Made by a program: the position numbers and the translations under genes. Under the pieces are notes generated by a model. It ran no database searches, was not told the DNA's origin, and saw only the letters and a program-made list of their open reading frames with translations. Source: Paracyclopina nana (Eukaryota; Arthropoda; Copepoda; Cyclopoida; Cyclopettidae). From it: 64,000 nucleotides of DNA. Below are positions 1-64,000 of the stretch, in pieces. The stretch lies in NCBI GenBank assembly GCA_019096065.1, contig JAGUCH010000006.1, positions 6,592,001 through 6,656,000 of the forward strand, in the 5' to 3' direction. The first letter of the stretch is position 1. The number at the start of each line of letters is the position of its first letter.

Positions 1-1351
1 AATGCCTCCACATTCAAATAAATCGCACTTCTCAGCTGCTAAAAGCAAAGTAGTTGTGAGATTTGCCCACATTTATCCTTTTGCCGAGCATCTCAATTTT
101 TCGGCCAAAAAATTAACGCACCTCAAATGGCCAAGTAATGAAGCTTCATCATCCACTCACAATTTTCATGTGCAGCTCGACAAACTGAGAGACTAACTTC
201 CAAAGGCAAAAGCAGGCTGCCTAATGACGATAAAAAAAAATAGTTGTGACCGACTCACCCTGATCATGACTGAGAGAAAGAAAATGCCCTGAGTCATCAT
301 GAAAATCTTTGATTGTGTTTCAATTAGCATTCTCCAAATTTCGACGATCATTGACAAAAGTTGAGCCCATGCCAGCTTTTATTTTAGGGCTCCAACTGAG
401 AGGGTTTCTTTTTTTCTCAGTATGCCGTTTCAGCTGCTACTTCCCTCACTCAGCATGTGCTACTACAAAGAGAGCCAAAAATGTACGCAAAGACTTTTAA
501 AAAAATTTCGGGAAAGGTTTGATGATTTTTCCTTTAGTGAGGTTCATCTCAGTTTTTGGAACTGACAATGCAATCGAACGTTGCCGAGTGAGTCACAGTA
601 CTTTGGCATTTGATTTGAGTTTGCAACTCTGCCAAAAAATTGACCTTAGCGACAAACTGAGAAATCTCGCCGAATCTCAGTTTTTGTTGAAGCAACGAAT
701 TAGAAGCTTGAATATGACTACGCAAGGATTTTTTTGGGGGGTAATGTGTATGAAATTTCAGGTCCTGGCTGTATTTTGAGAGGCTCAGCAGTTGGATGTA
801 GTGTATGTACATTTATTTGGCAGTGGCATTGGCAGAGCTATGCAAGCAAGCTTAGAACCAATGTAGATGTCTCTCACTGATAACAGCAGCTATACCAGTG
901 GTACAACTGCTGGCGTGGTCCCCTATTTTGCTACTGCTCAGCCAGCCAACAGCTGAAATCAGACACATTATTTCAACATACCCCCCCCTTTTTCAAATTG
1001 ACCCAGCCCCTAATTAGATGATAAGCTTTCACTGCTCGGCTATTCCCAAATGAGGTTATTTTGCCATAAGAAATATACCTTAGGCTAATGTTTAACTTGG
1101 GTTATTTAAGGCCCTCAGGGTCACCTGAAGTCATCCAAGGTTCCCTGAGGTCTGCGGAGCTACCCAAGTCTTCCATGGTCATTCGAGGCTATAAAAAGCT
1201 CTCAGGGTCACTACAATCTGTTCATTAACAAACTCCTTAAGGAATCGGAACGCGAAATTCCTCTGAGCAACTAAGGAGTTCTCAGTACATAAACTGGCTG
1301 CGTAGAGTTGTCATTATGCATGGATTTGTCATAATGCATTCCTTACTTGAA
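1..1351. other. Left flank, no gene seen
   Basis: AT-rich DNA to the left of the LTR retrotransposon. Open frames here are short, low in complexity and match no motif I recognise. Positions 1110-1200 hold a loosely repeated run built on CTCAGGGTCACCTGAAG-like words. It ends at the CAGT target duplication of the retrotransposon. Confidence 0.6.
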
Positions 1352-1355
1352 CAGT

Positions 1356-1600
1356 TGTAGTAGGTCGAGATATACTACTGTGACTTATCAAGCCACTACT
1401 CGTATCTAGGCTACGTCAAGCGGGGACGGGCCTGGAGGCTAGCAGAGGTCAGTCTTTGGGCCGCAGACAACACGTGTCAATGCGGTGAATTTATTTCCTT
1501 TACTGATGATCACACTATACTACTCGTTATACTACCGCGCGCCCGAGGCGAGCGCGCGCAGCGAGCGGTCGACCCGTAGGCCGACACGCTCCCTGCTACA
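1356..1600 (-). repeat. 3' LTR (245 bp)
   Basis: Identical base for base to 10359-10603. In element sense it carries an initiator-like TCAGTA (1506-1501) and, shortly after, a polyadenylation signal AATAAA (1495-1490). The R region therefore probably starts near the initiator, and this copy supplies the 3' end of the transcript. No TATA box at a convincing spacing was seen. Confidence 0.95.
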
Positions 1601-1609
1601 TCACCCCAC
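1601..1609 (-). other. Polypurine tract (putative)
   Basis: The minus-strand sequence just before the 3' LTR is GTGGGGTGA, a short G-rich purine tract where second-strand DNA synthesis would be primed. It contains T residues, so it is imperfect; the call rests mainly on position. Confidence 0.5.
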
Positions 1610-1618
1610 GCTAGAAGG

Positions 1619-2345
1619 TTACTGTGTCCTCGCAGTGACGGATTGAGTCAGGTCTAGCAGGGAGCCTCGAGGGGGACCCTCCATGGCGGGAGCGCTGGGC
1701 TGGGTCCCATTCGCGTCAACCACGCGTGCCTGGGGAAGGGTCTGCTGAAGGACCCCGTATAGATCCGTGTATTGCTGGTGAATCGTACGGATCTGGGCTT
1801 GGAGGTCCTGATATGCTTGGGTCTCCTTGTCGGGCCGCGTCCACCGGCGGAGAGCCTTGAGGGGCGATGTCGACTTGTCCGGAGCATCCAAAGGGTCTTT
1901 CTCTCCCGTTTCCGAACCATCTTGCACGGTGAAGTCACTGAGCTCGGTGGCCGCTCGTTCTCGGTGGTCTCGCTTCCAGCGAGGTCGGCGCCGGAAATCC
2001 GGGTGGCCATCATCCTCATCGTCGTCGCCAGGGAACAAGGGTCCGTCGTTACCCAGGTTGGCTACCATGCGCCAGGGGAGTTCGACAGCCATGAAGGCAG
2101 TGTGCCACAGGCCGTACATCAACCACCACCCAAGCCCCCGGCGGCGATACAGGATAATCATACGGATGATAGAGCCTAGGATGATCTTGATGAGGCCCAG
2201 GATCACCAAACCTCCGGTCATGTAGCTCCAGTATTTCCCCACGGTCGAAAAGAAAGGGATGAGGGCATTGCCCACCTGGTCGACCATCATGTCGATGTCG
2301 CCCTCGGACCAGAGGGTGGTGGCCCCCGATCCGCGTGCGGTTGTT
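1619..2345 (-). pseudogene. Env-like gene, C-terminal part: membrane anchor and tail (out of frame)
   Basis: This frame runs about 240 codons. It has a strongly hydrophobic stretch, starting around GGLVILGLIKIILGSIIRMI, that reads as a transmembrane anchor. An aromatic/basic juxtamembrane segment follows, then an acidic run (DDDEDD) and a long hydrophilic tail. Its first methionines (2290) are probably not real starts, because the frame is open upstream and fits the protein read in two other frames between 2345 and 2510. It is therefore the cytoplasmic end of the env-like protein, separated by a frame break near the run of five Cs at 2323-2327. The stop lies only 10 nt before the 3' LTR region. 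Confidence 0.65.
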
Positions 2346-2452
2346 CCTCAGGACGTTGGACGTCAGAGTGGTGACCACGGCCTCGCGCGCGTGGTACAGC
2401 TGCAGGTAGAGGGCGTGCTCGGCCTGCTGCTGGGCGGAGTAGATACCGCCTC

Positions 2453-3943
2453 CTAGGCCCCGACCAATCTCGTAGGGCGTCCATGTTGTCGATCGGAGGT
2501 GGGGTCCAATTGCGATGGCGGCGTGCAGGAGTGGATGCTAGGAGTAGCACACATCCAGTGTCCCTGGATCCTCCACTTCACAGGCGTGATGGCGTCGCAG
2601 GGTATGATGCTGGGCCGGTCCACCAAGATGAAGGAGAGGGGATCCGCGAACCGGGAGTGGTTCCCGACCAACACGGGGATCTCCTGCGTGCAGTTAGGGA
2701 AGGCACGCGTCATGGCCTGCATCGGGTAGCAGCTGGTGATGTAGGCGACCGCCCCAGCCCGGGTGACCAAATGGCCGGGCCCGTGGGAGTCAAGCGTGGC
2801 GTAGGAGGACCCACCGCTGGCCATGTCCTGCAGCTTGGTGTGCAGGATGCTCCGCTCATTCTTGCAGATGAGGTCCTGCAGGAATTTGAACCGGTCGTCG
2901 AGATGCAGGGCGTGCTCGGCGTGCAGGAAAGCCAGTTGGGTTTGCACGTGAGCGTGGTGGACCTCTTCCGTCAGGTGGGTCGACGCGGCGATGGGAGCCT
3001 CGCCCGGGCGGAGAAGGACGACTGCAAAGTCCCTCAGCTGAGTCCGGAAGACCCGCCGCTGGCAGGTCGACTGGACCCCCTTAAGGACAAATCCTGCGTA
3101 CCTGGATTCCTCCTCGCGGGCAATCAGGAGCAGATCCCCCACCTGACCTAGCATGGTGGAGTTCTGGTGCGGGTATAGTGCAGCGGGCCCTTGATAGACC
3201 TCAGAGGTCTCTTCCATGCAGGTGGTGTCATGAGCTTCCCATACCATGGTGCCTTCGAGCGTGTCGTGGACGATCTTGTCCCGGTAGTTGGCCACGATGT
3301 GATTATCGAACACCACTCGTCCAGAGCTGGTGTGTAGTTTTCCATAGACGGCGGTGACAAGGGCGTCGATCCTAGTCTGCTCGTAAGAGCGGTGATACAT
3401 GACACCGTTGTGGCTGAATGACATGGTCCTGCATCGGTGGTCTCCGTCAAGACCTCCTCGAGAGAAGTAAGCCAGGTTGGCGGGCACGTTGAGGGTCACA
3501 TTCACCCGTTGGCCCTCGACGATCAGGTAGCCCCGTTCCACCGCCTTGCGGCAGGCCTGGGGCGACACGGTATAGGGCTGGTGGTAAGCAACGATCTGAG
3601 TCCCATAGCTGACGCTGTCGAACCCGCATCTGGTCACTTCGCGGGTCAGGGTCACGTGGCAACGGTGGGCGGCGACGGGTTTGGTCGTCGCAGTCTGCAG
3701 CACCTGCACGGTGATGTTGACAGCCGATTCATAGGTGGTGCCGATATCATCGCATTCGTCCGGGTCATTCAAGTCGACGCTCTCGTGGGTTGATTTTGGT
3801 GACTCGCAGTCAAACACCGTGAAGGTGGCAGCCGGGTCTTCAGGTGGTCCGTCTCCTCCTTCCTGTAGAGCAGGTTGAGGCCGGGGTTGTGCGCTTGGCA
3901 CCTCGAGTAGTAGTGTGAACGTCATCAGTATTGTGAAGTACAT
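2453..3943 (-). pseudogene. Env-like surface glycoprotein, ectodomain part
   Basis: The likely start is the methionine at 3943, because a hydrophobic signal-peptide core (FTILMTFTLLLEV) follows at once and a good 3' splice site lies 5 nt upstream. The open frame continues upstream to 4051 without a convincing start. From 3943 it reads 496 residues with many cysteines and several N-glycosylation sequons (NIT, NVT, NST, NCT, NHS), as for a secreted viral-type glycoprotein. The frame then ends at 2453 while the protein evidently continues in another frame: a segment containing GLGGGIYSAQQQ between about 2500 and 2345, then the anchor frame. The gene as written is thus broken twice. The cysteine spacing and the GLGGGIY-type segment recall Jingchuvirales (chuvirus) glycoproteins rather than the baculovirus-F-like env of errantiviruses. 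That family call is an inference from memory. Confidence 0.6.
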
Positions 3944-3948
3944 TGCTT

Positions 3949-3968
3949 CTGGAAAAGAGAGTAAAGGA
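3949..3968 (-). promoter_or_regulatory. 3' splice acceptor for a subgenomic env mRNA (putative)
   Basis: On the minus strand, an almost pure pyrimidine tract ends in CCAG at 3952-3949. Five bases later comes the env ATG at 3943. This is the position expected for a spliced env message as in retroviruses and errantiviruses. A donor could be the GTAATT at 9420 or a site in the leader. Confidence 0.6.
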
Positions 3969-4131
3969 AACGTGTTGACATGCTGCCTCATTATTGTACA
4001 CCTGCCGGTTTGTGCTGCTATTATTTCTTTATTAATTGCGCTTTCTTTCAAGCCGCAGAATTTTCAAAGTATACTTAGGGGGGCCCCCAAAATTTTGCGG
4101 CCGTCTTTTCGTTGTGCTGCTCATTCGTTTG

Positions 4132-7100
4132 CTATTCTGTGCTTGAAGCACTGCTCGAATTTGTTGGTGTAGCAAAATCATCATTCTCAGAATCGCTCAT
4201 TTCAGGCAGTGGCCTGAATTGTGGCATCGTGACCGTAGGCTGTGCTACCAGGGGTCTGTATGGCGGCATGTTGATTGGTGCCAGCGGAGGTAGCTCTGGA
4301 TCTGGTTGATCTGATTTTTGGCCTGAGCGTGATCTGGTTCTGGTTGCAGGAGATGATGCTCCATGGGCAACTTCAACTTCGGCCCCCAGGAAATCTGCTG
4401 TTTCTTGTTGCAGCATTTCCGCCTGGGTCCTACGTTTGCGGTACCGTGTTTCCCGAGGTGACGGTGCTGATGCTGTTTCGTGGCCGATTGTTGGGAGCTC
4501 GATGTTGTTCTCACTGTCGCCTTCATCATCGGAAGGGAGCGCAACATCTTCAGCAAACTCATCACCTCGCATGGATAGATCTGCATTGGCTGGCGGCGGG
4601 TTGCCGGCATTGCCATCGTGGGCATCTTCCGCCGCTGCCCGGTACAATTTGAGCCTGTCTATCGAGACGACCTCGGACTTCTTTCGAATCCATGAGGGGT
4701 CAGGCAAGATCTCGAAGGTCACGTCGTTGACCTTCCTAAGTATGGTCCAGGGGCCTGACCCGAAGGTTTGGAGCTTCTTGGAGATGTGGCGGGCCACGGT
4801 GGGCGTGTACAGCCACACCTGTTGCCCCGGGACATACGTCGTTTTGTCCTTGTGGTAGGCCATCCTTTGTCGGTTGATCGATGTGGCCATGTTCTTTCGG
4901 GCCCATTCATGGGCTGCCTGGATTCGAGCCTTGAGGGCCTGGGCAACTTGCCCGGCCTCGGAGGCCTCTCTCAGAAGTGGTTGGGGGTCTCCAAACAGAA
5001 GGTCCAGTTGCGAGGTGGCAGGCCGCCCAAATAGCAGTTCATACGGGGCGTAGCCGGTCATGCGGCATTTGGTGGTGCGCATGATAAACAGGGCGACGGG
5101 CAGTACTTCCTTCCAGCGGGATGGTCGCCCGCAGACCAGTTTGGCCAGGAGGCCGTTGAGGTCCCGGTGGGCCCGTTCAACCCAGTTAGACTTAGGGTTG
5201 TAGGCCGGCGTGGTAGAGTGCCGGACACCTAGTGCTTTGGCTACTTGCTGGAACAGGGCGGCGGTGAAGTGGGTGCCTCGGTCAGAATGGAGGTTCTCCA
5301 TTAGCCCATATCGCGGGATGATCTCTGAGGTCAGGAACCTCACGGCGGTGTCAGCGTTGGCCGAGGCGCATGGGAAAGCCTCGATCCATCGGCTGAAGAG
5401 GTCGCGTACGGTGAAGAGGTACTGATGTCCGTCGACAGGGGGCTTGAGGGGCCCCACGTAGTCGATGGCGACCCTTTGCCAGGGATAGCCCGCCCGGTGA
5501 GAATGTAGTGAGTGACGTTGGTCCGCGGTCTCCGGCTGATGTTTCTGGCAGGTGCGGCAGGTAGCCACGACCTCCGCGGCAACTCGGGTGGCGTTAGGCA
5601 TGTAGAACCGGCGGGAGACCCGGTCAACAGTGGTGTCTCTGCCCTGATGACCCATGGTTTCGTGAATGTGCCTCACTAGCCCTTCTTCCGAGGATCGAGG
5701 AACCACGACCAGGTGGCGAGCCTCTCGGCCTTGTCCTTCTTCCTTCTTGTACCGAAGGAGACCTTGATCATCCAGGTAGAGGCTGTCAAAGAGGCCCAGC
5801 AGGATCTTGCCTCGATGGGAGGCGGCCTCTTTGTGCTCAGGGCTCGGTCGGTTCTGCTGGCTGATCAGTCGCCGCACCAGTTGCAAATCCTCGTCCTCTG
5901 TTTGCCCCTGGATCCACTCGGCGGGGTTGGCCATGTCCAGGGCAGCCTCGGCCGAGGCTATCATCGCTTGGACGCCCGCGCAGCTCTCATTGGACACGTC
6001 CGTGCCCTCGGTGTCGGTGACGTGCTCGGCGCGACTCAGGGCGTCGGCGTTGGCGTGCTGGGTTCCGGCCCGGTGGACGACCTTGAAGTCAAACTGGCTG
6101 ATGGTCTCCAGCCACCGGGCAAGCATGCTACGGGGCTCCTCCATGGTGCGAATCCATTGCAGGGCGGCATGGTCCGTGCGGAGGATGAAAGGCCGATATT
6201 GGAGGTAATACCGCCACTTGCGCAGCCAGATGATGACGGCAGCGAGTTCCCCTTGGGTGGCGGAGTAGTTAGCCTGGCTCCGGGTCAGCTTCTTGGCCCC
6301 AAAGAGGATGACTCGCTCCTTTCCTCCTTGCACTTGCGACAGGACGGCCCCCACGCACTGGTTGTCCCCGCTCCAGTCGGTATCCAGGATGAATGGCTGC
6401 GGGCTCTCAAAATCGGGGAAAGCCAGGATGGGCGCCATGCACAGCCGCTCCTTAAGCTCCTCAAAAGCGGCAACGTATTCCAGCGGGGGTTCGAACTCGG
6501 CGGTGTCGGGAACGTCTTCTTCTCGGCTGAGTTTGTCCGTCAACGCCTTGGCGACCTTCTGGTAATCCTTGATGAAGGACCGGTAATAGCCGCACTTTCC
6601 CAGGAAGATGCGTAGCTGCCGCCGGGTCCGTGGCAGGGGCCACTTCTTGACCACGTCGATGTACTCGGGGACCACAGAGAGGCCCTCAGGAGTGATGACG
6701 TGCCCCAGGTACGTGATGCGACGGCGGAACAGGTGGCATTTGGATGGTTGCAGTTTGAGGCCAGCCCGTTGATGGGCGTCCAGTACCCGTTGCAGGTGGC
6801 CGAAGTGAGATTCTACATCGCGGCTGTGGATCAGCACGTCGTCGAGGTATGGCAAGGCAATGTCGTATGGGATCCCTTCCAAGACCCGCTGGATGAGGCG
6901 CGCATACGTTCGGGGCGCGTTGGTGAGGCCGAACGGCATGTAGGCGAATGCGTACGTTGAGTGATTGGCTGCGAATGCTGTCTTCGGGATGTCCTCGGCC
7001 CTCACGGGAACGTGGTGAAAGGCTCCCGTCGTATCCAGGGTAGAGAATACTTGCGAGTGCGCCAGCCGATTGAGGTTATCCCGAATGTCGCCAATGGGAT

Positions 7101-8358
7101 GCGTGTCGACGATGGTTACCTTGTTCAGTGCGCGGTAATCCACGCACCACCGGGTCTTCCCATTCTTCTTGGTGACCGGAACCAGCGGCGCGCACCAGGG
7201 CGACTGAATAGGGACGATGATGCCTTCCTGGAGCCATTTCTGGACTTGTTCTTCTAGCGACTTCTGCAAGTGCGGGTTGATGGGCCGCCGGCGGATGTTA
7301 ATGGGCTGAGTACCCGGGATGATATCGATGCGGTGCTCGGCCAAGTCGGTTTGGCCCGAGGACCCATCGAGGCTGAAGGTGTCCTGGTATTGTAGCAGCA
7401 GGGCCAAAGTGCGAGCTTTTAGCTGAGGGGTGCTCAAGATGTCGTTGTTTTCTAGGTCGAATTCTTGAATGAAGGTTTGGGCCATCTCGGCCGTATACTG
7501 GCCCTGCGGCCGGGTTTGGGCCCCCTCGAGCTTGGCTACGTAGCTTCCAGCTGCCAGCTTGGCCACGGTGGGTACTCGCCTCAAGCCTTCAACTTGCCCG
7601 TACCGGGTGTTGTTGTGGATAATGAGAGGCTCTGCGGTAGTGTTGATAACCCCGACAACGCAGTTGCCCTTTTCATCTGGTCGGATGAGGGCTCGCTGCC
7701 AGGGGTGCAGCTCAGTGGCCTCCATGAAGTCCCCTGATCCTTCAACAATCCCATCGATGTGCGGCGATCGGGTCCAGGTGGGGATTTTTGCGGGAATGGC
7801 GCAACAAGACATTGGCCCCACTGTGGTTTCACCCCGTGTGTAGACGGCATGGACGTTAATTGCGCGACTGTCATTTTCATTAAGTGTCCCCCCTGCCAAC
7901 TTGATCATTCGTCCTCGAATGCGGAGCGAGTTGGCACTATGTAGCTGGTCTATGTCGTGGGCTTTCATGAAGGGCCCCGACAGGTTGACGTCCATGGTGA
8001 GGTTAGCAATGACAGCTGGTCGGAATGGGAAAGGTTGCGGGTAGGTGCCGATGTGAAGCATCAATGGTTTTGGTACCTCGCCGAGTATTTCCAGAGATTG
8101 ATTTTGGCCCGCTGTGTTGACAGTTTCTCCTATCAGGGGCGCAAGTTGAGCTTTTGTGAACCCCAATTTGGTTGCAAGCGTGGAGGAGATGACCGACCTC
8201 CACGTATTACCGCTGTCGATGAGTGCTCTTGATTTGACGTTGTTGAGGCGTATTGGAACTTCAGATACGTATGATTTATTAATGTTGGAAATATGGGCGA
8301 GGAATGATCGGGCCTTGTCAGATGTGAACGTGTTTGGTGAGGTGATGGATGGTTCCAT
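4132..8358 (-). CDS. Pol polyprotein (protease, reverse transcriptase, RNase H, integrase)
   Basis: A single open frame of 1,408 residues copies element RNA into DNA and inserts it. Aspartic protease: active-site LIDSG at residues 46-50. Reverse transcriptase: substrate-side motif RWCVDYRALNK near 403-413 and catalytic YLDD at 504-507. RNase H: LDTDWS at 658-663, with further acidic residues at TDH (728-730) and ADALS (771-775). Integrase: zinc-binding HHCC (H899, H904, C934, C937) and catalytic D966, D1026 and E1061, an exact DD35E spacing. A GPY/F-like segment (FGSGPWTILRK) precedes a 200-residue hydrophilic tail. All catalytic residues I checked are present, so the enzyme looks functional. 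The first ATG lies 14 nt after the gag stop in a different frame, so expression needs frameshifting or reinitiation. Confidence 0.95.
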   Translation of the reverse strand: MEPSITSPNTFTSDKARSFLAHISNINKSYVSEVPIRLNNVKSRALIDSGNTWRSVISSTLATKLGFTKAQLAPLIGETVNTAGQNQSLEILGEVPKPLMLHIGTYPQPFPFRPAVIANLTMDVNLSGPFMKAHDIDQLHSANSLRIRGRMIKLAGGTLNENDSRAINVHAVYTRGETTVGPMSCCAIPAKIPTWTRSPHIDGIVEGSGDFMEATELHPWQRALIRPDEKGNCVVGVINTTAEPLIIHNNTRYGQVEGLRRVPTVAKLAAGSYVAKLEGAQTRPQGQYTAEMAQTFIQEFDLENNDILSTPQLKARTLALLLQYQDTFSLDGSSGQTDLAEHRIDIIPGTQPINIRRRPINPHLQKSLEEQVQKWLQEGIIVPIQSPWCAPLVPVTKKNGKTRWCVDYRALNKVTIVDTHPIGDIRDNLNRLAHSQVFSTLDTTGAFHHVPVRAEDIPKTAFAANHSTYAFAYMPFGLTNAPRTYARLIQRVLEGIPYDIALPYLDDVLIHSRDVESHFGHLQRVLDAHQRAGLKLQPSKCHLFRRRITYLGHVITPEGLSVVPEYIDVVKKWPLPRTRRQLRIFLGKCGYYRSFIKDYQKVAKALTDKLSREEDVPDTAEFEPPLEYVAAFEELKERLCMAPILAFPDFESPQPFILDTDWSGDNQCVGAVLSQVQGGKERVILFGAKKLTRSQANYSATQGELAAVIIWLRKWRYYLQYRPFILRTDHAALQWIRTMEEPRSMLARWLETISQFDFKVVHRAGTQHANADALSRAEHVTDTEGTDVSNESCAGVQAMIASAEAALDMANPAEWIQGQTEDEDLQLVRRLISQQNRPSPEHKEAASHRGKILLGLFDSLYLDDQGLLRYKKEEGQGREARHLVVVPRSSEEGLVRHIHETMGHQGRDTTVDRVSRRFYMPNATRVAAEVVATCRTCQKHQPETADQRHSLHSHRAGYPWQRVAIDYVGPLKPPVDGHQYLFTVRDLFSRWIEAFPCASANADTAVRFLTSEIIPRYGLMENLHSDRGTHFTAALFQQVAKALGVRHSTTPAYNPKSNWVERAHRDLNGLLAKLVCGRPSRWKEVLPVALFIMRTTKCRMTGYAPYELLFGRPATSQLDLLFGDPQPLLREASEAGQVAQALKARIQAAHEWARKNMATSINRQRMAYHKDKTTYVPGQQVWLYTPTVARHISKKLQTFGSGPWTILRKVNDVTFEILPDPSWIRKKSEVVSIDRLKLYRAAAEDAHDGNAGNPPPANADLSMRGDEFAEDVALPSDDEGDSENNIELPTIGHETASAPSPRETRYRKRRTQAEMLQQETADFLGAEVEVAHGASSPATRTRSRSGQKSDQPDPELPPLAPINMPPYRPLVAQPTVTMPQFRPLPEMSDSENDDFATPTNSSSASSTE

Positions 8359-8363
8359 TGATG

Positions 8364-8383
8364 GCCGGTCCCTTAGGACCGGC
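8364..8383 (-). promoter_or_regulatory. Hairpin holding the gag stop codon
   Basis: A perfect 8-bp GC-rich stem (GCCGGTCC paired with GGACCGGC) closes a 4-nt loop. The gag stop TAA (8375-8373) occupies three of the four loop bases. The pol ATG follows at 8358. The placement suggests a role in recoding or reinitiation between gag and pol, which is an inference. Confidence 0.6.
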
Positions 8384-9423
8384 TGGCTCCGTTTTTTGGC
8401 GCCTCCCAGGTGTAGGCGTCCACGGGGGCACTGGCCACATGTGCGATGGCCGCGTTGCGATATTTATTATATTCTTGGGGCGAGACCGGCGGGGCGGCGT
8501 GGTATGGAGTGTTATTGCCACGTCCGCGGCCGCCACGTCCCCGGCCCCGGAATCCTCCTCGCCCTCGTTGGCCGTTTGGGCGTTGGTTGGTGCATTGAGC
8601 CTTGAGATGGCCGTAGCCGCCGCAGCCGTAGCATCTCATGTTAGCCTTGTCGCCTAGAGCGGCGATGATCTTGGCGACGTCGGGTTGGTCTGAGGTGCCC
8701 TCTTGGGTGATTTGCATGATGCCCCCTTGCCCCAGGGGGTTGGCCTTGCCGCCGGCTAATCCTACCAGGCACTCCTTGGAGGATGCATTGGAAGCGGCCT
8801 CCGTCAGCGTATCATATTTGCTGGCGATTACCAACCAACGTGTCTGAGGGTCCCGCAGATTGATAGTGAACTTCCTAATGACCTCTGGATCCTTGTCGAC
8901 CTTGGCGCACCGCGGTGCATCATTGGCGAAAGCCCTCAGGTAGAGCGACTTGAGGCGTGCCGCCCAGGTCATTACGGATTCATGGGGACCCTGCGCGGCG
9001 GTGTCGTATGCCACCCTGGCGGCCTCTTGGGCCGACTCGTCCACAAAGGCCTTTTCAAGGTCGTCGAGGTAGTGCTTGTAGGTGTACGTATCATTGCTCG
9101 ACTTCTTGTCGATGGAATTGATCATTTCCAACGCAAGGCCGACAATAGATGCCTTGATCAGCATCTTCTTGGTGACTTCCGGCTCTATCGAGTCCTCGAA
9201 CTGGGACTCGATATGCATCCGCCATTGCTGGAAGGAGCGGCTATCTGTCTCGCGGAGCAGTTGGAGTTGTTGAGGCCGACGCTGAACAGCAGCGTTGGCT
9301 CTCATTTGGCGGTTGACCTCAAGGGCCACTGCAGCAGCTATATCTTGTGGTGGCTGGGCCTATGCGTGGGGGAGAAGAGTGAGCTTTCGGTCTTTTGTGA
9401 GAATGTGCTATTATAATTACCAT
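8373..9423 (-). CDS. Gag nucleocapsid protein (two exons proposed)
   Basis: The main frame (stop at 8375-8373) holds a helical capsid-like N-terminal half and one CCHC zinc knuckle, CYGCGGYGHLKAQC (C-x2-C-x4-H-x4-C). A glycine/arginine-rich RNA-binding tail follows (RGRGGFRGRGRGGRGRG). The first in-frame ATG inside the frame is at 9305, giving 310 residues. The frame is open further upstream to a TAG at 9362-9360, and that TAG overlaps a strong splice acceptor. The ATG at 9423-9421, in an ACCACCATGG context, is followed at once by a GT donor. Removing the 61-nt intron 9420-9360 puts that ATG in frame, giving 329 residues. I favour this model. Unspliced RNA read from 9423 gives only a 34-codon peptide. 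Confidence 0.8.
9360..9420 (-). other. Proposed 61-nt gag intron
   Basis: It begins GTAATT directly after the ATG at 9423-9421. It ends in a pyrimidine-rich run (CTCACTCTTCTCCCCCACGC) followed by ATAG. Its size matches the 56-68 nt introns of the spliced gene at 22.1-25.2 kb. Confidence 0.5.
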
Positions 9424-10337
9424 GGTGGTCTACGATTCAACAATGAAGTGAGTTGTGATTACTGTTAACTGAGGGAAAGCCCGAAAGGAACTGATGGCTA
9501 TTCCCCACCAGCGCGGTCTTATATATCCGCCAACGCGCTCGCAGGTCACTGCAGAGGGTTGTGGCGTGACATTTATTGATTGTTTACTGACCACCGAAAA
9601 TGCCACGCTGGTGTCACATTTCTCATTATCGTTTATTTGACCGTGACCCGCACGTGGTGACCAGCTTTAGCTTCAGTGGAATCCTGATAGCTCGCAGCTG
9701 TTGATCCGCTACCGGTCATGTGGTCACCACGTGGTCATGAGCTTCTATCCTCCTTCTCCACCCCTTTATTTGTACATTGTCATGGGGTGGCCGGCTCCAG
9801 CATTCACTGAAATCCAAATGATTTGCGACTGGTGTTAGCAGCCCCGACCATTCGGCCATTGTCCCCCCATAACAATTACTATTTGATCACCTGCAGTTGG
9901 AATTTGCCCGTGAGTTGACCGGCCCTAGCTTAACTAGGATCTACAATGATTTGCACCAGCGTTGGCCGGGCTGACCATTCGGCCGCTGGCTCTCACGGAC
10001 AATCCCTTTGATTGTTATTTGATAGCTTTTTGATTGTTTGCAGCTGCAGCTATTGCAGAGTGATCTTTGCCCTTTTGCTCTGGTCTGAGCTTTACATTTT
10101 TACATTTTTAGCCACCACTATTTTACTTTTTATAGTCAACTGCCTTTTATGCTTTCAGCATTAATCTCTCTTTACTTCGTGGCTTGCACGTAGGTTCATG
10201 TTCTGGCAGTTGACTCGAGCATGATATTATTTATTATTTGAGCAGCACTATTATCCCTTTTATACTTATCGTGTATACTTAGCACTTATAGCTTCCGGCA
10301 GGATGTACTTAATGGGTAGTGGAGTGATGAAATCACA
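9424..10337 (-). other. Retrotransposon 5' leader
   Basis: About 930 nt of untranslated leader between the primer-binding site and the gag ATG, presumably with packaging and dimerisation signals. It contains two related segments of about 130 bp (around 9780-9870 and 9910-10000), sharing words such as AATGATTTGC and GACCATTCGGCC. No reading frame of note. Confidence 0.7.
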
Positions 10338-10356
10338 GGTCCAACGACCCGCGCCA
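10338..10356 (-). other. Primer-binding site (putative)
   Basis: Two bases after the 5' LTR the minus strand reads TGGCGCGGGTCGTTGGACC. It starts with the TGG that pairs with a tRNA CCA tail. I could not match the rest to a particular tRNA with confidence. Confidence 0.6.
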
Positions 10357-10358
10357 TC

Positions 10359-10603
10359 TGTAGTAGGTCGAGATATACTACTGTGACTTATCAAGCCACT
10401 ACTCGTATCTAGGCTACGTCAAGCGGGGACGGGCCTGGAGGCTAGCAGAGGTCAGTCTTTGGGCCGCAGACAACACGTGTCAATGCGGTGAATTTATTTC
10501 CTTTACTGATGATCACACTATACTACTCGTTATACTACCGCGCGCCCGAGGCGAGCGCGCGCAGCGAGCGGTCGACCCGTAGGCCGACACGCTCCCTGCT
10601 ACA
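10359..10603 (-). repeat. 5' LTR (245 bp)
   Basis: Promoter-side LTR of the element on the minus strand, identical to 1356-1600. It has the same initiator-like TCAGTA and AATAAA. The target duplication CAGT follows at 10604-10607. Confidence 0.95.
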
Positions 10604-11831
10604 CAGTCTACTTAGCCATCTAAGATTTACAGGATAACATAATTTATCTGGAATTAAGCAGGCTCCTCTGATGGCATACTTTTGATTCTTTAATTCTCAC
10701 CAAGGCTCTTTAAGGCTATTTGGCATTTTTGCATCTTTTGGCTGATTTCTAGTGCGAAATGCTTGTTGCCTTTTTTGCGGTTGGGCATTGAGGAATGCGA
10801 TGATTGCATGGCTCGTGTACATTTTTGACACACAAAGATCGTTTGGCTCGCCATTGATTTGGAGAGGGGAAAAAGATCACCCAGTTTTTTCGTTGTCGTC
10901 GTCTCCAAATGTCAAACTGCTGCTGCTGCGATCGTGGCTTAAGATAAATCTGTCAGGAATTTCATTGGATCGGCCCCAAAAAACGCTTCACGATTCCGCT
11001 CAGCTGAACTTTAATACTTCGTTGCTTGAGAGCCAATTAAAGAAAGACCCGTACGCTCGTTAACGAGGACATTTGACATCAAACGAGAGCTCGTTCCACT
11101 CTGGGGCAAACTGGACCAAAAACAACAATCGCGTATTTCAAACTTGGCCAAAAGCTAGCCTTATTATAAGAAATTCTGAGAGTTTTGAAAGGCAATGAGA
11201 GGATTTTAAGTTGTGCTTGGAGGTTTGAAAACCCGAATTGAATTTTTGGAAAGCCTTCTAAAAGACTTTTGTGCATTTTTCATTGGCGTAGCCCCCTCTG
11301 TGCACACTTATGGACAAAAGGTCAAAAAAAGATCTTTGAAAAACCTGGAGGATCCAATTAGGGAAAAAAAAATGCATTTTCTACGTTTGGTCGCATAACG
11401 ACTGCTGTCATCATTTGAAATGAAGACATGGCTTTTTGTGGAAAATCAGCCCAAGCTGGTCAGCTCATTTGAGATGCTTTTGCGTCCAGTGGAAGTAATC
11501 GTGTGATTCATAAATGTATAATCTTATTATGCTTTGTTTGCTCATTTTTGACGGTTCTGGCACGTGATCGAATCCTGATGAATGTCTGCTCTCGGTGATA
11601 AGCTTGGTCGTTTGCGGGGATCAAGTCAACAAATCCCTTAACTTGACTCTTCTGATTTCCATACCATGTTTCCCATGAGTGAAGATAATCCCAAATGATA
11701 TCAACAGCGACGATGATGATATTTTTCTCACGCGGCGATGCTCTAATCCCTGTATCATTTGCACTAGGTCTTAAATTGAGCCAAAAGTGCTTTCATTTCG
11801 GATCCTTATTACAAACGGACTAGAATGTGCA
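10604..11831. other. Intergenic, no gene seen
   Basis: About 1.2 kb of AT-rich DNA between the retrotransposon's 5' LTR and the 3' end of the GATA gene. Short open frames on both strands overlap one another and show no recognisable motif. Confidence 0.6.
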
Positions 11832-11837
11832 TTTATT
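11832..11837 (-). terminator. Polyadenylation signal of the GATA gene
   Basis: AATAAA on the minus strand, about 95 nt after the GATA stop codon. Confidence 0.6.
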
Positions 11838-11931
11838 TTAATATTGAGCAGAAACAAAAAATGTTTGAATGGATTGATCACAGCCTTGTACACGCGTATT
11901 TTTACAATTGCACACAAAATCAAATTAATGT

Positions 11932-13770
11932 TTAAGCTGATGCTGAGAAGGGGGCCAATCCCGCATAGTTGAAGTTGGGGTACTGGTTGGTGTAGTAGCT
12001 GTAGCCAGAGCTGCCAGACATACCGCTCCAATAGGAGCCGGCTGAGCTGCGAAAAAAGTCCGTCATGTCTCCTCCGCTTGCGTTGGGAGCCAAGCTGCTG
12101 CTGCTGCCAGAGGCTGCCAGTTTGGCCAGGCTCTTCTTGGCCTTTGCAGCCAATTTTCTGTTCCTCGTCTGGATGCCGTCCTTCTTGAGCGTTATCGGTC
12201 TGGCCACCTGAAATTATTTATGATGAATTAGGAGCCAAGATCTCTCATTAACGCCACAATCCCTGCGGGCACTTTTGGCACGTGATATCACAAAGGCCAG
12301 CTAATTATGATGATGACGAAATTGACCCACTTCTCTTTAAGCTTGAAATGACTGAAAATTAGGCTGGTTTAGCAGTAGCATTTTTGAGATCTGATAAGAC
12401 AAATATATAAGCTTGTCTCTCGTGATTATGAGCCCTCGTCTAGACAATTGGCGCGTGGTCAAATGTCCCATTAGCGCGACATTGAGGTGGCAAAAAGTGT
12501 CACCCACAACAGCCAGCAGCACTGCATGGGGCTCTTAGCTCCACTAATTAGCATTATTTAGCTAAATACGTAGCCAAGTAGCAGCTTGATAATAAAAGTA
12601 TTGCATACTGATGCTTATCACTCAACCAGCCAGCTATCTCAAATTAGCCCAACCGCTCCAATTTGAAGTAGACTTACGTTGTGCAATTTGTGGTACAAAC
12701 CACAGGCGTTGCACACTGGTTCACCACTGTGGTTCCTGCGCCACAAGGTGGTTGTGGTGGTTTTGCAGTTGGCGCAAACCGTTCCTTCTCTCCGCGTGGT
12801 GGTCTAAACAATCATCATGTTAATTAAAAATACATATAATTTGGTGCTCTATACTCACGAGCTTCCGCTTGGGCTTGATCAAAGGCCGGTTTTGGCCGTT
12901 CATCTTGTAGTAAAGGCCACAGGCATTGCACAAGTAATGGCCGTTGCCGTCTCGCCTCCAGAGCGGAGTGGAAGTGGCGCCACAGTTCACGCATTCGCGG
13001 CCCTCTGCAAGAAAAGGCCAGCAAATTAGCGAAATTTTCACACAAAAAGGTCAAAAATCACCACCACCCCCACAAAAGGCCTCTATTTTTTCCCATCTAC
13101 TTTTTGTGAAGCTTACCAGTGTTACCAGTGCTACTTTTGGCGCACTTAACAGTTGTGGTGGGCGTGTAATACGAAAAAGCGGGCGTGGCCATCGCGGAAG
13201 ATGAGGAGGAGGAGTGGGAGGAGGGGCTGTGTGTACCTTCAGCTGGGCGTTGCCGTTCGCCGCCGAGTGCGCCGCCCATCATCAAATAACTGTCCTCAGC
13301 AGCAGCAGCCTTCACATCTTTGGGGGGCGTGGGCGGGTAGCCGTAGGCGTGGTGCGACGGCGACGACGGGCTGGAGGGCGTGGCCTCTTCGTACTGCTGC
13401 CGCAGCGGCGGCGGCGAGGGCGCGGAGCCCGACGAGGTGGGCGTGACCGTTGTGGGGGGCGGAACGGAGGCGCCTCCCGCCGCCGCCGCCGCCCACATCG
13501 AGTGCAGGGGCGTGTAGAAGGAGGAGGGCGTGGCCATCATTTCGCGGCCTGCAACGGCAATTAAAATTAAATAACGTCATGAATAATATAATTTGAGTGT
13601 TTCTTGTTACCGTGCTGGTGGTATTGGTGGTAGCCCTGCATTTGCGTGAAGTAGTTGGCTTTGAAATAATCCGCCGTGGCGTAGTCACTCATAGCGGCCT
13701 CATTGTTTATCTGCTGCTGCTGATTGTTGTTGTACCAGAAATCTGAGGCTGAATTGGCCATGACAACCAT
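11932..13770 (-). CDS. GATA-family transcription factor, GATA1/2/3 (grain) class
   Basis: Five exons by GT/AG and frame: 13770-13611, 13548-13117, 13004-12859, 12803-12678 and 12207-11932, giving 379 residues (376 from the second ATG at 13761). It is a nuclear factor that binds WGATAR sites. The N-terminal half is rich in Gln, Ser, Pro and Ala, with the activation-domain look of the family. Zinc finger 1 (residues 202-226) is CVNC-x17-CNAC and ends in the LIKPKRKL linker. Finger 2 (256-280) is CANC-x17-CNAC and is followed by the basic arm [16 protein letters not shown]. Each finger has its own exon, as is usual in the family. NRPLIKPKR after finger 1 and TRNRK after finger 2 are GATA1/2/3 features; the GATA4/5/6 class has KPQRR and TRKRK. 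Orthology to Drosophila grain is therefore likely but needs a tree. No disabling change seen. Confidence 0.92.
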
Positions 13771-13797
13771 AATTGTTATCAGTTGAACTTGAACTGA
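13764..13797 (-). promoter_or_regulatory. Predicted Inr + DPE core promoter of the GATA gene
   Basis: An initiator TCAGTTC lies at 13797-13791. Taking its A (13795) as +1, positions +28 to +33 read GGTTGT, a full match to the DPE consensus RGWYVT at the strict spacing DPE needs. There is no TATA box at -30. This would give a 25-nt 5' UTR, with the DPE overlapping the first codons. The alternative is an upstream start within the GC-rich stretch 13825-13970. Confidence 0.45.
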
Positions 13798-16087
13798 GCT
13801 GGAGAAATTTGGCTGATTTTACTGCTGCTGCTGCGCCGTCGCAAGAAGTCCGCGCCGTTCACTACGCCGCTCTCGAGCGGATCGTCGCAACTTTTGAGCG
13901 GCGCTTCGAGCGGCGAAACGCCAGCAACAGCTGAGACGCGAACGGCGCCGCCACTTTCAGGCCCTGCTCACCTGAATAATCTGACTATTTACAAAAGTAT
14001 GAGTTTTTTTGGTTTTTAAGTACCTTTCTTTGCAGTTTTTAGGGCAAAGAAAAAGATTACGTAATCACGGAATGCACTGGCTTAGCGTAACTCGTGAGTT
14101 GAGGTATCGCTTTTTCCGGATCAGACTCGAAGCGTCAAAAAGTTGGAAAACTTGTGGATGACAATCTTGGAAGCATTTTTCATTGGTGGCAGAGATTACG
14201 TCAGAAAGACGGCTGAATTTGGGTATGGAATAGCAAATACATCGAAACGATAATAAATGGAGTTTTTCTTGTCGATCAGATACCTTTAGGATCACATAAC
14301 TCATAGACTGACTTTTGTGTAACCTCAGATGACTTTGATTATACCACAAAAAAAAAAAAAAAAAAATGAAATCTACAAAAAAGAGGGAATAGTTATAGAA
14401 ATGGCGCCGCACAAAAGAATGTTTGCCCACAACTGCAGCATCGACAAACAATCAAATCACTTCTACTTTCCAGGTGCAGAATTTGGACATTTTTTTTTAT
14501 TATCATCATGTCCCTTTATGTTCGGAAGCTTGACAAGTGTTCCACTTCTTTATTTGACCTTTTTGCATTGTCGGTGGCAAAAAATGGCAACAATTCCTCG
14601 CATCATCAGTTGAAAGGATATGATGGGAAATAGATTTTTGAAATATAGACTGAGTATCGATCAAAAGTAGAATGCTCATTGAAATGCAAACAAGATTTTT
14701 GGGTTTATAACAAATGATGCGAGTACACGTGTCCCCGCACAATGGGAAAAGGCTGAGAAATGGCGCGTGATAAATGAGCGGTCGATTACTTTCTCAGCAA
14801 AATTATTGTCAACGCTGAGTCAGCTGACGAAGCAGGCGAAGGGGCGCGCAGCCAACATCGACAAGCCTCGAAATTCTCCTCGAATCTATTCTTCATGCTA
14901 TATTTATTTTAGCCAACTTAGGTTCGCCTCCTTATTATGACCATTAATTATAATGCGAAAATTATAACACAAAACAACAGCTAAAAAAGGTTAAAAATAT
15001 TAAATGGCCTCATCAAGAATTGCCTAGAATGGCCATTTGCGGCCTTTTTAGACTGTGAAAATAGCGAAAAAATGCAAAAAATGGCCAACTTTTTGTAATA
15101 TAAAGCATTTATCGCAGTGCTAATATCAAAAACATGTTCCTTCCACCTTCGAAAGCTATTAAAAATGCATGGAAATGTTGAAAAAGTTGTCGATCTTTGT
15201 TTGACTAGATCTAAATCCAGCGCCCCGCACTGCGTATATAGAGCAGATCTGATTGAGCGCGGCTATTTCTGATGGCGAGCATATTTCCATGTGTCACTGG
15301 AACAAATTATGACTCAATAAAGTGAAATCAGAAAACGAGGAGCAGCGTGAGAAATTGCAAAATCAAAACAGCCTTTTATATTCCTAGCGAGTGAGTAGTG
15401 AGTAATGGGCATACTTTTCGATCTTTCACGGCGGAAAATCGCTTTTTTGTCTCATATATTTGTCACTTGCACCCTCGGCTTTGACGACAAATGAGAGGGG
15501 CTGGAAATTCATTCATTCGGCGAAAATGTTTCAATTCCTCCGCGGGGAAATGATTCGCATTCCTTTTGCTGCCATGCACACAAATAATAATTAACAGCAG
15601 GCTTGAAAAGCAGTCAGAAATCTGGTCAACTCGAAAGCAGTACATTTTTAAAATAAATAATTTTTAAAAAATCACTAGTGTGTAATTTGGCTCTCTGCTT
15701 TTGTTTACTTTGATTGAAGCATGAAGCAGGATGAACCGGGTTCGAATTTCTCCCAAGAATTCCCATAGAAGGAATTCCAAAGGGCGAAAAAGAAGCAGCC
15801 AGTTATTAGAAGAATTCGCACCGCGCTGCTTTGAATTTGTCTTGGCTTGAGTTACTACAGCAGTAATTCAATCACAGCTTTTCCTCGATTTGAATTTCTG
15901 CCCAATTCTGCTCTGCTTCAACCGATTTTCTTCTTCCAAGCGGAAACTTTTTGCTCTTCAAGATGAGCCTCATCATCGTCATTGTTAGCTGGGCTGATGC
16001 ACACGGCCACTGCGGGGCATTCAGCCCCACCAAAAAGCTCAATTTTGAAACACAATGCAATGAAGTGCAAATTAAGAAATACCAATC
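13798..16087. other. Upstream region of the GATA gene
   Basis: 13825-13970 is a GC- and CpG-rich island of repeated CGCTCGAGCGGC-like words, unlike the AT-rich rest; it may be promoter-proximal or a 5' UTR. Around 13971 the minus strand has CAG followed by GTGAGC, a possible 5' UTR splice donor. A run of about 18 A lies at 14347-14366. No gene recognised up to 16087. Confidence 0.5.
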
Positions 16088-16123
16088 AAGTTCTTAAAAT
16101 ATAATTTAAGTTCTTGAAATATA
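16088..16123 (+). repeat. 20-bp satellite, left of the 10.9-kb insert
   Basis: About 1.7 copies of a 20-bp unit of the type AAGTTCTTAAAATATAATTT, ending in TA at 16122-16123. The same unit resumes at 27134 in the same phase (see the insertion finding). Confidence 0.7.
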
Positions 16124-16239
16124 GGATTATACACCTCTAGGCTGGAGGATAACACGAATTATTTTTTAGTGTCAAGTGACAGATCACGAGACACTAAAAA
16201 ATAATGAGTGTTATCCGACAGCCTAGAGGTGTATAATCC
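16124..16239. mobile_element. 116-bp near-perfect palindromic MITE
   Basis: The arms start GGATTATACACCTCTAGGCT and pair almost perfectly across a small loop, giving a long foldback. TA lies on both sides (16122-16123 and 16240-16241), as for a TA-targeting (Tc1/mariner-like) MITE. It sits in the very TA that borders the larger insert. No coding capacity. Confidence 0.7.
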
Positions 16240-16241
16240 TA

Positions 16242-16254
16242 TTACTATTAGCTG
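16242..16254 (+). repeat. Left 13-bp TIR of the 10.9-kb element
   Basis: TTACTATTAGCTG, preceded by TA. The match to the right end breaks off sharply at 16255. Confidence 0.65.
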
Positions 16255-16470
16255 CCCCCTATATTTCATCATTCTCACTTAAGTTCATTTTGATGGGGTG
16301 TCTAGTCTAATTTCTGCAAGAATGTTGCCTTAAATTTCTTGCTCTGCTTTTGTGTCAGCAATTATGTGCATAGCTCTCATCGCGTATTCTCAGCTCAACT
16401 TGTGCTCCTACTGCTCTGCTACAGCTGCCTTCCACGTTTCACTTTTTTTGCATTCAAAAATTCTAAGAAG

Positions 16471-16935
16471 ATGCCTTTTCACGTTGAAGTTGATGAGGGA
16501 GAAATTGACGAAATGGTGCTAACAAGTGGGCGCTGCTCCTCGACCTTAAGAAGTAAGGCTACCGTGGAAAAATGTTTTGCCAAATTTGCTCACGAAAGCG
16601 GATTTTCAACCCTGGAGGCTCTTATAAAGAAGAAAGATGAGCTTGAGTCCCTGTTGATCAAGTATTTTCATTCCATGAGAGTTAAGGCAACAAAAGAAGT
16701 CCCAAAAAAGAACACAGTGGAGCTTCATAAGAGTCACATCAAGATGCTGTTGCTTCAAAAGTCTGAGGGGGAGCTGGACATTGGAAATTGTGGCACTTTT
16801 TCTAAGTTTTGCGCCTTCATGAAGACTTACTTTGTAAGTTTGAAAAAGCTAGGCAAGTCTGACACAAGTCATAGGCCTGAAATCCCAGCTACATCTCTAG
16901 AGAGGACCCAACTAGGAAAATTTTTTAGATGCTAG
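16471..16935 (+). pseudogene. Crypton-type tyrosine recombinase, N-terminal exon
   Basis: From the methionine at 16471 the frame reads 154 residues. The open frame begins further upstream at 16339, but that part is hydrophobic and unlike the family, so I place the start at 16471. The layout matches the N-terminal DNA-binding (SAM-like) half of Crypton/DUF3504 recombinases. A helical segment on LIKYFHSMR is followed by HKSHIKMLLLQKSEGELDI, and then by LKKLGKSDTSHRPEIPATSL, which corresponds to the usual GKG...H-P-I linker before the catalytic domain. It stops at LGKFFRC, about where the exon at 25744 takes over (SGIYEFLSIL). I see no clean in-frame GT donor near this end. The join is therefore uncertain and the gene may be damaged. 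Confidence 0.5.
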
Positions 16936-17377
16936 GCAAGGTTACGCGATGTGACTTCAAGTTTTCGCCACTACATGTGCATGTCAGAAACCATATACGT
17001 GACATGTACAAGTTTTTGATCGTATTTCTAGGTTTTGGTTTGTAGCTGATTTTTCATCTTCATGATTAAGACAGATTTGCTAACATGTGTTTGTCGCAGA
17101 AAAATGTTGTAAACTTGTAGGTTTCATTCACATGACTACGCCAAATTTCTTTTTTTTTCAGGGGCAAGTTTTCAATATGAAATCTGACCCCACTTCTCCT
17201 TTTTGAAATGTCTCACCTTGACTACAAGTAAGTGTTGGCCTTTGGTCGACTTAGACAAAAAAGTTAGATAAATGTTGTGCAAAAGTTATGCTCATTTACA
17301 TTTCCATCCATAGTGTACGCCTTAATTAAATTTGTGACAGCTATCTATTTTTTTAGATTTTCTGATTTTCTGATTTT

Positions 17378-18046
17378 CTTCACAAGTGAGTAAAGCATTG
17401 CGCAGCGGCAGTTTTAGGGCACAGCTTATCTTTTCAGTGAATGAAACTTTCTTATATAGCCTCCCATATTTTGGTTTGTTTATTTGAAATTCGACCAATT
17501 TGTGATATTCACCATGTTTTGCATCAATTATTTCGATCTATCAAACCCTTTTTTGAGCAATTTTTAGTTTTTGTTTTGAGATTGGGCATTTTCTTCACAA
17601 GTGAGTGGAGCATTGCGTCGCGGTAGTTTTAGGGCACAGCTTATCTTTTCAGTGAATGAAACTTTCTTATATAGCCTCCCATATTTTGGTTTGTTTATTT
17701 GAAATTCGACCAATTTGTGATATTCAGCATGTTTTGCATCAATTAATTCGATCTATCAAACTCTTTTTTGTGCAATTTTTAGTTCTTGTTTTTAAGATCG
17801 AGCATTTTCTTCACAAGTGAGATGAGCATTGCGTTACGGCAGTTTTAGGGCACAGCTTATCTTTTCAGTGAATGAAAACTTTCTTAGCCTCCCATATTTT
17901 GGTTTGTTTACTTGAAATTCGACCAATTTGTGATATTCACCATGTTTTGCATCAATTATTTTGATCTATCTTTCCCTCTTCCGTACAATGTTTGGTTTTG
18001 GTTTCTAGATCGAGCTTTTTCTTCACAAGTGAGATGAGCATTGCGT
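17378..18046 (+). repeat. Tandem repeat, about 215-bp unit, 3.1 copies
   Basis: Copies start with CTTCACAAGTGAG at 17378, 17593, 17809 and 18021. Each contains the shared words AGTTTTAGGGCACAGCTTAT and GAAATTCGACCAATTTGTGA. They lie inside the 10.9-kb element, between the recombinase exon and the transposase gene. Confidence 0.85.
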
Positions 18047-18065
18047 TTCAGCTCATTCCATCACT

Positions 18066-18366
18066 AGATGCAGCGCCCTCAACCTCACCAATGGAGCGAC
18101 CTTGACCTCGCTAATGCAGCGACCTCAACCTTGAAAATGTGGCGACCTCAACCTCAAAAATACAGCGGCCTTGACCTCGGAAATGCGGCGACCTCAACCT
18201 TGCAAAGGTGGCAGCCTTGACCTCGCAAATGCAATGGCCTTGACCTTGCAAATGTGGCGACCTCGACCTCGAAAATGCGGCGACAATGACCTCGCCAATT
18301 CGGCGATCTTGACCTCTCAAATACAGAGTCCTCGGCCTCGCAAATGTGGCGACCTCAATTCACGCC
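18066..18366 (+). repeat. Tandem repeat, 23-bp unit, about 13 copies
   Basis: Degenerate units of the type GCGACCTCGACCTCGAAAATG. GC-rich compared with its surroundings. It follows the 215-bp repeats directly. Confidence 0.85.
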
Positions 18367-18550
18367 AATGCAATGCATTTTTACTTCATGATTACTGAGG
18401 ACTTTTGGTGAGGAGGCCTGAGTGCCAATTTTGCATAGGCGAGCGTGTAGAAATGCAACTCGCATAGAGATTTCTACTGTAACTGAAATTGCTATGATGT
18501 GACACATGTAATATAAAATACACAATGTTTTTACATATTCATCATGTTTT

Positions 18551-18556
18551 TTTATT
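18551..18556 (-). terminator. Polyadenylation signal of the transposase gene
   Basis: AATAAA on the minus strand, about 150 nt past the transposase stop at 18708. Confidence 0.55.
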
Positions 18557-18707
18557 CGCTATAACATGAAAACGAGGTTGATTCCACTGATTGGGCCTTA
18601 GTGGCCAAAAAAAGCATCACTGTCATGCATTGCTGCTCTCGACAGTTAGCCAATCACTACAATTTAAATCATGTTTTCACAAAGTAATGGCAAGAATTGC
18701 ATACATC

Positions 18708-21682
18708 TTAGGTGAAGAAGGAGTCAAAAGGCAGAGCGATGATGTAGTGATCATCAATGATGGCCTTGCCAATAACAACTGACTTGCTGACAACCTGTTC
18801 AGTAGGGCTTAGAGAAATCCAACGTTCCACACCAACTGCCTTCCAATTGAGGTTTGGAGCTGCATCAAACTTGACAGATTCAGTGATGTAGACTCTTGCA
18901 ATGTAGCAGTCAGCATGGATAGCGACGATCTGGTAGAACTGCTTGTGATTGGTGTACACAAGGTTATCGCCATGACGTGCCGAGCTATTGCTATTAAAGC
19001 TCACTGTGTTCTCACAGGAATGAGGACCAACATTTTTGCGGAAAACCTTTTCGATGACCTGTTTGGGAAATGACGTTGTGTTCGATTTCATCACCTTCTT
19101 CGTGAAGGAAAAGTGGCCCTCATACTTCAGCGCACTGATGGCTGGCAATCGTGAGATCCGACGAGCCCTTAGGAGATGGGACAAGTTATGGATGTTCCAT
19201 GTACAATTGATGAGCCCATGCTCCTCCTCGAAGTTGATGTAAAAGTCACGGAACACTTGCTCTAGCTTGCATGTGTTGATGATGAGGTCCAGGTTGACAT
19301 TGTCAAACATTACTGCTCTCACAATGAAAGCAAATTGGAACCAGACAGTGAGCGTACCTTCGCTGTACTTGTCAGTGGCAGAGACAGCATCAGCCACGGC
19401 AATGAAGCCAGCCAGGACAACTGACACCAACTCTTGGCTCTTGTAGTTAACAAACTCCTCGCCAAGTTTTCGTGGAGTTCTGTTGAATTCACGCGGTAAT
19501 TTGATGAAGATCCACCTCTGGTCAAACCGCGCAACACGAGCCGCTTGAGCAATAGACATGTTCTTTGTGGATTCCCCAATGCTCAGAGTCAACTGCAACA
19601 TCTTGCGAGCATTTCCAGAAAGATTGTGCATCGGCTCATAGATGAAATCATTCATAATGTCAAATTCCTCCATCAGCGCCAATGGTGTGGCTGCTCGGAT
19701 GCCCTTCAATTCGTCTTTTGAGAAAAACTCGATGCCATTTGCTTGGATTCTGTTCGCCAGATCAAACCACCCTTCTCTGGTCCTCAGGGGAGCATCCATT
19801 GTGCTAGCAGGAAAGACCATTCTTCTTTCAAGGTAGACACCAACACATTCGCACACCTCACAGCTGTACTGGCCGTTGAATTGAGTTAAGCCTTTCAGTT
19901 TAGCCCTTACGGGAGCATCACCAATGACCCTCCTGAGAACGACATTATCTCGACACGCCTCTTCAATGACCTGACCCATTATCTTGTTCGCATTTAGACC
20001 TGAACTTTTCTTGTACACGTGCATTCCTAAGATGTACACGCTAACACATGGCAAAACCTTCAAGGCAACCATGTTAAGCTGGTCTTGACTACTCTTGGCT
20101 AGTGGCAAGCCATCAAAGAAGATGGCTACGCTATTACTGGGGTCGCAGTTTGGGTGTTGGCGTGCAGCATGTTCGATGACGCTTTTAAGCGAAACAAATG
20201 CGTATTCTGACACTTTTTGCCATTCCTCAGCTGGGAAGCAACCACGAGGATAAGTCTTGCTATTAACAAGGACAACATTGCCAGTCCTCAAGTTCTTGAA
20301 TTCGTACATCATATTGACATCGGCCTTATCTTTCAAGAACTTGTTTCTGAAAGTGCGATTACCTCTCAGACCACGTTGATCGCTTTCAGCTCGAATGATA
20401 TCCATCATGATGTCCATTTGATTCACATTCATGTATGTGAATCTGGCCGCCAAGTCAAACACGTTGTAGAAAAACTCATTTTGTTCATCAAGCGTTTCCA
20501 ATGCCCGCTCCTGCCTCTTAAGCAATTTAATAGTCTTGAAGTTCAAAGGCATGTTGACGGCACCTTGAATAGTTGCATCAGCTTCGACAACATCTTCTGG
20601 AATCGGGATGTCAAATTCCTCGTCAGAACCATAACGTGGAATTTCATCATTTTCGCGCTGATTGAAATAAGCATCGACTGCATCCATACGTTCTTTTATC
20701 TCAGGACTGACTGGTGGCAGGGGAATGCTGGAAAGTATAAATAAATTTTATAAGGTATGAGTCATTTCAAGTGTACATGAATGCTTACTCATCAGCAGCA
20801 TGAGGATCGTCAGGATCTTGCGCATTGGGAATAGCATCTTGCAGCTGCTCACGTTCTCGGAGCTTCAACTGTTCAACTTGCTCTCGTGCCGCAATGACGC
20901 CTGGATCTTCATTTGCCTCCATCTCGTTCTCGCTAAACAAGTCCAAGAAGTCGAGATAATCATTGTCTTCCAGATCAGTCTGGGCACCAGATGATGCTGA
21001 GTCATAGTCTCTAATCTTGACCTTAGTTGCGTCATTGTCAACAAGCAGTTGGCCTTGGAAACGGATCCCCTCCGTATCAGGAGTAACAGAGACAGATGAA
21101 GTGTTGAAACCTTGGCTTGATCCTGGAAGTGATCGTGGGAATCCATCAAATGTTCCTTGAGCGCTACTGGCTGGTCTTTCTTTTGGACGTGCTCCAAGTT
21201 CTGACGGTGGTCTCGCAACAGGCGCAGGAACTGTCTCATTGTTTTCCTCCAGCGACGAATTCAGCTCCTGAGGCATACGATCGCTTAATCCAAGTGGCCC
21301 AATGGGAGCAGCAGCTTCTGAACCAGAATCTGTGGTAGATGCACTCATCAGGTCCGATGCAATTGCTTTTCTTATTCTGTGTTGAGCGCTTTTGATTGCC
21401 TCTTCTTGCACATCAAACTCTGGAGCATCAACGTCGTCACCCTCGAACCTAAGAAATGTACTTATTAGTTGTTGACAAGGTTTTGCGCTGCAAAGTAAAA
21501 TTCAACTCGTACAAGAAGCCGATTCGAACCCAGTACCGTTCGAGTTTAAGAGATTCATGACGGAGACCAGTTTTTATAAGATCCAGATCATCATCCAATT
21601 TCTTCAAAATGCGTGTGGTTCGGCGACGTGCCATGTCGTCATACTCTTCGGATGTTCTTCCTCTTTTTCGTGCACGCGCCAT
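18708..21682 (-). CDS. Tnp2-like (CACTA/EnSpm-related) DDE transposase
   Basis: Three exons by splice sites and frame: 21682-21537, 21448-20789 and 20727-18708, giving 941 residues. The N-terminus is short and basic (MARARKRGRTSEEY), followed by an acidic, Ser/Pro-rich region. The catalytic part has landmarks of the animal Tnp2-like family: FFDGLPLAKSS (D at about 474), VIGDAPVRAK (D at about 539), a CEVC zinc-type pair at about 558-561, RMVFP, LPREFNRTPRKL (679-690), and a C-terminal WNIHNLSHLLRA followed by E at about 805. Such enzymes cut and paste DNA. It is divergently oriented to the gene at 22118, with 435 bp between the starts. No internal stop or frameshift was seen, so it looks intact. 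The third catalytic acid was not assigned with certainty. Confidence 0.8.
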
Positions 21683-22117
21683 GATTGTACTAGCGCTGCA
21701 AATGCACTTGAAATAATGTTTTTGAAATATTTGCAGCAATGGCGTGCTAGCAAAAGAACGGGGAGGAAGTAATTAGGATGAAACTGAGACGGATGTGCAA
21801 GTTTCAACAGTTTGCTATTTGTGCTGTGATGCCTTCAAGTTTTCGCTAAGGTTTTCTTCATAACATGCTAAAAGCTGTTTAGCTGCAGATGGCGTGCTCG
21901 CTCGAACAGCGTCTCACAAAAGCTGAGAATTCAGCAGCTGCAGCAGCTACATTTAGCTACAGGTACCTGTGCATGTTTACGACATTTCTTGCTGTCAAAG
22001 TGACAGTGCCAAAAAGCCGTTGGGAAATTTAATAGAGCTTATTATTTTTCTCGCCAACGTGCAATAGGGTAAATTCTGCAAAACGAAATCGACGCGCATC
22101 AAATTGATCCGAAGAAA
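21683..22117. promoter_or_regulatory. Shared divergent promoter region
   Basis: 435 bp between the ATGs of the transposase (-) and the unknown gene (+), and the only space for both promoters. No TATA box or other element at a convincing spacing was identified. Paired expression is an inference from the layout. Confidence 0.4.
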
Positions 22118-25100
22118 ATGGCAGGAAATCCGAACGAAAAGCGGCCCGAGAAGAAGAAAAAGGGTGAATATGACAGGTACGTCATCGCCTGCCTGGACAG
22201 TTGGCCCATTTTTAGTTATATCGACATGAATTGGAGATCCAGCGACGGAAAAACTCTCCAAGAATGTGTCCCGTTTAAATTGAGGAGCTACATTTCTCAT
22301 GAGGATCGAAACCGCGATGTCTTGATCAAGATTCCTGGATTGACCGAAAGGAACTGCCGTGTGTTTGCACGCGTAGAAAAAGGTACTATTTCAAAAACTT
22401 GGCGAATTCAATGAAGCTAAAATTCATTCTTCCACTTTCAGGATTTGAAAAGTACCGGCTCGACGAGAAAATAAATGAGTGGAACAATCTGCTGAAGGGA
22501 GTCCATGACGACCAATTGGCGCAAGAGTACGCCATTCTAGTTGACGACTTCTATGAAAAGTTGATGGCTGGAAAAAACTACGAGCGTCGACTACCAGATG
22601 GAGCATTCAACTTTGATTCCTTTGACGAGAGGCAATCGAGACAAAAGGCCAAGAATCCAACAGTGCGGATGCCCATCATGAGCGACGACCGATCATCAGA
22701 CGATCAGGAGAGCATGATTCGACAGCGGGCTCTAAAAACGGCAAAGTTTCTCGAAACATTGCCGATTTCATCACCTGCGCCAGAAGCTCCAAAAGAGCAG
22801 CCTCCAAAGCGGGCCTTGAGGAGTACTGCTGAGCCATCATCAGCACCGGCCTCCATGATCTCTGGAATTTCTCGCGAGGAATTGGACAAGATTCTTATGG
22901 CCCCGCCAAAGCCCTTGGCACCAACTGTCATTGAAGCTCAGGTGCCAGTCATTCATCAGCCAGGACCGCCGGTCATAATTCAGCCATCACCGACGTCGCT
23001 CTCAAGCGCTGATGACGACAACTTGTCGCAATCTTCGACCAGCTCAATGGAGAAGCTCAATCAGGCCATTCTCGATGCAAGTAGCCTTCCTGGCCCAAGT
23101 AGGTCTGCTGAGCAAACTATCCCCATTGTTTCTCATGAGGCAACATTTGCTCAGTGCAGTGCTCTTGAGGCTGAAGCTCCGGAAGACATCCACAATTTTA
23201 CATTCAGCAATAAGGATGCTTCAATGAATGTATTCAGCCCTAAGAATAGCAGGGCTAGCGAAGACATGCCTAGCAATGTTTATGTGGTAAACCTTACGAG
23301 AACATGTATAAGAATCAGTAATGACCTGTAATCACTTTTCAGGAAGTCCCTATTCCGGAGGGAGGCGAACTTGTCACAGGCGACATGTTGAAAACAGCAT
23401 TGGCACTTCTTTTCGATAAACTGCACCACTCCGCCATGGCAATGAAGGACGATCTCCAGAAGGCCCTAGAGGAGAAGATGGATGAGCAATCGGCCACTCT
23501 GAAAAAGAAGATTGACAACAAATTTCAACATGTCATGGTAAAATCTTGGCATGATATTGTCATTGAAATGTTGCTTGGCTGACTCTACTTTATACTATTG
23601 CAGGATGTCAAAAAATCAGTCAGCGAAATTGAGGTTCGCTTGGCAAACTTCAAGCAACAGGTCATCAGCACCTCTCCGGCGAAATCCTTTAGTGGAAGCA
23701 TTGACCTCCGTGGCAAAGCTCGATTGATTTTGTTTAGACACCTCAAGTTTAACTATATGGGCGTCGCATGTGATGTTTTTTTTGCCTGCCACTTTGTGCA
23801 AGAGCAGCTATGCAACTACATATTGCCATATTTGCGTCGGATTGCCTTGGGTTCCCTGAACCATGCAGTTGCTAAAACGTGCCTACTGACATGCTTTACG
23901 CCATTGGCGAGAGCGCATCTCATATTTGGGAAATTCAAAAAGTAATGTCAAAAACTATAGCAATAACTTGCACTTATTATTGATGCATCCTTTTTAGCTC
24001 AACGAAGAACATGTACTTCAACAAGCGCCCATTGCCAGATGGTCTTCACAGCATGATCGACAATTACATGGCACCAGCTCTCGAGGATTTCATGAAGGTT
24101 GCTCATGGGTCAGAGGTTAGGCACATCGCCAACATTAAGCGGACCTGCTCTACTACGTTCAGCACTGACAGATCGGCAATGATCACTACTGCAATTGTCA
24201 ACACTCATTCTTTTCAAGAAGCTGCCGAGGCTGTGGCTGATTGCGACTTTCTGTACAGAGAGTACAATAAGCACCACCAAAAAGCGACCACAAAGGTGCC
24301 AAGTCGTGAAGAGTTTATCGCGAAAACGTTGACTCGATCGGAGTTTGGCAAGAGCAAAAGCAAGCCTCTAACGGTGCCTGTGCAAAAGGATAAGATTTTT
24401 GCCGACATGATGACTCAAACAAGTCACGAGATCTTAGATCCTCATGAAATGCTCCGCCAGATCATTGTTGCAGCCCATTTGTTTGGTCAGGACTATGCCA
24501 ATTTGAAGTTTGACAAGCTGGACTGTGTACCTGATGTGAGTATATCGACATTATCTGATGCTGATGACGCTATTCTTCATGAGAGACCCTTTTAACTTTG
24601 CAGCTCCCTGACATGTACCGAGAAGTCCTGGATGGCATTTCGGACATCAATGCACTTGTGGCAAAGTATTCGGCAGATGCGAGTGCCCAATTGCCAGAAA
24701 TTACTGTGGAAGGAATAACCTCACCTGAAAGGCCTGGAACATCAGGCAACAAGAGAGCCACAGCCACAAGACAACTGAGCTTCACTGAGCCATCAACTTC
24801 TAAGGTAAATTTAGTCATGGCTGAAACTTTAATACACTTTGATGCCAATAACTTGTTGCAGAGAGCAAAGATCGATGAAAGCCTCCTTTCCGACGACAGC
24901 GACGATAGCAATGGCAGCATGGATGACTTCAAGGTCCCTTCCAACCCTCCAGTAAGTCCCAGTTACTATCCAACCAAGTTTTATTCAAACAATGTCAACT
25001 TATGTTCCAAAACCCTCACACAAACATGACCATCCTCATCATCTTCCTCTTTTGCAGGCAGGAACTAAACCCACTGTGTCCAAGCGTGGATTGAAGGTGA

Positions 25101-25192
25101 TCCTGCCCAAGAGAAGCCAAGGAGTTCCTGCTGAGATCCTCTCAGGTTCGTCGTCATCTGGATCGGATTCTGAAAAAGCAAAGAACAATTAA
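22118..25192 (+). CDS. Eight-exon gene of unknown family, inside the 10.9-kb element
   Basis: Exons: 22118-22382, 22442-23286, 23343-23537, 23604-23941, 23998-24535, 24604-24804, 24862-24951 and 25058-25192. All joins are GT/AG and keep frame, giving 868 residues; seven introns of 56-106 nt. The start ATG follows an AT-rich 5' flank, and AATAAA lies at 25310. The N-terminus is basic (NEKRPEKKKKGEYDRYV) and leads into a compact domain (DSWPIFSYIDMNW...). The middle is a long low-complexity Pro/Ser/Ala stretch (exon 2). A charged coiled-coil-like segment follows (exon 3, KKKIDNKFQHVM). A second folded region spans exons 4-5, with KARLILFRHLKFNY and LNHAVAKTCLLTCFTPLA. The C-terminus is acidic and serine-rich (SGSSSSGSDSE). 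I recognise no family. It may be an accessory factor of the neighbouring transposase, or cargo. Confidence 0.75.
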
Positions 25193-25309
25193 TGGACTTG
25201 AAAAGATGCCTGCTGCAATTATTCTTCAATATGACTTTCGATTGTACATAATTAAGTGCAAATTCCTTATGACTTCACTTATTCAGCAGCTATATTAATG
25301 CATTAATTA

Positions 25310-25315
25310 AATAAA
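25310..25315 (+). terminator. Polyadenylation signal of the unknown gene
   Basis: AATAAA about 117 nt after the stop at 25192. Confidence 0.65.
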
Positions 25316-25743
25316 CACAAGTTTGACAATATTGCAACATCAGTTGAGGCCTTTCAGGCCTAAGAGGCCATCAAGGCACAAATTCGCGAGGCCGCATGAG
25401 CTACATGCAGTGAAAAGGTTTCGCCATTAAGCGCTCGAAACTATTTTGAACTACTCCATTTTCTTAACAGGTTTTTGCAAAATAGTGACATTGCAGCATT
25501 AGTCTTTCATTGCTGTGGTCAGCATATGCTGGATCAGGTGAATGAGCAGCAACATTTCTTCTGACAATTGATGATCATTTTCTTGCGTAAAGTTGACGCT
25601 CTTATGTACTAAATATGAAGCTCAGATCTACATGGAGGCTAACATGAATGTACCATAGTGGGACTTCTTTGTTAAGAACTTGACGAAAAATTATCGCGAA
25701 AATATTGCGATGTCAGCGACATGCCGACCCTCTTTTTTCCTAG
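25316..25743. other. Spacer before the recombinase catalytic exons
   Basis: No reading frame of note. It begins with a short GGCCTTTCAGGCCTAAGAGGCC-like run (25349-25370) and ends in the pyrimidine tract CCCTCTTTTTTCCTAG, the acceptor for the exon at 25744. Confidence 0.5.
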
Positions 25744-26980
25744 TCGGGGATTTATGAGTTCTTGAGCATTCTCTCTGATCTCATGGTAATGGATGAGAGT
25801 GATATCGAATTCGAGGCAAAATTGTCAGCTCTGCCTCAAAATATGAGGTCACAATATCACTATCTTGTCCAATATGGAGTGATTTTCGTCATTCTTAGCC
25901 AGGTAAATGAATGGAACATTTAATAAACGACTGAAAACTCAATTACTTTTATCTATATAGTTTGCAAGGAGAGGAAGAGAAGGTATTGACCAGCTCACCA
26001 AGAGCCATATTCAGCTCCAAGAAGATCCAAACTCTGGAAAGAAGTACTTTAAAAAGGTTATTGGAGAGTACTCCAAAAACCATAGGGATGATGATGAAGA
26101 CCTGGAAACTGGAGGCATAGTCTTGTTTGAGGAGAATGCCATGGGATTTAATCCTGGTGACTTCATTCAAAGATATCTGGAAAAGCTTCCTCCAGAGTCT
26201 GCCTTGATTTTCACGAGGCCAAAAAGGAAATCTCAACATTTCAACCTCTTTGCCAATCCAAATGTTTGGTATGAAAAGACGAAAATTGGGCCTTCTCAAG
26301 TGGGGAAAGCCCTGCCAGAGCTCTCCAATGCCATAGGTATACCAAGGATCATAAATGCTCAAGTCAGGCCCACTTCAATTCGCCTGCTCAAGAGATCTGG
26401 AGCTGAAGACAGGGAAATATCAAGCATTTCAGGCCACAAGTCTCTTGAAACTCTTGCTCATTATGATCCTAAGCCTACACTTAAAAGGCAAATGGAAATG
26501 GCTCGTGCTATTGTTAATGGAGGGGCTGAACTTGTGAGCATGGCCACTACCAATGAGATGGCTGGTTCTGCTTCTTTGGATTGTGAAGAGTTCATTGATA
26601 TGGATCCTCCTAATGCCAAAAAGCCAATGCCATCAGCTACAATTACAAGTGATGCCTCTGAGAAACAGTTTGTCCAAGATGAAGCTGATGAGATCATTGC
26701 CACAAATGATCCAGATGAGAAGCATGAGGATAACTTTGTCAATGAGGATCCTCCTGATGCAGGTACGACAAAGGAGGAAATTGATAAGGAAGAAAAAGGC
26801 CACAAAATGCTAATCTTAAGCCAAGATCATGAGGAACCAAGTTTAAGAACAAATGAGTCATCAATTGAGGCACTACTTCGCAGAGAACAGCAACTTGCTG
26901 CTCAAAATCAGGAAATTTACTTTCAAGGAATGCAAAGTCGATTGAATCTTGCTGAAATGATATTCAAGAAAGCCAAATAA
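25744..26980 (+). CDS. Crypton-type tyrosine recombinase, catalytic exons
   Basis: Two exons: 25744-25902 and 25961-26980, joined in frame across a 58-nt intron, with 392 residues to the stop. This is the catalytic half of a Crypton/DUF3504 tyrosine recombinase, which cuts DNA through a covalent 3'-phosphotyrosine. Landmarks: FARRGREGID (first catalytic Arg) right after the intron; GKKYFKKVIGE (beta-hairpin Lys) and then KNHRDDDED; NAQVRPTSIRLL, the HxxR box with Gln in place of the usual His; and ISGHKSLETLAHYDP (second His and the nucleophile Tyr). The tail of about 170 residues is acidic and ends in a Gln-rich helix (REQQLAAQNQEIYFQ). The N-terminal half is probably the exon at 16471, 8.8 kb upstream, with the transposase pair in the space between. 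AATAAA follows at 27232. Confidence 0.75.
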
Positions 26981-27120
26981 ACTTTTTGTGTCAATCAGAG
27001 GTAATAATGATCATTATTCATCTACAATAGGATAATGCGCATTATGCATTTTCTCAGCTTGAGTCTTGGCTGAAATAGCAAAAATTATGAGCTTCTTGCT
27101 TATGTACTGCTCAGCACGCT

Positions 27121-27133
27121 CAGCTAATAGTAA
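27121..27133 (-). repeat. Right 13-bp TIR of the 10.9-kb element
   Basis: CAGCTAATAGTAA, the exact reverse complement of 16242-16254, followed by TA at 27134-27135 and then the 20-bp satellite. Confidence 0.65.
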
Positions 27134-27212
27134 TACAAATTTAGCTCTTAAAATACAAATTTAGCTCTTAAAATACAAATTAAGTTCTTAAAATACAACT
27201 TATGTACTTAAA
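27134..27212 (+). repeat. 20-bp satellite, right of the insert
   Basis: About four copies of TACAAATTTAGCTCTTAAAA. The later copies drift toward the left-flank type (AAGTTCTTAAAATACAACTT). Confidence 0.85.
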
Positions 27213-28136
27213 GTACATTGAAAGAACTTGCAATAAATAATAAGAATTATTTTTGAGGGCAGAATTTAAGTTTTCTAGGCATTAATGATGCATCTGCTGC
27301 ACAAAATGGGTTTTTGAGGCATTTTGGCGGAGTTAAGCTGGAAAATGTTCGGTTTAGCTGAGTGAGTGCCCCAGTGTGCTCCGCTCGCTTTATAGTGGAT
27401 ATCCAAGTTTAGGAAGTAGGGCTTGGGCACACACCTCACTATTTCGATCTCTATCAGGAGATTGAACGCATTGATAAGCTGCTCTTCACTCTCTCACACT
27501 CGAAATGGCTTCAGCAGGCACAAAAAAGGCCAATACCTTCTTTTTTCAGCCTCATCAAAGAAAGGCCAATTAGTGCTTTTGCAAAGGCCGAGGAAACTAG
27601 CACAACATCATCATCAAACGCCACAGTGGATTATTTTGCATTGATACTGTACTGAAGAAACCTTCAAGCTAGAAAAATGAAGATTTTCCGCCAGTTTTGT
27701 TACCAGCTTTTTTATAGAGTTTTTATGGTGGCGAAAACTGTGCGCCAAGAAGAAAATTCCACCGTGGAAGAAGAAAGCCATATAACAACAACAATTTATT
27801 GTTTATTGGCCTTTTGCAGCACGCGCATAAGGCTGAGGTCATCTACTGCATGCGCTTAACTATAGGGCGTAGCAGTAGATGACCGGTCAATAAAATTGGC
27901 TTTTTCTTCTTGAGCTCGGCCATTGACATCTTGGACACGTGGGACAAAATTCGCTCCAAATCAACTCTGGTCACGTTCCAACAGAGATAACAATGCACTA
28001 GGAATTTTACCAGAATTTGGCCCCAAAACTGAAATTGATGGATTATCCACGGAAAACAAAGCCAAAATTAATGAGAAATCCCCTTTTCTGGGATTTTTTC
28101 CGTTTAGTGTTTGAGCAGCTTTCTAAAAAGGTTTTA
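27213..28136. other. No gene seen
   Basis: AT-rich DNA with short overlapping frames. It contains AATAAA at 27232, probably the polyadenylation signal of the recombinase exons. Bases 28134-28136 are the TTA duplication of the next element. Confidence 0.5.
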
Positions 28137-28358
28137 GGCATGGTTCACCTGCATATTATGGCTGATATTTTGTCAAAATATCGGAGCGAAATGCTGAGAA
28201 ACTGAGAATTTAGATGCTGTTGTAGGATGGATTTTGGTACCAAAAGACCGAATCCGAAGAAAAAATCTAAAAAATGTTTTTGGAAGTACCTGATATTTGC
28301 AAATATCAGCATAATATCGCTCGATATTTTGATCATAATATCGCAGGTGAACCAGGCC
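28137..28358. mobile_element. 222-bp MITE, diverged copy
   Basis: The ends GGCATGGTTCACCTGC and GCAGGTGAACCAGGCC are inverted repeats, with TTA on both sides (28134-28136, 28359-28361). Same length and internal words (GGATGG...TTTGGTACCAA, ATTTGCAAATATCAGCATAA) as the copies at 36, 38 and 63 kb, but with more differences. Non-coding. Confidence 0.85.
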
Positions 28359-30102
28359 TTAGTGTCCCAACTGAATTCAACATGGCTCATTTTTTAAAAA
28401 AAAGTTGCTGAGCAGCTGCTGCCGTAGGTGTAAACAATACATTGATGATCATTGAGAAGAAGAAGCTGATGACGATCTCATCAGATGATCTCAGCTTCAG
28501 CTGCCGAAGCTGAGGTTTTTAAATTGCTATCAGCTTCGATGAATGGTGGCATCTCATGTTCACAGCTTAATTTTTCTTCCAGCTTTCAGTACAGCTGGTT
28601 TTAACGAAAAGTGTACTTACTCTTGGAGACAATTGAGTTTTGCAGCGATCAATTAAACTTTTTTGGCAATAAATGTTTCAGCTACAAATGTGAAAGGTAT
28701 GAGCAAAAATCATCAGCCTCCAATTTGGTTTTCAGTGTCAGAAACTGAAATCACGAAAAAGTATATCGAATGCCAGATGAAAAAGCGGTCATCTTCACAT
28801 ACTTGACCCTTGAATGACCCTAAAATAGCCATGCATGTTTTTCCACCATCGTGTAATTTAATTTGTAACTCGCATGCTCAGCAATTTGTAAAATTTTTCC
28901 CAGGACCTTTTTTTCCGCTATTAGCATCAGCAGCTGTTGCTGAGTGACATCAATCAGCATTCAAAATTCAAAGTTTGATGGATGAGATTTGAAAATGTGT
29001 CAAATGGCGCGAAAAGTTTTAACATGATCAGGAACTGAGAGATTAGGGCTAATTGAGCATGTAAAAAGAATACCATCAATACACGAGAGCAGATGTTGTC
29101 TCATAATCTCAGCATCAGCTGACCACTTGTAAATAGATCCTTAAAGGTTTTCAGCTGAGTCGTTGTAAAAATTTGCTGAATTTCAGTCTTGGCCACTGAA
29201 TACCAAATTGCTAGCGGATGAAAAGGTCTCATAATTTTAACGCTTGTAATTGTTACATTTTCTGCCAAAAAAATCAAATTTCTACACTCTATAGCAAAAT
29301 GACGTCAAAACTGAGAACAAAAAAATAGAATGGCTACTAAACACTTTTCGAGTTTTTCCTTAGTTTTTGAAATGTTTCTAGATTTCTTGATAATCTGGTT
29401 TGGAAAAGAAGGAAAATTTGACCATGTGATGTGTAGAATTGGAGCCTCGTCTCATCAAAGAAGTGAAGTGGCAGGATGGTTAGTTAGCTGAGATCTTGGA
29501 TAAAGATAAGAATTTTCGACTTTGCTAACGATTCACTGCAACTAGGGCTTCCAAAAACACCGGGAAACATTACCCAATTCTACAAATTTCCTCTAAATAT
29601 CCACAAATTTGCAATCCATGGTTTAAAATGCTTGATGCGTTTTTAAACCTTTAAGTATATTAATTGTCGTTTTTTCTGGATGCAATTTACGCAGTTTTTT
29701 TTGGGTCAAACTGGCTTATTTGCTTTTCTGGATTCTTTTGATTATCAAACGCTAAATATTTGTTGTTGTTTGCATTTTTGTCTGGTAGCGCTGCCATTAC
29801 CGGATTTTTTTACGCGTCAGCTGAACTCGTCGTCAACGCTACAGTGCAAATCGTAAACAGAGCTGAAAACTTTGGATTGTCGCGTTTTAAGGTAAGACAT
29901 CTTTTTCAATGTAGTTCTTAGGCTAGGAGCGGTAGATCCTTTTTTTGAAACAATGATTTATAAAAAGGTTGACGCATGAACCTGAACGCTTCATCAGCTT
30001 GATCAGCCGAAAACGGACTTGGATCAACTCGTTTTCGGACCTGCTGCAACTAGAACTATGACGTAATCCAGACGAAACTTGACACCTTACGACTGATCTG
30101 GA
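28359..30102. other. No gene seen
   Basis: About 1.7 kb of AT-rich, non-repetitive DNA. Nothing that I can support as a gene or element. Confidence 0.5.
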
Positions 30103-30182
30103 TCAAAGTCCAGTTTCTTGCCTCAAAGTCCAGTTTCTTGCCTCAAAGTCCAGTTTCTTGCCTCAAAGTCCAGTTTCATGTC
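30103..30182 (+). repeat. 20-bp tandem repeat, 4 copies
   Basis: Near-identical units of TCAAAGTCCAGTTTCTTGCC. Confidence 0.9.
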
Positions 30183-30820
30183 CCAAACTCATTTTTATCA
30201 ATGTCAAATTTCAAGACTCGAAAAGACACATTTTTTGCCTGATTCGATTGAAAAAGTCCTGTAGTTGACTTCACAAGTTTTCTCCCTCATTATTATTTTT
30301 AAGGTTAGAGTGGACGTTTTTTGGCCCCCCTCTAGATTGCCGCATGCTCGCTAATGGACTCTCTCTCTCTTGAGTTGGGATTGTTATACAATAGTAGCGT
30401 GGTGGCACTACTTGAACAATGACCCAAGTCAAGCCATGAAATTGTTCCATTCATTCTTGACCAGGCCACCAAAGTGTCAAACCCCACCAGACAAATCTGC
30501 TGCCGTTCATCGACTGGCTCATTGCATGATCAACCGTTTGCATATTTAGTTACTAATAGCTTGATTGATCATCGAACGTTTTGCATGGTAAATGTCAACA
30601 TTATTGATGCTTTTCTCCCCCTCAAAATATGCACATTCATTACTGTAGTATCATCATTATTATGCCACCACTGGTCTTTTTTCAGTCACCTTTTCCCCCT
30701 CATTTGATCTTCTTTTTTTTTGCTGTTTTTTACAGTCGAATATGAAGTCATTTTCATAGTTAAGTCATCGGTTTATGCAAACCTGAGACCCATGGCTACA
30801 TCAGAGCTTAAAAAGAGCTG
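30183..30820. other. No gene seen
   Basis: AT-rich DNA with pyrimidine-rich stretches near 30700. No supported feature. Confidence 0.5.
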
Positions 30821-31240
30821 TGAGTATCTAAAGCCTTCTTAGAAATATCAAAGGGCATGTTAGGAGCATCTAAGACCTTCTAAGAATTAAGTTTCTAGGA
30901 ATTTCTGAGAAGTATCTAAGACATTCTCAGAAGTATCTAAGACATTCTTAGAAATATCTAAGACATTCTTAGAATCGATCATCTTAGATATTCTGAGAAG
31001 TATCTAAGACATTCTCAGAAGTATCTAAGACATTCTAAGAAGTATCTTAGAAATTCTGAGTAGTATCTAAGAGCTTCTGAGAAGTATCTAAGGGGTTCTA
31101 AGAAGCATCATAGGGCTTCTTGGGAGTATCTAAGATCTTCTTAGAAGTATACAAGATTATCTTTGAAATATCTTAGGTCTTCTGAAGAGCATCTAAGATC
31201 TTCTATCTAAGAGCTCCTGAAAAGTATCCAAAAGGCCTTC
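30821..31240 (+). repeat. Degenerate 20-bp tandem repeat
   Basis: Units of the type AGAAGTATCTAAGACATTCT, about 20 copies with many substitutions, partly in higher-order form. Confidence 0.85.
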
Positions 31241-31828
31241 TTGGAAGTATCCATAATTCATTATGGGCCATTTGAACACATATGAGAACTCTAGGAGCCT
31301 CTTCAGCTAACTGATGACTTTCTCTAGGCTATTCATAGGTGTCAATGAAGTCTGCTGAATTGACTTTTTTCAAGTCTCTATTGACTTATGTTACATCCGA
31401 ATAGTTAAACTTTTTTCTATGAATATGTGCTCTGTGGAGCCAAGTTTCTTCGCAGAAAGGAGGGAAGTAGATGAGGTGAGTCTTCTTAGAAGTATACAAG
31501 ATTATCTTTGAAATATCTTAGGTCTTCTTAGGAGCATCTAAGATCTTCTATCTAAGAACTCCTGAAAAGTATCCAAAAGGCCTTCTTGGAAGTATCCATA
31601 ATTCATTATGGGCCATTTGAACACATATGAGAACTCTAGGAGCCTCTTCAGCTAACTGATGACTTTCTCTAGGCTATTCATAGGTGTCAATGAAGTCTGC
31701 TGAATTGACTTTTTTCAAGTCTCTATTGACTTATGTTACATCCGAATAGTTAAACTTTTTTCTATGAATTAGTGCTCTGTGGAGCCAAGTTTCTTCGCAG
31801 AAAGGAGGGAAGTAGATGAGGTGAGTCT
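31137..31828 (+). repeat. 345-bp tandem duplication
   Basis: 31137-31481 and 31482-31828 are near-identical direct copies, offset by 345 bp. For example, TTAGAAGTATACAAGATTAT occurs at 31141 and 31486. The left copy overlaps the end of the 20-bp array. Confidence 0.9.
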
Positions 31829-34800
31829 GAGTGCAATCGAGTCTGACTGCGCTGCAGTAGTAATATTCCAATGGAGCGGAACACTCGCTTATAATAACGC
31901 TGCTTCAGAGGCAGCAAAAAGTGTCACGTGCTCAACATTTTGTTTCTATTTCTTCTTTCCGGATCAGTTAACTTTTGACTCTTTGGGCTAGGAAATTGTC
32001 AGTCATTGCGAGTTATTTTCTCTCAGCTGGAGCTGCCATGATTTGTTATTGTTGTGATGATAATGGGTTGAAATCTTGCTATTTTTTGACATTTTGCAAC
32101 ATTTCCTTATCTGGATATCTCACTTGTGCGTAGATGGCATCAGCTATTTTTTCTACCTCCCACTTCTTATTTATTGGTGGTAGTGGTGCAGCTATTGCAG
32201 ATTTCACATAAGATAGAGAGAGAGTGAAACAACCACAACAATAAGTTAGCCTGCATGTCACCAAAAATGAGCTCTTTGTCCTTGTTTTATGGCCCCGTTT
32301 TTTCTACAAATGGAATTCAGACCTGCTGCTTCATGCAGTGAACCATAGTTTAGTGGAATTCCTTTTTTAAGAAAAAAAATCAAAATCCCATATCCAATGT
32401 TTGATTCTAAGTTTTTTATTTTAATACATGAAGAAGCATAGAAAACTTTAAAAAACTAACCTTTCTTGGTAAGCAGCCATTCTTTAGCCAAATATGACAA
32501 TAATAGACAAATCAAAATGATTGCCATGGTAAAGTGGTGAAACCACAATTGTATCCTGGGATTTTGCGGTGGACAATAGTCATAATGTGGAACTGACAAT
32601 AGCATTGTTGTGGTTAACCCCTGACAATGAAGATCAGTTGGACACTTGTTTATGTAGATTACTCCAGCTACTATTATTTCCATTGAAAGTTGTGTGTTGT
32701 TTTCCTCCTGCTGCCAAAATGAATGACTGCCACTTTGGAATCCCAAATGGGAGAAATGGCACCAAAGCCAGCTTTGGACAGCCAATAATTAACTATGGAA
32801 TTAGGGAGGTCACTACATAGCACAAAAATGTCACGCTTGTTAGGCAAAGATTTAAGGTCAGCCCTCCACAAATGAAATCTTCTGGGAAGAAAAACTTCTT
32901 CTGCAGTCAAATTACAAATGGATCTCATGGCTAATCAGTTGGTTACGTTAGACGTGGTTAGAATTTTGCAGCCAGCAAATCTTGATGTCAACCAACTTTG
33001 CACATTTTTGCCCAATTTCAGTTTGGGTCACTCAAGTTGAGATTGTGTAACTAGCATCGTGTCTCATTCCTTCGGTATTTGATTTGATATTTGTTTCTCA
33101 CAATTTTAATATTATCAATAAAGTGCATTTTTGTTCGATTCCGCTTTAAATTACTACTATGGAAATTATCAAATTTTAAATGCTGAACCACATTTTTGAA
33201 AACCTTGATGTATAGCAATTTGGCACACTTTTGCTCAATTTCAGTTTTGGTCACTGAGATTGGAATTGAGATACAACAATCTAGCATCATTACTTTATAA
33301 TTTGATTTGAGAAAGATTTTTGCCAATAACAGAAATCTGCCTTCATAATCGTATTGTTTAAATATTAGTTTGACTCTGATGTAAAATTACATTTGATTGA
33401 AGTAGTGTAACGTAGATGAACGTTGCATTAAAAGTGCAACTGTGGACATGTGTGTGTATGATACTTTTGTCGTCAAATGTTTTTCCTTTGAGGCTGCTCA
33501 ATCTCAGCTGAGGCTTCCAACTGAGTCTGAGCTGCTTTTGATGCTCTTTAAGTGTATGTATTAGAACTCAGCAGGAGCTCAGCTCATCATATTAAAACTC
33601 AAAAGCTTCCACTGCTGCACCTGGTTGGACTATACTCACCCCCAAAAAGCAGAAGAAGGAAAAAAATCCCAATTTACTGAGGAATAATTTTTCAGTCTTT
33701 CCTCAGCCATGATTCATCAATTTTCAATTAATGCATTTTAAGTGTGAGAAACAGTTCCACCATTAGTTTCAGCTACTACAAATTGCTTTCTGTCAATTAT
33801 TATTCCAAGGCTGCAAATAAAGTGATTTTAAATGCCCAAATTTCAGAGAAGCAGCCTTGCTCATCTACGCGCAATCAAAGTCAAACTTGCAAGAAAACAA
33901 ATGTCAAAGTAATGCAACTGCATTGTTTTATTTCTATGCCAATTTTTGTGGCCAAACTGAAATTGTACCCTAGCGTGCAAAATTATTTGACAAACATGAT
34001 TCGGTACATTTTGGCGATCCTCATTGTTCTCACTTTTTTCTTTTTCATAAGGTAATTATTTGTTAAAATGCTATTAAGACATTTTGACGAAACTTTGTTT
34101 TTATCTTACTTGCTACAAACAATTACAAATCAAATACTTATTAAATGAGACTTGGTACTTTCATGCCCAATACAACTTTGGCGACCAAGCCCAGAATTGA
34201 GGAAGAGAGTGCCAAGTTGTTGCACATCAAGATTTGGCTATTTATGCAGATGAACGGGGCATTAAAGCAGTAGTAGCCGTAAATGATCCATTCCCCCTCT
34301 GTTGTGAGCAAGTAGGAAGAAAAGCTCATTTTCATCACCTCCTCATCGAGTAAATAGTTATTTTATGGGGGAGAGCTGGGTCAATTAGCAGCAAGAAATG
34401 AATGCCAGCAAAAAGCAGCTAGCTCCGCAAGAGAATTTCCTTTTAAAAAGCTTATCAATCCAGAAAATCATCAACTGATGCTCCACTGCACTCCAATGAC
34501 ACAAGATTGTGATTGAGGAAAACCGCCAACAAGAAGAATTTTTGATTCATCTGAATTTCAGGGTGGCCTGTAATTTCTGTGGAAGAAAAAATGTTTCCAT
34601 GGTCTACTGCAAGGATAGCAGTAGACTTTGAAGTAACTCTAGCTTTCAGACTTCACAGAGCCATTCTTTCACCGGTAACCGCTGTCAACTTTTGAATTTT
34701 CTACAATCATTACTTTTGCTCATCTTTGATTTTTTGCAATTCTGCCAAATAACTTTTTGGCAATTCTGCGAAATGGAATATTTAAAAAGATTTTTTTTGT

Positions 34801-35644
34801 AGCAAATTCTGCCAAAATTGACTTGTGGCTGTTTCTGTTAAAAACGTGTTTTACTAGTAGCAGCAGAAAAATCCTCTTGATCTTGTTACACTGACATATT
34901 TGAAAGATGTTGCGGCTAACTGAGAAATGCAACTCAAGCAGTTAAGGGAAAAAAAGGCAAATGGCGCCTACCCCCCAAAATAACGAGAAAAACAGCTGAA
35001 TGACGAAAGTTGATATCTGATAATTAGGAACAGACATTTTCTTAGGGGAAAAAAGAGACGAAAAGACGCATGATCAAAGTTCATTTTTTGCAATTTTTAA
35101 AAATAACCAAACACTCTGACATTTAGCTCCAAATTAAGATAAAATGAGTGATTTTCTCGTGTGTGACAAAAATAGGAAGCTTCATTCTTTTCTTCTTTCT
35201 TTTTTTGGGGGCCAAAATCCGTATAAAATAAAGGAAGTGCTAAAATAGGTGCGAAGAGTGTAGCCAATAAAGCTATTACATATAGCGAGCAGTGAGTGAA
35301 CGGAAATCATCTCTAGCTTTTAGCGAGTAAAAGCAGGAAATGCGGCTCATAGCTTCCACCGTGCTCGACAACGAATCACTGCAAACGTTTTCACTTAGAA
35401 ATGCATTGAACCAAGAAGGAAACAACAACAACTACAAGAGTAATAATCTCTGTTTCGCGCCAAATGCATATGTGAGCAGTTTGTACTGATGACAGCCAAG
35501 AATAATGAATTTCCCTGCCCCAAAATGAAGTAAATGAACCTTGCTTGAATCTCAAATCACTCTTTATGACAAGTAATCGAGATATTTGCTTGGTTTTTAA
35601 ACCAATGAAAAAAGTGAAATAAAAGTTTCTATAAAAGACTTGTA
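31829..35644. other. No gene seen
   Basis: 3.8 kb of AT-rich DNA. Frames on the minus strand near 32460-32690 and 34140-34340 encode hydrophobic runs but lack consistent splice partners. Motifs resembling TIR ends (GATGAAC) occur at 33414 and 34248. Nothing else supported. Confidence 0.45.
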
Positions 35645-36146
35645 GTGAAATGAAAGAGTTAGGACTGGATACAACTGAGGATTTCTTTGTGAAATAAAGG
35701 TGAGTTTAGTCGAATAAAAGTGAGCTTAGCAAAATTAGTGAACTTTGTGAAATACAAGTGAACTTTGCGAAATACCAGTTAAGTCAGGTTGAGCTGAGCG
35801 CGCGAGCTAGCAGTGACCTGTCTATGCTAAAAAGTCAAGTTACGTCTCCTGACTATGCTGATTTTCCTTGTTGGAACCGGGCTTATGTACTGAGAACTCC
35901 TTTGAGCAAAGGAATTTCACGTTCCGATTCCTTAAGGAGTTTGTAGATGAACAGAGCATTAGTGAAATACAAATGAACTTAGTCAATACAAGTGACCTTT
36001 GTGAAGTATAAGTGAACTTTATGAAATACTACAAGTGAACTTTGTGAAATACGAGTGAACTTTGTGAAATACAAATGAGCTTAGTGAAATACAAGTGAGT
36101 GAAATACAAGTGCACTTTATAGTGACGCCTGGTTCACCTGGATATT

Positions 36147-36368
36147 GGGCCTGTTCACCTGCTTATTATAGCCGTTATTTTGGCAAAATATTGAAGAGAA
36201 ATACTGAGAAACTGAGAATTTTTATATTGGTGTAGGATGGCTTTTGGTACCAATAGACCGATTCCGAAGTCAAAATCTGAAAAATTATTTTGCAAGTACC
36301 GGATATTTGCAAATATCAGCATAATATCGCGCGTTATTTTGCTGATAACAATGCAGGTGAACAGGGCC
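36147..36368 (+). mobile_element. 222-bp MITE, nested copy 1
   Basis: TIRs GGGCCTGTTCACCTGC and GCAGGTGAACAGGGCC, 3-bp duplication ATT (36144-36146, 36369-36371). It is in the opposite orientation to nested copy 2. Non-coding. Confidence 0.9.
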
Positions 36369-36384
36369 ATTATGACGCGTCATT

Positions 36385-36606
36385 GGCCCTGTTCACCTGC
36401 ATTATTATCAGCAAAATAACGCGCGATATTATGATGAAATTTGCAAATATCTGGCATTTGTAAAATCATTTTTCAGATTTTGACTTCGGAATCGGTATAT
36501 TGGTACCAAAAGCCATCCTACACCAATATAAAAATTCTCAGCTTCTCAGTATTTCTCTCCAATATTTAGCCAAAATAACGGCCATAATAAGCAGGTGAAC
36601 AGGCCC
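36385..36606 (-). mobile_element. 222-bp MITE, nested copy 2
   Basis: TIRs GGCCCTGTTCACCTGC and GCAGGTGAACAGGCCC, duplication ATT (36382-36384, 36607-36609). It matches copy 1 closely when reverse complemented. Non-coding. Confidence 0.9.
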
Positions 36607-36992
36607 ATTATGGCGCGATATTATGAGGATATTTGGAAATATCGGGTATTTGCAAAATAATTTTACGAATTTTTTCTTCGAATTTGCTCTTTTGTGATCA
36701 AAACCCTTTGCCTAAAATAATAAAGTCTCGATATTTCCTTTTATTTCGCTCCGATATTTTGTAATATCGAGCCATAATGACGCGTCATAATATCCAGGTG
36801 AACCGCGCCTAAATGAACTTAGTTAATGCAAGTGACCTTTGTGAAGTATAAGTGAACTTTATCAAATAATAGTGAACTTAGTGAAATGCAAGTGAACTTT
36901 GTGAACTAAGTGCAATAAAATTGTTCTTGTTTCATGAGATGTTATGAAACCAGTCTTAAGCAATCGGCTCATTGAAATTGCAAATAGTCTTA

Positions 36993-37404
36993 GGCCTGGA
37001 TCAGCTGGTCCTGATTGCAGCGCAATTTCGTTCATAATTTCAGCTGCTGTTTGTAATTGCGCTGCAATTTAAGTGGATCAGCTACTACAGATAATTGCAG
37101 CGCAATTTCGGCGAGCAAAGCAGCGGCGGAACTTTAACAGTAAAGTCAACCAAACCTTTGCAATTTAAGTTGGCCTAACTTTTGGCCTTATTTGCCATAA
37201 CAGAGGCTGTTTTTGATAGTTTAAGCTCTAATGATCCCATTTTTGAATTTTGGTCTTAAAGTTTGAATATAAACCCAATATAGAAGTAATTTTTGAGCAT
37301 GGCAAAAATTGGATTACAATTACCAGCTGATCGCTGTTATGTTGACAATTGCATCGCAATTACGGCGCTCAAAATTGCGGTGAAATAACCAGCTGATCCA
37401 GGCC
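36993..37404. mobile_element. 412-bp MITE of a second family
   Basis: TIR GGCCTGGATCAGCTGGT at the left and its exact reverse complement at the right; TTA on both sides (36990-36992, 37405-37407). The subterminal regions are rich in TTGCAGCGCAATT-like palindromes. The GG start and TTA duplication suggest the PIF/Harbinger (Tourist-like) type. Non-coding. Confidence 0.85.
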
Positions 37405-37407
37405 TTA

Positions 37408-37901
37408 ATTTATAAGGTTTTTTTGTTGTATCCATTTAAAATGTGCAAGTGGGCGAGCAGTGTGAGAATATGGGAGCATTTTATGGTTTATTTGTGACAC
37501 AGTGAAGGATTGTAAAAGAGTAGTCAATTAATCAACGTAGAACTGATGGTCAGTCACTTCTTGTCTGTCTCCCTGTAATTTTCCCATGTTTGTGGGTGGG
37601 TCGATCTGCTGTTGTTTCAAAATATGGACACTCAACAATCCGTGATTATTGATGGGGGTTGACAGCAGCAGTGGTGTCACTTTAAACTGAACCAAGTCAA
37701 TTTGGCCCGCACTCTTATAGTCGTTAAGCTAAGCAAAGTTTAAATAAGCAAGGCACTTCCAAGGCTCGGATCTCATTAACTACCATGCTTAGGGTATCGC
37801 AATAGTTCATGACGAATATGGTTGACATACGATGCCTCTAAGCAGAGGCTGTTTTCGCCTTGCTTAGCTTTTTACCGCAGCAAGCTGTAAGCAAGGGGAA
37901 T
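37408..37901. other. No gene seen
   Basis: AT-rich spacer. It includes AAGCTAAGCAAAG-like words related to the inverted repeat at 38264. Confidence 0.5.
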
Positions 37902-37904
37902 TTA

Positions 37905-38118
37905 GGCCCTGTTCACCTGCATTATTATCAGCAAAATAACGCGCGATATTATGATGAAATTTGCAAATATCTATTTAGATTTATATAGATTTTGACTTCG
38001 GAATCAGTCTATTGGTACCAAAAGCCATCCTACACCAATATAAAAATTCTCAGCTTCTCAGTATTTCTCTCCAATATTTAGCCAAAATAACGGCCATAAT
38101 AAGCAGGTGAACAGGCCC
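37905..38118 (-). mobile_element. 214-bp copy of the 222-bp MITE family
   Basis: TIRs GGCCCTGTTCACCTGC and GCAGGTGAACAGGCCC, TTA on both sides (37902-37904, 38119-38121). It has a small internal deletion near 37980 compared with the copy at 36385, and is otherwise nearly the same. Confidence 0.9.
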
Positions 38119-38263
38119 TTAACCTCTTTTAACTTGTATCGGATAGTAGCATGGACATTTCCTTTGTTATCCACATGATATCAACAGAGTTTGGTGCTGA
38201 CAGAATCATTAAAAACTGAGTTGCAAGCCTTGAAAGTGTCTTGCTTAGCTCTTAGTGATTCTG

Positions 38264-38657
38264 AAGGTGGATCCCACAACATTAGGCAGCTAAGCTTAAG
38301 CAAAGCAAGGTAACTTTGATTGCATATTTCTCAGCAACTTCTCATCTGATTCGAACCAAAATTGGTAGGATTCATCAGAGTTGCCTTATAATTGTTGCTG
38401 TCAAATTTAGTGCAAATCTGAGGCTGCTAAGTGGTACCCAATTTCCCTTTGCTTAACCCAGCTTTGCTTTGCTTAAAACCAATCTTTTGAATGTGACCTC
38501 GGATTTGGACTGAATTAGGCATGAACAATTATGAGGCAACTCTGATGAATCCTACCAATTTTGGTTCGAATCAGTTGAGAGTTTGCTGAGAAATTCGCAA
38601 TCAAAGTTACTTTGCCTTTGCTTAAGCTTAGCTGCCTAATGTTGTGGGATCCACCTT
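38264..38657. repeat. 394-bp long inverted repeat
   Basis: Two arms of about 170 bp start AAGGTGGATCCCACAACATT and end in its reverse complement. They pair at high identity around a spacer of about 50 bp. No target duplication was found, so it may be a foldback element or a local inverted duplication. A transcript would form a long double-stranded hairpin. Confidence 0.85.
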
Positions 38658-41600
38658 GAGAATGGGTTGGCAATAGACGCGTGATAATCAAAGTTTTAGT
38701 TATTTTGTAATTTTAAGTCAACTCTTAGTGCTTATTTCACTTTTTTAAGTTTTATTTCACTTTTTTGGCTAATACCACTTTCCTGAGTAAATCAAAAGTT
38801 TTACCATTGCATTTTTAAAAGAGCTGAATTTTCACACAGATGGACAGTCCACTTTTATGAGGGCTCTGTTTCAATTTACATACAATGGGCTGTGTCCAAT
38901 TTGCATCGATGAAAAAATAAAACAAGTCTCTCCCATTTTTGCAATGAGAGCTTTTATGACTTGATGACTCATCAATGTGCGTGGACCACTTTTTCTAAGG
39001 CTGAAAGAAAAAGGGATCCTAGGTGGAGTACAATTGGCCTTTTCTTTGCCTTTTATGGCACTAAAATCAGTCTGAAAAGATTCAAACTAGCTGACTTGTC
39101 GATTTTTATGACAAAAAAGTCCAACATTTGATTCACTCCATTCCTATGGGCAATTTCACTCAATGCCTTACTTCTTTATCATTGGCTTATTTCTTTTCTA
39201 AGCCTCACTTCACTTTTTAGGCTAATGATTTAAGCACAGTTCACTATTTAAAGGCCATTTCAAAAACTTGAGGCTGTTTTCATTACTTTACTTGGATAGC
39301 TACAAAGCTTGATTTTAAAGTTTTTCCTTACAGTCCTTTTAAAAACATGTCTTGGAAATTCACTGAGCATATTGATAAACAGCTGTTGTAGTTTGAGTAA
39401 AAAAGAAGCTTTATCTTTGGTGGTGATCAGACAGCCCAAAGGAGATTAGGTGACAAGAGAGCATGACAGCTCAGCACAAAAATAGCCATGGTTGCAAAAG
39501 ACAAAATGGTGGTCACAAAATTCCAAGAATATACTGTTCAATTATGTCAACTTTCCATTGTCTAATTCCCTGCTTAAACTGGACATTTTGGGAGCAGCAC
39601 CAGCAAGGGGCCACTTTCACTTAATACTAATGCTGCTAATTGGCAACACAATTAATGAAATCCCTATTACTTTGTGAAATGAGCCCAATTTCATTTTGGC
39701 CCACTGAATTCCAATACAATTGAGCTCAAATGTGAAATGTCATCTTAGCTAGAAAAAAACTTCATTTTCACTTCTTCATTGCTAAAAAATATGCTTAACA
39801 TTTTTTAGGCATACTTTTTTCCTGAGGTATTTGAAAATTAATAAAATTGAATTTTTTTTCACAGATGAACAGCACATAATTGCATTTTTGTCCTTGGCTG
39901 GCCTGAATTTAAAAATATGCTACCATTCTCATTTAAATGTGCAGGTGTCAGCACTTCCTTTATTTTAGAGGCTTTTAGCACATTTTTCAATTGCTCCCCC
40001 ATTTTTCCTCACCTGTTGATTATTTTCAAAATGGCTGCTGCTGCTGCTGCTGTTCCACAGATTCCCACTTTTGTGTCTTTCAATTAGTAAACAATGACTT
40101 GCATGTTCCTCTTATTTGTTGTTGATTTACTGCTGCATTTAGAGTAGCTTCAGACAACGTGGGAATTGATATGATCATTACCATGGGCATTGTCCAGGGC
40201 TCAATCCATGCACCTTTTTTCATCAGATCACCCTTTCGCCTCTCAGATGTCTAAAATAGCCAAAAATGTAATGCTTACTTTTTAATTGCTGTCAAAAACT
40301 TTTATTACACATGAACATGTTGATCAAATCAAGTTAAAAGTCAATCTTTATTACAATGTTTACTTTTTCAATTTCACTTTTTTGGCCTATTGTACTTTGT
40401 GTATGTCATATTTCACATTATATTTCAAATCTCATTTTTTGAGTAATTATTTAAAAACAACAAAAAAGATGTTTGATATTTGATATTTTCATTGAATGAG
40501 CTAGTTCATTTTGTGGCTCAATTTTTTTAAGTAGCGTACTGACTCAGCCCATCATGAGCTACTCCATCAATGACAATTTGGTGGATGTGGGCCCCATTGT
40601 GGTCTCCTTGTTGAATTATGACATCAAACTTGCTACCTTGACAGCGCAGCCTCCAATTGTGGTGTTCATCTACGTCAAGTCGCCTCAGCCTTTTTCAAAT
40701 CAAATCTTCCTTTGGTGAGACTCGATGATATTTCCCCAACCTTCATTTCGCTGACTTGAACTGAATTCGAATTTGTCATGATAACTGTACAAAACATGTA
40801 GAAAATCCCAATGTTTGATATATGCGATTGAGGTAAAACCGTTGGCCTATTGAGGTGGATTAAGCACAAAAAGGGCCGCCATCTTTTGTCTGAGTTTATG
40901 GGAAAATGAATTTGAGTGGTTTGATTAGCTTTGTTTGTCTCTCAAGATGTTTTGAATTGGGCGGAATTCCTCCAAAGAATTCTTGTTGTGCACTCATTAC
41001 AGACTGTGACATTCACAACGAGTCAGCGATACTTTAATGTAATTTTCGTGGTGAACATGGGCAATTCATTTTCAGTTTCTGCCAGAGAAATCAAAGTTGT
41101 GAAAGTATCATGTTGGCTCATTGATGAGAGATTTGCTTTGGTGAAGTGAACTGGCGTTGGAATTGTCAATTTTGTCGTTGTCTGGAAGGTGTGCTGCTAA
41201 AGCGTTCAGAATGTGAGCTGGCAAAAAATGTATAAGTGACACAACAAAAGCCCGTCTGTGACATCACAGTGGGGAGGTGGGGTACTTTCATTAGGCATTG
41301 TGTCAGGACACAAAATCCCTGGAATTTCAGAAGCCTGAAATATGATTTTATAAATGACACGAGCTCATATCATAATTCGCAGCTATATTCGAAAAATGTG
41401 GGCCACGATCATCACATGAACGGTGCATAATGGTCTTGTTCATTGTCACTTATAACCACTCAGGGGATTAGTGTGAGCTCCGAGGCTATTTGCTGCATCA
41501 AGACGAGCCGCGTCAAAAGAGGCTATTTCTAGGGCTGATTAGAACACATGAATCGTTGCTCCATCGCAGCAGGTTTCTAATGGGATGGGGCACCATGGGG

Positions 41601-44399
41601 TGTGCGAGTGTCATAACGCCACAAGGTGGCTCAAGTAGTAACCTATACCGATTTTTCAACCACATGAGTTACTATTTCCACTTCACCCTACGGCGATTGG
41701 CGCAAAAACCGCTTGCAAATAAAATCTTGGCTCTGCTGAGAGTCAGCCTTCTTGGGTGAAACAGGCAATAGGCAAAGTAAAATTGCATAGTGGTGCAATT
41801 ATCCATGTACCAATCAATTTTTATATGTTACTGTCAACTGTACAGAATGCGGCTCTGAAGAAGCAAGTAAACTTTGGCTGCAATTTCGGAGCCGCGCTCT
41901 GTATTTGTATACAGCATAGATGGAGACGTTTTGTATGTTTGACACGTCCAACACTACTGACATGCATCATCTCACACATGAATTGCATACGGTAGACTCA
42001 CTTTGACAACCACAATTATGTCTGGAGCAAACAGACCTCTTTGCCACCAAACAGCTCTTAATTTAATTTCTCGCAGCCTTTGATGCTTTTAAGAAGGCTT
42101 GACCTGAATAATGCGCGAGGTCACAAATCGATAAATCTGTCAATAGTCTGGGACTGCAACAATCTACAGTGTACATATGGATAGACTATTGGCCTCTGTG
42201 TGGGAACGTCAAGATTGTAGCTGCTGATATGCAAGCTCTACTACTCAATACGTATGTGTAGCTTCACCAGGTCAAAAACAATTTTCCCTACTTCTTGACG
42301 ACATTTTTCATCTTTTTTGTTGAATTTATGGCTGGCTCTGGAAGTTGCTGATTCACTCAATTTTGGCTCTCATTTTAATTTTATGAGGCTGAAAAGTAGA
42401 TTGCATTGTTGCTGATCGTATGCATTCAAATTGTCATGGTCACGAAATTTCAGCTTTTTTTCAACTCACCCTTTTGTTGATGATGGACAGGTTAATTGCA
42501 CCGCGATTGAGCCGAGGAAATAAAGGAGAGCTGCTACAATACAAAAAGGGCCAAGTCATACTAACAACAACAACAAAAAATGGGTTAGCACGCGTCCAAA
42601 ATTGTACCCAATTTTCCCCTCAAAAAAAATAACCGAGCTCGGAAAATTGTGTTATCAAACATTCAAAACTACTTTTGTGGGCCTCGCAAGCTCAGCGAGA
42701 AAATTAACAGTCAGTTGTGCAAACTGAGGGCCATTTTGAGCGAGTCAAGGCTCATTTTCCAAAGATTTGAAAACTTTAAAGAAAAAGAAGCGAAATGATG
42801 AAAAGTGTCGTCAAAATGGACTTTAGATGAACATCACATTCTAGGAGCTGTTTCGTGTCTGGTATGGACTCCTTTGAAGTTTTTCATTATTGATAATGGG
42901 ATAATCACAGGCCAGTGCGAAACAAAAAAAAATGTCTGACCACAAATCGAATTGACCCTTCTTTCTTTGTAGTTTGAAATTGTTTTCCTTCTGTTGTGAG
43001 CGTGTGTGTGGATAATTGCTCCGCCTTCTGTTCGCTCCGCTCGTTCTCAAAGTCAATAAACAAGGCAGAACAGCCAAGCTAAGCAAGGTAAAGCACGCAA
43101 GATTCCAACAATGCTGCTATTACAGCTGTCATCAAAGAGCCTTGCTTAACTTCAAGTAGCTTTGCCTAGCTAATATGAGAAGGGACTAAAGTCAAGTTTT
43201 TGAGGCAATCCACAAGCAAGGAGAAATCTAGATTAATCAATATGAGAACTGGCTCATGATTTTATTGCCAAGGCCTTTTTAAAGCTTTGGCACAGATTAA
43301 GCCCATTGTTTAGCAAGCATCAAAAGTCGTCAAATATTGTGCCAAAAAGCCACTTTACAAGTGACTCACCCCAACTTAACATACTTTCATTTATGACTAC
43401 TTCAACACAAAACAATTTCAGTTGTGGACACTGAAAACCAATGCAAGAGAAACAAATCAAGGCTCATTGCTTTGCAATTTGTCGGGAAAACTTTATTTGC
43501 GCCAAAAAAGCAAAATATTTGCCAATTGCAAAAGTAGATGAGCATCGCGTATTTGGACAGCTAATAAGGCTTAATTAATGAGTGTGTCACCAAATGGTGT
43601 CATAAAAAGCCACTGAAATGGGTGTTGTAAATAAAGAACAACTGTTTCTCGTGTTGCCACAATAGTTGTCATAGCAGATGGCTAGGGACATTCCGGGGGA
43701 AATGAGCCAAAGATGTGTGTAACAACGCTGAGAGTATAAATACAAGTTATTCTTTTGAAAATTGCCGGCTTTCACTCAAAAGTGCGACAGACTATTAAAA
43801 ACAAAGCAACTCCCCCAGGGGAATTTCCACCTCATTTGTGGCATTTTCAAGAAGTGACTTTTTTCGAAAAAATTACATTGATTTGACGTCATTTTTAATT
43901 TTTGTAGCCAAAGTAATTTTTTTTTGTTCAAGCAAAGTTTTCGAGGCGAATCTCATAGGAATGAGCTTTGGTTTCTTGAGCTCAAGTTGGTTTTCAGTGT
44001 CCTGGACTGAAATAAGTCATCCTTTTGGAAGAACGTCAGTCCGTTTAACGTAGAGGAAAGTGGCACCCCCTACCGTGGAAAAAGAAGAGCAGTTGTTGTT
44101 TCACTCTTCTCCTTGGTTATTTTGGCCCCCACAGAGTTGAAGAGTTCTTCTGACACGTGCTCGTCTGTTTTCACCGAAATAATTGACCTTGCCTCATCCA
44201 TTACACTCTACATACACACTACAATGTTCACTCTCTCTCGCAGCATATGCAGCTAATTGAAAAACAAATTTTCAAATTTCCTGACAGTTAAATTAGCATG
44301 AGTAGCTAGCTGCTGATGCTGCCACCTTTCCTCCGAGCTAAGAAAATATTATTTTCACTCATTCTTACTTAGAAAAAGGGCAAAGGGATTTAGGCTTGA
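38658..44399. other. No gene seen
   Basis: 5.7 kb of AT-rich DNA with no supported gene. Isolated TIR-like words (GTGTTCATCTAC at 40661, GATGAACATCAC at 42826, CATGAACGGTGCA at 41415) suggest decayed ends of short TIR elements. Short CAAGGCAAAGC/AAGCTAAGC words recur near 43070-43150. Confidence 0.45.
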
Positions 44400-45372
44400 T
44401 GTGAAAGCGACTCCCAAGTCATTGAAAGTGACTTAAGTCTTCTATAAAGACTTCAAATCCTCTAAAGGGACTCTTCTTCATTGACTTGAAGTCGTCTTAA
44501 TTGACCTCAAGTCCTCCACATTGACTTCAAGTCCTCTTCCTTGACTTCAAGTCCTCTGAAGTGACTTCAAGTCCTCTGAAGTGACTTCAAGTCCTCTAAA
44601 GTGGATTCAAGTGAAGTGACTTCAAGTCCTCTGAAGTGACTTCAAGTCCTCTGAAGTGACTTCAAGTCCTCTGAAGTGATTTCAAGTCCCCTGAAGTGAC
44701 TTCAAGTCCCCTGAAGTGACTTCAAGTCCCCTGAAGTGACTTCAAGTCTTTTGAAGTGACTTCAAGTCCTCTGAAGTGACTTCAAGTCCTCTGAAGTGAC
44801 TTCAAGTCCTCTGAAGTGACTTCAAGTCCTCTGAAGTGACTTCAAGTCCTCTGAAGTGACTTCAAGTCCTCTGAAGTGACTTCAAGTCCTCTGAAGTGAC
44901 TTCAAGTGAAGTGACTTCAAGTCCTCTGTAGTGACTTCAAGTCCTCTGAAGTGACTTCAAGTCCTCTGAAGTGACTTCAAGTCCTCTGAAGTGACTTCAA
45001 GTCCTCTGAAGTGACTTCAAGTCCTCTGAAGTGACTTCAAGTCCTCTGAAGTGACTTCAAGTCCTCTGAAGTGACTACAAGTCCTCTGAAGTGACTTCAA
45101 GTCCTCTGAAGTGACTTCAAGTCCTCTGAAGTGACTTCAAGTCCTCTGAAGTGACTTCAAGTCCTCTGAAGTGACTTCAAGTCCTCTGAAGTGACTTCAA
45201 GTGAAGTGACTTCAAGTCCTCTGAAGTGACTTCAAGTCCTCTGAAGTGACTTCAAGTCCTCTGAAGTGACATCAAGTCCTCTGAAGTGACTTCAAGTCCT
45301 CTGAAGTGACTTCAAGTCCCTGAAGTGGCTTTAAGTCCCCTGAAGCGGCTTCAAGTCCCATTTTCATTGACT
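44400..45372 (+). repeat. 20-bp minisatellite, about 45 copies
   Basis: The consensus CTTCAAGTCCTCTGAAGTGA is very uniform from about 44560 to 45320 and degenerate at the edges. Each unit junction contains the 13-bp palindrome TGAAGTGACTTCA. A few shortened units (AGTGAAGTGACTT) recur at intervals, which hints at higher-order copying. Confidence 0.95.
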
Positions 45373-45623
45373 TCAAGTTCACGAAAGTCCATTCATCTTT
45401 GCCTCTTTGCAATTTTCAGCCCAAAGCACGCAAGTTTTAACTCCCATTTTCTATATTTCCATAAAACTGTTTTTTCAAACCAATGAATTATAAAAAGAGT
45501 AAAATGTTCACTGTTAGAGGCGAATGAAGTCATTTTTTTCGTTTGCTCTCTTTTGTGTGTGTGTGTGAGTGCACATAAAGAAATTCCAGAGTCGTTTTAT
45601 ATTGAGAGAGTAGTAAAGCCTAC
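45373..45623. other. No gene seen
   Basis: AT-rich spacer with a short GTGTGTGTGTGTG run near 45555. Confidence 0.5.
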
Positions 45624-45765
45624 CTACTGTGTCAGGATTTTCTAGGGGATCAAGTCCAATGTCCAGTGTAATTTCACGAGTATTGGCGTCCATTAGACCC
45701 CTGCATTGCAGCAGCAGCTCAATTGTAAAACACTCCTTTGGCTCAAGGAATGTGATCTCATCCAT
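45624..45765 (-). CDS. Possible first coding exon, unknown product
   Basis: An ATG at 45765 opens 47 codons of ordinary protein composition (for example LEPKECFTIELLLQC and DIGLDPLENPDTV). It ends at a good donor, CAGTAG followed by GTAGGC (45623). An in-frame stop lies just upstream, so it would be a first exon. Any next exon must lie below 45.6 kb on this strand, beyond the 20-bp minisatellite. I found none and do not recognise the protein. Confidence 0.25.
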
Positions 45766-46524
45766 CAATTAATGGATGATGCTCCTCGATTGGAATTTAT
45801 GACTCCCTTTTTTATAATTTCTCCGAAAATTCCAAAGTGCAGTTCATCTAGCTCATCTTATTTATTTATTTGATTTCGCGATTCAGTGTTCTTTTTGGAC
45901 TTGAAGTCACTTTCGAATCAAACATCAAAGTAGTGTTGCATGTTCGTGCTACTCCAAAGTCTGCAGAGTCCCATAGTGAAATTAATCTCAAGTTGTTTGT
46001 AGATGAACGCGGCGCTCTAGGTAAAAGGGGCTCCAATTAAGACACCGCCAAATAAGTTGGCCAAGGAGGCGAATTTCCATAATGGCCAAAGAGGTCTTTT
46101 TTCCTCGACAAATTCCATTATGTGGAAGTATGTGAAGAAACTGTGGGGTCACACCTCATATATTAGCAGCTAGAGGTAAAATTCATTTCATTATCGAAAA
46201 TTGCAGCAGGTCAAAAGTTCAATCATGAGATGATAGCTTTGAACCAGGAGCCCGAACCTCTCATTATCCACCATCCATCTTGGCTTGTGCTCACTACAAA
46301 ACCTCCTCGGTCACGTGCGGTATGAAAAGAGAAAATCACCGACAAATATTTGCCAGCTTATTATCCTAACAAGCATTAACAAATTCTTGCGCATAAGAGG
46401 CCAGCCAGGCTGCTTCAAAAGAAACCGATCATTGGGCCAACTAGCAGTATCAATTTAACGACTTATTGGCAAAACGCATTAAAAAAGTGCTTTCTTTGAT
46501 AGCTAAAAAGCTGAAAATTGACTT
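45766..46524. other. No gene seen
   Basis: AT-rich spacer. GTAGATGAACGCGGCG at 46000 resembles a solo TIR end. Confidence 0.5.
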
Positions 46525-46935
46525 GAATGAATAATGACTTGAGTCTTACAAATGACTGGAGTCTTTCAAGTGACTTGAGTCTTACAAGTGACTTGAGTCT
46601 TACAAGTGACTTGAGTCTTACAAGTGACTTGAGTCTTACAAGTGACTTGAGTCTTACAAGTGACTTGAGTCTTACAAGTGACTTGAGTATTACAAGTGAC
46701 TTGAGTCTTACAAGTGACTTGAGTCTTACAAGTGACTTGAGTCTTACAAGTGACTTGAGTCTTTCAAGTGACTTGAGACTTACAAGTGACTTGAGTCTTA
46801 CAAGTGACTTGAGTCTTACTAGTGACCTGAGTCCTTCAAGTGACTTGAGTCTTCCAAATAATATGATTCTTAAAAGTGACTTAATCCTTAAAAATGACTT
46901 GAGTCTCGAAAAAAGACTTGAGTCTCAAAAAAAGA
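46525..46935 (+). repeat. 18-bp minisatellite, about 22 copies
   Basis: Consensus AAGTGACTTGAGTCTTAC. The period is a multiple of three, so one frame stays open for 137 codons as a repeated SLTSDL. This is a by-product of the repeat, since codon three varies no less than the others and there is no start context. It shares the core AAGTGACTT with the array at 44.4-45.4 kb. Confidence 0.9.
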
Positions 46936-48705
46936 CTTGAGTCTCAGGAAAGACTTGGTTATCTGAAAATGGCCTTAGTTTTTTTTGGCTTGAAAAGTTT
47001 GTCCTAAAAATACTTTATCATAGAACTAAATTCAAAATTAATCACTGATGCTTGAACTGAAGATGTTGCTGTATTGTCAATAATGAGGTCATCTGGAGGT
47101 ATTTTCTCTAGGGTGTGGAACAATTTTCCAAAGTAGGGACATAAAAATAAGCTCTGTCGTCTGCGAGGAGACGCCATTATCCACGTAAAATTACTTTCTG
47201 GACATCGCTTGATCCTCTAGAAAATCCAGACTATTATCCACAGCGGGGCAAAACAACGCCAATAAACCAATAATGCGTTCTCCTCGGCGGAAAAACAGTG
47301 TTGCCTTCCTCATGGAATTTATATGGCGCCATCTTCAACAAACTCAGGCATAACCATGGAAAAGTCAAAAGCTAATTTCACTTTGACGGACTGAAAACAT
47401 CATTATGTTACTTCGCCATTCCTCACATGTCTGCCAATCGTCTCCAAAACGAACTTTTACCAACAAATATGAAATGTTGCTAAACACCTACATTACATCA
47501 AGGAGCTGGTGAATCCAGAACTTATCTGTTTAATTGTCACACTTTTAGATATAAAAAAGCAAACCAAGAGAAAAGGAGCAAGTCTCATTTATTTTGAGCT
47601 TCCAAAAGATCATTTTAAGTTTTTTGGCCCCAAAATTAGCCCAGATGAACGGGGCCCAAAGAAGATATTCAGTGTGATGTCTATTTAGTGAAAGTGAAGA
47701 GTGAGGAGAGAAAAAAGTTTATCAAGATCACGATAAGCTACTGCCATGCTTGCCTATAATGTACAACTCTCAAGTTCAAGGCTCTAAAGATAAGATTTGT
47801 GGGTCAGCACAATTTCGAGATGAGATGCACTTTGTTGCTCAAATGGAAGAAGATGGTTTTCTCGCCAAAGTGCTGCTGCTGCTGCTACAACACACTGGCC
47901 GAATCAGCCTTGGAATGGAAAAAACAAGAGGCAGATTTTGAATTGATTTTTACAATAATTACGACTTTTTTCTTGATTCAAGCGCTAACTCAACTTAGGC
48001 AGTTCAATTTCACTCTCAGAGATATTCATGTCCAAAAATGTCCAATTTCTGCTAAAGATTGCCAAAATTCCTAAAATTGTCCAATATCTTTACAATTAGC
48101 AAAAGCTACGTGATTAATTGTGTCCTTAAGTTTGAAATGTCCTTTTTCCTCTAAATATTAGCCAAAAGCTTCCAATTTCAGCCCAAAATTGCCAGAAATG
48201 GCTTGATTTCAAAAATAAAACCTGCCTTATTTTAGTCAAAATGTGTCCTTTCCACATACTAGCCCATTTAGAGCTGATTACCAATTAAAATGTTGGATTA
48301 AAAAAAGCAGATGAAAACCTTTTTTTTCACAGCACTTTTTGGCCCGCAGTTCGGTTCGGCCAGTGTGCATGATGGAGAACAGCTTATCTGCCAGAAATAT
48401 CTATTTCTTCTCTGCTTAGTCGAGGTTTTTGCTGCTCTGATGCCAAAATGTGTTATTTCAAACGGCACAAAAAGCAGCTGCACTGCACTTCTTCTTTGGC
48501 TCTTTTTTCCGTCAAACTCCAACAGTTTTTCTGATTTGGGCTGCAGATGCTAATTTGGCTATGGCAGCGGTAGTTGTAATTATGGATCAAGATTGACACT
48601 GTTTGTTTACCAAAGATAAATTCACTCAGCATGATTTTGACTGATTTTAGCATCTGTTAGCAAATGCGTGTGAGAAAATCGGACAGATTTGCCTCATCTT
48701 CCAAC
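46936..48705. other. No gene seen
   Basis: 1.8 kb of AT-rich DNA. CAGATGAACGGGGCC at 47643 resembles a solo TIR end. No supported gene. Confidence 0.45.
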
Positions 48706-48708
48706 TTA

Positions 48709-49740
48709 ATGTGGCGTTCATCTACTCATGTGGACAAAATGAGCTTTTTGACAACACTGGTGAGATCAATGCAATTTTTGACCATTTGGCAGCTTTGGAC
48801 AATTTTCAGTTAGTGGCTGTACATCAGTTATGCTAACAGTTTTCAGTTTTGGGCATTATTTCTGCTTTTGACAAAACAAAGTTTTTGGCGATACTTCAGT
48901 TTTTGACCATACTTCTCTTTAAAATCATGAATGTTAGCTAATTGTATTGGACAAAAAAGGTTTTTGATTGAATCGTCAAAATTACAATTATCAGTTGTCA
49001 AACTTTCAATTTGGGTTTCAGTAACGGAAGCTGAACTTGAAAAATGATTTGCCCAGTTGCTTTATGATGAGATTTTCCATGAATTTATGGCACATTTTGT
49101 GTGTCTTTTTTTGCTCTCGCAGCGCAAAATTGGTTCAATTTGGGAGGATCCTTGTTTGGGACAGGAAGTCACACACAACTGATGCCTTTGCACGATAAGA
49201 TTGTCATCTGTCGTCGTGAAAATTTTCAGCTTTATAATAATTCATTATAATGCACCAGCGTGCTGTGCATGCAGGAAAATGTGAAAATGGTTTGCATCAT
49301 TAAACGTAAACTGACATTGATGGATGTTGTGAGCTCAGCTGTCATCAAAAAGTCCAAGTTGGACTATTTCACGGAGAAAACAGTTAAGTCATAATCTTCA
49401 TGAATATGCTATAAATGTATGGGAAATCTCGCGGGGAAGCAACTTTGCAAACTACTTTTCAAGTTCAGTTATGGTCACTGAAGAAATAATTGAGGGTTCT
49501 ATAACTAATCAGCGATACTTTTGACAATTCCCTTGAAATGCTTTTCCGTCATCAAAAATGTCTTCCTCAATTGAAGAAAAGCAGCAAATATGACTTAAAA
49601 TAAAAAAGTTGTCAAAAGATGATGAACAAAAATACTGTAAAAAAACTACTTAAAAATGAAAAAACTGAAAATTGCTATAAAGTAGATGTAACTGAAAAGT
49701 ATGCTTTTATATTTCAAATAAGTGTAGATGAACACCACAT
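48709..49740. mobile_element. 1,032-bp TIR element, non-autonomous
   Basis: Left end ATGTGGCGTTCATCTAC, right end GTAGATGAACACCACAT (one mismatch), TTA on both sides (48706-48708, 49741-49743). The interior is AT-rich without a transposase frame. The TIR shares the GTTCAYCT core with the 222-bp family. Confidence 0.7.
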
Positions 49741-49743
49741 TTA

Positions 49744-50335
49744 TGGGAAGAATTTTTTGGCCAGGTGTCTTCACGTGTTTTTTTCTCCTTTCTTTTTGGC
49801 GACATTTTTAATTAAGTGGGCTTGCTTTTAAGCAGTTTCCGTTGCACTTCAAACAAAGAAATGGAATATAGCCTTGTCATCTACTTTATCTTGATTAATG
49901 GCTGCTGATTGCCACATTGCTGAGCAAAGGAAGCCATGTACATTAATAGCAATACAAAAATAGCATTTTCGGAAACTCCTATCATAATATTAATCACATG
50001 ACTAGGGCAACTCGAGCACATTTTTGGGAAGTCCAAATGTCACTTTTGGATTTAATGAGCTAGGAATGGGTAATTGGATATTAATCCTATCCTGGTTAAC
50101 TGAGAAAATCTTGCACACTTTTTTTCCCATGAAGACTTTCATTGTTCATAGAGCGGCACCGAAAACTGCAAGACTATTGGCATTTTGTCTCAGCATTTGG
50201 CCAATTTATCACGATATCTGTACTATCTCAGCATTTGGCCTATTCCCTCAGCTCTTGGCCTTTGAATTCCTGGCATCTCATCGTGCCCAGTAATTCAACA
50301 ATATATTCAGCAATGAATAATGGCTCAGCAATTCA
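49744..50335. other. No gene seen
   Basis: AT-rich spacer. Frames running into the following array are carried by the repeat itself. Confidence 0.5.
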
Positions 50336-50815
50336 TTATTTCAAAGTTCTTAGATTTCTCAGCAAAGTTCTTAGATTTCTCAGCAAAATTCCTAGATTTC
50401 TCAGCAAAATTCTTAGATTTCTCAGCAAAGTACTTAGGTTTCTCAGCAAAATTCTTAGATTTCTGAGCAAAGTTCTTAGATTTCTCAGCAAAGTTCTTAG
50501 ATTTCTCAGCAAAGTTCTTAGATTTCTCTGCAATGTTTGCATTTTACAGCTAAGCTTGGATTTCTCAGCAAGGTCTAGATCACTCAGCAAACTCTAACTT
50601 CTCAGCAAAATCTGAATTCTCAGCAAAATCTGAATTCTCAGCAAAATCTGAATTCTCAGCAAAATCTGAATTCTCAGCAAAATCAAATTTCTCAGCAAAA
50701 TCCAATTTCTCAGCAAATTCTCATTTCTCAGCAAAATCCAAGTTCATAGTAGATCCAATTTCTCAGAAAATCAAATTTCACAGCAATAACCTAAATTTCT
50801 CAGCAATGTCTAAAA
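50336..50815 (+). repeat. 21-bp then 18-bp minisatellite
   Basis: Units of TTCTTAGATTTCTCAGCAAAG (21 bp) up to about 50540, then shorter TCTGAATTCTCAGCAAAA (18 bp) units. All share TTCTCAGCAAA. Open frames on both strands follow the period and are not genes. Confidence 0.9.
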
Positions 50816-53800
50816 GTGTTTTTTTTTACATGAGGTCAAGCTCTGACATTTTTCCGTTTTGTTTCCCGAGAGATATCGAGATAATCTCTGGCTTATCCCT
50901 TTTTCAGATGTTTGTCGTGAAAAAATAGCAGCTGTTTTATGACTCCGGAGATGATGACGGCACAAAAAAGGCCCGAGCTTCTTCTTCTTCTCTCATGATG
51001 TCAAATTACAACTCGTTGCTGATATCTGTTGAAACGATCTATCATCAGTCCAATTAGAGATGATACCATCATAATCTCGCAACACACTGGTCCACTACAT
51101 GTCTCACACTGGGCGGAATTATTATTCAATGGCTCAAAAATTCAGTACTGAAATCGATTTCGATTTCATCGAGGTGAGCTACATCATCATTTGACGGAAT
51201 AACTTACATTTGTGTGGTGTTCATCTTTTTTTAGATAAAACTTTTCTTGGCTGAGTTTTGCTGTCCAGTCAAATTTGACTTGATCACCAATTGGAGTGTC
51301 GCAAAGTGAAATTTGGCCAACAACAAAATTCAACTTTGGCATCAATTCCCAATTTTTTGCTCTTTAAAAGGTAGAGTGGTATGGCAACTAGCTTTATCAG
51401 CCCATTGGATCTGGCCAAAAAGCAACAAGTTGACATGGGTTTAAGATAAGAGCATTCTTCTTGTCCTTGAATATTTGTGCAGATTTTCTTCATTGATAAT
51501 TTGGTGACTCCCAGTCTCTCATCTTGACCACAGATCTGTGAAAAACACAGCCAGTTATCTGATGTGATTCCATTCATTGGCACAGTGTTTTTCATGGTGG
51601 TAGTAGTAGTGTTTTTGGCTGCCACCAGCCAAATAAATGTTTTTCCTGGCTCTCCACATGAGGTCTCCTCCACTGGAGCAGTGGAGGAAAAGAACATGTT
51701 TATAGAGAAAAATGGCAGAAACTCTGGGTTTGGACAGCCCAACAATTAAGGGGTGGTCCACTGTGTCACCTTCACGACTGATTGCACACTGGACACTCCG
51801 CTGTGAAAAAATGCAGACACACACACACTCATCCAATTCAAGATGCCTTTGTTCACCCAAGTAGCGTGGTTCTAAAGTAAAAACGCACTTCTATGCTCAT
51901 CCATGTAACGCAAGCTTAAAAAATGCTTTTTTATGCCGACCTCTAGCTTTTTGGTGGAACTAATCTCCATTAATAATGTTGCACTGCGAACATTGATGAT
52001 GGTTCTAGATGCAAAAACACTTTTAATTCAAGGAACGTCAATTTTTGTAATCCATCTGAATGACGATACATTGAAATTATAAGGTTCTTCTAAAAAGTAT
52101 CTAAAGTCCCGTTGATATATATTATTTAAATTAAAGAAGCGGTATCAAGCAATGATGTTTACTAATGCCCTTTTCTAATGAGTTTCTCAGCACCTGCTAA
52201 TGAATAGAGTAGACGCTATAAATGAATCGTTCATTTTGAATTTTTGAAGAAATGGGAAACTCTTTGCATGGATGTTGAATGTAAAACAAGCTGGTTGAAT
52301 GCTTTTTTCTGGACGTCTCCAGCTTGCCAATGAGTCAAATCTGAGAGAAGAATGTTGCATGGTGAACATTGATGATGGTTTTATTGTTCGTCTGCACTTT
52401 AACAATGTGTGGAGGAGGGCTCACTTGGAAAGTAAGGCTCGTTTATCATCGGCCCAGTAATTGGCGGTTTGGCTACTATGCACCATAGACCCCGTTCTTC
52501 AACCCCAAAACGGCCGAAGAAACAGCACTGTGAGCCGACAAGCTGCTCTTGAGGTTGGCGCAAATCTGTCTCACTTTTGCCCCTTTTAATTAGCTCTCCA
52601 TTTTTCTCCACCTAACAACAGCTACAAGACAAAAGGTCAACGAAAACTAAGCTATTGCCCACTTAATTTTTCATTTCAGTTGTGGGCTGCAATTTTTTAA
52701 ATTGAATCCACTTAAAAACACACTTTTTGATGAAAAAGGCCCCTTTGAATGAACATGCACTTTTTGAATAATCAAGTTTTTTAACCAAAAAAGCTTTTTA
52801 ATAAAACATACTGAATTAAATGAATCTCAAAGATTTAATTTTTATGCTTTTTGAGCTTTTTAGGGATGCGTTTACCCCAGTGTGAGTGAATGGCATGCTT
52901 TGATCATCAATGGCCACAATCAAAGTCAAATTCCACACACGAACAAGTCACAAAAAGGTCAACAATCATAATGTCTCTGTTTTTGCCCCTCATCATCGGT
53001 TTCTATTCAGTGTGAGAATAGACATCTATGGATGTGTGTGTGTGTCTTCCAGGTCCATAAAATGTCTGCGTTATCTAGTTTTCCTTACGTACTGAGCCAT
53101 ATTTCTTGAAATGCTGGTTAACTGGTGGATGTTTACGGTCCAGCTGCCTTTTCTTGCATGCTACATACAGGGTGAGGCAATAAAAGTAGCAGCCTTTCAA
53201 CTATAAAAACTCCTTTTAGCAAGCTATGCCTTCTTCTCTTTTTGCCCATTCGCAAAAATCCTGCCCTGAAGCAGCAGTTTATCAAAATGTGCATCATTTT
53301 GTCAAAAAATAGTGTAGTATTCTCTTTTACAAGTATCCTCTGTCAAAAAGTGTATTTTGCCCAAAAAGTGTATTCTGCCCTAAAAGTGTGTTTTGCCCAA
53401 AAAGTGTAGTACGTATTAAAAGTGCGTTATTTCTAAAATGTGCTTATTACTGTCTTTATAAAAAGATATGCAAAAGTATGCTTAAAACTTACAATATTCA
53501 TAATGTGAGGATAGTGAAAAGATGATATTTACATAAATTGGCTGGTACACTTTTTGCATCACCCTCTATATAAGTAGACTACAGCTGACATGAGATGGAA
53601 TGTGGTCAAAGCAAAGGCACTTTTGAGCTCATCTGTCAACTGGCATTATCTTTGCTGGCTTTTAACGAACTCTCCTCAACTACTCTTGGCTTTGACCTAT
53701 GCAAAATTCAGTGTATACACACACAAAAAAAATTACTATTCAGTTGGAGGAATTATGTGGGCTCTCTGATGCTTCTTTATGACTCAAAATAGGCGGAATA

Positions 53801-54631
53801 ATAATGATAAAGCTCTGCTCTACTTGACCTATTCAACGAACTGTGGAAGGAAAAATATTAGGCAGCATCTTATTATTGCTTTAATTGTTGGGTGCTACTC
53901 TCCATGATTCATCTGAGGCGGGGCTGCAAAATCCAGAAAATCCCATTTTTTTCGCCCACCTCACAAATGAGTTTTCATCAATTGCATTATACCCATGCTC
54001 AAGTGATGTTCATTTTGGTAAACCTTCAATTCATTGAGCTTCAACTTTCAATTTGACTTTCAGTGACCAACTGAGGCCAATCAAAAATCGTGCCACTTGT
54101 TCTCCTTAAAATTAGCAGTATTTGATGTTGTCCACTTTTTTCATAACAAGATAAGATTTTTTAACAGGCTAGTAAGTGGCAAATAAATTTGTGGAGCTAA
54201 TGAGGTTTTGGCTTTGGTTTTTGAAAACTGGATTATTCTGTGCCCTGGCAGTGGTCATCTCCTCCTCATCTTGGCATGGCATGGGATGAGAAGAGCCCAT
54301 TTTGGTAGTGGTTCTTCAGTAAGTAGCAGTCTCTCATGAATACAATAAGTATAAAATGTTCTTTCTACTCAGCAGGGTGGAGTAGTGGTAGTAGTCTACC
54401 AAATGTCAGGTCAAATGTGCTTTGGCATCAATGATGTTTGAGAGAGTTCCAAACAGAATAATAAGTCAGGCCATGCCACCCAATGTGAAGTCAATTCCAC
54501 TTGTTCATTCATGGCCTGAAAAATGGCCCCAACTGTAGTGAATCTCGGCTGTCATTTTTAATATGTGGGAAAAACAGTTTTGCTTTGTCCAATCAAGCCA
54601 CTGCTACTCCTTCTCAGAAGAAGAAGAAGAA
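50816..54631. other. No gene seen
   Basis: 3.8 kb of AT-rich DNA. 53340-53425 is a short degenerate repeat of AAAAGTGTATTTTGCCC units. The frame at 51284-51745 (-) is long for this composition but has no recognisable motif or consistent splicing. A TIR-like GTGGTGTTCATC lies at 51216. Confidence 0.45.
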
Positions 54632-54765
54632 ATGAACTGCCTTCTGGCAGAGACAAATGGTTCGGAATTCAAACCCGAGCTTGATTTAAGCAGAGGTGAC
54701 AACGCTTCGCGTCCCTACCTTATCGGGCTTTTTCTCACCCTTGTTGCCTTTATCAGCTTAGCAAG
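54632..54765 (+). CDS. Possible coding exon with membrane segment, unknown product
   Basis: From the ATG at 54632 the frame reads a hydrophilic start with two N-glycosylation sequons (NGS, NAS). The hydrophobic run YLIGLFLTLVAFISLA follows, ending at a donor (GCAAG, then GTGATA). This resembles the N-terminus of a membrane protein or receptor. A further exon-like frame at about 54890-55110 does not join it in frame. Weak support. Confidence 0.2.
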
Positions 54766-56989
54766 GTGATAAGAGCCAACTTTGAGAGAAACACTCTTTT
54801 TCTAGCTCCTTGCCAACTGTGAGAATCTCGGCTGGGGCATGCCCTAAAAATGTTGTGCCTACATGCAACGTAAACACATCTCAGCAGTTGAGCCGTACAA
54901 CAAGCTACTGCACTGGCTTGTGGAGCAAATTTGCCACAATTCGCTAGAGTCAAAGAAAACATCTCTGAAATCATTTGCAATCCATTTTGATCAACTTTGT
55001 GCAGGGAATGAAATCATGCTGAAACTTGTGAAACATGATTATCGCAAGACTTTTTTGAAGTCCAGTAGCAGAAAGACCGAGAGGTTATGCTCAGATGCTA
55101 TCAGTTCAAAGGTACTTGATTGTAGTTAAGTTTCAGTTGCATGATGATTTCAGCTCTGTGCACTTTTCAAGACATGCAAAGTTTCTTGATGCCCTCAAAC
55201 CACTTCTGCTCGATCTCGACTACTTAACCATTTTTCGCAGACAATTGAGTAGGAGGAGGGGATTATTATTATTATTATTCTCCTACTCTGCAGTTGACAC
55301 AACCTGACACGCCCACTGCACTGCTCAAAAGTGCGAGCTTACTAGTTTCTGCTTTGCTCCAATTTCTGCTCTTGATTGAAAAATGTGGAGAAGCATTCGT
55401 TTCTCACCAATTAATTTGGGCGCTTGTTAATTGTAAATAATTTGAGCCAAAAGACTTGTAAATGCTTTTTGGCTGAAAACTGGCAAGTAGAAGTCTTAGC
55501 ATTTTTTGAAGAAAGTCGTGTAGTGTACCGTGTTTTTTGAGGCCTGCACCATTTCGTATGCAAAATGAGATCCACGCCCAGTGTGTCCAAGTTCGCGCCC
55601 TGTTAAATACAACCGATGAAATTCACTTTTTGATGCTTGTGAAATATTTTTAACGTCATTTTCCTTTTTGGTCATTCACTGCCATCATATGGAATTAACG
55701 TGGCCTCAAAACAATTGGGGAGCGAAATAATCTTGATTTCCACTATTCAATTTGGTTTTCAGTGCCCTTAACTCAAATGGTTCAAGAATTGTTTTATGCT
55801 TAAGATCCACAAAAAGTGTTAAAGTTGAACAGAGGAATTTCGACTGTTGTATTCCTCAAGTTGAGAAAATGGCCCCCATGATTATCATACTTGCACTCTG
55901 TAGTTTGCACTATGCTCAAAAAAAGCATACACACACTTTGGCCTCCTTCTAAATTGCCCCACTTTGCATATTTAAAAGGGGGTCATATCAGAAAATGCTC
56001 AGCTATAGACGCATCAAATAAAGCCCAGCTTGTAAAATCGGCTTTTTTCAATCATGCCTTAATTTCAGTTTGGGCCACTGAAAACCAAATCGAAAAGTGT
56101 GAATCAAGATTGCGAGCCTCTTCGTTTGTTTTGAGGTCACTTTTTTGCCATGAAATGGTATCAATTGTCAAAAGGCAAAATGTCGTCAAATGGCTCAGTG
56201 AAGCGAAAGACAATAACGGTTTTTTCCTGCTAATTAATTGGCTCTTTAGGGAATGTGACAGGGCTTGGCACTCTCCTCCACTTAATTGAAACCCCTTTTT
56301 TTGTTGTCATTTGGTGGAGCCAGGCTCCTTCACTTGTGTGGTCCTGAAGCTAATGAAAAACATCCTTACTTTACTAAAAGAGACAAACTAACTGTCAACT
56401 TTGGCAGCTTCATGCTGAGCCCAACGCCACCAAATTTTTTGCCACACACCAAACAAAAATCTTCATTATTTTCCCAGCATTTTTCCATAACAATTAAGCT
56501 GCATGGGGCAGCAGCCAAAAAGACAGTAAATTTGACCGGCTCCAGAGTTGCCAGATACATTTGTACACATGTTTCTGCGAAAAATCATGTTTTATGGGGC
56601 ATAAAGCCAGGTTCAAATTGTAATTATCAGGTTCATTTTATGGCCTGCATTCGCACAAATGATATGGCATTTTGCGCTGTACACACACTTAAGGTTACAG
56701 ATTTGTCATAATTGCACAGACAACTTTAATAACACTTGACCTCTGCCTACAATAATCATCTGTCAAACAGCCTCATACCATCAATTATGAAGCAATGCCA
56801 AATGCTCAACTTGAACTCGGTTAACGATTGAGTGCTATATATTCTTTGCTGAGTCAAGTCTCATGAAATCTGGATCAACTTGAAGATCAGTGTTTACTGA
56901 GATCAGACAAAGTCATGTCTTAGCTGATTAATTAAGTTTCAGTCGCACTGGGTTGAGTCTCATCAATTCTTACATACTCTGAGCTGATT
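54766..56989. other. No supported gene
   Basis: AT-rich DNA. The frame at about 54890-55110 (+) has natural-looking composition (HFDQLCAGNEIMLKLVKHDY) and could end at a donor (CAAAG, then GTACTT). I cannot place it in a gene. Confidence 0.4.
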
Positions 56990-57480
56990 CTCAGCTACAC
57001 TTGGTCAAATGTCAGCTAAACTGAGTCACATGTCAGCTTCCAAAGCTGAGACAAGTATTAGCTTCACTGTATTGTTTCTCAGCTTCACTCAGCCAAGTCT
57101 CAGCTTCTCTCAGCCAAGTCTCAGCTTCACTGAACCAAGACTCAGCTTTGCTGAGACAATTATGAGGGTCACATCTCAGCTTTTCCTGGTCAGGTCTCAG
57201 CTTTACTGATCAAAGTATCAGCATCAGAGAGTCAAGTGACAACTTCACTGAATCCAATCTCAGCTTGGCTGAGTCAGTTCACAGCTTTACTAATTAAGTC
57301 GCATCTCAGCTTTGATAAGTCACATCTCAGCTTTGATAAGTCACATCTCAGCTTTGATAAGTCACATCTCAGCATTACTGAGTCTCAGCTCATTAAGTCA
57401 CGTCTCAGCTTCACTGAGTCTCAGCTCATTAAGTCACGTCTTAGCTTCACTGAGTCAAGCCTTAGTTCAAATCTCAACTG
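56990..57480 (+). repeat. Tandem repeat built on TCTCAGCTT
   Basis: Degenerate units around GAGTCAAGTCTCAGCTTCACT. Within it, 57297-57365 holds regular 21-bp units of AAGTCACATCTCAGCTTTGAT. Confidence 0.85.
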
Positions 57481-58259
57481 TTGTGTATGCAGCGTTGACG
57501 ATTTGCAAATAAGGTTTTTTTGTTTGTCTGCATCTTTGGAAAGGTTTGAACTCTGTTCAGCTTTTTTGAATGTCACGTGGAATGCAATTAATTTACGAGC
57601 CACTCTGTAGTTCCATGTTTTGTAGCCTCCTTATTCAGCTTTTTCAATGTTAAGTACCCATTTATTGTCTAGGCACTTTATGGGCCAATTTATCTTGGGC
57701 AGGTGAAACAAAAAAAGTTTGAAGCCACACCCATAAATTTCCCTCATTGTGGTGACAAATGTCCAGAGTACAAAGCATATTCACGAACACAAAAAATAGG
57801 ATTTGTAAAAATCTTGACGGTGAGCAACTCTGAGCCGTTTTGGCAAATTTCAGTTTTCCCCACCGAATTCCAATTTGGAAAATGACTTTCAATTCTAATT
57901 TTCAAGATAGTTGTCTTGGGAGTTTTTTCTGTCAAAAAGCGAAACGACAAAAGACTAAATCATCGTTCAAAATGGTGAAAAAGCATAGATGAACTGGATG
58001 TTCAGGATATCTGCCCTAAAGTTGACTTTTGCCGAGAAAATCCTGGCAAATCTGACATTGATGCATTAGCTAGATCTGATCCACGTGCGAATGTTTGGAT
58101 AGTCGATTAATCCTACAACAGCAGGCAAAAAATGGGATATAAATGGTTGGCGCGCTCACTTTGGCCCTCAAAATCAGAGCGAGAAAGCTGCCAGATTTCT
58201 CGCCAGCACAAGCTAGGAAACTTATCTGTTCAAGCAGTTTCTCCTCTTTATCGCCTCAG
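57481..58259. other. No gene seen
   Basis: AT-rich spacer. CATAGATGAACTGGATG at 57985 resembles a solo TIR end. Confidence 0.5.
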
Positions 58260-58895
58260 TTTGAGCTCAGGCAAACCTCAGCTGCTGTTCATCTGAGCTC
58301 AGTTTTAGCTCAATTAGGCTCAGTTTTTTGCTCAGTAATGCTTTGTGAAGCTAAATTTTTGCTGATCAAAGCTCAGTTTCAGCTGAGCCAAGGCTCAGTC
58401 TAAGGTTAGAATATATCTTTTAAGCTTGATTAGGTTAAGTTCTAAAAGTAAGTTTTGTTGAGTTTTAGCTCAGCAAAGCTCAGTTTTTGCTCAGTAAAGC
58501 TCATTGAAGCTAAGTTTTAGCTCAGCTAAGCTAAGCAAAGGTCAGTTTTAGCGAATAAAAAACCACCTTAAGCTGATTGAGTGCTCAGTTACACTAGCTC
58601 ACCAAAGCTCAGTTTTAGCTCATAAAAGCTCACCTTTAGCTGATTGAGTGCTCAGTTATACAAGCTCAGCAAAGCTCAGTAATGCTCAATTTTAGCTCAG
58701 TAAAGCTCAGTAATGGTCAATGTTGGCTCAGCAAAGCTCACCTTAAGCTGACTGAGTGCTCAGTGACACTTGCTCAGCAAAGCTCAGATTTAGCAGATGA
58801 AATCTCAACTTATTTACACATGATGTTGGCTCAGTTTTGGCTCAGTTTTAATTTGAAAATTGGCTGGTTGAGCTCTGCAAAAAGCTCAGTTTCAA
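58260..58895 (+). repeat. Tandem repeat built on AGCTCAG
   Basis: Degenerate units of the type GCTCAGTTTTAGCTCAGCAAA. Period irregular, 20-30 bp. Related in word content to the array at 57 kb. Confidence 0.85.
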
Positions 58896-61800
58896 TTTAC
58901 AATGTGCATTTTCTAAGCTGAAATGGCTGCCACTGTTCTTTCCTGTGCTAACATCTTCCTAATGTGATGCTCAGATGTGTGGAACATCATTAATGATACA
59001 ATCTCAGCTTGGCGATCACGAAGAAAAAGTGGCCTTAAAACGATCGGCTCAGTTTTCATATCTAGTTACTCCAAGTCTAATCTTGACCCAAAGGGAAATT
59101 CCTCGGGGTTAAGCCTTCTCAAATTGCTGAAATGTCAACAATTCAATTTATTCAGAATTTTTTTGACTCATTTTAGTTTTCAAGTCAAATATCTTGTTAA
59201 TGAGACTCCTCAGTCATTTTTAAATTTGAATTTCAGTGAGGAAAACTGAAATTAACAAGAAAAGCTCAGAGTTGCTCATGGTCAATATTTTTAATATGGC
59301 CATTAAAATCAAAGCTTTCATGCAATCAAAGGGAAAAAATTTGAGCCTGGAAGGGAAATTCCTTTGGATTATTTAGTGACTTATGGGTGTCAAAATATTG
59401 ATAGTGATCTTTAAAGAGCAAAAAGTGGGCGGATTCAGCTGATGGCTCACCTTGATAAAATGCCACAATTGCCAAAATTTCTCAGATAAATCCCCTGATA
59501 GTTTCAAAAGGTTAATGAATTGCCACACTATTATTGATGACAGCTCAGAGTTTTCTGGCAAGGCTGTAAAACCGAGCGGATCTTTTTGAGGCTCCAATAA
59601 ATGTCTGGAGTGGAAAAAAGTTCCAAAATGTGGTCACAACTCTTTTTAGCCTGAATGGAGTTAACAAGCTCAAAATTGGGTAAAAAAAGGGGCTTTTATG
59701 CTCAATATACTCCAGCTTTTGTGAGATGCTTTTTTCCATTTTACGACAACAAGTAAAAGGAAAATCTTGATGTGCAACAACTTTGAACTTTTCAACTTAA
59801 TTTCAGCGTTGTTCACTCAAATTGAAATTGTTTTATTGAGACCAAGTCTCATTTTCAAAATATTTGATTTGTGTTTTCTTTATAGACACAAAAAGTTTTT
59901 TTTGCTTCAGCTTTGTTTTGGGGATTAGCTCGTCTTGTTTCTGTTGTGGCATTAGGCCTAGTTTGATATATACCAACAAAGCCTCTTTTGTTGCTTTTAA
60001 CTAAAGCAATGAGCCATTTCAGACTTGGATGGATGAGTGTCTGAATTCAGACAATACACCTTTATTTTATGCTGTGGTCATCTATGCACTCAGCTTTGAG
60101 GCTCGACATTTTAACGGAATTTTGTGTTTGGTTGCCAATGTTGTCACATATATATAGCCTACTTTATGTGGTGTTCACCTACATTTTATTTAGCATAGCC
60201 ATGAAAATTCAACGACATTTTGAGTTTTTGGATTTTTTGGCTACTCTAACGTTTTCAAATCAAATATCTTGTAAATGATACTTGAAAGCAGTTGATCAAT
60301 CACAATTTTTGTGACCCGAGCTGAAATTAGATTGAAAGAGTTCAAAGTTGGTTTACGCTAAGATTTGTTTTAAAAGGATGTAGTCATTATTTTGGGTGGA
60401 GACATTTCATTGATTATTTCATCCACATGGTGAATTCCACAGCACAAAAGAGTGGTCTTCTACTCTGCTATAAAATCAGAGCCTTTTAATGGCTTTTATC
60501 CATGAAACCTGCTTAAAACCGTTTACTTCAAGCAGATGTTCCACTCTTTATGAGCTTTTTTCATGGCAAAAAAAGCAAGTTCATCTACTTAAAGTTTGAT
60601 TTAAGGACAATAGTCATTCGAAGCTAAAGCGGAATTTGTATTTTTTTCACTCTCATCAACACATGTTGATTATTAAGATCTGCATATCTGACAAGAGTGG
60701 ACGCCTTTACATGTGGCGTAGGAGTGAAAAACACTTTTAAAGGATTTTTGTTTTTCTGCTTTCTGACTTCCTTTATCTGATTTTTCTTGATCTGATCTTT
60801 TTGGGGTCCAAATCCATGAGAGATAGATCTCAAAACCAGCTGGACTCCTCGCGTGACTTTTGCAAGATAAATAACTTGCCTAAAAACAAGCAAAGACATT
60901 CCACTCTCCCCGCAAAATAATGATGACAATTGCAATGGCTTGGTATTATCTTTTGGGTGATGTTCACCTACACTAGCCTGTAAGAAAGTCGATTTTTTGC
61001 ATATATTAGACTTTTGTTTCATGATAGTAATTTAATGACTTGCTAATTATAGGGCTTGTTACATTCAAGATTTTAGCACTTTTGACGATGTCAGGCCCAA
61101 AATAGCGTACATTTATGCCTTGTAATTAAGCCTGTTCAATGCAATGAACCGCCAAATGTCAAATCAAGATTTAGCATAAAAGCTATAAGAAAAAATGTGC
61201 AAAGTTTTGGGAAAAAGCCACCCTTGTGCAGCTGGATTTCATTCCAAGTGGATTGTGGTAGCTGGCAAATCTTCAAGCTATGCTCTATCTACGTGATGTT
61301 CGCTTATCATTATGTCGTTGTGTTCAAATGGGTGCATTGTTTTTGTATAGTCGTTCATGACCACAGTAGCCAAAGAGTCCACATCTCTGCGGGTGCTGTC
61401 ACTTGGCTGCGGACAACAGTGTTCATCAAGATGCTATCAGGCTCAGCTATCTGACCGCATCTTGAAAAAAAGCAACTTTGTCGTCCAATGCGTGAGTGTG
61501 TGTGTGTGACACTCCCACTGTGAACTTGGGATTTTATTCCACTCCACCAAAGAGGAATGACGAGAAGTTTGCTAAACGCTCACATTTCAAAGCGGGAACA
61601 TGGCTTGAAGATTTGCCAATTTCCACAATCCACTTGGAATGACACTCAACTGCACGAGTGTGACTTTTTTTGGAAACTGACCAAATTGTTTTACCAAACT
61701 TGACGAATAAACGTCGGTTACTTTTTAGATAACCTTGCAACTGGCTTCAACCGGTCGACAACGACTCACACACGCACAAAAGTCTCAGTAGTAATAATCC

Positions 61801-63004
61801 GGACGTCCCATTTATTTCAGCTACTGCTGAGTCGATGTCAACTTCAGGTCACAGCAGTGAGCAAAAAACGTTTTAATGGATCTTTGTTATTACAATCTGC
61901 TTTTAAAACTGATGTGGATTGTTATCTCTCTCATGATAATACCATGTGGAAGACTTGATGATAATAGTGACTTTTCACACGCGAACATTTCCAATAAAGC
62001 TGCCAACAGATCTGATACTACCAGCAGAACGACTCTACAGAGCTTTGAGCACCACCAAAATAAACTTGTTCTGCTGCAGTTGCAAGCCATGAACATTCCA
62101 TTCTGCCTACATTTTCACGTCTAATTTTGCTCAGTAGTTTCTGAAGCTTTTTGGACTTTGGCCTTTCAAGCCTTACTTAAGGTCAATGAGTCTTTTGGCC
62201 TTATTTATGCTTTTTGCGCCAGCTTAAGCCTTGTAGAACCTTTATGAGCCTTTTCAAGAGCTGTTTGGGCTCGATTATCCCTCTTTGAGCTCATATTTGG
62301 GCCCAATTTCGCCCTTTTTGGCTTATGTTTGGACGAAATATCTCAGTGCCATTTTTAAGCAATTTTTTAATTGCTTCCAAGTGTGGCAAATTGTACCAGG
62401 GGCGAACGAGCTGGGTCATGACAAGTTGAAGGCTTGTGGAGCAGTATTGTGAATTAGTTTTTCTGGTGCAGCATGTTTCCCCATCATAACTAAACTGGCT
62501 GCTTTGATGGAAAATTCAGCTGTTGGTCGTGGCCAAGACAATTCATATCGAGGCAGGGGGCCAAACATAACACGTCACAATTATGGCTGATTTACAAGAA
62601 TAGCTTTTGAGCAATCTCTCCCATTTGGAAAAAATGAAAAAAAAAATGGCTAACTTATAATAAGCTTGGAATTTTGAATGCTTACAATTTTCCAGTTTTT
62701 CAATATTTGGTTGAAAATCTCAGTGTGCCGCGTGCTCAGTGAAATGAGCATAAGTTGTTTACTTCATGGATCAGCTGGCTATTTCACGCGCCACTTGTCT
62801 TTCCAATACATTTCGGGGTGAGATTTCAAGTTAATCCCCAAAGATCCAATCTGGAGCATTGTAAGCATCGGTCAAGCCCACTGTGCCGCCACGTGACTGA
62901 GCACCCTCCAAGGGCCATCTCAGCAATGTTATGCTACACTTTTCAAAAATCCAACTTTGACTCACTGCTTCAATTTTTGCAGGTTGAAACTATATACAAC
63001 TTAT
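58896..63004. other. No gene seen
   Basis: 4.1 kb of AT-rich DNA without a supported gene. GTGGTGTTCACCTACA at 60167 and GATGTTCACCTACACT at 60959 look like solo TIR ends in the same orientation. 62130-62330 has loose CTTTTTGAGCC words. 63005-63060 begins the TCAGTCCACA word type that returns at 63.7 kb. Confidence 0.45.
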
Positions 63005-63063
63005 TAGGACCAGTCCACACTTTCAGCCCGCAGATTCAGTCCACACATTCATCCATACACTTA

Positions 63064-63285
63064 GGGCCTGTTCACCTGCCTATTATGGCCGTTATTTTGG
63101 CAAAATATTGGAGAGAAATACTGAGAAACTGAGAATTTTTATATTGGTGTAGGATGGCTTTTGGTACCAATATACCGATTCCGAAGTCAAAATCTGGAAA
63201 ATGATTTTACAAATACCACATATTTGCAAATTTCATCATAATATCGCGCGTTATTTTGCTGATAATAATGCAGGTGAACAGGGCC
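63064..63285 (+). mobile_element. 222-bp MITE copy
   Basis: TIRs GGGCCTGTTCACCTGC and GCAGGTGAACAGGGCC, TTA on both sides (63061-63063, 63286-63288). Close to nested copy 1 at 36147. Its right TTA is also the left TTA of the next element. Confidence 0.9.
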
Positions 63286-63288
63286 TTA

Positions 63289-63694
63289 TGTCCTGTTCAT
63301 GTACGCCCTAGACTTAGGAAAATGCACGAAAAACACCTCAAGGAAAGGAGAAAAATTGTCTTATGACAAGCGCCAGCTGATACCAAAAATAATCAGATCG
63401 ACTTTAAGCCAATTCGAAAGTAAACAAATCTAATTTTGGCTATTAAGTGCTTCACATTTTAGTCCTTTTTAGCAAAATCAAAAGTTTAATTTCATCTTTT
63501 CTCTTAGCAACGCGATTAAAGATAGTTTGTTTTGAAATATGCTGAAAACCATGAAACAAAATAGCAAAAATTGCCATTAAAAACACTGCTCGGCCCCAAG
63601 CTGAACTCGTAGAGTGGCAGTCAGCAACAGATTCACTTTTCCTTATGACAATTTTTTCCATACCATAAAGCATTCTTAAAACATGAACAGGGCA
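63289..63694. mobile_element. 406-bp TIR element abutting the 222-bp MITE
   Basis: Left end TGTCCTGTTCATGT, right end ACATGAACAGGGCA (one mismatch), TTA on both sides (63286-63288, 63695-63697). Non-coding. Its TIR is related to the 222-bp family (CCTGTTCA core), but the interior is different. Confidence 0.7.
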
Positions 63695-63699
63695 TTAGT

Positions 63700-64000
63700 C
63701 CAAATATTTGCTCCACATGAAAAGTCCACGAAATCAGTTCTCACATTCATTCATCACACAATCAGTACACAACTTCAGTCCAAATATTTGGTCCATGCAA
63801 TCCGTCCACAACTTCAGTCCACACATTCAGTTCACACATTCAGTCTACGTATTCAATCCACAACTTCAGTCCACAACTTCAGTCCACATAATTGGTCCAC
63901 ACATTCAGACCAAATATTTGGTCCATGCAATCAGTCCACAACTTCAGTCCACAAATTCTGTCCACAAATTCTGTTTAACCATTCTGTTCACGTAATCAGT
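63700..64000 (+). repeat. Tandem repeat of CAGTCCACAACTT-type units, runs off the window
   Basis: Degenerate 15-bp words (TCAGTCCACAACTTC, TCAGTCCACACATTC) with the longer word CCAAATATTTGGTCCATGCA. The array continues past position 64000. The frame open through it is repeat-driven. Confidence 0.85.

Follow-up and report, generated by a model that had tools for sequence, protein, structure and literature searches.

Organization of the locus

The window, the whole 64,000-nucleotide stretch of Paracyclopina nana DNA analysed here, holds an insert in a host satellite with a 20-bp unit. The insert is two nested elements, an outer element (16122-27131) that encodes a probable tyrosine recombinase (YR), the class of enzyme by which phages integrate, and an inner transposon (16907-25748). 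The initial annotation offered two options for the DNA between the satellite flanks, entry as one unit or as a unit into which others came later; the latter stands and the former does not, as the inner 8,842 bp arrived separately and can be dissected out exactly. The features are:

16082-16121, + strand: two units of the host 20-bp satellite on the left side, the insertion target
16118-16121, + strand: left AATA core
16122-16241, no strand: palindrome of 120 bp in this copy, taken to be the element's real left end
16228-16254, + strand: internal complementary region, GGTGTATAATCCTA + TTACTATTAGCTG, which matches the element's end-to-end junction in reverse complement, less one TA
16242-16254, + strand: left 13-mer of the initial annotation, internal rather than terminal
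16471-16906, + strand: 5' part of probable YR exon 1, interrupted by the nested transposon (tblastn and comparison with the C1 copy)
16905-16906, + strand: GA target duplication on the left of the nested transposon (versus the uninterrupted C1 copy)
16907-25748, no strand: nested transposon, 8,842 bp, with ends CCCAACTAGG / CCTAGTCGGG
18708-20687, - strand: 659-aa frame of the nested transposon, probable transposase
22118-25192, + strand: another gene region of the nested transposon, divergent, known from reading frames only
25749-25750, + strand: GA target duplication on the right of the nested transposon
25751-25902, + strand: 3' part of probable YR exon 1
25903-25960, + strand: probable YR intron, 58 bp, placed from the frame and GT...AG
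25961-26980, + strand: probable YR exon 2, catalytic region, then stop
26997-27050, no strand: subterminal palindromic stretch common to miniature copies (copies aligned by blast with the YR element, at reference positions 1912-1965)
27098-27131, + strand: right end, approximately 34 bp common to the miniatures, last letters CAGCTAATAGT
27121-27133, - strand: right 13-mer of the initial annotation
27132-27135, + strand: right AATA core
27136-27215, + strand: four right units of the host satellite, in which CAA-ATTT forms the target's right half

The satellite outside the insert and the in-phase joining of its flanks were confirmed unit by unit, as were the 13-mer TTACTATTAGCTG, its exact reverse complement on the right and the TA outside each. 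The limits of the element had to be redrawn. The left 13-mer, previously placed at the satellite edge, is separated from it by the 120-bp palindrome; the left satellite ends at 16121 instead of 16123, and the bounding repeat is AATA, of which the TA proposed earlier is a part. Nor is the 13-mer the terminal inverted repeat (TIR) of the whole element, as the outermost letters are TAGGATTATACACC on the left and AGT, with AATA next to it, on the right. The outer element has no terminal inverted repeats: TAGGATTATACACC and the reverse complement of CAGCTAATAGT differ, and the left member of the 13-mer pair is internal. Exact matches to the 13-mer number 110 + 88 genome-wide, against 1 + 1 for a reversed control, and are thus far from chance.

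The nested transposon is unrelated to the outer element and split the YR gene later. Its near-identical second copy (C1:12910038-12918875) is flanked by a separate 2-bp duplication (CT). It is this nested element, and not the outer one, that carries the transposase-like frame of the window; at least 68 genome matches to the 659-aa frame are listed, while no Pfam, NCBIfam or database match worth naming was found. The nested transposase is placed in no superfamily and may resemble those of the CACTA/EnSpm group.

The probable tyrosine recombinase

Without its nested passenger the outer element is approximately 2.2 kb, and the inner 8,842 bp are missing from its second copy, which lies on C1. The body of the C1 copy (2,046 bp) is mostly YR gene, with one open 535-aa frame after a single 58-bp intron and no room for more. 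Exon 2 is present at two places in the genome with 100% identity; only these two YR-encoding copies were found, and the window copy is broken.

The assignment to the tyrosine recombinases is probable and comes from motifs. Exon 2 includes R200..E203 and R332-x22-H355-x8-Y364 (numbering of the 535-aa C1 protein), a spacing equal to that of the XerD motifs (hhalign; E 0.015, probability only 3%), and A329 replaces the usual histidine of HxxR. The Pfam Phage_integrase model gives a weak, sub-threshold match to YR (E 0.007-0.015, under the curated cut-off), and a search of the whole genome for the Phage_integrase family gave no match. The PF12012 (DUF3504) model does not match YR at E<=1; the same model finds two other gene loci in the genome. 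Homologue searches, with 7,992 and 7,991 candidates scored, returned a single relative, the double-domain protein P0001, whereas no homologue was found in viral contigs and no YR match among solved structures searched by sequence. Structural support is absent because both AlphaFold models of the catalytic exon are of low confidence (pLDDT 43.5 and 37.1). The intact 2.2-kb C1 copy has no reverse transcriptase (RT), RNase H (RH) or methyltransferase (MT) frame, and no DDE frame.

Family size and miniature copies

The search for further copies found, besides the second full copy, well over a hundred left ends of relatives in the genome (about 145-164). The objection foreseen in the initial annotation, lack of any further copy, therefore does not apply. 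Outside the palindrome, the miniatures share with the YR element only approximately 27 + 34 bp and the subterminal stretch. The 50 copies that were parsed represent about one third of the family and are not a random sample. They derive from a listing of 54 distinct rows, six of which have no readable palindrome start or right end; the other 48 rows are joined by L083 and by a tandem partner in L073, which had earlier been merged by its identical left flank.

The miniatures may possibly have another, undetected source. Three long, outlying copies considered as autonomous sources were rejected, as none encodes YR: L070, L083 and L092 (approximately 8.2 kb), the last of which, judged by its frames, looks like a miniature with a nested element carrying a reverse-transcriptase-like frame. 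No ATG frame longer than 204 aa was seen in the other non-YR copies among the 50, and the frame of that length is repetitive.

The AATA core and the target

Whole AATA is found in the left flank of 47 of the 50 parsed copies and in the right flank of 48. The AA dinucleotide precedes the left TA in 48 copies, compared to a background probability of AA given TA of 0.11 in the window; leaving out three copies whose left neighbour is another copy, the left AATA is present in 44 of 47. Enrichment extends beyond the repeat (T at -5 in 35/50, A at +4 in 33, T at +5 in 33 and T at +6 in 44), and the target reads TAATA-N3-ATTA, as in TAATANNNATTA. The right flank of the C1 copy (ATC-GAAA) does not have the ATT preference. 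The dyad TAAT-ANNN-ATTA is off-centre to AATA and similar to the element's own junction, TAATA-TAGG-ATTA. The joined satellite at the window insert has a single AATA, as does the best paralogous or satellite empty site of each of four copies (window, L004, L032 and L038); the more diverged paralogous sites of L004 and L038 have not all kept AATA.

Head-to-tail junctions that share one AATA occur 12 times genome-wide at <=3 mismatches, eight of them exact. The three tandem pairs with readable lengths are not simple duplications, because the partners are unequal in length. The head-to-tail junctions are consistent with circular excision.

The TA duplication of a TIR transposon, the initial reading of the insert, was set aside once the 50 copies were tabulated. 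A cut-and-paste DDE transposon of mariner-like type, with ends TAGG...AGTAA, a TA target site duplication and an internal gene that happens to be YR, is improbable. This explanation would account for the TA at both edges of the insert and would make the internal complementary region the exact blunt joint of the two ends; it also has a precedent in MarCry-1_FO, a Crypton with TIRs and a TA duplication (excerpt of PMC3212892). Against it, the left flank is AATA and not mere TA in nearly all parsed copies, the repeat sits away from the centre of the target dyad, neither extremity is an inverted repeat of the other and the palindrome behaves as part of the element. The 2.2-kb C1 copy has no DDE frame, no ATG frame beyond 204 aa was seen in the other non-YR copies of the 50, and the element's own recognizable mobility gene, where copies have one, is a probable tyrosine recombinase instead of a DDE transposase. 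The 12 head-to-tail junctions likewise argue against a mariner-like element.

The palindromic left end

The palindrome is 150 bp in 39 of the 50 parsed copies, including the C1 copy. Its identity between 38 miniatures and the YR copy is 93-99%, a conservation better than that of the element bodies. The parse of the 50 copies required a palindrome arm and therefore cannot show that the palindrome is in every copy. Its association with the left end was thus read from 26 loci retrieved with a query that left the palindrome out (L001-L008 and L045-L062), which yielded 17 left ends: the inner arm adjoins 16 of the 17 (<=4 mismatches), and the outer arm is also present at 13. By contrast, the palindrome follows only 3 of 65 right ends, all of them head-to-tail junctions.

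A chance neighbour is unlikely from the arm counts, the right-end counts and the left-end adjacency. More specifically, there is very little probability that the palindrome is an independent hairpin MITE that hitch-hiked beside one founder or landed repeatedly beside left ends. It does resemble a foldback MITE bounded by TA, shorter versions occur, and four C2 arms (near 3.50, 3.57, 10.62 and 10.71 Mb) are without a left end among the places listed and may be solo copies. However, the arm counts (138 + 144) roughly equal two arms for each of 145 left ends, the arm adjoins nearly every left end fetched without it, the palindrome occurs at right ends only as head-to-tail junctions and is better conserved than the bodies, and a palindrome outside the moving unit would stay behind at every move.

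Among 39 palindromes (24 distinct), compared at the 150-bp length only with shorter ones excluded, compensatory changes are seen at pairs 4, 12, 49 and 50, together with one-sided changes. The compensatory changes are no proof of a folded function, because arm-to-arm conversion yields the same pattern and one-sided changes occur. The would-be circle junction has a predicted fold in which a stem carries a 2-nt TA bulge.

Proposed mechanism

The outer insert is quite probably a DNA-only, YR-encoding element of the Crypton type, with a palindromic left end, that moves by site-specific integration. From sequence, we infer that YR may be active and may be the mover of the family, and that a circle may be formed. 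YR would recombine the two flanking AATA repeats and excise the element as a circle with a junction that reads AGT-AATA-TAGGATTATACACC. The circle would then integrate site-specifically at junction-like sites of the genome (TAATA-N3-ATTA), to leave AATA on both sides without gap-filling. The miniatures would keep the parts needed in cis (the palindrome, the adjoining ~27 bp, the right ~34 bp and the subterminal palindromic stretch), while the few YR-encoding copies may mobilize them in trans. The window copy was disabled later, when the unrelated 8.84-kb transposon entered the YR exon.

Descent from a DIRS1-type retrotransposon by loss of the reverse transcriptase, with movement by an RNA or single-stranded intermediate whose ends the internal complementary region splints, is highly improbable: this region adjoins the two end complements as in DIRS1-like elements, integration is by core identity without target duplication, and many DIRS1-like termini are NTT, most often ATT (excerpt of PMC3266345), but the intact 2.2-kb copy has no RT, RNase H or MT frame and no long inverted terminal repeats, and the intron in both YR copies is evidence against a spliced sense-RNA intermediate.

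Within the Crypton-type reading, recombination of a folded hairpin is a tentative and rather unlikely addition. In the circle, or in its single-stranded form, the right end, the 2-nt TA bulge and the palindrome would make up a single long, imperfect stem whose unpaired bases fall precisely at the crossover point. YR might thereby pick one of two mirror-image junctions in a manner like integron attC sites or the DIRS1 splint, here in a DNA-only element of an animal. This folded-hairpin reading, if true, could represent the kind of element whose recombination machinery was taken by the DIRS retrotransposons.

Comparison with known systems

The outer element is like Cryptons (CryptonF/S/A/I) in that YR, probable from its motifs, is the sole mobility gene, terminal inverted repeats are absent, short direct repeats lie at both ends (4-6 bp in fungal and oomycete Cryptons) and non-autonomous derivatives outnumber autonomous copies (excerpt of PMC3212892 for the repeat lengths). 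Animal Cryptons are reported in the same excerpt to be without any terminal repeats; by contrast, the element described here combines an AATA core with a target of the form TAATA-N3-ATTA and has, besides, an internal complementary region and one palindromic end. It also differs from Cryptons in that its YR has no DUF3504 match at E<=1. MarCry-1_FO, a Crypton fused to mariner, similarly has a YR gene in an element with inverted repeats near TA; its DDE transposase and 16-bp TIRs (excerpt of PMC3212892) have no counterpart found here. Crypton boundaries are described as hard to define (excerpt of PMC3212892), and the dozens of copies in this genome define an attachment core and a target motif and point to candidate parts acting in cis. 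With two YR-encoding copies, one of them broken, the system is small enough to reconstitute.

The likeness to DIRS1-like elements is in internal complementary regions that complement both ends and meet at the junction, and in integration by core identity (excerpt of PMC3266345). The differences are that the intact copy is without RT/RH/MT and long inverted terminal repeats, and that the region adjoins the left end and differs from the junction by 2 bp, compared to a 3-bp overlap in DIRS1-like elements. A DIRS1-like internal complementary region in an RT-less element is a concrete, testable case. Integron attC sites, which are said to be little conserved in sequence, offer a resemblance that comes only from the predicted fold of a eukaryotic element with a strongly conserved sequence: an imperfect palindrome at the crossover in which an unpaired element, here TA, could mark one strand or side (excerpt of PMC8946536).

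Nested elements at the split satellite

The insert recognized by the initial annotation is real and is re-read here as two nested transposons, the features of which are as follows.

Window 16122-27131: outer element, encoding a probable tyrosine recombinase (YR)
Window 16242-16254 and 27121-27133: 13-bp repeat (13-mer) and its reverse complement
Window 16228-16254: reverse complement of the end junction minus one TA
Window 16907-25748: nested transposon, 8,842 bp; ends CCCAACTAGG / CCTAGTCGGG; 2-bp duplications GA (window) and CT (copy on contig C1)

Both 13-mers are where the initial annotation had placed them, and its reading of the flanking satellite as in phase holds, with the joined flanks forming six successive 20-bp units in register. 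The 13-mers are not the symmetric insert edges they were taken for, because a 120-bp palindrome separates the left satellite (ending at 16121) from the left 13-mer (16242). Of the two histories it had offered, a single entry gives way to a unit later filled by another. The search it had proposed for further copies, performed on the 92-Mb genome (10 contigs), detects 198 exact occurrences of the 13-mer vs. 2 for the reversed control. A second copy on C1 (L063) has both ends in common with the window copy, but its flanks are unrelated and it is without window 16907-25748. The outer sequences otherwise differ by two substitutions plus 30 bp that are absent from the centre of the window's palindrome. 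The right-exon protein is encoded twice in the genome at 100% identity, in the window and at C1:5255163-5256179. The nested transposon has its own second copy (C1:12910038-12918875), one substitution and two short indels apart. It splits the first exon of YR in the window copy; thus, the window gene is broken and the C1 frame is the only intact YR found.

The family of the nested transposon is large (e.g., L011-L022; at least 68 matches listed, 31-100% identity), with many open frames of 850-1000 aa. Pfam and NCBIfam offer nothing usable for its protein, and of the 7,742 candidates scored in the protein collection none reaches E<=0.001. Judged from sequence, the family is possibly a transposase group so far unrecognised.

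The probable YR gene

The C1 YR gene (exon 1 of 588 bp, an intron of 58 bp, then exon 2) encodes 535 aa. The Pfam Phage_integrase model matches the C-terminal motif region weakly and below its curated cut-off (E 0.007 for the exon, 0.015 for the protein), and when applied to the whole genome returns nothing at E<=1. Profile comparison with XerD, XerC, lambda Int and Cre aligns R332-x22-H355-x8-Y364 without gaps on XerD over 34 columns (E 0.015, probability 3%). By our own reading, R200..E203 resembles box I; the HxxR motif has alanine in place of histidine. Two AlphaFold runs on YR were both unusable. One relative (P0001) was found, 40% identical and 900 aa long. Of its two YR-like domains, the first is truncated and the second has cysteine replacing the tyrosine; P0001 may be a domesticated gene or else a broken element. 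The DUF3504 model, noted in animal ZMYM/WOC-type genes (PMC3212892), matches two loci in this genome, a hint that the genome is an animal's.

Copies, miniatures and the left-end palindrome

Left ends (palindrome arm plus 13-mer) number 145 genome-wide at <=3 mismatches. At <=2 mismatches, left-type ends number 164 with any preceding sequence and 153 with CCT in front, and palindrome arms number 138+144, about two per left end. Among 26 loci retrieved with queries that did not include the palindrome, the inner arm occurs at 16 of 17 left ends and the outer arm too at 13 of the 17. Single arms occur on C2 near 3.503, 3.571, 10.620 and 10.712 Mb, where the places listed include no left end beside them; these are either decayed copies or solo palindromes.

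Of 50 copies with both ends readable, all but the window copy have bodies of 428 to 2,046 bp. None of these carries a YR gene beyond the two YR copies, and the longest ATG frame of the others is repetitive (204 aa, L083). Outside the palindrome, the sequence common to the miniatures and the YR element amounts to about 27 bp at the left end, about 34 bp at the right end and one subterminal palindromic stretch. The palindrome of the YR copy is 93-99% identical to those of 38 miniatures, among which median identity is 97% in the palindrome vs. 79% in the bodies. The stem's tandem G.A mismatches are retained in about 33 of 39 copies and in 36 of 39. Four stem pairs are changed on both sides and several on one; this pattern could be due to either constraint or arm-to-arm conversion. 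L092 (C1:10163300-10171900), about 8.2 kb long, is a member of the family whose right end is head-to-tail with the variant palindrome of another copy; it seems to hold a nested retroelement, based on frames read by eye.

Target site, mechanism and classification

The left flank ends in AATA in 47 of 50 copies (44 of 47 without three copies that adjoin another copy at left), and AATA follows the right end in 48 of 50 (exceptions L082 and L083), compared to a background probability of AA given TA of 0.11 in the window. Beyond this repeat, the target has T-5 in 35, A+4 in 33, T+5 in 33, T+6 in 44 and A+7 in 26 copies (n=50; 33, 33, 33, 41 and 26 of 47 without three copies with a palindrome at right), the first four with small binomial probabilities. 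The consensus, TAATA-N3-ATTA, is a dyad with its axis away from the middle of AATA and is similar to the outer element's own junction, TAATA-TAGG-ATTA. For four copies (window, L004, L032 and L038) an empty site is supplied by a paralogue or satellite unit nearby, and the best match of each has one AATA at the joint. The cleanest, that of L004, is gapless with AATA kept in L083 and L075 (about 91%) and L049 (84%); a 76% match (L002/L051) is without the kept AATA, as are some more diverged satellite units by L038. Head-to-tail junctions (AGT-AATA-TAGG) occur 12 times genome-wide at <=3 mismatches (8 exact), and the three tandem pairs read have members of unequal length. At L058/L081 (C9 around 659990), two right ends face each other over a single TAATA-CTT-ATTA site, an arrangement that fits a dyad target able to be used on either strand.

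Movement by a DDE transposase with TA duplication would not readily account for four features: AA is fixed, the dyad lies off-centre, the extremities do not match, and tandems occur. Cryptons, as outlined in PMC3212892, have YR as their sole mobility gene and short core repeats identical to the target. The outer insert is most likely of this Crypton type, with a hairpin at one end and attachment sites that can be defined. The element would be excised as a circle by recombination of its AATA repeats and put back into junction-like genomic sites, with miniatures moved in trans. In the calculated fold of the would-be circle (C1 copy), the palindrome folds together with the right end into a single stem that carries a 2-base bulge, which offers a possible reason for the palindrome's constant side in the copies read. 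This predicted bulged stem is like integron attC hairpins with extrahelical bases in outline (PMC8946536), and the 16228-16254 stretch is comparable to the internal complementary regions of DIRS1 (PMC3266345). Terminal repeats were not found in animal Cryptons by Kojima and Jurka (PMC3212892), and no report of a palindromic-ended animal Crypton appears in the titles or abstract openings retrieved from the open-licence PMC literature.

Other elements in the window

A Gypsy-type element (window 1619-9359, minus strand) has a gag-like frame with PNMA and a zinc knuckle, and a protease-RT-RNaseH-integrase frame of 1443 aa. Two frames match the Monjiviricetes fusion glycoprotein model, one at E 4e-55 and the other, below cut-off, at 1.5e-5; by these sequence matches, it is an env-bearing retroelement. 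Further satellites of short period, with units of 18-21 bp, occur together with a tandem pair of 345 bp at window 44482-45358, 46535-46944, 31136-31828 and 50342-50814.
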